Below, piece after piece: positions 1 through 64,000 of a stretch of 64,000 bases of DNA (the stretch's first letter is position 1; each line of letters opens with the position of its first letter). The notes under the pieces are model-generated. The model had not been told where the DNA came from. It was given only the letters and a program-made list of their open reading frames with translations, and searched no databases. Position numbers and translations under genes: made by a program. The DNA comes from Prorocentrum cordatum (lineage: Eukaryota; Sar; Dinophyceae; Prorocentrales; Prorocentraceae), in the NCBI GenBank assembly GCA_963575745.1, contig CAUYUJ010011447.1:494001-558000 (forward strand), given 5' to 3'.

Positions 1-1212
1 CGTCTCCTTCGAGTTCTTGTCCTGGCCCCCGCTGCCTGCTGCCTCGCGCCTCTCCTCCTCGCCCTCCGCGGCCTTGTCCTCAGGGCCTGCGCCAGCGACT
101 GCCGCCGCGTTGGGATCCTTCTCGCTCGTTTCTGCGCCGGCGACCGCCACCAGCGGCTCGTCATCATAACTCATGTCCCAGGCACCAAGAGGCCTCTTCC
201 TCGGGGGAACCTCCGCTTTCTTGATCTTCGCGTCGCCCTTCTCGTTGCAGCCGTCCTTGACGCCAGGCGTCGACGACGAGACAGCGACTTATTTCTTGCT
301 CTGCTTCGCCTTCGATTCAGTTTGTCTCGCAGCGGGCCGCTTGCAAAGACGCTTCTCCTCGGAACCGTTGTCGTCGTCCTCTTCGTCGGTGCCCTCCTTC
401 GGCTCCTTCGTAGTCACTTTTTTCTTCAGCATATCCATCATCGCCTTCTCCATCGCCTCCAATGGCGTCTCCCTCTTCGACTCCTCGGGAGCGGGCGCCG
501 CCTGCCCGGCCTCCTTGGACTCCTCTCGAGCGCCCGCCACCTGCCTGGCCTCCTTGGACTCCTCAGGAACGCTCGCCACCTGCCTGGCCTCCTTGGACTC
601 CTCGGGAGCGGTCACCACCTGCCCGGCCTCCTTTGGCTCCTCGGGAGCGGTCGCCGCCTGCCCTGCCTCGGGAGCGGGCGCCGCCTGCCGGGCCTCCTTG
701 GACTCCTCGGGAGCGCTCGCCACCTGCCCGGCCTCCTTGGACTCCACAGGAACGCTCGCCACCTGCCCGGCCTCCTTGGACTCCTCGGGAGCGGTCACCA
801 CCTGCCCGGCCTCCTTGGGCTCCTCGGGAGCGGTCGCCGCCTGCCCTGCCTCGGGAGCGGTCGCCGCCTGCTCAGCCGCGGTCTGGGATCCTCCTTCGGC
901 CGGGGCTGGCAAAGCCAGGGGCCCCGGGGCTAAAGCCAGCTGACTCTGCGGCGCGGCGGCCCCAGCGGCGCCGAGTGCCGGGGTGAACGTTGGCTGCGAG
1001 CCGTTCGGAGCAGGCAGGGCGAGCTGGGGCTGGGGGGCCCCTAGCGCCAGCTGCCCACGCGGCTGCTGCGGCCTGTCGAAGATGACCAAGTTTGAAACGC
1101 CGCCGCGAGTCTGCTGCAAGCTGCGATGGGTCTTCCTCGCAGGCAGCCTGGACCTGAGAGAGATCCGCAAACGCCCAAGTGGGCGCCCACGCGCGCAGAC
1201 CCCGACAGCCTG
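1..1212 (-). CDS. Glu/Lys/Ala-rich repeat protein, 3' part, runs off window
   Basis: Function unknown. One minus-strand frame is open from about 1212 to 292. It contains a Pro/Gln/Leu-rich segment, then about ten 13-residue repeats of the type PEESKEAGQVAT, then an acidic stretch (TDEEDDDNGSEEK) and a basic tail (KRPAARQTESKAKQSKK). It meets TAA at 289-291. The same frame continues open from 288 to base 1 with similar composition (for example PPRKRPLGAWDMSYDDEP and EGEEERREAAG). The TAA may therefore be a nonsense change, or may sit in an unrecognised intron. A pyrimidine-rich acceptor (TTTGTTTTTCAG) at about 1213 suggests an exon start. Just inside it another frame also looks protein-like, so the first 100 bases of the exon are uncertain. 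Low-complexity charged proteins of this kind are often nuclear, but that is a guess. Confidence 0.45.
482..878 (-). repeat. 39-bp in-frame tandem repeat
   Basis: Units begin at 482, 521, 560, 599, 638, 704, 743, 782 and 821. The spacing is exactly 39 bases, apart from one 66-base step (39 + 27). Because 39 and 27 are both multiples of three, the array keeps the minus-strand frame and encodes 13-residue repeats rich in Glu, Ser, Lys, Ala and Gly. Units differ by a few bases each. Confidence 0.85.
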
Positions 1213-1429
1213 AAAAACAAAGGAGCAGGAGGATGGGGGGGCAAGAAAGGGAGGAGGAGCATGGGGAGGAAGTGGGGGTGCAGGGCTGGACCCAAACACT
1301 GGTTTTCAAATGTTTCAATGTATTGTTCTGCTTGCCCCCCTGAACCTTTCTAGAAGCGAAACCCGAAATCGACCTAAACGGCGTTTAAATCCAGGAGGTG
1401 GGTCTGTCAGCGCACGTTCGAGACGGCGA

Positions 1430-1590
1430 GGGAGGTGGTAACTGGTGGATGAGAAAGAGTTCGTCGATGGGGCACGTCATGGGGCCGTTCGCGCCCGTCA
1501 GCGGGTCGAACTGGGGGCACGCGGCGTCGAACGCGACCCCGAAGTTCTGACGCAGGACATCCGGAGTGGGAGGCAGCCGCCGCGCGAGGC
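1430..1590 (-). CDS. possible short exon, unknown protein
   Basis: A minus-strand frame here reads as ordinary protein, with NFGVAFDAACPQFDPL followed by TCPIDELFLIHQ, unlike the arginine/proline-rich shadow frames around it. A possible acceptor (GCGTCAG) is at 1547-1553. It lies between the exon at 1974-2636 and the repeat exon below 1213, on the same strand, so it could belong to one gene with them. No domain is recognised. The assignment rests only on amino-acid composition. Confidence 0.25.
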
Positions 1591-1973
1591 CACGGTGGCC
1601 CATCCCATGGGAGTCGGCGGATGAGAAGGAGCAGGGTGGAGGGAGAGGGGAGAGGGAGGGTAGAAGCGGAGGATGAGGAAGGCAAGGAGGAGCGGGGGAG
1701 GGGGCAGAGAGAGGGCGGAGGCGGATGATCAGGACGAGGCAAGTGGAATTGAATGGGGAAGGAGGAGAAGGAGAAGGATAAAGGAAAGCAATGGGAGGAT
1801 GGAGGAGGAGGGATTCAGGAGGAGGATTCGGGGTTGGACAGAACCCCCAACAGTGACACGTCGATTAGTGAATTGTCCGTTTTCGGTTCTCGAGAGGGCG
1901 CCGTGGCCGTCATTTTCCAGGCTTGCGCCCACCAGGTTCGGGCCTCATGTCGTTTTCACTAAACCACGTTTTG

Positions 1974-2636
1974 CTAAAGGGGGGTCTGTCCATCCCCGAA
2001 GGATGTGGAGGAGGAGGGTGTTTTTTGTTTGCAGTGCCGCCCTGATGTCCTTCCACGGGCGCGAACGATCCTGATCTGGTCCTTCAAGTCCTGCAGCATC
2101 TGGAGCCCATCAGAGGCTTGCATGTTCAGAGTCTGCCGCTGGTTCGCAGCGACCACCATGATGGCCGCAGCGTTCACGATGCTCGCCTCGTTGAGGAAGG
2201 TGAGACCCAGGCGGGACACCGCGAACGTGGCAAGGGAGTCGACCTTCGCCACGTAAGAGACAGTCGGATCCATGAGGACTTGCCAGACGTCCTGCGTCAG
2301 GTAGTGCTGAAGACTCGCGGCGTCCTGGGAATTCTGATTGCCAGTCCTCTGGGCGCCCCCTGCGTTGAAGCCAGCGGCCGTGGTAATGGCCGCGCCCAGT
2401 TCGCGGCGCGACCCTGCCGGGTACTGACTGTTCAAGAGCAATTGGAGCCCCTGGTTGCCGTCAGAGACAGAGAGTCCGCCAGAGTTGCTGAGGTGAACCA
2501 GCAGCTCGTTCTTGCGGGCGTCCAACATAGTCTGAAAGGCGTCTGGGCCGAGTGCCCCGGTCAAGGACACAGTGTCTAGGTAGCTGACGGTCTGCTGCAG
2601 CTGCTGCAAAAAGGTTGGTTGCGCCATGCGGGGCAA
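1974..2636 (-). CDS. unrecognised protein, 5' exon candidate
   Basis: A 220-residue minus-strand ORF; the likely start is the Met at 2624 (MAQPTFLQQLQQTV) or the one at 2636. The first ~190 residues are globular-looking and mostly helical: HLSNSGGLSVSDG, then SLQHYLTQDVWQVL, then SRLGLTFLNEASIVNAAAIMV, then LQMLQDLKDQIR. After LKDQIR the composition turns Arg/Ser-rich, so the true exon probably ends near 2060 and the rest is intron. From memory it resembles a family of uncharacterised dinoflagellate proteins with a HYLT-x-x-x-W motif, but I cannot check this. The helical repeats give no functional clue. It may be the 5' part of the gene whose 3' end is at 1-1212. Confidence 0.4.
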   Translation of the reverse strand: MPRMAQPTFLQQLQQTVSYLDTVSLTGALGPDAFQTMLDARKNELLVHLSNSGGLSVSDGNQGLQLLLNSQYPAGSRRELGAAITTAAGFNAGGAQRTGNQNSQDAASLQHYLTQDVWQVLMDPTVSYVAKVDSLATFAVSRLGLTFLNEASIVNAAAIMVVAANQRQTLNMQASDGLQMLQDLKDQIRIVRARGRTSGRHCKQKTPSSSTSFGDGQTPL

Positions 2637-2699
2637 GACGTGAGTTGCCAGCTGCAGAGTCCTTATGTAGTCCTGGGGCGAGCCCGCTCTGGACCAAAT

Positions 2700-3670
2700 G
2701 GCTATGGAACGGGAAGGGCGCCGATGGATGCGCCTAGCGCGCCAGGGGTGGCGCCAGAGGCGCCGGGGGGGGGGGGGTCCATGCGCCGATCGAAGATGTA
2801 CCGATCAGGCGCACCCATCGGACAGGAGGGGGAGGATGGGAGATGAGCATCGGAATGGCGGAAGGAGGAGGACCATGCAGGGTGGAGGGGGAACCTTCCT
2901 CACCCTCCCTGGCCCGGCCCGCTGCTGTCCCCACTTGCTCAACTCATGCTTATTTGCTTTCATTCGTCCTTCCTACTTTGGCTTATTCTGTTTGTCGTTG
3001 TCCCTATCCTCGCTCTCTGGGCTGGTGGGGGCACGCGGAGCGTCAAGCACTGGCCCCGAGGGCCGCCTTTGCATACTTCGGGCTGTTCTGGACGCCAAAG
3101 GGCCCTACGAAAGGTTTTTTTGGTAAAAACTGGTTGTAGATCCCTTTGGGGGCCACGGGATGGCGTCATCCTTTCGAAGGAAATAAAAATTCGTAGGCCC
3201 GCCGCCCCCGCCTGCTCTAGCCAATGCCCGACGCAACAGCTGAAAGCCGACCAAGATGACACTTCGGCTGAGCCGTCGTTGTGTCCGAACGTCTCGGCGC
3301 GGGTCGCTCAGACCCGGGCGGAGCAAGCCGCCAGCCTTCATGCGGCGCAGATGGTGTTCCTCCAACCCCCCTTCTTCCCCTTCGGGCCCCAAGAAACGAG
3401 TAACCCTGGATGCTACTGCGACCCCCCGGGTGTCCACGGGCCCTTTTTGGACTCCCCCTGGCCTCCTTGTAAGGGCCCAAGAGGGCCCCAAGACGGCTCC
3501 AAGAGAGTCCAAGACGTCTCCAAGAAGGGCCCAAGGGCACCATGCCCGAACTACCCGGGGGAAACCTAAGACTGGGCATCGTTTTGCGGATGGGCTGGCG
3601 CGGATGCGCACGCGAAGCGTCGAGAATATGGAGGCGCCCCCGAGGCGAGCCTATGGGAGCAAAAGACATG
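2700..3670. other. intergenic, low-complexity
   Basis: No supported gene. The stretch holds a poly-G run near 2767-2776 and, at about 3430-3560, a block of the dispersed GGCCCAAGAGG-type repeat seen again at 8, 8.5 and 38 kb. Long open frames on both strands here are artefacts of GC-rich repeats. Confidence 0.5.
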
Positions 3671-3673
3671 GAC

Positions 3674-5144
3674 CTAATCTGACTCGTTCCGGCGGCGCTT
3701 GCGTTGCGGCTGCGCTGCCTCAATTGCGTGCCTAATGTACTGGGGCAAGTTCTGGACGCGCTGTAAAGTGTCCTTGCTACACGGGCGCGCTGGAATCAAG
3801 TCGCTGGGCTTGATCATGCGGAGCGCCGGCAACAAGGTCGCAGCGATCAGCTGCGGGGGGTACGCGTTGCCACACGCGAGTTTCAGGATCCCTTCGGGAA
3901 GCTTCATGATCGTCTCTGCTGGGAACCCCTGTGCTTGAAATAATTTTACCAGGCTCGGGCGCCGAAAATATTTGCGAGACTGGTCAGGGACATTGTTCAC
4001 CACCTCGTCCACAGAAGCCACGAATATATAGATTGTGTGGCATGTAATCGTAGGAAACATGTTCACCGAGTAGTTAGCAGCGAACACTCGCCCTGGGCCC
4101 CTGTCCACGTTAAATGTCACGATGTCGGTGTTGTCAAGCCACCCATCCTTGTAGTCCTTCTTGATCTGCATCTCGCAGTACTTGAGGTTCTGCTGCTGCG
4201 AAACCGTTAGATCAGCCCTTTTCGCGATGGACAGCTTGCACAAGAGCTTCTTGATGTCGAATCGTAGTCCTTCTTGATCTGCATCTCGCAGTACTTGAGG
4301 TTCTGCTGCTGCGAAACCGTTAGATCAGCCCTTTTCGCGATGGACAGCTTGCACAAGAGCTTCTTGATGTCGAATCGGCCGAAAGGCGGCAGTACAGCTG
4401 GCATTGCAGGACATAAGCTTCTCCGAATCCCTCGGAGGAAGACCCGAACCCTGGCTTGTGGCAAACGGTAGTCTCGTGCCATTATCTTATCAACTTGCCA
4501 GTGGAACTCGGGTGCCTCGCGGCGAAGGATTGCCAAGAACACGTCCATGGTGGATCTCGTAGCGCCGTTCACCTTGTGCGTAATGCCCACGACATTCTCC
4601 AATATCACTCCGAGCAAGCCTGCGAACTTTATGTACCATGCCATATAGTCCATTGTAAAACACGAACGAACACCGAACCTCGAATATCAGTAGTGCCACC
4701 GCGAGTTCCTGCAATTGAAAAGCTAGGACAGGGCGGTCCAGCCACCAAAAAGTCCATCGGCTTGGTGAGTCGTGAGAAAGGCACTTGAAGAACGTCTCCT
4801 GCTGTCTGTCCAAGGTTCAGCACAATCTTGGCAGGCGTCATGCCTAAGTCGCGGAGGTGCTGCTTCAGGAACTGTTCGTATCGTGGTTGAAGGTCGAAAG
4901 CGTCGTAGATCTCTGCCTTCGCCCCCATCTCCATCAGAGCGTGGCCGCACCCTGAAATACCGATACATGGGCACGAGAAGCGGAGCGGCCTCGCAAAACG
5001 AGGGATGTCCCCTAAGAGATTCGCCCATGATGGCGAGGGCCTGGCGACTCGAACTTGATGGGCCAGGTCGTCCTCCCAAGTGGCGCCAACCAGGCCCATC
5101 GACGCGAGGAGCGCCAGGAGGAACGCGCCCCAAGGGCCCGCCAT
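3674..5144 (-). pseudogene. cytosine-C5 DNA methyltransferase, broken
   Basis: DNA (cytosine-5) methyltransferases transfer methyl from S-adenosylmethionine to cytosine. The motifs are in order on the minus strand. Motif I-like FSCPCIGISGCG (residues 56-67 from the Met at 5144). Motif IV GPPCPSFS with catalytic Cys codon 4728-4730. Motif VI ENV at about 4590. Motif VIII-like YRLPQARVRVFLRG. Motif IX-like LVKLFQAQGFP. Motif X GNAYPPQL. The C-terminus is basic (QPQRKRRRNESD, NLS-like); the N-terminus is hydrophobic, like a signal peptide. The frame is lost twice: a one-base shift near 4660 between motifs IV and VI, and a perfect 113-bp tandem duplication at 4152-4377. Each copy encodes the same ~30 residues but in different frames. 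No intron explains either break. The family call is firm. Whether it was a host gene or carried by a mobile element is open. Confidence 0.8.
4152..4377. repeat. perfect 113-bp tandem duplication in the methyltransferase
   Basis: Bases 4152-4264 and 4265-4377 are identical by eye. The length is not a multiple of three, so the duplication frameshifts the methyltransferase. No divergence between the copies implies a recent event or an assembly artefact. Confidence 0.9.
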
Positions 5145-6131
5145 CGTGACGCAAGGCCGCTCAAACAGCCCGAAGTCCGACTAGGGCCAAACGGTTATGG
5201 CGACAAGAAGCAACAACGCAGAGGGTGATATGGCCACCCGTGTTTTTTCACAGATGGCGAGTCCTCTTAAATAAAGCCAAAGCGTGATAGCCGCTCGAGA
5301 CTTCCTCGCAATTGCGCTGAGCCCGGAGGGCCCCCGGTTCAAGCAAGCCCCTGACGCCCCGAATTCCTCCGGCCTCCTGCTCCTCCTCGCCCTCCTCCCC
5401 CCCGTACCCCCAGCTAGCCGGGGTGTGGGAGGACTTGTCGCGTCTTGCGTCAGGCCTCCAACGCCTGAGGAAAGGCGGGCGACGACGAGGAGGGGAAGGG
5501 GGATGAGTGGAAGGAGGCCCCCCCCCAGCGTCGCCGGGCTTGCGCGCGCCGGCTTGCGGGCGGGCAGGACCGCCCCCTCCCCGCTTCCTCCCCTCCACTC
5601 CCCATCCCCTCCTCCTCCCCTGCACGGGGTATGCGCGGGGTATGCACGGGGCATGCGCGGGGTATGCGCGGGACATGCACGGGGTATGCACGGGGGGGTG
5701 CGTTCGTCCCCCAGACGGCCCAAGAGGGCATCAGGGCGGCCCAAGAGGCATGCAAGAAAGCCAAAGAGACCATAGCCATCTCATTTGATTCGGCGTTCCG
5801 AGAAGGTCCCAGCGGGGGCCCAAGAGGGGCCCCTAAACAATTGAAAACGAGCTGAGGAGGAGGAACGGAGGGATGTGGAGGATAGGATGGCACTTGTGGC
5901 TCAAGTGCGCTCATGGTTCAAAGTTTTCTCGATGCTGACTGCTTTCACTCGATCGGCATCTGCAGGCGAGCCTGCGACGTACAATAAACGTGAGATGGCG
6001 ATTGTAGAACAACTCCCTCGAACAACACTGCGTTGCAACAGCCCCAATGCTGCCGACTCCAGGCATGTTCGCCACCTGTGGCACGCTACCCTCAGAAGCG
6101 AGGGCCCCAAGAATCACGCCTCCACACCGTC
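5145..6131. other. intergenic with 12-mer repeat
   Basis: No gene supported. Bases 5621-5697 hold a tandem 10-12-mer of the form CGGGGTATGCRC (about six units). The following 5700-5840 carries GGCCCAAGAGG-type repeat. The long open frames across it are repeat artefacts. Confidence 0.5.
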
Positions 6132-7749
6132 CTAATCCCCCGCCTTCCCTTCCTCGATCTGGGTTTTGATCTTGTTGGTGTAGTCCTTGTTGGTTGCCTT
6201 CGCCTCCTTGAACCCATCCCACACCGCCTTCAGCGACGCGGGCGAGGCTGTGTTAGTCTGCTTGATGACTGCGATATTCTTGAGGACGGTGTCGATGGCG
6301 GTCAGCAACTGTTTCGCGCCCTTGAGGTGCTTGGGGGCGATGTTCTCCACCATGTCGGCGGCCGAGGCTTCGGATACGAGCGTGCTCATGTTCATGTGCA
6401 TCTGTTCGAGTTGGATCTGGCAACCATCCAGGCGGGTCGTGTGCGTTACCGTGATCGGCCTCTCTGCAGGCACGCGAGGCGCGGCTTTTGCCTTTGCTCT
6501 GCCCTTGCCGCATCTGCCCTTGCCGCCAGCCTTGCCACGGCCGGCGTCCTCCTCTCCTTCCTCAGCAGCCTCGCCTCCCTCGTGTGCGCCGTCGCCCTGG
6601 AGATCCTCCAACTGCCTCCTTGGCTTCTTCGGCACCCTCTCCTCGCCCTCAATCTTGCGCCTCTCCTCCAGCGACTCCGAGTTCTCGTTTGTGATGGTCA
6701 GCGACCACTCGGGCTTCCAGATCTGCGGCTTGTTGTAGATGGGGCAAGTGATCTTGGGCGCATTCATGTAGTACTCATCCCAAGCTGCCTGCCCCTCCTT
6801 CTCGATGAACGCGCCCTTGATGTCTGCGATGTTCACGAAGTTGCCGGCCCCCTCGAACTTCTCGCTCCGCTTTTGGACGCGGTTGTGATGGATAGCCGTG
6901 ATCAAGACCTTCTTAAGAGCCTCTCCTGCAAGCCGGTTCGCGATGCGACACAAGCCGATCTTCACGTCTGGTCCCATTTCCGCAAAGCCATTTTTGATGA
7001 AGTCGTCCTGCTTGCACATGCGGTACAGACGCCCCCTCAAACCGTTGCAGTCCAGGCACCTGCATTGAAGTTTCGCACCTGGACAGGGAGCGACATCGTA
7101 GAATATATCCCCCAGCAAGGCGAACCGCATATGCTGGGGAATCTGTCTTGACATGCACGGCTGAGGCGTGATATTAAAGGGCCTTTGCGAGAGCGTGTGC
7201 CAACTAGGCTAGCTCCCTGAGCGTCTACAAGAGACAAGTATGGACACACGTTCCCCGACGGTCACAAACATACATACACATGCGGTATGCATGCATGTGC
7301 GTATGTGTGTATCTAAATATACATACATATATATGTATATTTGTGTATATATATATACACATACACGCTCACGTGTGTGTGCGCGTGGAGCTGTACGTGG
7401 TGAGATATGAGGCATCGGGTTTTCCCCGTGGCTCACCTGCAGCGGCATCTGCCTCGGTGATTTTAAATCCCGCCTTCAACTTCATCACCCCGCACGTGCA
7501 GCACTTCACGCGTTCCTCTCCTGCTGGCTCGCCCGCAGCGGCTGAATCCGTCGGGGCGGTTGCGTCTGGGGCTGCGCCCGCGGGCCCAACTGCCTCGCGC
7601 GCGGCGTCAGGGGCGCCCCCGGGGGCCTGCTGCGTGTCCTGGGGCAGGGCGGGCGGGGCTCCACTGGGAAGCGTCCCGTCGGGGACCGTCTCGGGTTCCG
7701 AGGGGGGGTCCACGCGGCAGTCATATTCAGCCTCGTCTTGGCGGGACAT
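6132..7749 (-). CDS. zinc-ribbon protein with coiled-coil tail, two exons
   Basis: The best-supported intact gene in the window; function unknown. Exon 1 is 7749-7437 and exon 2 is 7078-6132, with a GT-AG intron (donor GCAG|GTGAGC, acceptor TGTCCAG|GT). Splicing restores a Gly codon and gives 419 residues. Residues 1-80 are acidic and Pro/Ala-rich. Cysteines C83, C84 and C86 (KCCTCG) on exon 1 and C110, C112 and C115 (QCRCLDCN) on exon 2 form a likely zinc site that exists only after splicing. This is followed by GLRGRLYRM and a globular segment ending in NKPQIWKPEW. Then comes a Glu-rich to Gly/Lys/Arg-rich linker (GRGKAGGKGRCGKGRAKAKA), suggesting nucleic-acid or nucleolar association. The C-terminal ~110 residues are helical. 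I chose the Met at 7749 because a possible acceptor lies just upstream, so there may be a 5' exon. Confidence 0.65.
7255..7395. repeat. TA/TG/CA microsatellite inside the intron
   Basis: Alternating purine-pyrimidine tract (CATACATACA, ATATATATGTATA, GTGTGTGCGC). It lies in the 358-bp intron 7079-7436 of the zinc-ribbon gene. It is strongly AT-rich compared with its flanks and has Z-DNA or cruciform potential. Confidence 0.8.
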
Positions 7750-7959
7750 CGACTTCGAAGCCAAATCACGCTGAGTGCAATACGAGGTGCGCGGCGGGCC
7801 GGTTCGCTGTCTCAACCTAAATAGCTATGGCAGGAGGAAAAGAATTAAACGCACCAGCGCCGATCTGGGACATCCCCGGGAGCCGCGATCTGGACGGTGC
7901 GCCCCCCGGGCGGTCAGAGGGGTCGACGCCGAAGCCTGGGCCCAATGATTGCCCGAGAG

Positions 7960-8720
7960 AGTCCCGAGCCCCTTCGGCGCCCCGGGGCCTTCTTAGGGCC
8001 CCCTCGGCGCCCCGGGGCTTTCTTGGGCGCCCAAGAAGGGGCGAGAGGCCCCCAAGAGGTCCCGAAGAGGGCCCCAAGATGGCAAAGGGCTTCCAAAGCA
8101 ACTCCAAGATGCCCCGCGAAGACTCCAGAGGACTTCAAGAGGCTCGCGGAGCTGTCGCCGTAGTAGGAGGAGGACTACCTAAGAGGAGGATGTCGGAGGA
8201 GGAATAACCCAAGAGGAGGAAGAGGATTGATTATAAGAGGAGGACGAAGGATGAGGACTACCCGGGAGGGAACAAGGGGTGGATGCGCGAGAGGGGGGCT
8301 GGAAGAGGGTGGGAGGTCCTCCACTTCCCCTCCACTCCCCTTCTCCCTCCGTCCCTCCTTCGGCCTCCTTCCTTCCCCCCCCCCTCCCTCCCTTCCCCCT
8401 CCCTCCCTCCCTCCCTCCCAGACCGAGGCGGAACCCCCGAGGACATCTGCGTCGACTCTTGGGCTCCTCCTGGAGCCTGGAGCCCTCCTGAAACTCTTTT
8501 GGGCCGCTCTTGGGCCCACCTGGGGCCCCGCGGAGAACGCTCCGAGAGGGCCCAAGCGAGCCCAAGGGGGCTCCACCGTGTAGTATTCTTGGGCCTCTCC
8601 TGGAACCCTCCTGGGGCTCTTTTGGGCGGCTGTTGGGCCCCCCTGGGGCCCCGGAGAAGGCTTCGAGAGGGCCCCAAGCGGGCCCAAGAGGGCTCCAAGA
8701 AGGGCCCAAAAGCGGCCCCA
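7960..8720. repeat. dispersed GGCCCAAGAGG repeat cluster
   Basis: Many near-copies of GGGCCCCAAGAGG and its complement CCTCTTGGGGCCC, 20-35 bases apart. The same family is at 3430-3560, 5700-5840 and 38140-38580. Apparent proteins rich in Gly, Pro, Ser and Trp on the opposite strand come from this repeat. Confidence 0.7.
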
Positions 8721-9370
8721 GAGTACTGCATGATCATGTAGATTGCTCCGGGCGAGGTCGGATTTTCGGCCCCGCGTGCGCGAGCAGGGGGGTCGGCGTG
8801 CGACAGCGCCACAGCGGGGTCGCAGCGTCACGCAGGCGGTGCATTCGGCACGACGGGAAGAGCGGGGCGGAGGAAGGAGGAGGGCGAGTAGGACACGGGG
8901 AAACATGGGGAAGGAGCTCAGGAAGGACGAGGACGGGGGGTGGAGGAGGGAGGAGGGGTCTGGCTGCGAGCGCACCGAAGACGAGCCCTACTCGCTCTCT
9001 CGGTCCGACGCCCTGCAGGAGTGGTAGTCGTCGTCGTCGGCGGACTCGAGGCCGCCGGAGACGCGGCCGTCGTCCTGGGGCGCTTTGAAGAAAGGGGTAT
9101 AGCGAAACGAAACCTAAAACAGACACGATTGGTTTGCGCTGTTTCCCAGTTCGCCATCGGTTTGAGGGGGATGGTGACGATCACCACGCACACACACACA
9201 CACACGCCCCAGGAGGAGGAAGAGGAGAGGAGGAGGAGGCTTGCTGATGCAGTATTTGTGTGATGGGCCTTTACTCCTCCCTCCCCCCCATCTCCCTTCC
9301 ATCCTTCTCCGCCTCCTCCTTCTCATCCTCCGCCTCCTCTTCAGTGCCATCGCCGATGACCATCATCAGC

Positions 9371-9392
9371 ATGATGATGATGATGATGCTGC

Positions 9393-9431
<39 letters not shown>

Positions 9432-9432
9432 C
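9371..9432 (+). repeat. (ATG)n microsatellite
   Basis: About 20 triplets of ATG, interrupted once by CTGCTG. Confidence 0.9.
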
Positions 9433-9870
9433 GGGTAGCAAGGTGCGTAATGGTATTTCACGACACGTGGATCGTGAGCGACGCCGGCTCCCGGAGGTCC
9501 CTGGAGGCTCTCGACCCGATCTTTCGCATGGATTCCGCGCCGTTGGCTCCTTTCCAGGGGCCCTGGGCCTGAAAAACGGGCCCAGGGGCCCGAGCCCGAA
9601 AAACAATAGGGGGAGTTGGAACCCGAGTCCTCGCGAGCAGACTCTTTGCCGTCGTTCGGGTCGACCACCTCGGCGCGCCACACCTTGTTGTCGCGCGGCG
9701 CCCAGCGTCCCGGGGCAGCGTCCTGGCGCGAGCGCGCGGGGAGGAGCCCTCCCCCTCCTCACTCCTTACTCTCGGGCTCCCTCATCCCCCTCCTTTGCCC
9801 CCCATCGTCCTCCTCCTCGTCCATCTCGTCCTCCCACCCTCCCTCCCTCCCTCCCTCCTCGCCCCTCTGT

Positions 9871-10392
9871 TTATTTTGCGTTTGCCCAAGTCTCCTGCGC
9901 CATGGCGTACCCATGAGCAGGAAGCTCTCCAAGCGTGAAAACGCCGAAGTCCCAACCAGTGTAGCCAGGAACACCGAAATAGCGCAAGGCAACCTGATGC
10001 CCATCCAGGTCGCACCACGGAGAAGGCCAGCTGCACGACGAATTCGAAGATGTTGCTGCCGAATGATGGGAACGACCGGGGCCCTGCGACGTTGGAGGCG
10101 CGGCCGAAAACCTCGAAGGTGCTGATGCCGAAGATCTCTGGCCGCCTGTGTCGCCATTCTCGATAATGAAGTTCCTCGCCATCTCATAGGCTTCTTCCCG
10201 ATTAGGCACAGGGCCTCTCAAAGTGAAGAACCTGCCCCTGCAATCTCGCCCACGAGTCTGGGCTACGCAGCCCGTCAGTCTCTTGATGTGCATCCGCTGT
10301 TCAAGCGTCAGCGTGCCACCGAATGGCAGCGGCAACACAAGTTCGAACTGAGCATCTGGCAACTCGCTGGCCGCCGGAAGGTCTGTCGGCAT
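9871..10392 (-). CDS. KH-like RNA-binding protein fragment
   Basis: A 173-residue minus-strand ORF preceded by an acceptor-like CCCTCGCAG directly before the Met at 10392. Residues ~15-85 run FELVLPLPFGGTLTLEQR, IKRLTGCVAQTRGRD, FFTLRGPVPNREEAYEMARNFI. The order (hydrophobic strand, short loop, helix, Thr-Gly, basic strand, GP turn, terminal helix with Ala/Met) recalls a KH domain, which binds single-stranded RNA. The usual GxxG loop is not clear, so this is tentative. The Ser-rich middle may include an intron. The last ~45 residues (WCDLDGHQVALRYFGVPG and onward) look coding again. No second domain is recognised. Confidence 0.4.
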   Translation of the reverse strand: MPTDLPAASELPDAQFELVLPLPFGGTLTLEQRMHIKRLTGCVAQTRGRDCRGRFFTLRGPVPNREEAYEMARNFIIENGDTGGQRSSASAPSRFSAAPPTSQGPGRSHHSAATSSNSSCSWPSPWCDLDGHQVALRYFGVPGYTGWDFGVFTLGELPAHGYAMAQETWANAK

Positions 10393-10951
10393 CTGCGAGG
10401 GAAGAGTGGTTCCACGATGGCCGCGCGCAGCGGCTGACAGAAAAACAAGGGAGCGCGCGGCGATGCACTCAGCATCTTAGCTCAGGCGCTTGAGCAGCGA
10501 GGCAGCGGGGACGAGAAACACGAAACGCGAGCGCGGGAGAAAGCTGGGTCGCCGAACTTCGCGCGTCGTGCCCCGCGATGCGCGAGGCGAGATTAGCTTC
10601 GCGCCCTCGCGAGGTTGTCTTTGAATGGGACAGCTCTCTAATACATGCCGCGACGCGCGAGCCTGGAGAAGGCAAGGTAGCTGTCTTCCCTCCTCCTCCT
10701 CATCCCTCTCCCTCCCTCCTCGCGCTCCCCAGGCTGGCTCCCCTTCGCCCCGGGGCACCTCTCTCCACTTCCTCCCCCGCCCCTCCGGGGCCCTCTTGGC
10801 TCAAGCAAAAACGAAATCCTTTTCCCCCCTGGGAACCGAAACAACTCGTGCACTGCAGGAGGCATGAAGCCTCGTGGCGAAGCCGGCTGAGCCACGCATG
10901 CGTTCCTCCTCCCCTTTCTCCTTTCTCCTCCGCCTCCTCCCCTCCCCCCTG
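10393..10951. other. no supported gene
   Basis: GC- and CT-rich sequence between two minus-strand genes. A 22-base stretch at 10784-10805 loosely matches the dinoflagellate spliced leader but is probably chance (see rejected items). Confidence 0.4.
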
Positions 10952-13602
10952 TCAAACAAGCCTTAGGCCGGGCAGATCTGGTAGCACTGGCCTGATGCCA
11001 TTGGAAACTCTTTGGAAAGGCAGAGATCTCAAATAGCATTGAGTCGAACAGTTGTGCACGCAGCCAGAGGGGGCCCACGCCCCGTTGCCGCTTCGCACAT
11101 GCGCTTCAGCAACGATCACGCGCACGTGGTCGAACGAGGCCAAACACCTCCCCGATAAGAAAAACGTTGCGCGACAGATGCGGTGCACTGCGCCTGCAGG
11201 CGACACCTCAGACAACAGCACTAAATTTCCTGCTTTGATCGTGCCGCGCACTGTGGTCACGTGCTTGGATCCACGCACTTCCCCGATGCGTTGGCTGTGC
11301 ACTTGCTGAACTAAATGCCGAAGCGACTCCATGGGTTTGGACTCCCCCAACCATTCAGGAATGACGCAGCGCTCCATATTGGAAAACGCATGCACGAGCT
11401 GCCGACGCAAAATGGTATGCTCCCAGCCTGGGCCAGGCGAATGCTGGCTCAAACATTTTGCGCCCTTGTGCCGCCTCTCCATTGAGAAGCAACTGGCAAC
11501 CTCTCCGTGTCTATCCACGCACTCTGGCACGTGATAACCGTAGTGGTGCTTGGGTTTGCACATATTGTGCCCATACGCTCTTTTGTAGCAGTCGCGGTGT
11601 TCATCGGTGTCGCGCTCGAGCAAGTGCACGTGTAAGGAAGCAAAGTCAGGCACCGACAGGATGTCCAAAATCCTTTTAAGGAGCAGCATCGATCTACACT
11701 CTGTTGCGAGGTGGCCAGAGGGCTGAATGACGTCTGCCGCGAGGGATGCCAGCACCATGGCCGCTGTCATTTTTTCCCCCGCATACGCTTTGATGTGACT
11801 CCCAGCCTTTCGGAACCGCAAAAAATCTTCATCCCCCCCTCCCCTCCTCCCGCTCGCCTCCATCCCTCTTCCCTCCCTCCGCCCTGGGTCACCCCTTCCT
11901 CCCCTCCCCCGCCCCCTCCCTCTTCTGGGGAAGGGGGGGCGGGGGGGGAAGGAGGAATTGAAAGTGGATGAGGGGGCTGTCCGTTTGGGATCGCCACCTT
12001 TTGCGGTCGGTTGACAAAGAAATGTTTGGGAAGCGCCCGCATTCCACAGCCTTTAGGCCAAATGAACTCCTTAGCATATTCGTCGAGTTTTTCTGGGCCA
12101 AACTGTTCGATTTCGAGAGCTTGAAGCTTGTGGTAAAAACAATTGCACTCGAACTGTGCGAGACCAGAGCTGGCGCAATACGTGCGCATCCAGTCCCAAT
12201 ACGTACTCGAGATAGGATCGCATATCTGGCGAATCTCTTCTGAATGCGCCATGTTGTTTTCATCGTGCGTAAGGCCGTGCGCTTTTGCGAGGCGTTCGAA
12301 CTCGGCGTTGGTGACATTGGGGTACCTCCGGGCGAGCTCGTCGCACATCTCGAAAAATTTTCTCTTGAGTGTCGGTCGAAGTCTGCCGGTTTGGCCTCGG
12401 AGATGTGTTTGAGGTACGTCTGGCCTTCCAATTTTGCTGGGGATGTCTTGCACATGTTTTTGCAATGCAAACATGGTTTAATCCCGCTGGCGCCCTTTAC
12501 TGACCATGTATGTTTCACAGCTTTTTCATCTTGAATCATGTATTTTAAGAATCCAGTGCGAACGATGCGATTGCCAGCCCGAGCAGGAAGGGCAAAACCA
12601 ACTTTGAATGATGGTTGGTGAACAGCAAAAAACACTTGCAGAGCTGTCTTTATCAGAGAACTGAGGCCACCTAGGATCTGGTCTTGGATACTCACTGGGA
12701 CGAAGGTGAATGTAAACCACCCGCAACTTCTGCATTTAAACCAAGCTGGGAGCGTCGATATTGCCCAGTCCGCTCTCCCCCAAAAGGGGGGGGCCAGGCG
12801 AATGAGGGCGAGGGCAGACAGGGGTGAGGGAGATAAGGAGGAGGAGAGGGAAAAAGAGAAGTAGGACTGCGACGTCTCCATTAAGGTCCGTCCTCCCCCG
12901 TCCTCCTGCCTCGCTTCCCTTCCCCCTATGCTCCCGTATCCTCCTCCCCTCGTCGTCCTTCCCTTCCCCTCGCCCTCCCTCTGTTTTGGGGGCTGCGGGT
13001 TGGCGTGAGCCCCCCGTGTAAATAGCTTGCAACATCCGCGTACCGTCGGGCTTTCAAGGGTTCCCAGCACACAATTCATCCGAATACAAAGCTAAAGGGA
13101 ATCGCCCATCCGGGCATGATGTGCAAAGCAACTCTGCAAACCCAGGGTTTCGAATGCAAAATTCTTCCAGCATGCCGCAAGGGTCAATGTAGAGCAGTTT
13201 GTATGATGAGGGGCCACCATCTTCGCAATCTAACGGGATATCGATCGTTCTCATCAAATGGCCAAACGAAGTTTGCATCGTAAGCCCAGATACCAGCACG
13301 TGTTGTGTTTTCTTATTCTTTTCGGCGCCAGCCAGTTTTCGCGTTATGACGTCGGCAGCAGACAAGCTGAGAGAAAGGTCGTCGGCGACCATGCCCATCC
13401 CGGCGGCATTGGCGAACTCATCGCTGTGCACGTGCAGCCGAGCGCGCTTGGACATTGGATATATGCGCGCATGGGCTGGCGAAGCGTGGGTTGCCCAACG
13501 CAGACAAGGCGGCGAGCCGTCCTTGAGCAGAAACTCAATGGCAACGGGGGGGGCCCAGAGGGCCCCGTCCATCATGGATCCCGTCCACGGGGTTCCGCCC
13601 AT
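10952..13602 (-). pseudogene. multi-exon transposase-like gene, decayed
   Basis: Minus-strand pieces form one order. (1) 13602-13057 ends in FPLALYSDELCAGNP, like the YSD segment of CACTA/TNP2-type transposases, and hits TGA at 13054-13056; the frame continues as KPDGTRMLQAIYTG. (2) About 12780-12380: IQDQILGGLSSLIKTALQ and VKGASGIKPCLHCKNMC, with a Cys pair in KPCLHC. (3) 12474-11960: DPISSTYWDWMRTYCASSG and ALPKHFFVNRP, reached only by a one-base shift near 12380. (4) About 11830-10952: KPKHHYGYHVPE and SCFSMERRHKGAKCLSQHS. CT-rich introns separate the pieces. From memory these blocks co-occur in an abundant dinoflagellate family; the TNP2 link is my inference. The stop and the frameshift mark it as inactive. 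Confidence 0.5.
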
Positions 13603-13689
13603 AGGATCCTACACAAGGCGGCGAACCGTCCATAAACAGAAATGCAATTGCAAGGGGGGCGGGGTCCAGAGGACCCCATCCACAAGGGC

Positions 13690-14040
13690 ACGGCGCGGCA
13701 CGACACGGCAAAACCGCCGCCCCGCAATCGGGGCAGATGGGCGTGATCCGCGGACCGCCATCGGGCCCCCAAGCATGTGAGTCGTCGACACGGCAAAACC
13801 GCCGCCCCGCAATCGGGGCAGATGGGCGTGATCCGCGGACCGCCATCGGGTCCCCAAGCATGTGAACCGTCGACACGGCAAAACCGCCGCCCCGCAATCG
13901 GGGCAGATGGGCGTGATCCGCGGACCGCCATCGGGCCCCCAAGCATGTGAGTCGTCGACACGGCAAAACCGCCGCCCCGCAATCGGGGCAGATGGGCGTG
14001 ATCCGCGGACCGCCATCGGGTCGTCAGCCCGCTCCAGGTG
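13690..14040. repeat. 85-bp tandem repeat, four copies
   Basis: The block CCGCCGCCCCGCAATCGG recurs at 13714, 13799, 13884 and 13969, exactly 85 bases apart. The copies are nearly identical. 85 is not a multiple of three, yet all three minus-strand frames stay open, giving three overlapping false ORFs. Upstream (13530-13690) two degenerate copies of another ~100-bp block (AGAAACTCAATGGCAA / AGAAATGCAATTGCAA) precede it. Confidence 0.9.
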
Positions 14041-14434
14041 GGTTCCCAGGCATGTGAGTCCCCATCGTGGATGGGGTCCAACCGATGAAGCCCGACACGA
14101 AACAACTTTGGGCCCCCACGCGCCTAGAGGGTTGTCGATTTCAAAGGAAAGCGGCGACAATTTGTACGCTCCAAGTTAAGTCCGGCTAACTCATCCTAAC
14201 TTTCTATGTTTTCAAAACGCGCCTCAAGTCATGCTATGTGCCAAGCCTAACTACTTACAACTTGTTCTCTTAAGCGCCAGTACAACTAGGTGTAAGTCGT
14301 GCAAATATGTATAAGTGTTGCGGCATTTATAACTACTTCGAACTGTTACAAACTGTTACAAGCATGTTATAACAAACTTGTACATCAGTTGGAAATGACA
14401 TCGTGAGTGCGTATGTGCAAAAAGCTCATGAAGT
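14041..14434. other. AT-richer spacer
   Basis: No gene seen. Markedly more AT-rich than its surroundings, with short repeats of CTAACT, AACTTGT and TGTTACAA. Confidence 0.4.
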
Positions 14435-14815
14435 ACTGGCGATTCTGACACTTCTGCATCGCAGCCTCAGTCTTCCCAGAGGTGAGGTCGAAACGGGAGA
14501 TCGTCCTCGCGCTCGCCAGTTTCTGGGTTGAGCTCTACTACTCCAGCGCCTGTTGCAGCGGCTGTTGCAGCGGCTGTTGTAGCGGCTGTTGCAGCGGCTG
14601 TTGCAGCGGCTGTTGCAGCGGCTGTTGCAACGTACTGGCGATTCTGTCACTTCTGCATCGCAGCCTCAGTCGTCCCAGAGGTGAGGTCGAAACGGGAGAT
14701 CGTCCTCACGCCCGCCAGTTTCTGGGTTGAGCTCTACTACTGCAGCGGCTGTTGCAGCGGCTGTTGCAGCGCACTGGCGAGTCTGTCACTTCTGCATCGC
14801 AGCCTCAGTCGCCCC
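14435..14815. repeat. nested tandem repeat with 12-mer core
   Basis: A block starting ACTGGCGATTCTG recurs at 14435, 14634 and 14773, spaced 199 and 139 bases. The 60-base difference equals five units of the internal 12-mer GCTGTTGCAGCG: about seven units in the first block (14548-14632) and two in the second (14748-14771). The third block is truncated. Confidence 0.85.
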
Positions 14816-14889
14816 CACCACGTACCACGCCTGGGTAGTGGCCACTGCACGCACAAGACAGCGGAGCTGGGCAGCTTCGCAGATGGCGC

Positions 14890-15267
14890 TCATAATGTCC
14901 TACAGACATATAGGAAGCTGCATGCGCAGTGCCTGACCGCAAGCCCCAGCTGCGACGCGACCTTGTTGTCAGCACGGGAGAAGTGCGCGATCACATGCAT
15001 CTCAACCTCTCCGCATTGTTTGTCGGGGAAGGACGCGGCCACTTGCATCTCATCGTAGCTGAACTTGTGCCCGTGCATGAAACTTCGGTCGTTTCCTCGC
15101 CACCCCCATCCTCCATTCCATCGCCATGAAGAGTCGCTCGTCGTGCCGGTGTAGACGGAGCGCCCAGAGGCGATGGCACGATCGTGGAGGTGCCGCACGC
15201 GCTTCATCACTAGACCAACGTCGATGTCGATGAGGGGCTGGTGTACAAACATCGCATGCCGCAACAA
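14890..15267 (-). CDS. possible exon, unknown protein
   Basis: A 125-residue minus-strand ORF with natural-looking segments: AMFVHQPLIDIDVGLVMKRV and HKFSYDEMQVAASFPDKQ, then CGEVEMHVIAHFSRADNKVA. It overlaps the 3' end of the ORF at 15210-16124 in another frame, so either a splice or a frameshift would join them. No domain recognised. The start is unclear and the final ~20 residues may be intron. Confidence 0.35.
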   Translation of the reverse strand: MLRHAMFVHQPLIDIDVGLVMKRVRHLHDRAIASGRSVYTGTTSDSSWRWNGGWGWRGNDRSFMHGHKFSYDEMQVAASFPDKQCGEVEMHVIAHFSRADNKVASQLGLAVRHCACSFLYVCRTL

Positions 15268-16124
15268 TCACTAAGCATCTGCCGAGCGTCCTCCAGGGCG
15301 CCTTCCCGCATCATCTTAGGCCGCGTCTCTCGGCTGCGCGAGCGCATGCGACGCCTGGCAGGCGCTGTCACTCTTTTACCGTTGTCGTCGAAACAGGCGA
15401 CCTTCGCGAACTGAAATGCGCTGCCGCCATCGACCCCTGCAAAGGCCCTTGGGCTCCGAACTCCAGAGGCCTTGTCGCCACCGTCGCCGCATCCTGCTCG
15501 GCCCTCGACAGCGTCGGCAGGCGGTCCCCCGCGTTTAAGGTCGAGCCCCAGGCGATCTGTGATGAACGAAAATGTGGCATTGTTCCCCTTGCCCATGCCA
15601 CCGCCATTGACGCCCTCGGCGCTGATGGTGTCATTGGCCATGACCTTGACCTCGACGTTCACGCCGCAAGGCCCTCGAGCTGCTCCGCCGTCTCCGACGC
15701 TCCCTGGAGGAAGCGACGATGCTGATGCTGGATGCACCTGTGCTGGAGAGGGCGATGCTGTCTGGATCTCGCAGGCCCTGATCTCTGGAGGCGATGCCGA
15801 CGGCTCTTGCAAGCCCTTATCTCTGGAGGAAGCGATGCTGTCTGGATCTCGCGCTGCTCTGTGGGAACCGCCAGCGGCGCCCGCGCCCGCTGCAAAACCT
15901 CCCTGGTTGGCTTGTTGCGGACTCGCAGCGGCGGCGGCCACGGTCCGAACGCCCACAGCAACCCTGGCTTCAACATAGAGCGTCATGCCTTCAGTGGCCT
16001 CGTCACCCGAGCCGCCGAACATGTCTCGCAGAAGGCAGGCAGACACCGACTGCGAGTCCGCGCTGGGAGACCCCTGGGATGAGGTGCTGAATAAAGGGCC
16101 CCCCATGGCTCTTGCCCCAGCCAT
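15210..16124 (-). CDS. Ala/Gly/Ser-rich unknown protein
   Basis: A 304-residue minus-strand ORF from the Met at 16124 (MAGARAMGGPLF). Segments that look genuinely coding are LRDMFGGSGDEATEGMTLYVEARVAV, interrupted here by low-complexity Ala, Pro and Ser; then NVEVKVMANDTISAEGVNGG; then NATFSFITDRLGLDL; then FQFAKVACFDDNGKR; then a basic Arg-rich stretch (PARRRMRSRSRETRPKM). The middle (about 15700-15900) contains a degenerate repeat of the GGAGGAAGCGATGCTG type, encoding SLPPE-like units. Function not recognised. It may share a gene with the exon at 14890-15267. Confidence 0.4.
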   Translation of the reverse strand: MAGARAMGGPLFSTSSQGSPSADSQSVSACLLRDMFGGSGDEATEGMTLYVEARVAVGVRTVAAAAASPQQANQGGFAAGAGAAGGSHRAARDPDSIASSRDKGLQEPSASPPEIRACEIQTASPSPAQVHPASASSLPPGSVGDGGAARGPCGVNVEVKVMANDTISAEGVNGGGMGKGNNATFSFITDRLGLDLKRGGPPADAVEGRAGCGDGGDKASGVRSPRAFAGVDGGSAFQFAKVACFDDNGKRVTAPARRRMRSRSRETRPKMMREGALEDARQMLSDCCGMRCLYTSPSSTSTLV

Positions 16125-17774
16125 GGGGAACTAGCTTGGGCCAATATGCCAAGATGATGTAAGGATGCGAATCCTGTCGCGGATCTGCTGGGGTGCTCGG
16201 GGCTCTGTGGGGTCCTGGGTGTGGTGCCCTGGGGCCCTAGGGCCCTCTCCGGCGGCCTCTTCATCCTCGCTTGCTGCGTCCAGCTGGCGGCGACCAGGGA
16301 GGTACTGGGCACCAGAAAGCCGAAGGCTAGAAACTAGAACAATTCGAACCAGGCAGCCCAAGCATCCAAGCGCCTAGCGGCCTGGAGAGAGAGAGACTAT
16401 CTGCATAAGGAATGCAGTTGATCTGAATATGGGCGTATTTCTCCTCATCTCTGAGCTCAGGGATGCATGGGGGCGCCTGCGCTCGCTGTTCCAGCCATGC
16501 GCAGCACATGCGCAGAGTCCTATCGTGGGCCCATTCCCACTCGCGCCAGTAACAGATGCTCTCGCGGGCACCTTAGCTCAGAACGTGATGCGCTCCACCC
16601 CCCTCCTCCCACCTGGACTCCTCCTCCTGCTCCTCCTCCTAGCCCCGTCCTCCTCGTCATCGTCATCCTGGTTCCCCCGCGTGGGCCTGCGGGGGCGCCG
16701 CGGCCGCCCGCGGCAGCGCCGCCTGCCACCATGGACCTGGGGGGTGGCGAGGCGCAGGAACTGTCGCAGCAGAGGCGCAGCAGACGGCGAGAGGAGACGA
16801 GTCGGAGAAGCTCGCCGTTTTGTTGTCGCGCTTCTCTGCATAAACAGCTGTTCCTACGATGACTGGCCCTATCGAACCTCGGGCGCACACCCGCATGCCT
16901 ATCACTAGGAGCCTAGTGGACAGGCTTCTGCACGCCGAGAGACGGAGGGCGGCGCTCCTCTGGGGAGAGCTTGAAAGGGAAACTACAAATTACCTGCCTC
17001 CAGCACGACAACGGCGGCACGCCGAACGGAGGCGCTGTTGCAGCGGAGCGCTGGCCACAAAGACTCTGCCGATTCCGCACAACCGCCCCCGTCCCAGCCC
17101 CTTCCTATTCCCCTCGCCACTGCCATCCCCCTGAGTAAGTCAACTGGCAACCTGAGGCCAGCGAGCTGGATGCCAGGGTCCCTGAACGAGTGGCACGCTC
17201 CTGAGATGAGACGCGCGAGGGGACAATACCACACACAATACATGTACTTCGTGTTGATATGTGTGCTAATCATATACAAACACACACACACACACACCTC
17301 AGTCGTGCAGCCGGCTCAACACCAAAGAAAACCGCAAGACAAACCCAGTCCGCACAGCGTCAAAGCGTATGCGGTGGGCCGCACAGGCGCGCCACTGTTA
17401 CAGTATAAGGCAAACTTCAGGTCGCCCGCGCCGAAAGGTATCTGACAGGCAGTCACCGCCCGACGCGACTGGAAGCACTTCCCTTCGCCGACCGGGTCAG
17501 GCGCTCGAGAACTTGCTGTGTTCAGTCATGCTAGCCGCCCACAACCCCACTCGAAATGTGTGCGAGGGTGCCGCGTACTCGAATTGTGTGCGTATCTGTT
17601 GCATAGTGGAAGGCAGGGCTCATCCGAGAGGCGCATCTGCGCAGGTCGGCCAAAACTGGCGCTGACAGAAGCAATGCCTAAACCAGAACTGGCGTGTCGC
17701 AATCGGCTGTTGCAGTCTACCAGAAGCGCGCTCGGAGAGGCTCCGCGATTTACTGCGACAGTCTGTGCAAGCTG
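16125..17774. other. no supported gene
   Basis: GC-rich sequence with scattered short open frames on both strands and none that is convincing. A (CA)n run lies at 17278-17299. CTGTTGCAG occurs at about 17036 and 17706. Confidence 0.4.
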
Positions 17775-19700
17775 TCAGCTGCTCCCAGACGCGGGCTGGT
17801 CCCACCGAGGCTCACAGAGTTGCTTTGCCTCGTCAGGGTGAGTGTAATACATGGGCGCGACTCTGTCGTGCAGCGTTTTTGGGTGCGGGCGACTGTAGTA
17901 GTTGCCATGGTACTGCACCTGCACGTCCACGAGGATCCCGAAGACGCGCTCCCTGAAACAATAGCCATTGATGTTCTGCCTCATGCCGCCGATCCAGTAC
18001 TTGTACTCGTGCCTCTGGAAGTCCCATTCTGCCTGGATCACAATGTGCGCGTAGTATTGGTGCTGCAGCTGCACCAGGCAGAAGACGATGTCTCCTTTCT
18101 GCACGGTGGACGCCTCCTTCACGACGCAGCCAGGGCCCGCTTCCGCTGCTGCAGCTTCGATGGGGTGAAAGGTGCAGAAGTCGCGCGACCGCACCAGAGG
18201 CCACATGGAGTTTCCCGAGCTCGGGTACCACGCGGGGAAGCCGGCTCGGAGGTACTCATGCATCATCTTGTTCCTCTCTCCCCGCAGCTTTAATTCCAAA
18301 ACGAACTTGTCGGGGTCCGACGCTGCGCCCTCGACCAGCGTCCAGTCCTTGTGGAACGCGGGAATGGCCTCGTGCGGGGACGACAAAACAAAAGGTGGAA
18401 GGCGCTTCGGCTTGCTCTGCTCGACGACTGCGGCCTCCTCGGGGGGCAACTTGGCGATGGACTTGCAACCTTTGGACTGCTCCGCCGTCTGACCGACCTT
18501 TGCACGTAGTGGGAAGGCTGCCTTGGCTCTTGCAGCTATGCGGGCATTCGTCGTCTGTTCCGCCTGCCGCTTAAGAAGTTTCCCGCGCTCGATAGGCCCC
18601 TCGCTGTGCTTCACGGTGGCAGAAACCGTCGTCGCCCGCGTGGCTGACCCACGTGGAACCTGGGATAAGAGCTGGCGCCGCTCAGCCTCCATGTGTTCCT
18701 GCCGCGCTCGCTCTGGCTCGGGCTTGTAATGGTCCGCCTCTTGTCGCAGCTGCTCTCTCGTCATCGGCGGCGGCGGCGGCGGCGCGACCCTGCCCGATAA
18801 ATCGATTGGCCGCGGCGGGCGGGAGGGCATCCGTTTCGGAAGAGGCTGGCCCTCCGCGGGCGCGTCACTGACCCTCTTCGCTGGCACGCGCTTGGCCCGC
18901 GGAGTCTTTTGTCTCCAATCATCCTCCCCCTGCCGAAGCGGAGATGTGAGAGGAGCACCCATCCCGCACCGTGCCGTGACAGGAGCATCCCGCGCCGTGC
19001 TGCGGGTGCGCTCTCTGCCTCTGCGGGTGCGGTCACCAGCCTCTCGGGGGGAGTCGCTGTCGGAGATCACAATCGCGTGGTGCGGATCACCCGACTGCTC
19101 GGCCTGGGCCCGCGTTCTGTCGGCCTCCGACGGAAGCTCCGTCAGCCTGAGCCCGCTCCTCGCCGCCATCGGCGGGCCACTAGCGCCTGCGCCCTCACGA
19201 GCTGTTGCTGCCTCTCGCCACCCGCTTGACGCTGTTGCAGCCAACTGGCGCTGGCGCGGCGACGCCTCTCTCTGGCGACTCTGGGCGTTTGACAGGTGCC
19301 GCTGCTGCCTCACCCACCGCTGCAGATCCCACTGGTACCGTACACAGTCTTCGATCCCAGTCGCCCCTGGCGGGTTCCGACGCTCCCAGTCTATCATCTC
19401 AGTGTTCCACCTGATCTCCTCATCGCTCAACTGCCTGCGTGCGGTCGCGTCCAGGCATCCGTAGGGTCTCTCCTGGCCCTCCCAGACTCCTGGACGGTCG
19501 AAGATCATCATGCCGTCATTGTCCAACTGCTGCTGCTTATGTTGGACCCAGCGCAGGCGGCGCTCATGATCCAACGCCTCATCGTGTTCGCCCTCCTGAC
19601 GCGCTAACTTTATATTCAACTCGCACCGCTCCCTCTGGCTCCGCAAGCCTTTGCGCTGGTTGTGCAAGTAATCCCAGGTGCCGACCTGAAGACTAGCCAA
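17775..19700 (-). CDS. 641-aa protein with S24/S26 peptidase-like C-terminal domain
   Basis: The longest undisrupted minus-strand ORF of normal composition. Residues 1-150 are charged and helical, rich in Arg, Gln and Trp (for example DHERRLRWVQHKQQQLDNDG). Residues 150-440 are low-complexity, with an acidic patch VISDSDSP and basic proline-rich parts, and may hide introns. Residues ~455-610 are compact. GNSMWPLV has Ser498 in the G-x-S-M-x-P context of LexA/signal-peptidase nucleophiles. GDIVFCLVQ follows at ~536, then YYAHIVI (~549), YKYWIGG (~567) and VFGILVDVQV near the end. This order fits the LexA/S26 beta fold. The general-base Lys expected near YYAHIVI is not obvious, so it may be catalytically dead or a non-proteolytic LexA-like module. 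The start (MASLQVGTWDYLHNQ) is the only good Met. A SacI-palindrome satellite lies immediately upstream. Confidence 0.6.
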   Translation of the reverse strand: MASLQVGTWDYLHNQRKGLRSQRERCELNIKLARQEGEHDEALDHERRLRWVQHKQQQLDNDGMMIFDRPGVWEGQERPYGCLDATARRQLSDEEIRWNTEMIDWERRNPPGATGIEDCVRYQWDLQRWVRQQRHLSNAQSRQREASPRQRQLAATASSGWREAATAREGAGASGPPMAARSGLRLTELPSEADRTRAQAEQSGDPHHAIVISDSDSPREAGDRTRRGRERTRSTARDAPVTARCGMGAPLTSPLRQGEDDWRQKTPRAKRVPAKRVSDAPAEGQPLPKRMPSRPPRPIDLSGRVAPPPPPPMTREQLRQEADHYKPEPERARQEHMEAERRQLLSQVPRGSATRATTVSATVKHSEGPIERGKLLKRQAEQTTNARIAARAKAAFPLRAKVGQTAEQSKGCKSIAKLPPEEAAVVEQSKPKRLPPFVLSSPHEAIPAFHKDWTLVEGAASDPDKFVLELKLRGERNKMMHEYLRAGFPAWYPSSGNSMWPLVRSRDFCTFHPIEAAAAEAGPGCVVKEASTVQKGDIVFCLVQLQHQYYAHIVIQAEWDFQRHEYKYWIGGMRQNINGYCFRERVFGILVDVQVQYHGNYYSRPHPKTLHDRVAPMYYTHPDEAKQLCEPRWDQPASGSS

Positions 19701-19750
19701 AACTGGAGGAGCTGTAGTGTAATTCGACGTCTAACTTGATATGTTACACC

Positions 19751-20230
19751 TCCCTGGGGATATCCGACATGCTATGTTAGAGCTCCCTGGGATATCTAAT
19801 ATGCTATGTAGGAGCTGCGTGGGAGCTCTAACATGGCATGTTAGAGCTCCCTGGGAGCTCTACATCCTCTGGCATGCCATGTTAGAGCTCCATGGGAGCT
19901 CTAACATGGTATGTTAGAGCTCCAATGGAGCTCTAACACCCTCTAACATGCCATGTTAGAGCTCCCTGTGAGCTCTAGCATCATCTAGCATGCCATGTTA
20001 GAGCTCCAGGTGAGCTCTAACATGGCATGTTAGAGCTCCAACGCAGCTCTAACATGGCATAGAGCTCCCTGTGAGCTCTAACATCATCTAGAATGCCATG
20101 TTAGAGCTCCAGGTGAGCTCTAACATGGCACGTTAGAGCTCCAAAGCAGCTCTAACATCCTTTAACCTGCCACGTTAGAGCCCAATGGGAGCTCTAACAT
20201 GGTATGTTCGAGCTCCATGGGAGCTCTTAT
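19751..20230. repeat. palindromic GAGCTC satellite
   Basis: Repeated inverted units of the form ATGTTAGAGCTCC, a 2-4 base centre, then GGAGCTCTAACAT. Adjacent palindromes are joined by GG(C/T) or by a short CCTCTGGCATGCC-type linker. More than ten half-units are present in ~480 bp, with decay at both ends. A poly-G run follows at 20237-20249. It lies 5' of the minus-strand ORF at 17775-19700. Confidence 0.9.
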
Positions 20231-20259
20231 CAGACAGGGGGGGGGGGGGGTACTACAGC

Positions 20260-20375
20260 TAGCCCAGATTTGGCTGGTCTGACCTGGCGCCCTTTGCCCT
20301 TGCCCTTGCGCGCGTCGTCGTTGCCCTTGCCCTTGGCGCCCTTGCCCTTGCCGCCATTGCCGACCATCTGCGCTG
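20260..20375 (-). CDS. possible Gly/Lys-rich short exon
   Basis: On the minus strand, after an acceptor-like CTGCAACAG, a Met-initiated frame reads MVGNGGKGKGAKGKG and ends soon after QVRPAKSG. Gly-Lys repeats of this type are common in RNA-binding tails, but the segment is short and low-complexity. It could be the last exon of an unrecognised gene or not coding at all. Confidence 0.25.
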
Positions 20376-20971
20376 TTGCAGCTGGAGCGGGCTTGGAACA
20401 GCGCGCGCGCGGCGCGCGGGCAGAATAGGGAGTCGAGCCGACAGCTACGGAGACGAGGGAGACAGAGAGAGGGAGAGAGAGATCCCCAAAGTTTTCGGAT
20501 GAGATCACTGCAGAGGTTTCGATGGGGATGGGAAGGTTGAACTGTCTCAGCTGCGGCAAAAGGGGGGGGTCATCGCTCTGGAGGTTTCGATGGGGATCGC
20601 TCGCATGCACGCGAACACGTAGGTGGACTGGGGGCTGGGCTGGACAAGTGCGGTGGAAGACGGCCTCGTCGCTACTCCTGCCTCGTCCTGCTCCCCCCTC
20701 CTCCTTCAGCCCCATCACCCCCCTCGTCCCCCTCCTCCTGAGGGCGGCCCTGGGCGCCCGATGCTTCCCACCCCCACCCTCCCACCCTCGCCGCCGACAA
20801 CCGCCGCCACGGGCAACCGCAGCCCCCCCCCCCCCCCCATCGGCGACCTTCAGGTCCCCAGCGGCGGGCAGCGCCGCCCGCGGCAGCGGCGCCCACTGAG
20901 GGGCGCAGGGGAGGTAAGGTCGGACGACGTTGGGCGGCGCTCTTTTTCAACAAAACTGGCACGATCGCAAT

Positions 20972-23900
20972 CTATGGCACGGCCTTGGTGCCCGGGCACA
21001 GTGCTTCAACCGTCGCGTCGAAACGCAGAACCCAGTTCCTCGGGCTGTTGTAGAGCTGTTTGACGGCTCTGTCGACACCCGCTTCTTCTCCCGAGCGGCA
21101 CAGCACGCAAGTTCGCTGCACCAGGCGGGGATTGGCCTGCCTCTTGAAGAACTTGCAGAGCTTCCTGGGGCTCTTGTAATAGATCGCACACCCACTCGGC
21201 GTCTGGGCAAGCGCTCGCAAAACGTGGGGCAGTGTAGGCAGGTCTTCCGCGAGAGCCTCTGTTACAGCCACGTGGTAGCTCTTGCTCGAGTTCCGAAGCT
21301 TCTCCGTGTACTGGATGCCTTTTGGAGAATCCCCCCGTGCAAAGTCAGTCGGCGTTGTGAAAAAAAAAAAGCTCCCGTGAACGCTGCTACGATCTGGGCG
21401 GCGATGCAACTGTCGGTGTCAGCTGTTGGCGCCAAGACTACGCCCCCCTTCTCCCCCTGGGCCGTATGACGGGCAAGATAGTCCAGGAAGTCCACCGGGT
21501 CCTGAAACACCTTGAAACGCAAGCGCTGCGCCTTGTTGCGAGCGTCCAATCTACCATGCGAGCCAGCATGAGCCCAGCGGGGCGCGGGGGGGGGCAGCAA
21601 GCAAGCGTCGCGGCCCGCAGCTGGCCTGGCACTGCGCAGGACTTTCTTCTCTCGGGTACTCCTGGCCTTGGCGGCGGCCTTCGCCCCTCCAAGATTGCGC
21701 TCTCGGATCTTGGCCTCCCGCTTGGCGACGGCGGCGACGACTTTTGCAGCGGGCCCGACTGGATCTGCGCCGCTCGCCTGGGCCGCCTCCTGAGCCAGCG
21801 CAGCGAGATCGGGGGCGCCCTCCGCGAGAAGGCGGGCGCGCTTGCTCGGGGAAGCGGCCACCATGGCGTCGACGGCAGCTGCTCGCCTGCGCCCGAAGCC
21901 TACCTCTGTCCGACGTGCTGCCCCAGGCTCCCGCGTGCTTCCCTTGTCGCGCCTCTCGGCCCTCCTCAGCGGCACGATCTTCCCCTGCGCGACCTCGTGT
22001 AGCTTGAGCACATGCCTGTACCAACGACTGGCGGGAGAGCTGCTCTCGTCGTTGTCGTCCAGCCACGTGCGCAGCAACCTGCTGGAGGGCGCCTGGTCCA
22101 CGAGCGTGCACTCCTCGACGGACGCGTCGAGGAGCCGCGCCCTCTCGGGGCAATGCGCCTCCGAGAAACGGCGGAATCGCCTCTCCAAGTTGCCCGTGCT
22201 CGTTTTCCATACGCGGAAGAGCTCCACGAGGCGACGGCCGCTGGGGAGCCCGGGCCACTCCACCGCAGCGCGGCCCCAAGCCTGCCGCGCGGTGCCCCCG
22301 TCTCGATGATGCACCTCGGCACGGGGCAACATTTGCCGCAGCTGGGAGATTGCCTTCTGCTCGGGGAGGTCTGCCGCCTGGCAGATGCGCTTCAGACAGG
22401 CCTCGGCTTCTGTTGCATGCTCTGCTGTTGCAGACAGGGACAGGGGGGAAGGCAAGCGAAAGGCTGTAAAGGCGTGCAACCAAGAATGCTCTGGCCGATA
22501 TAGCTTCATGGTCTCCTTCAAATTGGCCGCGATCCCCTGCGCTCGTCGAAGAGCCGCGTGGACGGCTTCGCGGGCTCGGGGCCCCGTGCTCCAATCGCCG
22601 ATACCAACGGTCTGGACGCCAGTGCCGCACGCGAACCGCTTCGTGGCCTTCAGAAACTTGAGGGTGACGCCAGTAAACGTGTTGGGGATGGCCAGAATAT
22701 TCCCCTGGACGAACAATGCATCCAGCTTGGAGAGGAAAGCGGCGGCCCTGGATTGAACGCTGGCAGCGTCGAGGTTGCCCTTGTCTCCGGTGGCGACCCA
22801 GGAGTAGTGCTCCGCGCTCAAGTCGGCCAGCAACCCCCCCCAGGAGCAGGCGCGAACTGTTCTCGCCCCCGAGCCCTTCCAGAATATGTCGGGCGAGAAT
22901 GCGCCGATCTTTGTCCTTCCCCTGGGACTCCACTCCGAGCGCCTCGAAAATGACTTCCCAACGCCGGCTTTCCCGTGCTAAGGGCCTCGCCCGACTGTTG
23001 AAACGCTGGGGGGCCCAGCCGAAGTTTCTGACGAACGCAGCGCCGTCTTCCACCAGCTGCTGCTCCCCGAGTGTGTTGCGGAACACGGTGGAGGTAGTCA
23101 GGAACTTGGCCAGACTTGGCGGCTTCTTACCCGTTACCAGCAGCTCGTCCGTGGTCGTTATTTCGCTGTCTCCTTTCATCGAATTGGCCAGAACCTTCTG
23201 GGACGAGTGAGACTCGCCCCACGCGTGAAACGCCAGCCCAGGGAACGTAGCTGTTGCAGCCAGGGGCGCACTTAGATCCGCCCCATCGCTGCACCATGCC
23301 CGAGCCTCCTGTCGCACATGCTTGTGCAAGTCCCCGTCCAGCTCCCCGCCTGCCGTCCGGCACGCGCGACGGACGCACTCCTCCAGCATGGAAGCCTTGC
23401 CGTCGCAGCCCATGCCCCGCGGGGGCCCCCGCATCCCGATCACCCGATCCACGATCCAGGGCCCTCTGGGGCCCAGCTGTTCCAGCCAGCCTGCCTTGAG
23501 ACCGTAGCTTGGGAGGAAGTCCAAAGCCTTCGGGATCGACCACAGCGCGGTGCCAATTTCGACCTGGTACGTGCGGTCGAGGCCGTCCGCGGCCAAACGA
23601 AAAACAGCACCATGTTTGAGGATCCTCTGCGTGATGATCTTCTCGTGCTGAGCCATGGTGGTCACCAGCCTTCGGCGCTGCCGACTAGACTCCAAAACTT
23701 GGCGGTCGCCCCCAACGAACGCACCCCGCCACACGTCGAAACTGCTGAAGGAACTGGTTGTCTCCAACATTGCACGGGTGGCGACCACTGCGCGGCAACC
23801 AGGGCGCTGGTCGGCGTTGCGGACGACGGCGGGCGCAGGCGCCAAGGCTGTTGCAGCTGCTGCAGCTGATGCAGCCGTTGTGGGGAACACAGACACGGGG

Positions 23901-24718
23901 AGACCCTGGTGCGCACCTTCCGCTCGAATCCGCTCATTCCACGCCGCTTCTGCTGCCTGGTGCTCATCGCACTGTGCGTGGCGCGCAAAGTTCTCCTTGC
24001 GTTGGAAACTCGCGGATCCCTGGCTTATGGTGGAATAGCAGCGAGCGCCCTTGAACGCCGAGCAGAACAAGCAGACTGCAAATCTACCACCTACGCAGCC
24101 TATCCAAGTTTCAATCTTCAGTGTAACTGGATTCGTCGCAGACATCGAGGCGCTCCACTTCTCCTTGTTCTTCCAAAATTTGCAAGCGCCGCAGGTGGAG
24201 ACGTGCTTTGGGTAGTCGTGGGTGGCGACGTGCTCCTCCAGGGCCATGGACAACGAAGGCGGGAACTTCTCGACTGCTTTGCTCGGGGCGGCCTTCGCCT
24301 TCGCTCTTGCAGCCGCGGCTGCCTCGCTGCCGGAGCCGCTGTCCTCTTCGGGGCCGCTGTCGGAGCCGCTGTTGGAGCCGCTGTCCTCTTCGGAGCCCGC
24401 TGCGTCGGCAACTCCGTCGGCGCCGTCGGCGCCGGACCCTGCGTCAGCATCGGCGTCCGAGCTGTTGCAGCTGCCACGGCTTGGCGAAACTGCCCTCGAC
24501 GAGGCCGCCGAGGCCGCGCGGCTCGACGGGGCCGCTCTCGACGAGGCCGCACGGCTCGAAGAGGAAGCAGGGCTCGGGGAAGCATAGCTCGGGGAAATCA
24601 AGGGAGAGGACGAGGCCGCAGGGCTCGGGGAAATCAAAGGAGAGGACGAGGCTGGAGGGCTCGGGGAAACCGCCCCAGCGGACGACAACATTATTTTGAG
24701 CCAAGTCCTACGGACCAC
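20972..24718 (-). pseudogene. zinc-finger, transposase-like protein broken at two homopolymers
   Basis: A minus-strand gene of ~1,180 residues if read through. Start 24718 (MVRRTWLKIML), then Ser/Ala- and acid-rich low complexity to ~145. Next are Cys176/Cys179 and a C2H2-like finger with Cys216/Cys219 and His247/His253 in a segment containing VCLFCSAFKGARC and FARHAQCDEH, similar to BED/TTF-type fingers of hAT-like elements. A long body follows (HAWGESHSSQKVLANSMKGD; LLADLSAEHYSWVATGDKGN; NTFTGVTLKFLKATKRF). The frame jumps at C8 (22834-22841) and again at A11 (21360-21370). Beyond the second run, coding continues to 20972 with LPTLPHVLRALAQTPSG and RTCVLCRSG. Both breaks at homopolymers could be sequencing errors or decay. 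The transposase link is inference; no DDE triad is assigned. Confidence 0.55.
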
Positions 24719-24719
24719 A

Positions 24720-24950
24720 ATGGTGACGATGGTAATGGTGATGGCGATGCTGATGGTATGGATTGTGATGGTGATGATGATGATGATGATGGGTACGGTG
24801 ATGATGGTATGGTGAGGGCGGTTGTGATGGTGATGATGGTGATGATGGCGATTCTGGATGCGATGAGCACCACCATCATCACCATCACCATCGCCACCAC
24901 CATCAGCACTACGATTTGATAACCACCATCATTACAATCGTCGTCGGCAT
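24720..24950. repeat. GAT repeat that switches strand in the middle
   Basis: Imperfect (GGT/GAT)n from 24720 to about 24866 is followed by (CAC/ATC)n to 24930, so the two halves are rough reverse complements. It lies between the zinc-finger gene start and the 3' end of the retroelement. Confidence 0.8.
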
Positions 24951-25699
24951 CAAAACACAAAAACACTCAACCGACTCAACCTAAAAACGCCCTGAATCAA
25001 GCCAGTCAAGTAGTTCCTTTTCATCTTGTAGTTGTGTATACCGCACTCCCATAATGTGTGCCCCGAGGTCAGCCTCCGATTCCTCATATATCGTGGGGCG
25101 CCGTCCATCCTCCTGAGGCGGTTCGGCTTCTGGGGCTTCTCTTGTGGTTGAGTCCGGTGTCGGTTCATCAGCCAATTCCTCAAGGACTTTGTCATATCCT
25201 GGTCAAAGCCCGCTTGAAGTTTGGTGGACTTCAGGCACTGGATGATTCTTGTATGTGCTCACCTAGTGATATCGTGAATGCTAAGAGCGGCGCCTTCTGC
25301 TTCGTAATAATGGAATCATGGTTTGTCAGCGTAACCCACCGGAGGTAGCTTGTGGATAATCTTGAATCACCTGACCGAAACTACGTTTTCAATGCGGAGA
25401 AAATTTCTGGTAAGGTATTGTAAAGCCAGATGTACCTTAGGAGATAGTCGGCTTGCACTTGTGATCTGAAGCATCCCCTTCTTGGTCGGGACATAGCCAA
25501 ATGCCGTGGCAGGTCACCCCGCAGATGAACTGGCCACGAGCGTCAACACTGTCCGTGACGCAGTGCTGTCGGGGCCAAATTCTCTGGCTATCAAAGCTTC
25601 AATATAGAGTGAATGTCGTGCACCGCTGCATTGTACCTGAACGTCGCGGTTTCCAACTCGACTGGTGACTTGACCCCTCTCGGGATCGTGTCCTACGAC

Positions 25700-27564
25700 T
25701 GGGAATGGGCCATTCCAGCCTCCCCAGTCGTCCTTCGTGGTTGTGGGGCGATAGTAGTCAACTAAACCTCTTACATCTTAGTAATGCTGACCGGTGATAG
25801 TTGTCTTAGTACGTAATGCACGATTGGTCTTGGATACTGCAGTGGCCTGTGTGATAGCTGCAATGCGTACCTTGCGTATCATCTGCTCACGAGAATGATC
25901 CGACGTTTCCGTCGGCTGCTCGTGATCCACGATAGGCAAGTCAGGGAGCATTGCCAGTTGCCGTCTAAACAGGGCGCTGCATGGCGACACCTCACTATAG
26001 AAGGTGAACGCGTTGGCGGCAAACAAGGCCTCACGCAGTAGCCGTGTGGACACAAGAGGTATATCGAACCTGTTGAGTTCAGCTTCCATGACATGAAGTA
26101 GATGGCACAATCAGCCATGTCTGGCTTCGATTGTCGCAACGTGTGTCCACGCGCAAGCATCCTTAGTTCAGTGCCCTTTGCCTGAAGGACTGCTCTCGCA
26201 GTGTCCTTGCTGAGGGTACCCTTTCCATCGGAGAAGAGTACCATTGCAGGTCCAGTTTGCATCCAGCACTGATGGTACGCATCCAGGATCCTGGTCATCG
26301 TCTTGTCTGGTACCTCCATTCCAGTAGCGTAGCGAATACAACGATCGATGATATGAAATATAATATGCTCTTGTTTGTAAAACATAAGGTCACATACAAC
26401 TTCTTCGTTGAACTTGCCAGGCAGCTCAGTAGATAGCATAACCGCATGCCCAGGCTTGTCCCGCGCCCTGCACTCCCGACATGTATCGCAGACACCTTTA
26501 ATCAAATTGAGTCTGACTTTGTCCAGACCTACCTTGGTTAAAACGAGTCTCATCTTGGGCTCTTTCGCATGGAACGAACGCAAGTGTAGCTTCCGCAGCT
26601 CGCATGTTACCACGCTTGGGTCAAGGCTTCCTAAGTTTTGTAAACTGATTTGTTCGTCGAACCTTGACCAGTCTGGAAGTCGTGGTCGTGCAGCAGGGTT
26701 ACCCGCTGGTGGCGGTGGAATTGGATCCCCTCCTTGCTGTCGGCCACGTCTGACTCTAATCTGTGGCGGTCGGGGGTGGTCATCCGATACCCCAGCTCCG
26801 CAGGAGGCAGGTTGCCCTGCAGCAGGTTCAGCAGCATGTCTGCCTACTGTAATGTCGTGGCTGCTGGCGCCCGCTGTGGGTCCGGCTCTAGAGCCGGGTC
26901 TTGGTGCTCGTAGCCGCGCAAGTGGTGGCGCGGCTTGTGCCTCGGGTGGTGGTCCTGCTGGTTCGGCAGGAGCCGGTGGTATTTGTCCGTGATAGTCGGG
27001 CAGCTTCCAAGGTTTGGCAAACTTGCATTTGCCAGGTGTCCGTACATGTCCAGGCTTGTTCTGGCCGTAGTTCTTCTTACAGCTCGGACATTCCCAGTGG
27101 TGGTCTTCCCTATCAGACCACCTGCAATGCTTGGGGTTTCTGCCATGTCAGAGAGTGTGTACGTTATCATTATCCGCGCATGCAAAACATCCTGGCCCTC
27201 CGGAGGGCGGTCTCGTGATCGAACCGTCGGGCTGCCGAGGAATAGTTGGATCGCCCAAATCATATCCCCTCACGCCGGTGACTAGCACGGTGGAAGAATA
27301 AGGGTGACCATGCAAGGGATCACGGTGCACCTGGAATAGATCGCGTGCGATCTGAACTGCGACGACGAAAAGAGAATCGTTGAAGTATAATGTGCAGCCA
27401 TGAAAACCGTCGAAGATCGTACTGACGCATGGCAACCTTACCACAGAACTGAATATGTGGATGATCTTATGTGTGGTGTTCATGCCCAGTGTCAAAAATG
27501 ACTTGGGAATTGAAATATGAAGGTCGTCTAGTCGTTCTGCAGTTGGGTTGTAGCATGACAGCAT
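25700..27564 (-). pseudogene. retroelement CCHC finger and integrase
   Basis: A single minus-strand frame is open from 27564 to about 26150 except for one TGA at 27148-27150. It encodes a Cys/His finger (WECPSCKKNYG, then HVRTPGKC), a Pro/Ala-rich linker, then a zinc-like CDTCRECRARDKPGH. The integrase core follows: first Asp in VVCDLMFYKQ, second Asp in LFSDGKGTLS. The third residue (Glu) lies in IEARHG, reachable only after a one-base shift near 26145, followed by an in-frame TGA. Downstream, ANAFTFYSEVSPCSALF and LAMLPDLPIVDHEQPTE continue the domain. The tail GGWNGPFPVV resembles the GPY/F module. Integrases insert the cDNA; this copy is dead. Confidence 0.75.
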
Positions 27565-28612
27565 TGACGAAGCAAACGTCTAGGTAGTGCATCACTGCAC
27601 CCTGGACATCCTTGTTTCCAAGGTCAACGTACGAGCGTTTGTCCAGGTTTCCCTCGGAAGACAAGCCTCAGCGGAATACTAGCTGCGATGCACCTCCGCT
27701 TTCTCCGCACATTTCCAACATGTCAACCTTGCTGCGTCGCCATAGCATAACGTCGGGATTATGGAGAATACATCTGCGTAGGATTCAGCCGGTGGCCCCG
27801 CAAGTAGAGCGATGGAGATTTCCTCTTCACCATCGCTTTCCGTGTCGGAGCCAAGGGGAACGTCGGTGTAGTACGCGCTACATCCGAGACCTTTGAGGTC
27901 ATCCCCGCAGTCGTCGTTGCCTTCTTCGACTACCTTGGGTACCTTGCGTGGCTTGATGCCTGCTTCTTTGTCGGATTTCTGTTTTTCTTTTTGATTGATT
28001 CGGGCATCGGTAGGTAGCGCTGTCTGTTGTTCAGCATCAGGTGAACTTGTGTCGGAAAGTCGGGAATAGAGGGGAGCGCGCGGCCGCGATCAATCGAAGG
28101 GGGAGGGTGGCGATCGTCATCGACGAACGCAACTCGCCTTGGACGTGGTCGCGGGTCCTCCTGTCCGATGAGAGCCGTTTCTGGCGGCTCCAGTATAACC
28201 AGATACGAACGTTTGTTTTGCAATTCGGTAACGGCGCATTGTAGTTGTACCCGGTAGGCTGGTCCTGGATCTTGGTGTCTTGTACAGTCTGATTGTCGCC
28301 CAGGTTCATCCTTGCCCGTCTTGCGACATGGTCTCATCCAGAGCCAATCTTCGGAGGCTGAACGTAAGTTCGAGCTCCCTTATCCATTCGTGTGCGGGTG
28401 CTGAGGTGTGCAGCACTCGTGTGATTTCTTTATATTTAGTGTAAATCCATGTGGTTAATCAATCTCGCGGTCATGATAGCCAATGTTTTGTCGCGCCACT
28501 ATGCCTCCTGAGCGCCCTGGCCATGCCAGTCCAATTCATGTTCAGCAAGTTGAGCAGGTTCCCCTGGAGCTTGACACGTCCATCTTCACAAAGTGGTTGG
28601 GGCGCGCGCGTA

Positions 28613-28921
28613 GGTAACCCGGAGAAGCAATTAAGGAACCCCCCGGCGTTATCATTAGCACCGCGCCGTAATTAAATAATTATGTTGGGGGGGGTTCGCC
28701 GAGCGATATTATTAGCACCGCGCAAATGGAAGGAAAATCAATCATTCCAGCGCCCCGCCTCGGGTGGCATCCCAATTAGACTTGTAATCTGGCACCCGTG
28801 GGACCCGTGCGATCTGGTGCACCCCCTCCTGGTGCCAGGATAACGCTTCCGGGTGCCGGGTGTGTTATCCTTTCACCGGAGAGGGGGGGGGGTCCTTAAT
28901 CGCTTACTCGGGTTAGTTACC
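28613..28921. mobile_element. 309-bp terminal-inverted-repeat insertion (MITE-like)
   Basis: The left end GGTAACCCGGAGAAGCAATT (28613 on) and the right end read in reverse (GGTAACTAACCCGAGTAAGC, from 28921 back) form imperfect inverted repeats of ~35 bp that end in ATTAAGGA plus a poly-C run. The inside holds two copies of ATTAGCACCGCGC (about 28655 and 28713) and AT-rich sequence, with no ORF. It sits inside the retroelement. A target-site duplication is not clear. Confidence 0.7.
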
Positions 28922-29868
28922 ACCTGCGGATATGATCCGCTCGGCAACTTACTTGCGCGGTCGTATTTCAGACCAGAGTGGAATCGTCGCGCACGCATGA
29001 CCTGCAAGTCGAGATCTCCAATGGCATATCACGTGGGACCCTGTTTCCAGAAATAACCTGGCGGTCCCACTAGTACAATGGACATGCGTAGAGCCCGAGC
29101 CTTAGTCATCAAATTTTGGATGCGTTGACAATGTGGCCCTGCCCGCTTTCCAGGCAACCGAACGTGCCAGTCAGCGGGCGCTGCCACCCACAAACATTGA
29201 TAATCCCCCGAAAGTAGAGCACCCAAATACAATGTACCAGTGGAGGCCATAACCTCTGCAGGTGTAATGCGGTCACACATGTAACCACGAGCTCGGAGTT
29301 CAGCGCAAGCTGTCCGTATGCCCTCAATGACAAGTGCACGAAAATGATAATGATGCGATGAGCGTTGATTTGCTGCAGCGGCCACACAGCCGGGTCCACT
29401 GATGTCCTTGGCAGCCGCGCAGCCGGGCTTGCCAATGCCCCTGGCGCGCGCAGCCGGTGCCTGAGGAAAGAATGCCAGTTTCCCCGCGCTAGATGACAGA
29501 ACCTGAGTGTTCGGCCTGTCGGAGCAAGCGCGGGTGGCCGTGGCGCGGGCCTGCCCCCGTCACTCATTTTCAAGCGGTGGGGGCGTCCAAATGCCCGTGC
29601 CATGCTGCGCTGCAGAGCCGCTGCTTGAAGTAAAATATCAAAATTCTCAGCGGCATCATCCCCTTCTGCAGGTGTCCCTGCCTTCGCGTCGGTCGGCATC
29701 CACTAATTGACCTCCTCGTAGATGGCCTGATAGACCTTCGCCTGCAAGTGGCGCGAGGCGAAGTCCTGGTCGGCCGGTGCAGGGATAGGCCCGAAGGACG
29801 CATTCCTGCGATGCCAGGTCTTCAAGGTGTTATTCACCAAAGACTGGGTCGTAGAAACAAGCGACTCC

Positions 29869-30951
29869 TCAATAATGGAGGAGATGATGCCCTTGGTATC
29901 CTGTAACATTATATGTATGGGCGTCGCTCATACCAGGTGCCCCCGCAGCTGGCCCTGCGCCAGCTGCCTCTTTGACGAGCAGCGGGGCATCCTCGCAGTG
30001 AGGGTTGGCCGTGCTAGTAGACGACATCGACCTTCTGTCCCCAGTTGCGGCCCCGCGCTCTTCGACCTCGAGCGCCAGATGCCCAGGAGGCGTTTTCATC
30101 AAACCAAATACTCCGGCACCCTTCCCAAGGAGGAGCTTGTACATATCAGAGCCGGGGATTATCATCTTCTCGTGCCACTGCTCCAGGATCAGGATAGTCC
30201 CCATTTTAGACATACACCTCAGGCCCAGGATAGGAAGGAGATTTCCCCCTGAACCCTCAGCCACGTTAGCTGAGTAGGTATCGAGTCTCGGCACAGCAGG
30301 TGCCCCCGCCGGATCTCCATTTTCCTTGCAAGCAATTTTGCAGTGCAAGGACTTGTCACATACAGCGGCACCACGTCCAATTCCCGACACGTGGAGCCTC
30401 TTCGTCAGGTTCAGCTTCTTGATGTCGTGTCCATGGGAGCGGGATACCCGTTCAAATGTCTGTGCCGTTTTTAGACCAACGATGTCGATGCTGCTGCCAA
30501 TGTCCAGAAGGATTGTCAGCATTCCATCCACCATGGTCCCGCTGTTCACTATCAGGGCCAGTTCATGGCGTTCTCCGAATATTCCTGGCACTTCAGGCAG
30601 CGTCGAAGCATACGTACCCTTGCGGCGCCTCTGTTCCAACACCCAATCGTTCCTTGTCAGAGACGTGAAGACGTTCATGCATCCGCGGGCCCCCTCCTCC
30701 GTAGTGGGGTTCTTCTCGAAAGTCCAAGCCGTGGGATACTCGCCATGCATGTGCGGGTGTGGTGCAGACGCGGGCGGCATGTCCATGAACGTATCCTCCT
30801 CGGCACGCGTGCCCATCTGGCCATCCGTGTTCACCATCAACAAAGTGTGTGGCATGTCGCGCTCGGATATCGCACTGATGCCGCTGCGCGCGCTCGCCGG
30901 GCTCTCCGTCCTGCGCTGGCTGCGCGGGCGGGTGTCTCGCCCATATGGCAT
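29869..30951 (-). CDS. retroelement aspartic protease region
   Basis: A 360-residue minus-strand ORF with no internal stop. Residues ~150-290 form a retropepsin-like domain. The active-site strand reads LTILLDIGSSIDIVG, i.e. D-I-G-S where most retropepsins have D-[ST]-G. A second-half motif NLLPILGLRCMSKMG matches the hydrophobic-hydrophobic-G turn. Retropepsins process the gag-pol polyprotein. The N-terminal 110 residues are unrecognised; the C-terminal 60 are Ala/Gly-rich with repeated AGAGPAAGAPG. It is in the same codon phase as the integrase segment. The D-I-G-S change may reduce activity. Confidence 0.6.
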   Translation of the reverse strand: MPYGRDTRPRSQRRTESPASARSGISAISERDMPHTLLMVNTDGQMGTRAEEDTFMDMPPASAPHPHMHGEYPTAWTFEKNPTTEEGARGCMNVFTSLTRNDWVLEQRRRKGTYASTLPEVPGIFGERHELALIVNSGTMVDGMLTILLDIGSSIDIVGLKTAQTFERVSRSHGHDIKKLNLTKRLHVSGIGRGAAVCDKSLHCKIACKENGDPAGAPAVPRLDTYSANVAEGSGGNLLPILGLRCMSKMGTILILEQWHEKMIIPGSDMYKLLLGKGAGVFGLMKTPPGHLALEVEERGAATGDRRSMSSTSTANPHCEDAPLLVKEAAGAGPAAGAPGMSDAHTYNVTGYQGHHLLHY

Positions 30952-31329
30952 GTAGGTATGTGGGGCTTGAAGCCACTGCGCGCTCCTCTTGGTGGCCCCC
31001 TACATACGCCTCTGCCACATGTCGTTGGCCGGCAAGGCGGCTGGTGCAGTCGTGGCGAGTGTCCCTGCATTGTTGGCTGTTTCCACGACTAATGGCATAG
31101 GCGCATCCAGAGCAGGTGCGGTAGCTTCCGTCGCCTGCACCGCGTTGGCTGATGAAGCGGGTTGCCCCGCAGGTGTCGTTGTAAGGACTGCCGCGTTGTT
31201 CGTCATCGCCGCCGCGATGCGGTTAACCTCTTCGGAAAGGTCCCTAAGTTCGTTGGCCCTTCGGAGTATTTATCCATGGCGATTTGCTGCGTCCTGATCT
31301 CCAGCAAGGGCATGATGCAACTAAGCTGT

Positions 31330-31882
31330 GATCAGACCAAAACCCCGGCAAATAGCGCAGGTTGCCTCAGTTGCAGTTCCTTCCATTTTGCCAGCCAACT
31401 GTCCGTGCACACGAGCGTGCGCAACTCGGTTTCAGCACCGCGCATGGAATATGACCACACAAGAGCCTCCAGACCTTGTCGCGATGCATGAAGTGGCCCA
31501 GGCGCATGGTACACTTGTTGAAAGCACCGTCGCTGATGACCGGCGGTGTTGCCGATGGCCTGATACGCGTCTGGCGCTCCAGAGTAGTTTCTCCAAGCTC
31601 ATACGGGATCGCTGGAACCGACGGTGGCTGCGTGGCTGCAAGCGCTGCCAGGTTAAATGCAGGTGTCCCTGCTGCGATTGAAGTAGCAGGTTGTTCCGCA
31701 CGACCCCGCACCCCGTTCGCTTGACGCTCGTGGTTGCGACGCTGGCGGGCCAATTGCATTGAGAGGTTGGCCTGCTGCGCCTCATGAGTGGCCATCATCT
31801 CTGGCCGCAGCTCCCCCATGGATGATGGCACCACCAGGCCGGGTGCCTGCTGAGTCACATCTGTGTCCATAGGGGTAGCCAA
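31330..31882 (-). pseudogene. retroelement segment with RING-H2 remnant
   Basis: The N-terminal part (MATPMDTDVTQQAPG, then Gln/Arg-rich LARQRRNHERQA) is low-complexity. The C-terminal part retains spacing like a RING-H2 finger: CTMRLGHFMHRDKVWRLLCGH in one frame, IFHARC in the next, and CAICRG in a further shifted frame, i.e. C-x2-[C lost]...C-x-H-x2-H-x2-C...C-x2-C. RING-H2 fingers recruit ubiquitin-conjugating enzymes. One Cys is Arg and two frame changes interrupt it. The reading is an inference from cysteine and histidine spacing. Confidence 0.4.
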
Positions 31883-32135
31883 ACATCAACAAAGAGGAAT
31901 CTGGCCCAGTACACCTGACGTATAACCAGAGCCGGGTGTCAACTGAGACTGATAGAAGTCGTCGGCTGTCGCCCGTGCATGCGGATTCTCTGGCTGCGTC
32001 CCCACGCGAGGGTTACCCGTCACCTGACCATGGTAGTCAGGATATAATGGGAAGTCCATCGGTGGTGCTGTAGGGCGCTCTGCAGCTGTCGGATCGCATG
32101 TCGGATGACTGAAAAATGCTGGCACGCATCCGCAC

Positions 32136-32735
32136 TTATTGGGGTATGTCCGGTGATCGATTTGAGTCCGGGACATGCTCCCGAGGCGGCGTCCAGCTAG
32201 CGCTAGGGAGGTCGATGCCGCCCCTGCGCATGCTCTGCGCGGCTTCTCGCATGTGCCGGTACATCCACTCTTGCTGACCAACCGAACTCTCGGTCCTTTG
32301 CGCAGCGTGGTGGTCAGGGAAAGCAGGTTGCCCCGCGTGTGGACGCGGCGATGCGAAAGGCGATGTCGCCTGAAAAGCCTGGTAGAGCTGCGGGTCCATC
32401 CGAATGCTGTGGAGCTTTGCCTGTCGGCTGTTGGTGCTCCCAGCACTCTGTGGAGTCCCGAATGAAGTTGTGACCCTACTCATAAGTGCAAACGACAAAG
32501 GTTGCCCTGCATGTACTGGCAGCTGCTGCGTCTGGGCACGCCGCGGACCGTTGGCGCACAGCATGTCGGTGGGAGGAATTCCACTCGACGTCATACCAGA
32601 CACGTCCGCACTCTGGGCCTGAATCCATGATCCGTCAGATCCCCCTGCAGGTGTCCCCGATTGATACCCTTCTCGCAACATAAATACCGCAGAGAATTCG
32701 ACCTCCTGGATGGGCGTCGGTTCGGGACACTTCAA
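32136..32735 (-). CDS. retroelement spacer ORF, Gln/Pro/Ser-rich
   Basis: A 199-residue minus-strand ORF (MKCPEPTPIQEVEFSAVF). It is low-complexity and rich in Gln, Ser, Pro and Arg, with repeated AGQP and SGTPAG units. No domain recognised. It probably belongs to the retroelement polyprotein between gag and protease. Confidence 0.35.
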   Translation of the reverse strand: MKCPEPTPIQEVEFSAVFMLREGYQSGTPAGGSDGSWIQAQSADVSGMTSSGIPPTDMLCANGPRRAQTQQLPVHAGQPLSFALMSRVTTSFGTPQSAGSTNSRQAKLHSIRMDPQLYQAFQATSPFASPRPHAGQPAFPDHHAAQRTESSVGQQEWMYRHMREAAQSMRRGGIDLPSASWTPPREHVPDSNRSPDIPQ

Positions 32736-33385
32736 ATTTTAGGGTGCGTTTGGAATAAACCAATCATTCAATAATGATGCATCCGTGTGAAACTCGTACA
32801 TGCCGTCGAGGGAAAGATCACTTCTCGGATATTTATGACCGTTGTCCCACAGGTACAAAGGATTGCTCCACACATGTCGCACACGGCTATACCTGCATTT
32901 TTCGTTGAGCAGAATTCCTATGAATCGGACGATGCGCGTCGGAGGAAGTCTGCCGTTCCGACCTGCCGCCGTTACAATATTCGTTGCTGAGCGCCAAATA
33001 TCCATATTATCACGAAGCTAATTCTTCAGACTAACCACAATCAATACTTCGGAGGCGACGCGCAGGCCGGACTTGGTTTTGCTGTCACCCGGTAAATAAG
33101 GGCAAGCATGATCAAACTGTCTGCCGTTTCTCTCGATGGTGTCGTCGGCGCGGCATGACAGCCCCATGCGAAGTATATTCGGTATATTTTCCCACTGAGT
33201 ACCATGAATAAAATAACAAGGTGCGCCTGGGATAATTAAATGCGTTTTATCATTGCATGCAGTGAGTCAGGGCATTTTATCCCAGGGCGTATGAAATATG
33301 TTGCGTGCGTCAGTAGCAAACTTGCACTTCTTGATCTGGAGCCTATTTTTCTGCATCGCAGCGATGCCGGCCATGCCAATAAAGT

Positions 33386-34669
33386 TCAGAACAGCAATGC
33401 TTGGTATACCCAACGGCGGTTGCTGAGATAACGCCGGGCAGTCTCAAAGGATTTGGGGTGGTAGCGATCACATCCCTCAGGTGGCCACTGGTTGAGCAGC
33501 TCTGAGAGTTCTACCCGTCCATCGAATTCGTCGAACGACGGTACTGCTCTCAGAATCCAATCAGAGAGGCAGTTGTTGTGAAATGGTTTGTGGCGAGTAG
33601 CAGTAGTAAGACATTCTGAGCAGCAGCGCTGCTCCTCATAAGTCGAAGTTGGACCACCAACGCTGTCTGCTTTAAAGATCCCAATCAAGCCGGTCTTCTC
33701 GGACAGATACGCGAGCGCGGGGCGCCTGCGCAATATATTACGCGCAACCTGGCGCGCATGAGCGCCCTTGTCGGCAATGGCGGCGGCATCCTGGATGTCG
33801 CATTCCACCGCAATGTATAGATCAGACCCGTCATCATTATAGGGGTGATAAGCTGGGTTGATCTTCATGCGCCTGGTAGTGCGTCTACAGTCCCAATACT
33901 GTCGGCATTCAACGGGCATTTCCAAAGTACAAGCAGGTTGCCCAGCGGAGCTCTGATATGCTGCCGATGATGCGGGTGCGCGGGCACCCGCCGATGACGA
34001 GGCAGCGCCTGCGGATTCTCTGGGCGTCCGAGGTGTCCTAGGCGTGGTACTGATGTCGAGATTCTGGTGTCTCTTCTCATTGATGTTTGTGGTACTCGCA
34101 CTTCTTGTCTTTGGGAGCTGCCCCTGATGCCTCTGATGTAGTTCCCAATCGTCTCTTATCGGCACCACGCCGCGATGAAGAAACATCCTTTGATAATCCC
34201 TCCAATGTCCGCGTCCAGCCAGTCCTGTGTGTCCGGCCAGGCCAGGTGTAGGGCCGCGACGTGGTACAGGGCCCTTCGGACTAGAAGTGCTGGCGCCTTG
34301 AAATGCAGCTGCTGCGGCGGCCGCTGCTGGTCCTCTGGGTCGACGTCGATCAGCAGGTTGCCCCGCAGGTCGTTGTTGCCTGATATCTCCAGTATTGGGG
34401 TCATCTGGGCGTTTCCTCTTCTTCTCTTTATCATTCTCTCTAGGCGGTGGTCTGAGCTGATTAGGGCCGAGTGACTTACACTGGCCCGACGAATCTGAAG
34501 ATGGAGAAACACCAGTAGGCGGATCTGTCCGCGGCTTAGGAGGAGGTGATTTCGGATTTGCCCCTGCGGGTATCCATGGCCCATATCGCACGGGCCCTCT
34601 GCCGGGGTTCAGGTCCGCGCCATCAGGTTTTCTGAATGCCAGATTACGGGTCGTGAACTTTCCCCTCAC
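33386..34669 (-). CDS. 427-aa ORF inside the retroelement, unknown
   Basis: The longest open frame in the element. Residues 1-255 are Pro/Arg/Ala-rich and disordered (an Ala run beside RPRGPAAA). Residues ~260-427 look folded: CTLEMPVECRQYWDCRRTTR, DDGSDLYIAVECDIQDAAAI, HARQVARNILRRRPALAYLS, then a Cys/His cluster RCCSECLTTATRHKPFHNNC that could bind zinc, and RVELSELLNQWPPEG near the end. It might be a nucleocapsid-like or accessory element domain, or a host gene fragment. No family recognised. Confidence 0.45.
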   Translation of the reverse strand: MRGKFTTRNLAFRKPDGADLNPGRGPVRYGPWIPAGANPKSPPPKPRTDPPTGVSPSSDSSGQCKSLGPNQLRPPPRENDKEKKRKRPDDPNTGDIRQQRPAGQPADRRRPRGPAAAAAAAAFQGASTSSPKGPVPRRGPTPGLAGHTGLAGRGHWRDYQRMFLHRGVVPIRDDWELHQRHQGQLPKTRSASTTNINEKRHQNLDISTTPRTPRTPRESAGAASSSAGARAPASSAAYQSSAGQPACTLEMPVECRQYWDCRRTTRRMKINPAYHPYNDDGSDLYIAVECDIQDAAAIADKGAHARQVARNILRRRPALAYLSEKTGLIGIFKADSVGGPTSTYEEQRCCSECLTTATRHKPFHNNCLSDWILRAVPSFDEFDGRVELSELLNQWPPEGCDRYHPKSFETARRYLSNRRWVYQALLF

Positions 34670-35366
34670 GGTCAGGTTATATGTGTCAGAGCTGAGCCTC
34701 TATTTAATTCTGGTCTTTACCCAACCTACAGATCCAGCAGGATAGACGACCCACCTTCTTAGGGGAAGACCCATGTCTTCAGTGACGATGTACCTAGGGT
34801 CAATGGGTGTGTCCGCATCGCAAGATCACGCCAGTGACAATGGAGAGGGCGTCGGAGCATTCCGAAGCGCACCCTTCAGGAGCTGCTGCCGTGGGGTCTA
34901 ACGCTTCGGCCATATCTTCAGCTTCATCATATTCCTGCTGGTCGTCTTCTTCTGGTTTGGGCGAAGCAAGTTCCCCCGCATTGTGATCGCGGTTGAATGC
35001 CTTTCTAATCGTGAAAAGGTGTAAGATCCTTCCGCGTCTTAATAGATTGGAATATCTCTTGGGCTGTAGCTTGCTCGCAGTCGTCTTCCGTGAACTGCTC
35101 GTAGTATGGCGCTGTATTTGGATCGGCGCAATAACCCCCCGACCGATACAGTGAGACCAGACCGACGGTGCCTTGCGGAAGTTGGGGTTCCTTGGTGGGC
35201 GTCTCATGGGGCAGCCGAGCCTATGGTCGGCATGCTCGAAGCATGTGCAAACAACGCCTCAGTAAAGTTTCCGCCTCTCGATAATGGCCCTCTTGAGGTC
35301 GTGCTTGATAAGGGCTTCTTGTGTTTTGACAGCCCCTGTCCTTTTTGAGCGAATGACCTTGCCCAT

Positions 35367-35729
35367 TCAATTTCGCTCAACCCTGCGAAGAGAATTCCAG
35401 TTACGAAGCTGGCGCCCAGTCCAGCCCTTGTCCAACCACAGTTGCATTGCATGTGGGTCTATGTACTGACGAGCCAATCCAGCATCCGAGTAGCCGACAA
35501 GGCGCTGCATTTCGTCTTCCGGATATTCTTCGCGAGGTTCTCCCCCTTGAGGCGGGCGCCCTCGCGGACGCTCCCACCTCGGGGGAGCGTCAGATCTATT
35601 GACCTTCCATGGAGGGGTCTTTCTGCGGCTTCCCCGCATCAGAAGGATGAGGGCGCTGAAGGCCGCTAGAGCGAGCGCCGCTGGAGCGCGCGCGCACGGT
35701 CGGGTGAGCCACTGCGGACCCGACCGCAA
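35367..35729 (-). CDS. short ORF inside the retroelement
   Basis: 120 residues, minus strand. The segment EDEMQRLVGYSDAGLARQYI and then DPHAMQLWLDKGWTGRQLRN looks coding, and the adjacent frame continues with FVTGILFAGLSEIEWARSFA (about 35400-35340), suggesting a frameshift. No domain recognised. Confidence 0.3.
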   Translation of the reverse strand: MRSGPQWLTRPCARAPAALALAAFSALILLMRGSRRKTPPWKVNRSDAPPRWERPRGRPPQGGEPREEYPEDEMQRLVGYSDAGLARQYIDPHAMQLWLDKGWTGRQLRNWNSLRRVERN

Positions 35730-36330
35730 CGTGCCAGACGAGCGTCGTCTTCCTATTATTCGTCATGGTCGCCGGCGCGATATTTGCGTCTGCAGGACTG
35801 GCGGCTTGCCGTTCGCTCCTGGCGGCTCACGGGGCGGTCCGAAGCTACGAATGCATGTTGAAATCCTCCGTCGCGGCCGGGCCCATACTGAGCGCGTTCA
35901 GGCAGATCGCTACCATCTCGCGGGTCCCCCCGCAAAGGGTCACCATCGCTCAATTCCACGTTTGTCGGATTGTCAATAACCCGAGGATAAAGCATCAACT
36001 GTATTTCTTCCTGTGTTGCAGGAATAGTGGCTGCTGAATCCGCGGGCGCCCCCCCCCCCCCCCCCCGTTTCGCCATCTCCTTCGACGGGCATATGGAAGT
36101 TCTCGACGCATTCAATGTCAGCAGGCTGCTCCGCGATGGGTATGCCCAGCCAGTCTGCCAGATCAGTATCATTGCGGCAAGTGGATACCTCCTCGAGCAG
36201 CCCGTCGGTGCAATTCTCGCGGGACATACTGGCACGCAAGTATCTGGCAGCCATGAAGTTAACAACTGCAACTGAGCTATCGGCAGGGTCAGCCAAAAGT
36301 GACTCCCAGTCAACATACTGTATATCCGAA

Positions 36331-36531
36331 TCAGTTTGAGCCAGATGTATCAACGGACCTCTGTCTCCCCCATCGCCCTGAGGGCACTCGCGGCAAAAAA
36401 GGCTGTGTGCTATGGCATATGTTGTACTCCATAGTTTTACCGTTGGCATCCTTCGGGTTTGCCCGACGCCCCTTGCCTTTTCCGGATGTATGCCTACAGT
36501 TCCTGCCTGCACATGGGTGATATCTCTTCAT
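36331..36531 (-). pseudogene. zinc-knuckle / basic nucleocapsid remnant
   Basis: Minus-strand frames give a Gly/Lys tract (TSGKGKGRRANPKDANGK), then MEYNICHST and, in the neighbouring frame, HSLFCRECPQGDGGDRG. Together they keep the C-x2-C-x-H-x-C character of a gag nucleocapsid knuckle. A second basic stretch (REKGKGRGTGKGKRRR) lies upstream at ~36600. Frames change several times, so it is inactive. Confidence 0.5.
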
Positions 36532-36983
36532 ATTGTGGCCAATTAAGAGATGCGAGGAATGCTAACATGCCTCTGCCATGCAATCGCCGCCGCTTACCTT
36601 TACCCGTACCTCGACCCTTGCCCTTTTCCCTTGGGCGCCCGTCGGACGATGCGCCGTACTCACGAACTGGCTTCTTCATAAATCGCCTACACCTGCGTTG
36701 CTGTATTTGGCATCCTCAGAATAACCCTTGCGCCTGTTGTTGTTCCGTGAGGTACGTATAGGCATATCTGAGTAGTCAAAGGCAAAGGCCTCGTCGTCCG
36801 ACGTCGCGCCGGCGTCAGTACCAGAGTCGAAGTCGGACTCAGCAGGTTGCCCCACTGAGACCATTAGGGCTGCGGCTTGCGCAGGGGGCGCCGCGTCGGG
36901 CGGCCTCCGAAACCTGGCCCATGAAAATACCACCACTATTGCCAGGGGTTCTCTCAGCAATGTGAGCATATGACCTCATGCGT

Positions 36984-37610
36984 TCAAGTGGAGAGTCGAA
37001 CTGTTGCTGGTCCCTCGGCATGTGGTGGTTTAGTGGCTGCGGCTGCCGTCTCAACTTCATAGCGGGCTATCTCGAAGCGTGCCAAAGTCTGGTCGATCCG
37101 TTCTCCCGCATGGACTCGGAAGTCAATGGGAGCTGTGCAAGAGTTGAAATGGCGTTCCTCTTCTAGGTTCTCGAACATCGCACTTAAGAGGAACATGGTG
37201 TAGGTGGCGCCATCGGTATGGCGGCCACCTATGTTAACGCCAAAACTGATAACTGCTGGAGGAACTCTCATGGCGATGGTCAGCGCGAGGCCTCCCAAGC
37301 CTCGCTGCAAGGCTGCAGCTTGTTGGGGGAGGGTCATGTTGCCTGTGGTCGCGTTGATCCAGGCATGCGCCTCGCGGGCGAATTCGCGGAAAGGTACTTG
37401 ACCAGACGGGTCCCAATGGGGGCCGGTCGTTCTTGCGTCGTCTCCGCCGCGCATGCGTCCTACCGCGCGCCCGATAGCGACCCATGTGAACCCGGAGATA
37501 ATAATACGAACCCAATGGCTTCGCAGGTCGTAGTCGGATGTAGTCGGCTGGGATTTGCGGCATGTGGCCGTGGGCCTGCGCGGGGGAGAGGCGGCGCAAC
37601 GTCGCATCAC
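36984..37610 (-). CDS. retroelement gag-like capsid region
   Basis: A 208-residue minus-strand ORF. Residues ~68-190 are helical and ordered like retrotransposon gag: VPFREFAREAHAWINAT, QQAAALQRGLGGLALTIAM, YTMFLLSAMFENLEEERHF, then DFRVHAGERIDQTLARFEIA. Gag assembles the particle that packages element RNA. The N-terminus (MMRRCAASPPRRP) may not be the true start. The frame is lost after EVETAAAATKPPH, where the nucleocapsid remnant would follow. Confidence 0.6.
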   Translation of the reverse strand: MMRRCAASPPRRPTATCRKSQPTTSDYDLRSHWVRIIISGFTWVAIGRAVGRMRGGDDARTTGPHWDPSGQVPFREFAREAHAWINATTGNMTLPQQAAALQRGLGGLALTIAMRVPPAVISFGVNIGGRHTDGATYTMFLLSAMFENLEEERHFNSCTAPIDFRVHAGERIDQTLARFEIARYEVETAAAATKPPHAEGPATVRLST

Positions 37611-37659
37611 ATGTGTCCATGCATTATGTCTCCGAAGAAGCTTCCCAATGGAGTAGGTG

Positions 37660-38139
37660 GGTGGACTTCAGGGGTGTAGTAGCGCAGGGATGCAGGACGC
37701 AGGTAAGAGGCCTCCGCGTAGGCAGAGGTGTCACTGCAAGTGTCCTCGCTGTGTTGTGTAGTTATATGCATTTCTCCGCGCAAACCCACTGCGCGCTGAT
37801 GTTCCACCACGTCAGTAGTCCACCATGTAGTGCCGTAGATGGCGAGGAATAGAGCTAGAGCTGATCACCAAAGGCCAGCCCCGCTACCAAGTTGAAAGGG
37901 GTTGTGGGGCCCAACCAGCAGCTTCGCCTTAGGCGAAGCCAAGATCCAGCTCTGTTGTGCCGTAGTAACGATAGTCACAGTAGTAGGAGGCGAGCCATCT
38001 CAAGCAGTTTGGGTATGGATGGCAAATTGCACGCCTCGCGCTGAGGTGTAATCAGATCTGGGCGGCCGGCCGCTTTGAGCCAGGCAGCCGCGGAGGCGCG
38101 CTCGTTCCCACGCACGTGCACTACCCAGCTCACTTTAGA
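37660..38139. other. no supported gene
   Basis: Possible 5' end of the retroelement, followed by repeat-rich sequence. No terminal repeat matching the other end was found by eye. Confidence 0.35.
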
Positions 38140-38580
38140 CTCGGGGGCCCAGAAAAACCCGAGACACGGCAAAAGTGCCCCAAGATGCCCCCAAGACGGC
38201 CCTCGAGGCCCCGAATGGCCGAAGTATCCGTCCAAGTCGCCACCGCGGCCTCCAGACGGCCCAAAAGGCCTGCAAAACTCCAGAAGAGGCCTCCAAGAGG
38301 ACTTCCAAGAGGGCCAAAGGGGAAATATCATATATTGCCGAAGTTTTTCAAAAACTTCGACATTCTCGCTTTGTCAGCTTCCCGACGCTCCAGGACAAGC
38401 CAAAAGGCCCCCACGACCGCCCCAAGATGGCCCAAGAGGCCTCCAAGAGGCCCCAAAACGTCCTAAGATATCCCCAAGACCGCCCAAGTTGCCTACAAGA
38501 CAGCCGAAGAAGCCCCCAAGACAGCTCCAAGAGGGAGCCCAGACGGGCTCATCCAGGCGACCGCGCCGACCATTTGAATG
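38140..38580. repeat. dispersed GGCCCAAGAGG repeat cluster
   Basis: About 20 near-copies of CCCAAGA(C/G/T)GGCC-type units, interrupted at 38330-38370 by a different sequence containing TTTTTCAAAAA. The same family is at 3.5, 5.8, 8.0 and 8.6 kb. Confidence 0.7.
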
Positions 38581-39331
38581 ATCACATCTTGGGCGCCCCA
38601 AGGTCAGCTCGTCATCCCACCCTTTACTCGGGACCACATCGTAGGACGCCTGCACGCTTCGCGCGAGCTGACCGATGAGCCCCCCTGGTGTCCGATGTCG
38701 ACTGGACATGGTGCTTCGGCTTTATCGCGCTTGATTTGGTTTTTTCTGGTCTGCGATCTGAATGTTTCTCAAGGCCGCCACATACTATGTCATCCAACAG
38801 TCCACGGGGCACGATTCGGCTTGGCACTGCTCCAGCATAGCTCAAGGGGTGCGCGCGGCCTGGGACCAACGTCAGTTTGCAGAGTCACACGCCGCCCTAC
38901 GACGCGTGGGCACGGGATCGAAACGACGGCGGTCCGAGCGAGTCATACCAGCCTTGCTGGATCTGACAGGACAGGCAGTTGTATCTAAACAGCAGGTAGC
39001 ACGACGATGGCAGCAGCACTTTGCAGGATGGATATGGCAGCCACCTTGCCCGTCAAAGATATACCGATCTTTGCAGGATACCTTGGGCGTACATCGTATG
39101 TGCGTATGTCGTCTGGCCCTGTCTCTCTCACATACCTTCCCCCTCATGCTGATGTTCAATGGTCTTGCCGCCAAGCACGGAGTTGCTGGAGGCCTTTTGA
39201 AGGCCTCGTAGCTGAGTATTACTACCCAGTGCAGCTAACATTTGCACTGACCTTTGTAAGTCTGATACAATGGAAAGGAGGGTTCAATGTTGGACCTCAT
39301 CAAATCTGGACAAGCCTCGCAGGCCTAGAGG

Positions 39332-39969
39332 TTGACGCCAACAAGGATCGGCGGTGTGCCTCCACCGAGGGGAGACGATCCCGATCTCGGCGACGGTGGT
39401 AATATTCTGGCTTCCAAGGTGACCGAAATAGTACCACCAACACCGAAATCTAGGATCGTCTTCCCCACGTGGAGGCAGCCCCCTGTGCTGGTGTTGGTGC
39501 CAATGTCTAAGCCTCCAAAAGCCGATCCTACGCAGCGCGCGAGTTCCAGGTCCATCTTGCTATCGTCACAGATCGGCAATGCAGCCCGATGGCGCCCTAA
39601 GTGCCGACTTCTATCATTCCTGGCCCCTAAGGCGGGCGAAACTCAGATCGGAAGACTCCCAGGCAAGGGCGCTACGCGTGCTTTTCTTGTGTACCGAGTG
39701 GCCCACTCGCTGGCCAAGCTCAGGAAACTGTCGTTTGGGGCGCTACTAGTGGACGCCATGCGGCCTTCTACATGGCCACTGGGGAGCTCGTGGCGCGTGC
39801 TCAGCGCGAGACCGACCTGGGCGACCTTATACTAACTGCGATAGTGCGAGCAGCTGGCCTGCCACCAGCGGCCGTGTACCCAGACGCCTGCCGACTACGA
39901 CAGCGACCTCCAGCCCTCTCCAGATCCGAAGTGGGCCCTCACATGGTGGCCCAGGTTGAACAGCGCTAG
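39332..39969 (+). pseudogene. LINE reverse transcriptase, N-terminal half
   Basis: Two plus-strand frames joined by a one-base shift near 39757. The first ends KLRKLSFGALLVDA; the second runs AFYMATGELVARAQRETDLG and ends in TAG at 39967-39969. Together they cover RT motifs 1-2 and A. The Asp of motif A is present. Confidence 0.6.
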
Positions 39970-39986
39970 CAGGTGCACTGCTTGAT

Positions 39987-41828
39987 TTGCGAAGGCTCTG
40001 GACAGGTATCTCTACCTCAACGGTCCATTTTCCTGAGCAGCCCCTCGCGTATGTATTCTTCGAAATACAGATGGCTCATTGCATGCAGGACGCGCGCGCA
40101 CAGACGCTTGAAGAAAGCTATCTATACTTGCTGCCGCAGCCGGACACGCCAAGATCCCGCGGGGCTCTCATGGCAGGCCCCACAGGAGACGTGCCCCCCG
40201 CAGAGCTCCCACTGCTCGACATCTCGTACGCCGACGACGGCATTGTCACACTTATCGTGCCCACAGGACAGCTCTACGACGCTCCAAGTCGTTCCCTGGC
40301 TCTTGTGTCAGAAGCCTTTGCACGACGCGGGCGCGTCCTGGACGCCGGTCCGTCCAAGACGGCAGCGGTAATCACGCGGCGCGAGCGGGGCGCTAAGCGG
40401 GCGCGGCATGCAACGCGGCGCGAGCGCGACGGACACATCAGAGGGTCATCGGCCATTCTCGGACCAGTCAGTGCGCCCATTGTGCACAACAACATACATC
40501 TGGGTTCGGTGATCGACGCAGGTGCTGCAATGACCCCTAATATCCGATATCGAGCAGCCTCCACCGCCTCCTCCCTGCAGGCGCTCTGTCGTCGCGTCTT
40601 CGCGTCCGACGACCTCTCCCTAAATCGTCGGCTTGCGTTGGCAGACAGCCTCGTCATGCCAAGACTGCTATGCAATGCAGGTGCGTGGCCCGTTCTAGCG
40701 ACAGCAGGGGCTCAACTGGCGCATATCGAGATCATGAGCACATACCGTGCTGCCGCACGTGTCCGCGTCCAGGAGGATGCCCCCCCCCAGGTTGCCGACA
40801 ACCTGGCGCTGGCTAGACTACGCAGACTTTCCCCACAGATAACCCTTCGCTCAGCTAGGCTCCGACTCCTGGGCCCCCTGCGCCACGCTGGGCCTCGCCT
40901 GGCCTTCGCTATCGCGACAGCGGAGTGCGCGGCGGCTTCCGACAGTCAGGCCCGACATTGCGCGACCGTGGGCCAGTGGGCGCAGGACCTCACGTCGCCG
41001 CGTCTAGCGGTCAGGCAATGTCAGGACCTTCCCCTCCCAGCTGATGACGCGAAGGCTTGGGCGACGCTCGCGCGACGCAGCCAGCCCGCCTGGAAGCGCA
41101 TCACACGCGTAGGCGTGCAGGCGTACACGCAGTATCACACCAGAAACACACTGGCTCAGCGCATGGAGTCTCAGTTATTTGCAGAAGTGCACGCAGCGGG
41201 AGTGCCCCGCCGCGCGTACACTGACGAGAGGACTACTTGTGCCACCGCCGGCGCCTGCAGCCGAGACACCCATGGAGTGCCCATGTTGAGGAGAGGCTGT
41301 TGCTCGACATCGTGCGCTGTGCACGCGCGTTGCACGCGTGCATCGACGGCTGGTGACGCTCGCTCGCGGGCACGCAGGACACAACGGTGCATGCGCGGTA
41401 TGTTTGGCGAAGTTCGACGCTCAGCCGCATCTTGTGAACCATCTGTCGATCGAACCCCCCCCCATGCTTGCTTTCGGACGAGCCCGCCGTGGACAACCCT
41501 GCCTAACGCCTGCAGGACCCACCTCGACCTACCCAGCTTGCCAGGCACACCAACCACGCGTGCGTTCCACGTCGCCACGTACATGTACCTACCACAAGTG
41601 CACTTGGGCCCCTTACTCAGCTTGCCGCGGACGTCGCGGCACTCGTGCCGCAGGCGCCTGCCCGTCAAGATTTACTGGAAAGCGAGCCCAACCTTACGCC
41701 GGAAGCATGTGCTGCGCTCTTGCCACCGCCACCCACCGACCAGGACGATGCCGAACGAAATTCGGCACGGATGCCCCGTGCCGAGCAGTATATGGACGCG
41801 GCAGCGCAGAATCTACCCTCCTCGATAA
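39987..41828 (+). CDS. LINE reverse transcriptase, C-terminal part
   Basis: A 613-residue plus-strand ORF; the annotated Met is arbitrary because coding begins in mid-domain. PLAYVFFEIQMAHCMQDARA resembles the segment before motif C. LLDISYADDGIVTLIV holds the YADD catalytic Asp pair (40227-40238). IHLGSVIDAGAAMTPNIRYR and ADSLVMPRLLCNAGAWPVLA follow the usual LINE RT thumb pattern. Beyond ~residue 420 the frame is Cys/Thr/Arg-rich and probably wrong; the finger remnant is in another frame (41338-41853). Reverse transcriptase copies element RNA at a nicked target. Confidence 0.65.
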   Translation: MRRLWTGISTSTVHFPEQPLAYVFFEIQMAHCMQDARAQTLEESYLYLLPQPDTPRSRGALMAGPTGDVPPAELPLLDISYADDGIVTLIVPTGQLYDAPSRSLALVSEAFARRGRVLDAGPSKTAAVITRRERGAKRARHATRRERDGHIRGSSAILGPVSAPIVHNNIHLGSVIDAGAAMTPNIRYRAASTASSLQALCRRVFASDDLSLNRRLALADSLVMPRLLCNAGAWPVLATAGAQLAHIEIMSTYRAAARVRVQEDAPPQVADNLALARLRRLSPQITLRSARLRLLGPLRHAGPRLAFAIATAECAAASDSQARHCATVGQWAQDLTSPRLAVRQCQDLPLPADDAKAWATLARRSQPAWKRITRVGVQAYTQYHTRNTLAQRMESQLFAEVHAAGVPRRAYTDERTTCATAGACSRDTHGVPMLRRGCCSTSCAVHARCTRASTAGDARSRARRTQRCMRGMFGEVRRSAASCEPSVDRTPPHACFRTSPPWTTLPNACRTHLDLPSLPGTPTTRAFHVATYMYLPQVHLGPLLSLPRTSRHSCRRRLPVKIYWKASPTLRRKHVLRSCHRHPPTRTMPNEIRHGCPVPSSIWTRQRRIYPPR

Positions 41829-42659
41829 GACGGGCCGAGTAGTTAATCCTTGACCTATGCTGCGGACGACGACGGCCACGGGATATCCGGGCGTGTTTGG
41901 AGTGGACCCAGTATGACACCTTTGTCCGATTAGCTACCTGTCGATCGACATCGTTATCTACCATGTGCTCGGTAGCACGATGCGTCGTGAGTCGTCGGAG
42001 GTTTGGAAGGAATACATTCGCGCCAAACGTGCCGCGCTGCCAGGAAGGGCCCCCCCACGGGGGTCGCGGTCCGCAATCCGATGGGCCCGCGACGCAGCCC
42101 CCCCCCCCCCTCCGATCTCACGACGAATTCTGGGACATCCTCGCCGTAACTCCCAGACATATGGAGCAACGCAGGGTAGGGAATGAACTCCTTGGGGCCA
42201 TGGTCGATCTATTCGCAATTCATATGGCTGCGGGGCCCAACTGTTGGATGGAACATCCCATGCCCGCGAGCTGGCATGCAGAAGCAGCCAGTTCCTTCCT
42301 CTGCCCCCCCCCCCCCCCCTCAGATCAGCGATGGCCTCCCCAGCAGCGACGGTAACCGACTTCGATCAATGCGAACACGGTCAAGTTGCGCGGGCCCCTA
42401 CAGGAACCCTCGCACTGCACATGGGTACGCTGCACGGTCGACTGCGGGCAACACCAGGGAAGAGGACGTTGCTCGCGCGGTCGCATGGCTCACGAGGTGC
42501 CCACGGGGTTCGACAGGGCTCGAAGTAAGTGGCGCATGGCCACGAAGAGTACGTACACACACCAGCGTTGTGACAAGTGTTGGCGGACGGTATCATTGAC
42601 GCAGTCAATCCTATGCGCGCGTCGCGCGACGACGATGCGTGGCCAGAAAATATGAGGGT

Positions 42660-44884
42660 GGAAGGGGGAAGAGGAGGAGGAACTTCGTAGGTCGCCTAGT
42701 GCCTTTTTATGTAGCATGGGACACGCACCTGGGCGCCAGATTGCGCTACGCCCCGAGCAGGGGCGGACGGGGCCGAGCGGGCCCTGAGCAGCGCCGGTTA
42801 GTTCACCGCCTGAGCCACCAACCTCGGGAGCCCCAGAAGCTGGGATTGTCTCTGCCCCAGAAGCCGCACCTCGGGGCCCAGGCCAAGTCGAGGCCTATCT
42901 TGAAGGCGCCAGCATACCGCGGCCAGCGGACACCGAGCCCCCCGGCGCCGCCCCTTCCCCCCTCTCCGTTCTGCCCCCCCCCCCGCAGCCCGTCGAACTC
43001 GCCGAGGCGTTGCGCCGGCGGATTGCAGCCAAACGCGCGCAGACCAGGGGGCGTCGCAGGTTGCGCCTCGCCAAGTGGGTCCCCCCATGGACGTTGCAGC
43101 CCGAATTCGGTATCGGGCATTTAGACAACGCGCGTGACTAGTCAGTCATGTTGGGAGGGCAGCCATGGAAGTTATGCGGCGCGTTTCGTCTCAGGAGTTG
43201 AGGTGCGGAGTAGCAGCAGGCCCCGGGTAGTGAGATGCCTCGACCATCGAACAGCCTGCGCGCCACTCGCCTCGCGCTAGCCTGTTGTCTGCCCTGTTTC
43301 CTCATATGGAGTCTGCGCCAACCCGACCCGCAATTGTCAGCCTAGACTTGCCAGCGTTACATGCCCCAATGTGTTGGGCCATTCGAGTCCCCTTTCTATG
43401 AAGGGGTACTTGTGAAGGGTCGATCCGTCTGTCTCCGACGTAGGTGCCGACCACTCGAATGCCGCCGGTTCTAAGCTGCACTGCGGCTGCGCTATGATTG
43501 TTGCCAGCCCTAACAGGATTGTTGTCACCCTGTCGAGTGCATCGGCCGTCGGGGGCACTTCGATATTCGTCTTGTGGGATCTACCTAGGATTTCTGATGG
43601 TGCCCTGAGGCCTGCAGTTGCCAATTTCCCCTGGGATGACGCTCGTCTGCTGACCGAACTTGCAGAATGATATGGCAGGTGGACGATGACTAGTGGGGGG
43701 GGGATGGGAGCGGCGCGGCAACGTAGCACTCAGCTCCCCCAGCCGCGCGGCCGCCGCTGCGAGCGCTGCTAGTGTCCTCGGGCTCGGGGGCAGAGCGCCG
43801 AGCGGCCGTCGGCTTTCGCTTCGAGCCACCTAGTTTTCAAGTCGCCAATTGTTGCTGAGCAGGTCAGAACGCGGCGGCTTGTTCTGTTCCCCTTCCCGAC
43901 GCGCGCCAGGCACCCGCACCTCCGCCCGGTAGGAGGAGGATCGGAGGAGCTCAGAGTGCAGCTTGGCTCAGTCATCTCGCAAGTCCCTTCGTGCATACTT
44001 GTCGCGCGTGCAGTCTCTCAGCCCTTGCTGTGCAGCCTTAAGAACTCGCCCGGCGACCAGGGCCGCGTCGCCAACATTGGTCCAAAAACGCCCCGCGCCC
44101 TGTGGCGCTGTCGCCGACCTGACCACGGCTGAAATTTGTTACTGGTCACTGTCATTTAACCTTCGGTGCCCGTGAAGAGTTTTCTTCGGTTGACAACGCT
44201 TAGGGCAGCCTCTGATTGTGCTGAATTGTCTCTGCCAGTTGTGTGCCACACTTTGCTGACAGGCTATGTGCTTCGTGCTTCATCAGCGTCGCAATCCAAA
44301 ATCCAATCGTCGCGGGGGAGGCTCGGTTGCGTTTATGGCCCCCCCCTCTCCGGTGGCGTTTTTAAAAACTGGGGCTGGCAAGCGACCTCCGAAACCCGCT
44401 GGCTCAGGGGAAAGACGGCGTGGGAAAAAACCTTGCCAACGAGACGTCTGACGACAAACGTTTTCGTAGCAACTGGCCCGCCGATGTGCTGCGGACCTTC
44501 TGCAGCGCCCTCTCCAGCCAAACGCAGACGGACCCCTTACCTTCTTGAGGGCACCCCGCCGGGCCTTGGCTCGCCGCTCGGGCCGGGCGCGCGGATAGCG
44601 AGAACCTGTTGCAGGTGCCCTTTTCCAACCGAACTCAAGCGGAGGGCCCCCCCCTCAGTCAAGCGCCGGCGAGCTCCTTAGGGATCGCCGGAATCAATGG
44701 GAGGGGGGCGTGGCCCAAAGACGCACGTTTGATTTCCACGAAAACGACGACGACGACGCGTGGGCCCGGCGCTGCAGTGCCACCGTTGGCCACCTGGCAG
44801 TTCCCGCTGTAAGTGATGGAGTATGAGAGGGACTCTGCCTGCTGCATCGCGGTGATCATGGGGCTCTGAGTGGAGAAGAGGCGG
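42660..44884. other. no supported gene
   Basis: GC-rich with several poly-C runs (about 42975-42985, 44341-44348). Short open frames on both strands show no recognisable domain. It may include the 3' flank of the LINE. Confidence 0.4.
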
Positions 44885-45450
44885 TGCACACCGAGCGCCC
44901 CGCTTTGAGAAGTCCACACCGTCTGGCCGCGAACGGGCGAGTGTCCCACCCTTTGGCTGCCCCCCTTTCGGGTGCTAAAACCAGCGCCTCGTTCGAGACA
45001 TCCTCGCAATCTGCGCTGAACGCACCAAAGTCCAACCCGCCGAGGCAAACCGCTCGAGACATCCCCACGACCTGGCCGCCGACGGGCGAATCCCCTGGCC
45101 CCTGTCGCCTCTCCCTTCGGGTGCTGAAGCCAGCGCCTCGCTCGAGACATCCTCACAATCTGCGCTGAACGCACCGAAGTCCAAGCCACCGAGGCAAACC
45201 GCTCGAGACATCCCCACGACCTGGCCGCCGACGGGCGAATGCCCTGGCCCCTGTCGCCTCTCCCTCGGGGTGCTGAAACCAGCGCCTCGCTCGAGACATC
45301 CTCACAATCTGCGCTGAACGCACCGGGGTCCAAGCCACCAAACAGGCAAACCGGTCGAGACATCCCCACGATCTGACCGATGGACGCGCGTCCAACCCAT
45401 GACGGCTCGGCCTTGGGGTACTGACAACCAGCGCCTCGCTCGTCTGAGCG
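44885..45450. repeat. 149-bp tandem repeat
   Basis: CCAGCGCCTC recurs at 44981, 45130, 45279 and 45428, exactly 149 bases apart. A partial copy lies upstream from about 44885. Units contain two close copies of TCGAGACATCC. The minus strand stays open across the array because few stops occur in the unit. Confidence 0.9.
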
Positions 45451-45469
45451 CTGTTGACTCTGAATATGA

Positions 45470-45930
45470 AGAGTGAGTCTGCCTGAGAGCCTGACTACGA
45501 GTGGGTCTGAGCATGAAGGAGTCTGCGTGCGAATGAGACTGAATGAGTGAGTCTGAGCTTGATTGAGTGTGAGCGGGGGTACATCATAAGTGTGAATGAG
45601 TCTGTGTCTGAGTGAGTCTGTGTCTGAGTGAGTCTGAGTGTGAGTAGGCCAGAGCGCGCAAGAGTCTGAGCTCGAGTCGGCCTGATCACGAATGAGTCTG
45701 AGTGTAAATGTATGTGTGTGGGGGGAAGTCTGAGTGTGAGTGTCTTTGTGCGAATTAGTCTCAGTCTGAGCGGGTTTGAGTCTGAATGGGTCTCTGTGTG
45801 AGTCAGTCTGAGTGTGAGTGAATTCGAATAAACATGAGGATCAGTGCGAGCGTGTCTGGGTACGAGCAAGTCCGAGTGATACTGAGTGTGAGTGAGCCTG
45901 AGCGCAAGTGAGACTGAGTGAAATGTGTCC
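45470..45930. repeat. TGAGTCTGAG minisatellite
   Basis: Degenerate 6- and 10-12-mer repeats of GTGAGTCTGAG and TGAGTGTGAG across ~460 bp, directly after the 149-bp array. No gene. Confidence 0.85.
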
Positions 45931-47190
45931 CTGCGAAGAGGAAGAGGAGGGGGGGAAGGGGAAGGAGTCGGCGGCGTCTAACAAATAAGAACAACCCCCA
46001 CTCAGGACATGGGGAAACATCCATGACACGCTGCCGTGGGGGAGCCATCAGTGCGCTACTGCTGAGGAAGCACCGGGCGCGCGGGCAAAAGCGCAGTAGC
46101 GACAAGCCGACGGGCTTCCAACGGCGGCGTGCCATTGTCGGGCTGAACTGCCCCCCCAAGATGGCATGTGAATGCGGCTTCCTCTTCAAATCTGAAAGAT
46201 GCAGATCGCGCGCTCCATTTCACGACGCAGCGCCGGGGGGGCATTGAGCCCGCCTTTGCGCGGGCGCGAGCGCGAAGAGTCTGAGATGATCCTGAGAGGC
46301 TCCGGAGAAGCTCCCAAGGGGCTCCTCCGATGCTTCTGAGAGGCTGCTGAGGACGGCGCTGATCGCACCAAGCGTAGCCGGATCCCACCTCCGAATCTTG
46401 CCTGCGGCGGCCGCGCTCCTGCTCCGAATCTTGCCCATCGACGTCCCGAATGGGGCTCCGAATCGCGCCGCGTAAGGGCTCCGAATCTTGCCCGTCGACG
46501 CCTCGGATGGTGCTCCGCACTGTTAAAAACAAGACCGAAGATAATTCACCCAACTTTCGCTAATGATTCGGCCGATGTGAAACTGCCATCTTTCGGGGCA
46601 GCTTTCGGTGGCCTCGTCCGGTGGCATCTCGGGGGGCAAGCCCAGCGCGCGCGGGTGGCCTGTGTACTTGGGGCCCCGCGGACCCCGCGTCCAGAGCCCT
46701 CGACTCAAGGGCGCAGATCTCCTTTGATTCTGGGGCCAGGGCCCACGGACTCCGCGGCGGGGCCCAGGCGAGTCGGGGCCCGACCATGTGCTGCGGCATC
46801 GCGAAGAGCGCCCAGCAACGCCAAAGAAACCGCGCGCAAGAACGACATCGAGCAAACAAATAAGCAACCCGGAACATAGCAAAATTCACAGACGTTTCGC
46901 TTGGGGTCCTGTTCAGCCCGATGACTTATTGCACTGAGGGCATCGCGGCGCGACGCGCGCTGCCATTGCTTGGATTTGCTGGACTGAGACTGCCACGCGG
47001 AGCATAGTCGGATGATGTCCCTGCGCGAGCTGCGCCGCCGCTGCAGCGCCGCGTTCGAGGGAGATCAGTCGATGGAGACAACTGCAAAAATACACACCGC
47101 CGTGACACAATATTCTGCGGTTTTATGATATGTTGGAATCTCCTATCCCTCTGAAGATTCCTAACATTGACATGCGTCCTCCGCGATCCC

Positions 47191-47338
47191 GCGGAGTAAT
47201 TCGTCTACCTCTAATTAATAACATTGCGATCTCAAAACAGGATCGGAAATTACTCCGCCCATTCCTATATGAAAAATGGGACGGGATGCATGTCCACGCG
47301 GAGTAATTTCTACTCCGCCCACTCCGTTTACTCCGCCA
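47191..47338. repeat. GCGGAGTAATT inverted-repeat region, copy A
   Basis: GCGGAGTAATT at 47191 and ~47299, its complement AATTACTCCGC at ~47250, and further TACTCCGCC at ~47312 and 47330. It lies ~50-200 bases before the plus-strand ORFs of the repeat unit and is repeated at 49003-49150. It could be regulatory or the remnant of a small inverted-repeat element. Confidence 0.6.
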
Positions 47339-47531
47339 GTCTTGGGTCATGTTGAATGAAGACCGCATAGTACTTTTGTCACGGCAATGGGGAAAAATGC
47401 GTTGCACTTCGTATTTCCTCGGCTGCATCCACCTCAGGCTAGACCATGTATGCTCGCGCCGACAGGGATGAAGCGACGGCGTTCGTCGTCGTCGCCGTGC
47501 ACCGTTTCGAGGGAGGCGCCATTCGCCATCG

Positions 47532-47945
47532 TTGCTGTTGCCGCAGGGTGCAAGCGCGCGTGCGTCCTCTTCCCGCGCTACCTTTCCAGAAAGTACGGAA
47601 GCTGGCCATCGCGGCGACTGCCGCGACGCAGGTCGCAGGCGCGGTTCGCGGACGCGGGCCGCGTCTTACGGGTCGCTTGTCGCAGGTCGCAGGCGCGAGT
47701 CGCTAGCGCGGGTCGCGGGCCTTTGTCGTGGTCGCAGGTCGTGGCTCCGCAGGAAGCTCAGGTTGATGGGCTTGGACGACCTGCGGAAGAAACGCCGCCC
47801 ACTGGGGAAAACTGCGCACACCGCAGGGGCGAAGCAGGTTCTGAAGACCGAGGAGGCCCAGACGGTGGCCAAGAACGTCGCAGGGCGATTCCGCAAGGCT
47901 TGCAAGCAGGTGGTGGACCGCGGCGGGGCTGCGGCCGACAATTGA
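47532..47945 (+). CDS. possible Lys/Arg-rich protein, copy A
   Basis: The last ~70 residues read as natural protein: LRRKLRLMGLDDLRKKRRP, GAKQVLKTEEAQTVAKNVAG, RFRKACKQVVDRGGAAADN, stop. The upstream part is Arg-rich with a repeated GTCGCAGGCGCG motif (47630-47740) and is probably intron or untranslated; acceptor-like GGTCGCAG precedes the natural part. No domain recognised. A second copy is at 49344-49757. Confidence 0.35.
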   Translation: MLLPQGASARASSSRATFPESTEAGHRGDCRDAGRRRGSRTRAASYGSLVAGRRRESLARVAGLCRGRRSWLRRKLRLMGLDDLRKKRRPLGKTAHTAGAKQVLKTEEAQTVAKNVAGRFRKACKQVVDRGGAAADN

Positions 47946-49002
47946 CTTATCGGGCTGAACTGCCCCCCCAAGATGGCATGTGAATGCGGCTTCCTCTTCA
48001 AATCTGAAAGATGCAAATCGCGCGCTCCATTTCACGACGCAGCGCCGGGGGGGCATTGAGCCCGCCTTTGCGCGGGCGCGAGCGCGAAGAGTCTGAGATG
48101 ATCCTGAGAGGCTCCGGAGAAGCTCCCAAGGGGCTCCTCCGATGCTTCTGAGAGGCTGCTGAGGACGGCGCTGATCGCACCTCATGTAGCCGAATCCCAC
48201 CTCCGAATCTTGCCTGCGGCGGCCGCGCTCCTGCTCCGAATCTTGCCCATCGACGTCCCGAATGGGGCTCCGAATCGCGCCGCGTAAGGGCTCCGAATCT
48301 TGCCCGTCGACGCCTCGGACGGTGCTCCGCACTGTTAAAAACAAGACCGAAGATAATTCACCCAACTTTCGCTAATGATTCGGCCGATGTGAAACTGCCA
48401 TCTTTCGGGGCAGCTTTCGGCGGCCTCGTCCGGTGGCATCTCGGGGGGCAAGCCCAGCGCGCGCGGGTGGCCTGTGTACTTGGGGCCCCGCGGACCCCGC
48501 GTCCAGAGCCCTCGACTCAAGGGCGCAGATCTCCTTTGATTCTGGGGCCAGGGCCCACGGACTCCGCGGCGGGGCCCAGGCGAGTCGGGGCCCGACCACG
48601 TGCTGCGGCATCGCGAAGTGCGCCCAGCAACGCAAAAGAAACCGCGCGCAAGAACGACATCGAGCAAACAAATAAGCAACCCGGAACATAGCAAAATTCA
48701 CAGACGTTTCGCTTGGGGTCCTGTTCAGCCCGATGACTTATTGCACTGAGGGCATCGCGGCGCGACGCGCGCTGCCATTGCTTGGATTTGCTGGGCTGAG
48801 ACTGCCACGCGGAGCATAGTCGGATGATGTCCCTGCGCGAGCTGCGCCGCCGCTGCAGCGCCGCGTTCGAGGGAGATCAGTCGATGGAGACAACTGCAAA
48901 AATACACACCGCCGTGACACAAGATTCTGCGGTTTTATGATATGTTGGAATCTCCTATCCCTCTGAAGATTCCTAACATTGACATGCGTCCTCCGCGATC
49001 CC

Positions 49003-49150
49003 GCGGAGTAATTCGTCTACCTCTAACTAGTAACATTGCGATCTCAAAACAGGATCGGAAATTACTCCGCCCATTCCTATATGAAAAATGGAACGGGATG
49101 CATGTCCACGCGGAGTAATTTCTACTCCGCCCACTCCGTTTACTCCGCCA
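49003..49150. repeat. GCGGAGTAATT inverted-repeat region, copy B
   Basis: Counterpart of 47191-47338 in the second 1812-bp unit; the GCGGAGTAATT motifs are all conserved. Confidence 0.6.
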
Positions 49151-49343
49151 GTATGAGGTCATGTTGAATGAAGACCGCAAAGTACTTTTGTCGCGGCAAT
49201 GGGGAAAAATGCGTTGCACTTCGTTTTTCCTCGGCTGCATCCGCCTCAGGCTAAACAGTGTATGCTCGCGCCGACAGGGATGAAGCGATGGCGTTCGTCG
49301 TCGTCGCCGTGCACCGTTTCGAGGGGGGCGCCATTCGCCATCG

Positions 49344-49757
49344 TTGCTGTTGCCGCAGGGTGCAAGCGCGCGTGCATCCTCTTCCCGCGCTACCTTTCCA
49401 GAAAGTACGGAAGCTGGCCATCGTGGCGACTGCCGCGACGCAGGTCGCAGGCGCGGTTCGCGGACGCGGGCCGCGTCTTACGGGTCGCTTGTCGCAGGTC
49501 GCAGGCGCGATTCGCTAGCGCGGGTCGCGGGCCTTTGTCGTGGTCGCAGGTCGTGGTTCCGCAGGAAGCTCAGGTTGATGGGCTTGGACGACCTGCGGAA
49601 GAAACGCCGCCCACTGGGGAAAACTGCGCACACCGCAGGGGTGAAGCAGGTTCTGAAGACCGAGGAGGCCCAGACGGTGGCCAAAAACGTCGCAGGGCGA
49701 TTCCGCAAGGCTTGCAAGCAGGTGGTGGACCGCGGCGGGGCTGCGGCCGACAATTGA
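49344..49757 (+). CDS. possible Lys/Arg-rich protein, copy B
   Basis: Paralogue of 47532-47945 in the second repeat unit. In the natural-looking C-terminal part the visible changes are Leu to Phe (SWLRR to SWFRR), Ala to Val (GAKQ to GVKQ) and one synonymous Lys codon. The stop is at the same place (AAADN). Evidence for coding is modest. Confidence 0.35.
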   Translation: MLLPQGASARASSSRATFPESTEAGHRGDCRDAGRRRGSRTRAASYGSLVAGRRRDSLARVAGLCRGRRSWFRRKLRLMGLDDLRKKRRPLGKTAHTAGVKQVLKTEEAQTVAKNVAGRFRKACKQVVDRGGAAADN

Positions 49758-50775
49758 CTTGTCGGGCTGAACTGCCCCCCCAAGATGGCATGTGAATGCG
49801 GCTTCCTCTTCAAATCTGAAAGACGCAGATCGCACGCTCCATTTCGCGACGCAGCGCCGGGGGGGCATTGAGCCCGCCTTTGCGCGGGCGCGAGCGCGAA
49901 GAGTCTGAGATGATCCTGAGAGGCTCCGGAGAAGCTCCCAAGGGGCTCCTCCGATGCTTCTGAGAGGCACCTCATGTAGCCGAATCCAACCTCCGAATCT
50001 TGCCTGCGGCGGCCGCGCTCCTGCTCCGAATCTTGCCCATCGACGTCCCGAATGGGGCTCCGAATCGCGCCGCGTAAGGGCTCCGAATCTTGCCCGTCGA
50101 CGCCTCGGATGGTGCTCCGCACTGTTTTAAAAAAAAGACCTAAGATGATCCACCCAACTTTCGCTAATGATTCGGCCGATGTGAAACTGCCATCTTTCGG
50201 GGCAGCTTTCGGTGGCCTCGTCCGGTGGCATCTCGGGGGGCAAATCCAGCGCGCGCGGGTGGCCTGTGTACTTGGGGCCCCGCGGACCCCGCGTCCAGAG
50301 CCCTCGACTCAAGGGCGCAGATCTCCTTTGATTCTGGGGCCAGGGCCCACGGACTCCGCGGCGGGGCCCAGGCGAGTCGGGGCCCGACCATGTGCTGCGG
50401 CATCGCGAAGAGCGTCCAGCAACGCCAAAGAAACCGCGCGCAAGAACGACATCGAGCAAACAAATAAGCAACCCGGAACATAGCAAAATTCACAAGGACG
50501 TTTCGCTTGGGGTCCTGTTCAGCCCGAGCCATTGGCACCCGCTTCTCCCTCCCGAGCCCAAGGCCCGTGCCTCCTGTCTCCGTCGCAGCGCGGCAAAGGC
50601 AATCCGCACGCTCGCGCGAATAGCCCTGGCGAGGCGTACCAAGTGTCCGGCGGCCCGAGAGGGAGAGGAAAGAGGAGGGCGGCCGCAGGCGGGCGAGGGA
50701 GGAGGGCACCCACCGCAGGAAGAACTTCGGCAAGAGTGGCCGGAGCGGCCAGGCCCTAAGGCCCGTGTCTCCGTG

Positions 50776-51045
50776 TCTAGAGGCCTCCTGGATGGGGTCC
50801 GACTAGATGTGGTACATCGGCGATACGTCGGCGATGCATCGCCGATACATCGGCGATGAATCAGCGATGCATCGGCGATACATCGGCGATGCACCGGCGA
50901 TGCATCAGCGACGTCGGCGATGCATCCGCGGCGTCGGCGTGAGTGAAGCAAATCGGGCTGCACATCGAGCCGCATCGGCGATGCATCGGCGATGCGACGC
51001 GATCCTCCGACCCCAGCAACTCCGACCCCATCTGGGAGGTCTAGA
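50776..51045. mobile_element. introner-like element, copy 1
   Basis: 270 bp bounded by inverted repeats TCTAGAGGCCTCCTGGATGG (left) and, read in reverse from the right, TCTAGACCTCCCAGATGGGG. The interior has a tandem ~12-mer CATCGGCGATGC/ACATCGGCGATA (50814-50935). It shares the block CACATCGAGCCGCATCGGCG with the intron at 52864-53090, plus the following ~40 bases. Flanks share CAC next to both ends. Whether this copy is also spliced is unknown. Confidence 0.7.
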
Positions 51046-52226
51046 GTGTCTCCAGGTCGCCGCTGCTCTCTCCACGCCTTAACCCCCCGTGGGGGGGCCG
51101 CTCCCGGGGCCCACGGGGCCGTCGGGAGGCTGCCCCTCGCAGGGGGGCACGCGGCGGGCCCCCGGGGACGGGACGTCCGGAGGCCTGGGAACGAGTCTGG
51201 CACGAGCCGTCACGCACGGGCACTGCACAACAGAGGATATGACGACCGCTATCCCAAGCTTCGTGGGGGGGCTTCGAATGGACCAAAAATTGTGGGGCCC
51301 AACCCTGGGATATACGATGGGCCATCCTCGATAGGGGTGCGTCCAAATAGCCCCCTGGTGCTATGTGGTCCTCATCGTACTTAAGGACCACATCCCAGCA
51401 ATTGTTTCGAGCACCCAGGCAATGTCTACCCGACACGCTAGCGAAATGTCGAACGAATATCATATCCCAGGGCCCGACACATGCAAACCCTCAAATTTCT
51501 GTACTTGCTTTGCGCTCGAAATTCTTGCTGGTGATGAAGGCTAATCTAGGCTGGGACATCATAACCCTGGGGGTGTATCCCAAGGTTTCCCCCTTTTTTC
51601 TGGGCTGCGGAACTTTTCGGGCGGACTTCAGGGAGTTGGAGGGAAGAATCGCCTGCGACCGGGGCGGACATCCTGCAACAAAACACGGAAATGCTGTGAC
51701 GTCTATCAGGAGCACATTCATAAACGCACACGTGCACCACGTGGACCCGCCGTCCACCGTCCACCGATGAAAGGGGGATGGGGGGTAAAGATGAATGCAG
51801 AATCGCATCATGCTGCGTACAAGACCGTGGCGTGCGCCGCCTGCGTCTTCAGCGCGTGCGACCCAAAGCCCCATAATCTTCTGGCATCTCGCAGACAGCT
51901 TCGCACCCACGATACAGGAAAGAAGTAGGAGACGCCATTTCAACGCGGGATTGGCCCCATCGAGGCATTCCCCCACACCCACCTCGACATCCACGCGCTC
52001 ACGACGCCATGTGTAATCACGATGAACCTCCGAACACCAAAGCATCGCAACCGATAGGGCGAGCAAGCAGGCAAGCATGCAGCACGTAGAATGGATGGAG
52101 GCAGTCAGCTACCAACTTTACTGTGCACGACGTGATCATGTCGCTTTGACACTGAATCTAGATGCAACCATCCTCCACATCTCACCATTGGCGGCGCGCA
52201 CCGGGGGGTAAAGTGAGGGGGGGGAA
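51046..52226. other. no supported gene
   Basis: A 195-residue minus-strand ORF (51491-52078) has a signal-like start (MLACLLALSVAMLW) but no recognisable domain and an irregular composition; I do not call it. The rest is non-repetitive. Confidence 0.35.
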
Positions 52227-52319
52227 CTTCTTCGAAGGAGACTGCTTCTTAGAAAGCGCCGGCCCAACATCTGCAGATAAGGCCCGCGCCTTCTAAGAAA
52301 CAAGGGTGCTTCGAAGAAG
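52227..52319. repeat. long imperfect hairpin (MITE-like)
   Basis: Arms CTTCTTCGAAG...TTCTTAGAAAGCGC and GCGCCTTCTAAGAA...CTTCGAAGAAG flank a short loop around CAACATCTGCAGAT. Purine-rich and pyrimidine-rich flanks (52203-52226, 52320-52345) extend the symmetry to arms of ~60 bp. No ORF. Confidence 0.7.
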
Positions 52320-52326
52320 CCATCCC

Positions 52327-52684
52327 CCTTCCGCTACCCCTTATCCCCCTCTGCGAGTGGCCGACACTACACATGCTGTCATCAACATTCCAGACAACAT
52401 TGAGGTTACAATGCTTTCTCAGTTCTTAGAATGGCACTAAGCATTGTTGACGATTATTGGCATATGGTTTAACTTCACCGATAGGAGACTGGGTGTCATC
52501 ATACAGGACTCTATATTCGTGTGCGAAAGAAGCGCGCACCTGATGCCCGATCGCATTTTTTAACGCCCGCGAGCAAGCTTGCGCCGTGCAATAGATGCAT
52601 CTGTAGACGCGAGAACTATGCTCTGGTTTCCGCTACGAGATGCCCTGAATCCACGGGTCCCTGGCTGAGGTCATGCCGACAGGC
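52327..52684. other. 3' flank of the HECT gene, nothing seen
   Basis: Non-repetitive sequence, somewhat AT-richer, between the hairpin and the HECT stop codon. Confidence 0.4.
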
Positions 52685-55552
52685 TCATGCCAAATGGAAA
52701 TGCTTCTGCTCCACCGCCTGAGACAACTTTCTCAGTAGCGTCTGCGCTGAGCCATACCTGACGGGCAAATCCAGCTGCAAGGTGCAGGTGTGCGCTACTG
52801 GCAGGCTCTCCACGGAGCTGGTCAGCCTGATGGTCATTTTCCTATGCGGGGGAGGGAAGCCGCCTGTAGAAGCCTCCTCGATGGGTTCCGAGTAGATGAG
52901 GTCGGCGGATCGCGCTGCATCGCAGGTGAATCGGCGATACATCGTCAATGCATCGGCGACGTCGAGGTACATCGGCGCAGACGGCGTGGAGAAACTGGGT
53001 CTCCACATCGAGCCGCATCGGCGAGGCATCGGCGATGCGATGCGATCCTCCGATCCCATCTACTGGGGCCACATCTGGGAAGCCTAGAGCCTGGTGGCAG
53101 CCGCTGGAATCCGGTGATCCACTCCAGGAGGGCGGCCCGCCCCTCGGCGCTCAGGGCAGCGGCGTGCGCCCAGAACCAGTCCAACGTCTCCGACCCTTCC
53201 TTTGCAAGAGTCTCGTCGTCGATTTCGACTTCAGTCAGCTCCATCCATTGCTCGACGGGGACCTCTGGATCGCCAGCGATCCTCTGCTGGAGTGGACTAG
53301 GCTCGAAAGCGAGGCGCCGCCGCTTGGCCTGTGGGCTCTCTGGCGGCGCGCCACCTTCTTGACCTCCTGGCGCAGCCGCGCCTGCAGGTCGCCCCCGACC
53401 GGTGGGTAAATGTAGCGCTGATGCAGATGATTGGCATGAGCGAGACGGGTCGTGAGGAAAACGGGTCCTGGACCCCCGGGCTTTCCCCAGGGGCCCCAGT
53501 CCTCAGGGGCCAGCTCTTCATCCCGAGTCGTTTGTGGAAGGCCCCAGGGCGCCCCGAGGCCCTCGCAGGCCTAAAATGGCGAAACATGTCGGGACTCCGT
53601 TCCCTTACGACACGCTTCCTCCATGGCGAAGATGAGCATGAAGACGACGGCGGGGCGCCCAGGCCGGAGGGCGGCAGTGTGGCTGCCCACGGCGTGGCGG
53701 CCTGTTCTCCGAGCTCGCCCAGAGAGCCAAGGCCATCAGGCGCCGACCCCGGCGCGAAGGCGTGCGGGCCGGCGGCGGACGCGCGGGCAGCGCGCCGTAG
53801 CAGCGGCGCGGCCGCGGCGCTCGAGCTGGGCGGCGGCGCCGAGGCCCACGGCGCAGCGGCGGGCGCGCCAGCGTCCCCAGAGGGCCCCAGGTCGCCATGC
53901 GCCGCCGCTGGCGCGGGGGCGGCGGGGCCAGCGGTGGCCGCGCCTACGGGGAGCGGCGCGCGCGGCGGGGTGGAAGCAGAGGCCTGGCCGGCGTCCGCCG
54001 TCCGCAGCCGCTTCCGCAGCCGTGCCTCCTCCTCGTCCTCGACGCACTGCCGCAGGCGCTTGCTGGAGCGCGCCTCCCTGGCGAGGCGCGGCACCTTTAC
54101 ATGCGGGATGGAGTGGAGGCCCCGCCATAACGCGAGGGTCTCCTCGCGCACGTCCAACAGCAGCTCGTCCAGCGCGCGCCTGGCCATGTGCTCGGGCAAA
54201 TTCTCGAGCGTCACCGGGGCGTCGTCCACGGTCACGGCCCCCGCTGCCTCCACGAGGCCCGCCCTGTCCGACGCCGGCAGGTCCTCGGACAGGCAGCGGC
54301 TCCAGTACGCGTGCTCCTCCGGGCTCGCCCAGATCAGCCACTCCCGCGAGAAGCCGAGGAGTACCTGCTCGGCGGCCGCCTTCAGCCGCCTCACCGCTCG
54401 CCCCCTAGCCGCGAGCCGCAGCTGTAGGCGCTCCCAGCCAGCCGAGCGCCTGCCCGAAGGCGGGGCGCCGCCGGGCGGCCCTGGAGCGGCCGCGCCTCCG
54501 AGCCCCGCGTGCACCGACTCCAGCGCCTGCGGCAGGCGCCGGTGTGCGAGCAGGTGCGCGAGTGGCGCGCAGAGGTCGACGCCCAAGGGCTGCCCGGCAC
54601 GCAGTGCCAGGCCCACGGCCTTGCCGACCGCTTCCAGCCTCGCAACGCTGGCGCCCTTCTTCAACCTGGCATACGCCCTGCCGTTCACGGTCGCCGTGTC
54701 CACGAGGCCGTTCGCAGGGTCGAAGGCCTCGACGATGAATCTGTTCAGCCAGTCTCTCCCCATACCGCCGGCGTCGATCCCGTCCTCCGCAAGCTCGGGC
54801 GACCTCCTGCGCGAAGCCCTCCCCGAATCGACAAAGGCTACGGCCGGGATGCCGCGCCGCAGCTCCGCCGGCGGCAGGGATGACAGGGCCTCGACGGAGG
54901 AATCCAGGAGGCGCGCGCGGTCGATCTTCATCGGCTGCACGTAGGCGCCGACATCCGAGAGCACAGACTCGCTGAGCTTCGTCCACCACAGCGCACCTGG
55001 CCCGAGCATCAGCAGAATGGTGCAGAGGTCGAACCGCAGGTTACTGGAGAGCGAGCACAGGGCGAGGGACAGCGCGCACGCGCAGCCCGCCGCGGCGCGG
55101 AGACCCGCGCGCTGCCAGCCACCGTCCCGCTGGGCCGCCTCCACGAGCAGCCTCGCTGGCAGCGTGCAACCCCGCAGCGCGTGCCTGGCGCACGCGATCC
55201 GCAGCAGGGCGCCGGCCAGGTGACTTCCCGCGGGCACGCCGAGCGCGTCGGCGGCGAGCACCAGCGCGATGCCGATGACGACGAGCCCGACGAGGACGAT
55301 GCTCGCCAGCAGCTCTGGAACCTCAGACCACGGGAACGGCCGCCTGACCAAAATCCTCCGGAGGAGGGCCCAGTCGGCCCAGAGGCTCAGCGCGCCAGCG
55401 TTGACGAAGGCGACCACCCACCAGAGCGAGTCTGGGGCGAGCGACAGCAGCGACGCGACGGCCTCGAGCCAAGGGCAGAGAATCCAGGCCGCCGCTGGCG
55501 ACCACGCCCCCCATCGAGTTGCCCCCCGCACGGCGCAGCGAAGCGACTCCAC
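52685..55552 (-). CDS. membrane-anchored HECT-type E3 ubiquitin ligase
   Basis: HECT ligases accept ubiquitin on a Cys and pass it to substrate. Start 55552 (MESLRCAVRGATRW). Hydrophobic segments at ~43-59, 81-101, 150-169 and 177-190 suggest a membrane anchor. The HECT N-lobe begins near 235: PAVAFVDSG, EDGIDAGGMGRDWLNRF (256-272), FDPANGLV, then VTLENLPEHMARRALDELLL. An Ala/Pro-rich stretch (54000-53330) follows and probably contains intron. The C-lobe is on exon 53328-53091 (GDPEVPVEQW; TLDWFWAHAAALSAEGRAAL; GFQRLPP) and exon 52863-52685 (GGFPPPHRK; LPVAHTCTLQLDLP), with catalytic Cys codon 52784-52786. The intron 53090-52864 begins GC and ends AG; joining restores GGF exactly. The stop TGA is at 52685-52687. 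The upstream splice sites of exon 53328-53091 are not settled. Confidence 0.8.
52864..53090 (-). mobile_element. introner-like element forming a GC-AG intron in the HECT gene
   Basis: A 227-bp intron read on the minus strand: exon ...CCAG|GCTCTAGGCTTCCC ... GGCTTCTACAG|GCGGC. Both boundaries carry CAGGC, a likely 5-bp target duplication that supplies the splice sites. Ends are imperfect inverted repeats (TCTAGGCTTCCCAGATG vs TAGAAGCCTCCTCGATG). The interior shares a long block with the element at 50776-51045. Confidence 0.75.
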
Positions 55553-56299
55553 AACTCTGCCTGGGAGGACGGAGCAAACGAACGCGCATGATCACAAAAA
55601 GCCTGGTACGCCCGCGGGCAGCTTGTATCCGCCCGCGCCGCCCCCCCTCCCTTTTTCCCTATAGGGTCCCAATCCGAGCCCACTCGGCGTCCGAGCCTGT
55701 TCGGCCGCCGAGCGGGCTCACGATCGAGCCCACTCGGCGGCCCAGCGGGCTCAACGCCCACCACGGCATAGGAACTGAGTCCCGTCGGCTGCCCGTTCGG
55801 CGGCCCGACGGGCCCAGATGCCGAGTGGGCTCAGGAGGGTGAGGTAGGCCCTGCCCTTCCTCCACCGCTCCGCACACCCGGGCCTTCTGCGGGTCTCCAG
55901 AAGTCTGCAGGGAGCCCAGTGAGGCAAGCCCTGCCCCTCCTTTACCCTGCAGCCCGCGAGGTGCGCCCACAGGGCGGCGCTCACGTGCGGGGAGGAGGCC
56001 CGGCGCCGGCGGAGAGCGTCCGCGGGCGCCAACGGTCCTGATTGCGCGCTTGCTCCGGCCTCCCGTCTGCTGCCACTCTGCGCCATGGGCACGGCCTCGC
56101 CGAGCTCAATGCCGAGGCCGTGCAGGACCAGCGCCGTCAAGCGCGGGCACTCCAGGAGGCCGAGCAGCAGCATGTCTCCCCTGGGCCCTCTCGCCGAACG
56201 CCAGACCTTGACTCGGGAACATCCGTCCATTCTCCCTCGTCTTCCTCGCCGTGCTCCCCCTTCTCCTCACCACTCTGCCGCATCAACCAGCTGCACAGA
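55553..56299. other. upstream of HECT gene, repeat-rich
   Basis: No gene supported. Bases 55670-55840 carry repeated GAGCCCACTCGGCGGCC and its complement-like GGCCGCCGAGCGGGCTC, i.e. short inverted repeats close to the HECT start. Confidence 0.45.
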
Positions 56300-56785
56300 G
56301 AGGTGGCGACTGTTGCGAGCCTGGCAGCTCCCAGGGCAAGCGAGGACTCCTGATGTCTGCGTGGCTCACCACTCCGCTGCACCGCTCAGGGGCGCGGCGA
56401 AGTGGCGACAGCTGCACGCCTGGCAGCACCAAGGGCAGGGGAGAACTCCGTGGGTCTGCGTGCCCCCTTACTCCGAACCCACCAGGGGCGCAGCAACGTG
56501 GCGACAGATTGCAAGTCTGGCAGCACCCAGGGCAGGCGACGTCTCATCGAGTCCGCGTGTCTTCCCACTCCGCTGGGCACCCTCGAAAAGCCAAGAGAAG
56601 TGGCATCAGGCGCCCGCAGCTCGCAGGGTAAGCGAGGACACATCGGGTTTGCGCGATCCCACTCCGATGGCCCCCCCCCCGGGGAGCACGCCTGGCAACA
56701 TCGAAGGGGAGCGAGGTACCGCTGGGCCCGCGTGTGTCAGCACTCCGCTGGCCTCCCCGGGGGAGCAGGAAAGCGGCGTCCGTTG
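56300..56785. repeat. degenerate ~98-bp tandem repeat
   Basis: GTGGCGAC-type starts at 56303, 56402, 56498 and (diverged) 56600, with later remnants to 56785. Each unit contains CCTGGCAGC, CAGGGCA, TGCGTG and CACTCCGCTG in order. Divergence is ~20-30% by eye. Open frames across it are artefacts. Confidence 0.7.
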
Positions 56786-57115
56786 TAGAAAACAAGGGAG
56801 ACGAGGCGTCGGCGAGGGAAGCCAGAGACGAGCAGAGGGAAGCGTGAGACGCTGAGAGGGAGGAAAGAGGAGGCTTATCTCCAAAGCGAGGGCCCAAGGG
56901 TAAGCAGGGTTGGGAACGCACTCCCCTTCTCCAGAGACAACAACTCATCCTGACCCTCCTCCGCCTCTGCCTTCTGCTTCCTGCCCCCCCCCCCTTATCA
57001 CCCAGAACCATTATGCGCATTATTTGTTCCAGCTCCAACATCATCCGCCATTCACCTAAAGTTTTGTTCAACGACTAGTAGACTAGTACCACGCCGCCAA
57101 CGACTACGATTACCA

Positions 57116-57993
<878 letters not shown>

Positions 57994-60900
57994 GGTAGCG
58001 CCGTGCCCGTCCGGGCCCCACGCCGTGCCCGTCCGGGCCCCGCGCCGTACGCCGTGCCCGTCCGGGCCCCGCGCCCCGCGCCGTGCCCGCCCAGGTCCCA
58101 CGCCCCACGCCGTGCCCGTCCGGGTTCGCGCTTGCGCGCCTCAGGAATCCCTGAAGTGTATAAGCGCCTAGGAATCCTGAGGGAATCCTAAGGGAATCCT
58201 GAAATGCTAGCGAACCCGAAGGAACCCAAAGGAAACCTAGCGAATCCGAAGGAATCCGAAAGAATCCTAAGGAATCCTCAAGATTCCGACCGAATCCTCA
58301 GCGAATCCTACTGGAATCCTACAGAATCCTTTCGCAGACCGCGCGCCGTTCCCGTCCGGGTTCGCGCTTGCGCGCCTTAGGAATCCCTGAAGTGCATAAG
58401 CGCCTAGGAATCCTGAGGGGATCCTAAGGGAATCCTGACATGCTAGCGAATCCGAAGGGAATCCTAAGGAAACCTAGCGAATCCGAAGGAATCCTAAGGA
58501 ATCCTCAGGAAGCCTACCGAATCCTCAGCGAATCCCAGAATGGAATCCTAGAGAATCCTTGCGCAGACCGCACGCCGTTCCCGTCCGGGTTCGCGTTTGC
58601 GCGCCTCAGGAACCCCTGAAGTGTATATGCGCCTAGGAATCCTGAAGGAATCCGAAAGGAATCCTGAAGGAATGCTAGCGAATCCGAAGGGAATCCTAAG
58701 GAAACCTAGCGAACCCGAAGCAATCCGAAGGAATCCTCAGGAATCCCACCGAATCCTCAGCGAATCCGAATGGAATCCTAAAGAATCCTCGCGCAGACCG
58801 CACGCCGTGCCCGTCCGGGTTCGCGCTCGCGCGCCTCAGGAATCCCTGAAGTGTATAAGCGTCTAGGAATCCTGAAGGAATCCGAAGGGAATCATGTAGG
58901 AATGCTAACGAATCCGAATGGAATCCTAAGGAAACGTAGCGAATCCGAAGGAATCCGAAGGAATCCGGAGGAATCCTCAAGCTTCCGACCGGATCCTCAG
59001 CGAATCCTAATGGAATCCTAAGGAATCCGTACGCAGACCGCACGCCGTTCCCGTCGGGGTTTGCGCTTGCGCGCCTCAGGAATCCCTGAAGTGTCTAAGC
59101 GCCCTGAAGGGAATCCTGAAGGAATGCTAGCGAATCCGAAGGGAATCCTAAGGAAACCTAGCGAATCCTAAGGAATCCACAGAATCCTCAGCGAATCCGA
59201 ATGGAATCTTGCAGAATCCTTGCGCAGACCGCACGCCGTTCCCGTCCGGTCTCGCGCTTGCGCGCCTCAGGGATCCCTGAAGTGTATAAGGCGCCTAGGA
59301 ATCCTGACGGGATCCTGAAAGAATGCTAGCGAGTCCGAAGGGATCCGAAGGGACCTAGCGAATCCGAAGGAATCCTAAGGAATCCTCCGTAATCCCACCG
59401 AATCCTCAGCGAATCCTAATGGAATCCTAAGGAAGCCTTGCGCAGACCGCGCGCCGTTCCCGTCCGGGTTCGCGCTTGCGCGCCTCAAGAATCCCTGAAG
59501 TGTATAAGCGCCTAGGAATCCTAACGGGATCCTAAGGGAATCCTGAAATGCTAGCGAATCCGAAGGGAATCCTAAGGAAACCTAGCGAATCCGAAGGAAT
59601 CCGAAGGAATCCCCAGGATTCCATCCGAATCCTCAGCGAATCCGAATGGAATCCTAACGAATCCTTGCGCAGACCGCACGCCGTGCCCGCCCGGGTTCGC
59701 GCTTTGCGCGCCTCAGGAAACCCTGAAGTGCATGAGCGCCTGAGAATCCTTAAGGAATCCCAAGGAAATCCTGAAGGAATGCTAGCGAATCCGAAGGGAA
59801 TCCTAAGGAAACCTAGCGAACCCGAAGCAATCCGAAGGAATCCTCAGGAATCCCACCGAATCCTCAGCGAATCCGAATGGAATCCTAAGGAATCCTTGCG
59901 CAGACCGCACGCCGTTCCCGTCCGGGTTCGAGCTTGCGCGCCTCAGGAATCCCTGAAGTGCATAAGCGTCTAGGAATCCTGAAGGAATCCCAAGGGGATC
60001 CTGCGGGAGTGCTAGCGGATCCGAAGGGAATCCTAAGGAAACCTAGCGAATCCTTAGGAATCCCATGGAATCCACAGGAATCCCACCGAATCCTCAGCGA
60101 CTCCTAATGAAATCCTAAAAAATCCTTGCGCAGACCGCACGCCGCCCCCGTCCGGGTTCGCGCTTGCGCGCCCCAGGAATCCCTGAAGTGCAGTAGCGCC
60201 CAGGAGCCTAGGAATCCTGAAGGGATCCTAAGGGAATCCTGAAGGAATGCTAGCGAATCCAAAGGGAATCCTAAGAAATGCTAGCAAATCCGAAGGAATC
60301 CGAAGGAATCCGCAAGAATCCCACCGAATCCCCAGCGAATCCGAATGGAATCCTAAGGAATCCTTGCGCAGACCGCACGCCGTTCCCGTCCGGGTTCGAG
60401 CTTGCGCGCCTCAGGAACCCCTGAAGTGTATATGCGCCTAGGAATCCGGAGGGAATCCGAAGGGAATCCTGAAAGATTGCTAGCGAATCCAAAGGGAATC
60501 CTAAGGGAACCTAGCGATTCCGAAGGAATCCGAAGGAATCCTACCGAATCCTCAGCGAATCCGAATGGAATCCGAAGCCGCACGCCGTTCCCGTCCGGTC
60601 TCGCGCTCGCGCGCCTCAGGAATCCCTGAAGTGCATAAGCGCCTAAGAATCCTGAAGGAAGCCTAAGCAAATCCTGAAATGCTAGCGAATCCGAAGGGAA
60701 TCCTAAGGAAACCTAGCAAACCCGAAAGAATCCGAAGGAATCCTAAGGAATCCCACCGAATCCTTAGCGAGTCCTAATGGAATCCTAAAGAATCCTTGCG
60801 CAGACCGCACGCCGTTCCCGCCCGGGTTCGCGCTTGCGCGCCTCGGGAATCCCTGAAGTGTATAAGCGCTTAGGAGCCTAGGTATCCTGAGGCAATCCTA

Positions 60901-63900
60901 AGGGAATCCTGAAGGAATGCCAGCGAATCCGAAGGGAATCCTAAGAAATGCTAGCGCGTCAGAAGGAATCCTAAGGAATTTTCAGGAATCCTACCGACTC
61001 CTCAGCGCACCTAAATGGAATCCCAAGGAATCCTTGCGCAGACCGCGCGCCGTTCCCGTCCGGGTTCGCGCTCGCGCGCCCCAGGAATCCCTGAAGTGTA
61101 TAAGCGCTTAGGAATCCTAAGGGAATCCAAAAGGAAACCTAAAGGAATGGTCGCGAATCCGAAGGGAATCCGAAGGAAACCTAGCGAATTCTAAGGAATC
61201 CGCAGGAATCCCACCGAATCCTCAGCGAATCCTAATGGAATCCTAAAGAATCCTCGTGCAGACCGCGCGCCGCCCCCGTCCGGTTTCGCGCTTGCGCGCC
61301 TCAGGAATCCCTGAAGTGCATAGGCGCTTAGGAATCCTGAAGGGATCCGAAGGGAATGCTAGCGAGTCCGAAGGGAATCCTAAGGAAACCTAGCGAATCC
61401 CAAGGAATCCTAAGGAAACCACAGGAAGCCTACCGAATCCTCAGCGAATCCTAATGGAATCCTAAAGAATCCTTACGCAGACCGCACGCCGTTCCCGCCC
61501 GGGTTCGCGCTTGCGCGCCTCAGGAATCCCTGAAGTGTATAAGCGCCTAGGAATCCGGAGGGAATCCGAAGGGAATCTTGAAATGCTAGCGAATCCGAAG
61601 GGAGTCCTAAGGAAACCTAGCGAATCCGAAGGAATCCTAGGAAATCCTCCGGATCCCGACCGAATCCCCAGCGAATCCTAATGGCATCCTAACGAATCCT
61701 TGCGCAGACCGCGCGCCGTTCCCGTCCGGGTTCGCGCTTGCGCGCCTCAGGAATCCCTGAAGAAGTGCATGAGCGCCTAGGAATCCTGAGGGAATCCAAA
61801 GGGAATCCTGAAGGAATGCTAGCGAATCCAAAGGGAATCCGAAAGAAACCTAGCAAATCCGAAAGAATCCTCAGGAAGCCCACCGAATCCTCAGCGAATC
61901 CGAATGGAATCCTAAGGAATCCTTGCGCAGACCGCACGCCGTTCCCGTCCGGGTTCGCGCTCGCGCGCCTCCGGAATCCCTGAAGTGCATAAGCGCTGAG
62001 GAATCCTGCAGGAATCCTAAAAAGGAATCCTGAAGGAATGCTAGCGAATCCGGAGGGAATCCTGAAGAAACCTTGCGAATCCTAAGGAATCCTAAGGAAT
62101 CCTCAGGAAACCTACCGAATCCTAAGCGAATCCGAATGGAATCCTAGAGAATCCTTTCGCAGACCGCACGCCGTTCCCGTCCGGGTTCGCGCTTGCGCGC
62201 CTCAGGAATCCCTGAAGTGTAGTAGCGCCTAGGAGCCTGGGAATCCTGGGGGGATCCTAAGGGAATCCTGAGGGAATGCTAGCGAATCCAAAGGGAATCC
62301 TGAGAAATGCTAGCGAATCCAAAGGAAACCGATGGAATCCTCAGGAAGCCCACCGAATCCTCAGCGAATCCGAATGGAATCCCAAGGAATCCTTGCGCAG
62401 ACCGCACTCCGTTCCCGTCCGGGTTCGCGCTTGCGCGCCTCAGGAACCCCTGAAATGCACAAGCGCCTAGAAATCTTAATGGAATCCTGAGGGCATCCTG
62501 AAGGAATGCGAACGAATCCGAAGGAATCCTCAGGATTCCGACCGAATCCTCAGCGAATCCGAATGGAATCCTAAAGAATCCTCGCGCAGACCGCACGCCG
62601 TTCCCGTCCGGGTTCGCGCTCGCGCGCCTCAGGAATCCCTGAAGTGCATAAGCGCCTAAGAATCCTGAAGGAATCCTAAGGGAATCTTGAAATGCTAGCG
62701 AATCCAAAGGGGATCCGAAGGGAATCCAAAGGAAACTTAACGAATCCGAAGGAATCCGAAGGAATCCTCAAGATTCCTACCGAATCCTGAGCGAATCCTA
62801 ATGGAATCCTAAGGAATCCTTGCGCAGACCGCGCGCCGTTCCCGTCCGGGTTCGCGCTTGCGCGCCTTAGGAATCCCTGGGGTGTATAAGCGCCTGGGAA
62901 CCGTGAAGGAATCCGAAGGGAATCCTGAGGGAACGCTAGCGAATCCGAAGGGAATCGTAAGAAATGCTAGCGAATCCCAAGGAATCCTAAGGAATCCTTA
63001 AGAATCCTACCGAATCCCTAGCTGATCCGAATGGGGCCCTAAGGAATCCTTGCGCAGACCGCGCGCCGTTCCCGTCCGGGTTCGCGCTCGCGCGCCTCCG
63101 GAATCCCTGAAGTGCATCGGCGCTTAAGAATCCTGAAGGAATCCGAAAGGAATCCGGTAGGAATGCTAGCAAATCCGAAATGGAATCCTAAGGGGACCTA
63201 GCGAATCCGAAGGAATCCTAAGGAACCCTACCGAATTCAACCGAATCCTCACCGAATCCAAATTGAATCCTAAAGAATCCTCGCGCAGACCGCACGCCGT
63301 TCCCGTCCGGTTTCGCGCTTGCGCGCCTCAGGAATCCCTGAAGTGTATAAGCGCCTAGGAATACATAAAGGAATCAGAGGGGAATCCTAAAGGAATGCCA
63401 GCGAATCGGAAGGGAATCCTAAGGAAACCTAGCGAATCCGAAGGGAATCCTCAGGAACCCCACCGAATCCTTAGCGAATCCGAATGGAATCCTAAGGAAT
63501 CCTTGCGCAGACCGCGCGCCGTTCCCGTCCGGGTTCGCGCTAGCGCGCCTCAGGAATCCCTGAAATGTATAAAAGCTTAGGAATCCGGAGGGAATCCTAA
63601 GGGAATCATGAAGAAATGCTAGCGAATCCGAAGGGAATCCTAAGGAAACCTAGCGAATCCTAAGGAATCCTAAGGAACCCCCAGGATTCCTACCAAATCC
63701 TCAGCGCATCCGAATGGAATCCTAAAGAATCCTCGCGCAGACCGCACGCCGTTCCCGACCGGCTTCGCGCTTGCGCGCCTCAGAAATCCCTGAAGTGTAT
63801 AAGCGCCTAGGAATCCTGAAGGAATCAGAAGGGAATCCTGAAGGACTGCCAGCGAATCCGAAGGGAATCCTAAAGAAACCTAGCGAACCCGAAGGAATCC

Positions 63901-64000
63901 GAAGGAATCCTAAGGAATCCTACCGAATCCTCAGCGAATCCGAATGAAAACCCAAGGAATCCTTGCGCACGCCGCGCGCCGTTCCCGCCCGGGTTCGCGC
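57994..64000. repeat. ~230-bp satellite array, continues past the window
   Basis: CGCAGACC (or a close variant) recurs at 58333, 58562, 58792, 59032, 59222, 59441, 59668, 59899, 60129, 60367, ~60572, 60799, 61037, 61257, 61476, 61703, 61926, 62158, 62396, 62585, 62823, 63053, 63284, 63506, 63736 and ~63966. Spacing is 189-240, mostly 219-240. Each monomer has a conserved ~60-bp head (GTTCCCGTCCGGGTTCGCGC, then TGCGCGCCTCAGGAATCCCT) and a body of variable 10-mers like GGAATCCTAA. The array opens (58003-58125) with five short copies of CCGTGCCCGTCCGGGCCC. Confidence 0.95.

Follow-up and report, generated by a model that had tools for sequence, protein, structure and literature searches.

The C-lobe of a HECT-ligase gene in Prorocentrum cordatum is interrupted by a 227-bp intron, and we propose that this intron is a copy of a MITE-type transposon that inserted in the codons for RLPPGGF and duplicated its 5-bp target, CAGGC, a reading to which we give a probability of about 0.9. 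The gene lies on the minus strand of the window, by which we mean the whole stretch of 64,000 nucleotides of P. cordatum DNA that was analysed (Table 1). The proposal draws directly on a family of related copies, on their ends and 5-bp duplications, on the restoration of the coding sequence at the protein level, on the recent movement of the family, and on a second copy that has been removed in a deposited gene model. It offers a worked example of the path from transposon to intron, in which the target duplication alone would give both splice sites and the end bases of the element would set which targets are usable.

Table 1. Positions of the HECT-ligase gene parts, the intron, elements A and B and their flanking duplicates in the window.
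Feature	Positions	Strand	Remarks
Upstream exon, same HECT gene	53984..55558	-	Identity with P0007, a deposited P. cordatum protein; downstream border approximate
Exon preceding the intron, HECT C-lobe start	53091..53328	-	Upstream intron: 188 placements possible
HECT-gene intron	52864..53090	-	227 bp, GC...AG, phase 1 in Gly codon; RLPPGGF restored exactly
Last exon, HECT C-lobe end with VAHTC and stop codon	52685..52863	-
Element A, non-coding transposon copy with inverted repeats, 222 bp	52867..53088	-	End-to-end homology to 39 genome copies and B
Left target duplicate CAGGC, 5 bp	53089..53093	-	Putative donor CAG|GC
Right target duplicate CAGGC, 5 bp	52862..52866	-	Putative acceptor CAG|GC
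Left inverted-repeat arm of A	53019..53083	-	47/65 positions pair with right arm
Right inverted-repeat arm of A	52872..52936	-	47/65 positions pair with left arm
Second copy, element B (268 bp), not within a recognised exon	50778..51045	-	Homology to A
Target duplicate GTGTC left of B	50773..50777	+	CCGTGTCT present twice there
Target duplicate GTGTC right of B	51046..51050	+
CATCGGCGATG-type 11-bp repeats inside B, 10.9 copies	50813..50930	.

On the minus strand the C-lobe reads LLEWITGFQRLPPG, is interrupted by the 227 bp, and resumes with GFPPPHRKMTI...VAHTC...HLA and a stop codon. Joining the exons at 53090->52864 yields RLPP|GGF with no residue gained or lost, and both parts of the C-lobe keep conserved residues, including VAHTC. 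The Pfam HECT domain (PF00632) scores 88.6 bits on the spliced sequence vs. 36.3 bits on the read-through, and the unspliced frame runs into a stop after 47 foreign residues, with the VAHTC stretch lost. Solved HECT sequences align over the junction, and five of six homologues (P0001, P0002, P0008, P0009, and P0010) show no break there (RLPxGGFP), although some of them may be spliced transcripts, so that the five support the mature protein rather than the absence of an intron from their genes. P0011, the sixth homologue, stops right at RLPL, perhaps because it is truncated or because another species has an intron in this position. Both the coordinates and the HECT score agree with a sequence-only reading of this DNA, which had described a C-lobe split inside RLPP|GGF by 227 bp starting with GC and ending with AG. 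The same reading had placed CAGGC at both boundaries, where it is indeed found (53093-53089 and 52866-52862, minus strand). Alone, this repeat is weak evidence, because the splice consensus of P. cordatum favors GC donors and AGG acceptors, which account for 51.4% and 79.7%, respectively, in the published models (PMC10666404). As CAGG at the borders is favored by the splice consensus, it is therefore the varied duplications of copies not capable of forming introns that carry the argument.

The intron consists of element A (222 bp) plus one CAGGC duplicate, with no sequence left over. The ends of A are imperfect inverted repeats, as had been suggested, with 65-bp arms that pair at 47 of 65 positions. 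Their pairing score was reached by none of 1000 dinucleotide shuffles for the outer 50 nt and 70 nt, and, in the case of the outer 30 nt, by eight. Within A, no perfect inverted run exceeds 8 nt; the run of this length starts at element base 25 and lies partly past 30 bases. The RNA of A is predicted to fold into a hairpin (z −5.8) that would bring the splice sites near each other. A block of more than 50 bases had also been reported as common to a second element 2 kb away; it proved to be 104 nt at 84% identity, and the second element is B, which is homologous to its very ends. When the outer 30, 50, and 70 nt of B were tested, 0, 1, and 0 shuffles out of 1000 matched the end pairing, and the predicted RNA hairpin of B has a z of −6.9. 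The CATCGGCGATG-type 11-bp repeats of B occur in shorter runs in A (52930-52959 and 53015-53035). The duplication at B is by itself modest proof, because GTGTC occurs again 8 bp upstream. Divergence from the family consensus is 10.8% for B and 13.5% for A. The latter value makes A the second most diverged of 41 copies, at odds with its original description as a copy with its features intact.

One search with A as the query in the 4.13-Gb P. cordatum assembly (21,875 contigs) gave 5522 first-look candidates. The best 40 of these, A included, were scored and all 40 matched; being the ones most like A, they form a non-random sample. The 39 others are 79–84% identical to A, and the placed copies are 214–234 bp long. 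The expectation that genome copies would have common ends and flanking duplications was borne out. In the family consensus the inverted-repeat ends pair at 37 of the 40 outer positions. The 5-bp target duplication is perfect in 17 of the 39 copies, correct in at least four of five positions in 26, and in three or fewer in 13, compared with 0.18% perfect and 2.2% at least four of five in a shifted control (3900 comparisons). The duplicated 5-mers vary (AGGTC, GCAAA, TTCTG, GGGGA, CGCAT, AAAGA, and others).

The family has moved recently, because three copies (L038, L044, and L055) share the same 234 bp at unrelated sites, with different flanks and duplications. A fourth (L047) is 99.6% identical to these three and has its own flanks and duplication. 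The median divergence of the 39 copies from the consensus is 7.2%, and their flanks gave three cross-matches in 300 bp, none of them among the identical copies. No preference for exons was seen in a weak test, in which the open frames spanning the 39 sites without their insertions had a median of 258 vs. 249 at random sites. Six-frame translation of the consensus returned short repetitive frames only. Consensus and duplicate together measure 228 bp, which is divisible by three, and some frames have no stop, so that a full-length insertion could be tolerated in frame even unspliced.

At least one other copy appears to be an intron. L018, with the duplicate AGGTC, lies in a thioredoxin-like gene and is absent from the deposited P. 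cordatum protein P0004, which reads GDELQ|VAVEM over it; the exons on either side are present in the same contig, and the paralogues P0005 and P0006 carry no inserted residues at this position. This assignment rests on the deposited gene model and the paralogues, and the P0004 record, from a contig of 14,134 bases vs. 12,500 here, may represent another copy or assembly version. The putative intron again consists of the element and one 5-bp duplicate, with its borders at the element ends. Another copy, L061 (duplicate CAGGT), splits a tetratricopeptide repeat, and TPR_10 scores 41.3 bits spliced vs. 28.9 bits unspliced. L061 is only a probable intron because the insertion stays in frame and open if unspliced, which would also hold for L018. 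Introns of similar sequence are thus found in unrelated genes, HECT (A) and thioredoxin-like (L018), with the tetratricopeptide gene as a probable third, and intron status was judged by protein models for these copies only.

CAGGY stands directly before the left end at 17 places in the genome, whereas a control with the reversed pattern gave none. The right duplicate is perfect in 10 of the 17, including A, correct in four of five positions in two, and in three or fewer in five. Among the 12 places with at least four of five, Pfam identifies A and L061 as lying in coding sequence; a single frame was scanned at each of L060 and L073, with no match, and the remaining eight were inspected visually only. 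CAGGY accounts for 0.22% of the 5-mers in the flanks and 0.29% of those in the window, and it precedes the exact left end in none of the 14 such copies among the 39.

An alternative is that an older intron already existed at RLPP|GGF and was later invaded by a transposon that replaced its contents. In its favor, P0011 stops exactly there, as if it had been read into an intron. However, the HECT intron corresponds exactly to the element and one 5-bp duplicate, and L018 has the same exact fit with a different duplicate, so that we consider an older intron improbable. We infer instead that the HECT intron was gained in the P. cordatum lineage.

The upstream part of the HECT gene is 100% identical to P0007, a P. 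cordatum protein, over the aligned 78% of the query. P0007 does not include the 227-bp intron because it leaves the frame ahead of the C-lobe, and it has no Pfam HECT match. If the insertion were unspliced, either the HECT gene would be broken, or the deposited model would be right to end before the C-lobe. The missing C-lobe of P0007 would fit either case. However, both parts of the C-lobe are conserved, including VAHTC, and their join is exact to the residue, while the tail of P0007 is in a different frame from the conserved AKRRRL...EWITGF stretch. An unspliced insertion is therefore very unlikely. We read the missing C-lobe as an error of the gene model, and the intron would be spliced in the cell. 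As it stands, the public P. cordatum annotation gives the HECT gene without its catalytic part (P0007 vs. window positions 52685-53328). The case thus shows a gene with an element-derived intron whose public model has lost the catalytic domain.

MITEs are short elements without a transposase gene that have terminal inverted repeats and target duplications of fixed length, and they occur at many unrelated sites. The family described here is short and non-coding, has terminal inverted repeats and 5-bp duplications, and is found at many unrelated sites; a transposase encoded elsewhere presumably moved it. We prefer the label MITE because the majority of sampled duplications are unsuited to serve as splice sites. 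The family is better called MITE-like, with some copies that became introns, and to call all of it "introners" would overstate the case. The sequence-only reading, which had proposed a family of transposon-derived introners, was thus right about the many copies and common ends, and L018 adds a second intron, but the family as a whole is rather a MITE. That the copies are introns spread as RNA by reverse splicing, and not DNA transposons, is extremely unlikely: the intron borders of A and L018 do coincide with the element, but B and most sampled copies have duplications without AG|G (GTGTC, TTCTG, CAATC) that are unusable as splice sites, and inverted ends with 5-bp duplications fit DNA transposition.

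Under the transposon-insertion reading, a non-coding inverted-repeat DNA transposon would have inserted in the RLPPGGF codons, and its 5-bp target CAGGC would have been duplicated. CAG|GC would then act as the donor in the left duplicate and as the acceptor in the right, and splicing would take out the element together with one duplicate, bringing back the original codons. Element A itself would bring no complete splice site at the HECT locus, and its hairpin may help the splice sites to meet. More generally, T...A ends combined with a 5-bp duplicate that holds AGG suitably, or begins with GG, would create a self-restoring GT/GC/GA-AG intron in either orientation. A (CAGGC) and L018 (AGGTC) obey this rule, and B does not. 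A self-restoring splice in the sense orientation is permitted by only one of the 17 perfect duplications, that of L018; an antisense GA-AG splice is permitted at L045, which has a perfect duplication, and at L039.

The 5-mers that permit a self-restoring splice in either orientation make up 11.3% of those in the window and 15.8% of those in the HECT exons. We suggest tentatively, and at somewhat less than even odds, that the family has been active recently and perhaps still is, that roughly 1/6 to 1/9 of random insertions would yield a self-restoring intron, and that intron birth is ongoing in P. cordatum. If this is true, intron birth could be followed by asking which strains have a given intron and which lack it. 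The identity of copies at different sites implies that the process can be recent, so that strains of this cultured species, for which a genome exists, could be compared for intron gain.

Introners have been reported in P. cordatum and other dinoflagellates (PMC10666404, PMC9860276, PMC7789003, PMC11453091, PMC11782384). As far as the passages of these papers go, elements of this kind are already known from P. cordatum, and the family of the HECT intron is a further member; the A/B family itself does not appear in those passages. For P. cordatum CCMP1329, with an assembly of 4.15 Gb and a mean G+C of 59.7%, introners are described as non-autonomous DNA transposons (PMC10666404). They agree with our case in species, in inverted repeats at both ends, and in short direct repeats at the borders. 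Their pattern is an inverted repeat of 8–20 nt plus a direct repeat of 3–5 nt within 30 bases of the intron ends (PMC10666404), and the direct-repeat part is present at the HECT intron as CAGGC. There, however, the evidence as given in the text is enrichment of the pattern in annotated introns, with no sequence of a family described, whereas the HECT intron is absent from the deposited model.

The introners of Symbiodinium microadriaticum and Florenciella likewise have inverted ends, target duplications, and splice sites derived from the target (PMC9860276). By the account in that paper's passages, Symbiodinium elements produce 4-bp duplications and carry a 3′ splice site, whereas at the HECT element the duplication is 5 bp and both splice sites would be supplied by the duplicate, the situation reported in Florenciella (PMC9860276). 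Amoebophrya introners have inverted repeats capable of forming hairpins as well, there with direct repeats of 3–5 nt over the borders (PMC7789003). In contrast to the A/B family, with its conserved ends and GC/GT-AG borders, they are portrayed as mostly having borders that are non-canonical and as lacking an inverted repeat specific to a family (PMC7789003). Recent introner families in dinoflagellate genomes were also reported by Roy et al. (2023), as cited in PMC11453091, for five other genomes.

Three DNA patterns for relatives of A and B gave no match in viral contigs, and none of 55 stretches in viral contigs that fit a pattern for HECT homologues was confirmed. One DNA pattern pointed to nine places in genome contigs, which were rejected since their longest similarity to A or B was 20–34 bp, the level of chance. 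Rfam had no match in the window at the gathering threshold. A Pfam scan of 10 long frames of the window returned one weak zinc-finger match only: a frame of 1125 residues (21554-24928, minus strand) resembles the C17orf113 zinc finger below the curated cut-off. Among 73 further frames scanned, two match C-5 cytosine DNA methylase; a frame at ~4736 on the minus strand, which may be one of the two, has a GPPCPSFS motif.

In 57 kb, a scan for inverted ends with 5-bp duplications picked out 10 places, as against none in six simulated controls. Two of them, at 1828-1999 and 39317-39518, are element-like, with inverted ends and the 5-bp duplications AGGAT and AAGCC, and most other places among the 10 are repeat arrays. 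At 19689-20281, a palindromic array of TAGAGCTC units (593 bp) is built like the introner element, with inverted ends flanked by an ACCTG duplication, and perhaps represents another transposon family. A satellite array with a unit of ~230 bp occupies 58106-64000, reaching the end of the window, and adjoins an ACT-type array at 57103-57993. Finally, 46135-48733 and 47947-50527 form a tandem duplication of ~2.6 kb with 97% identity.
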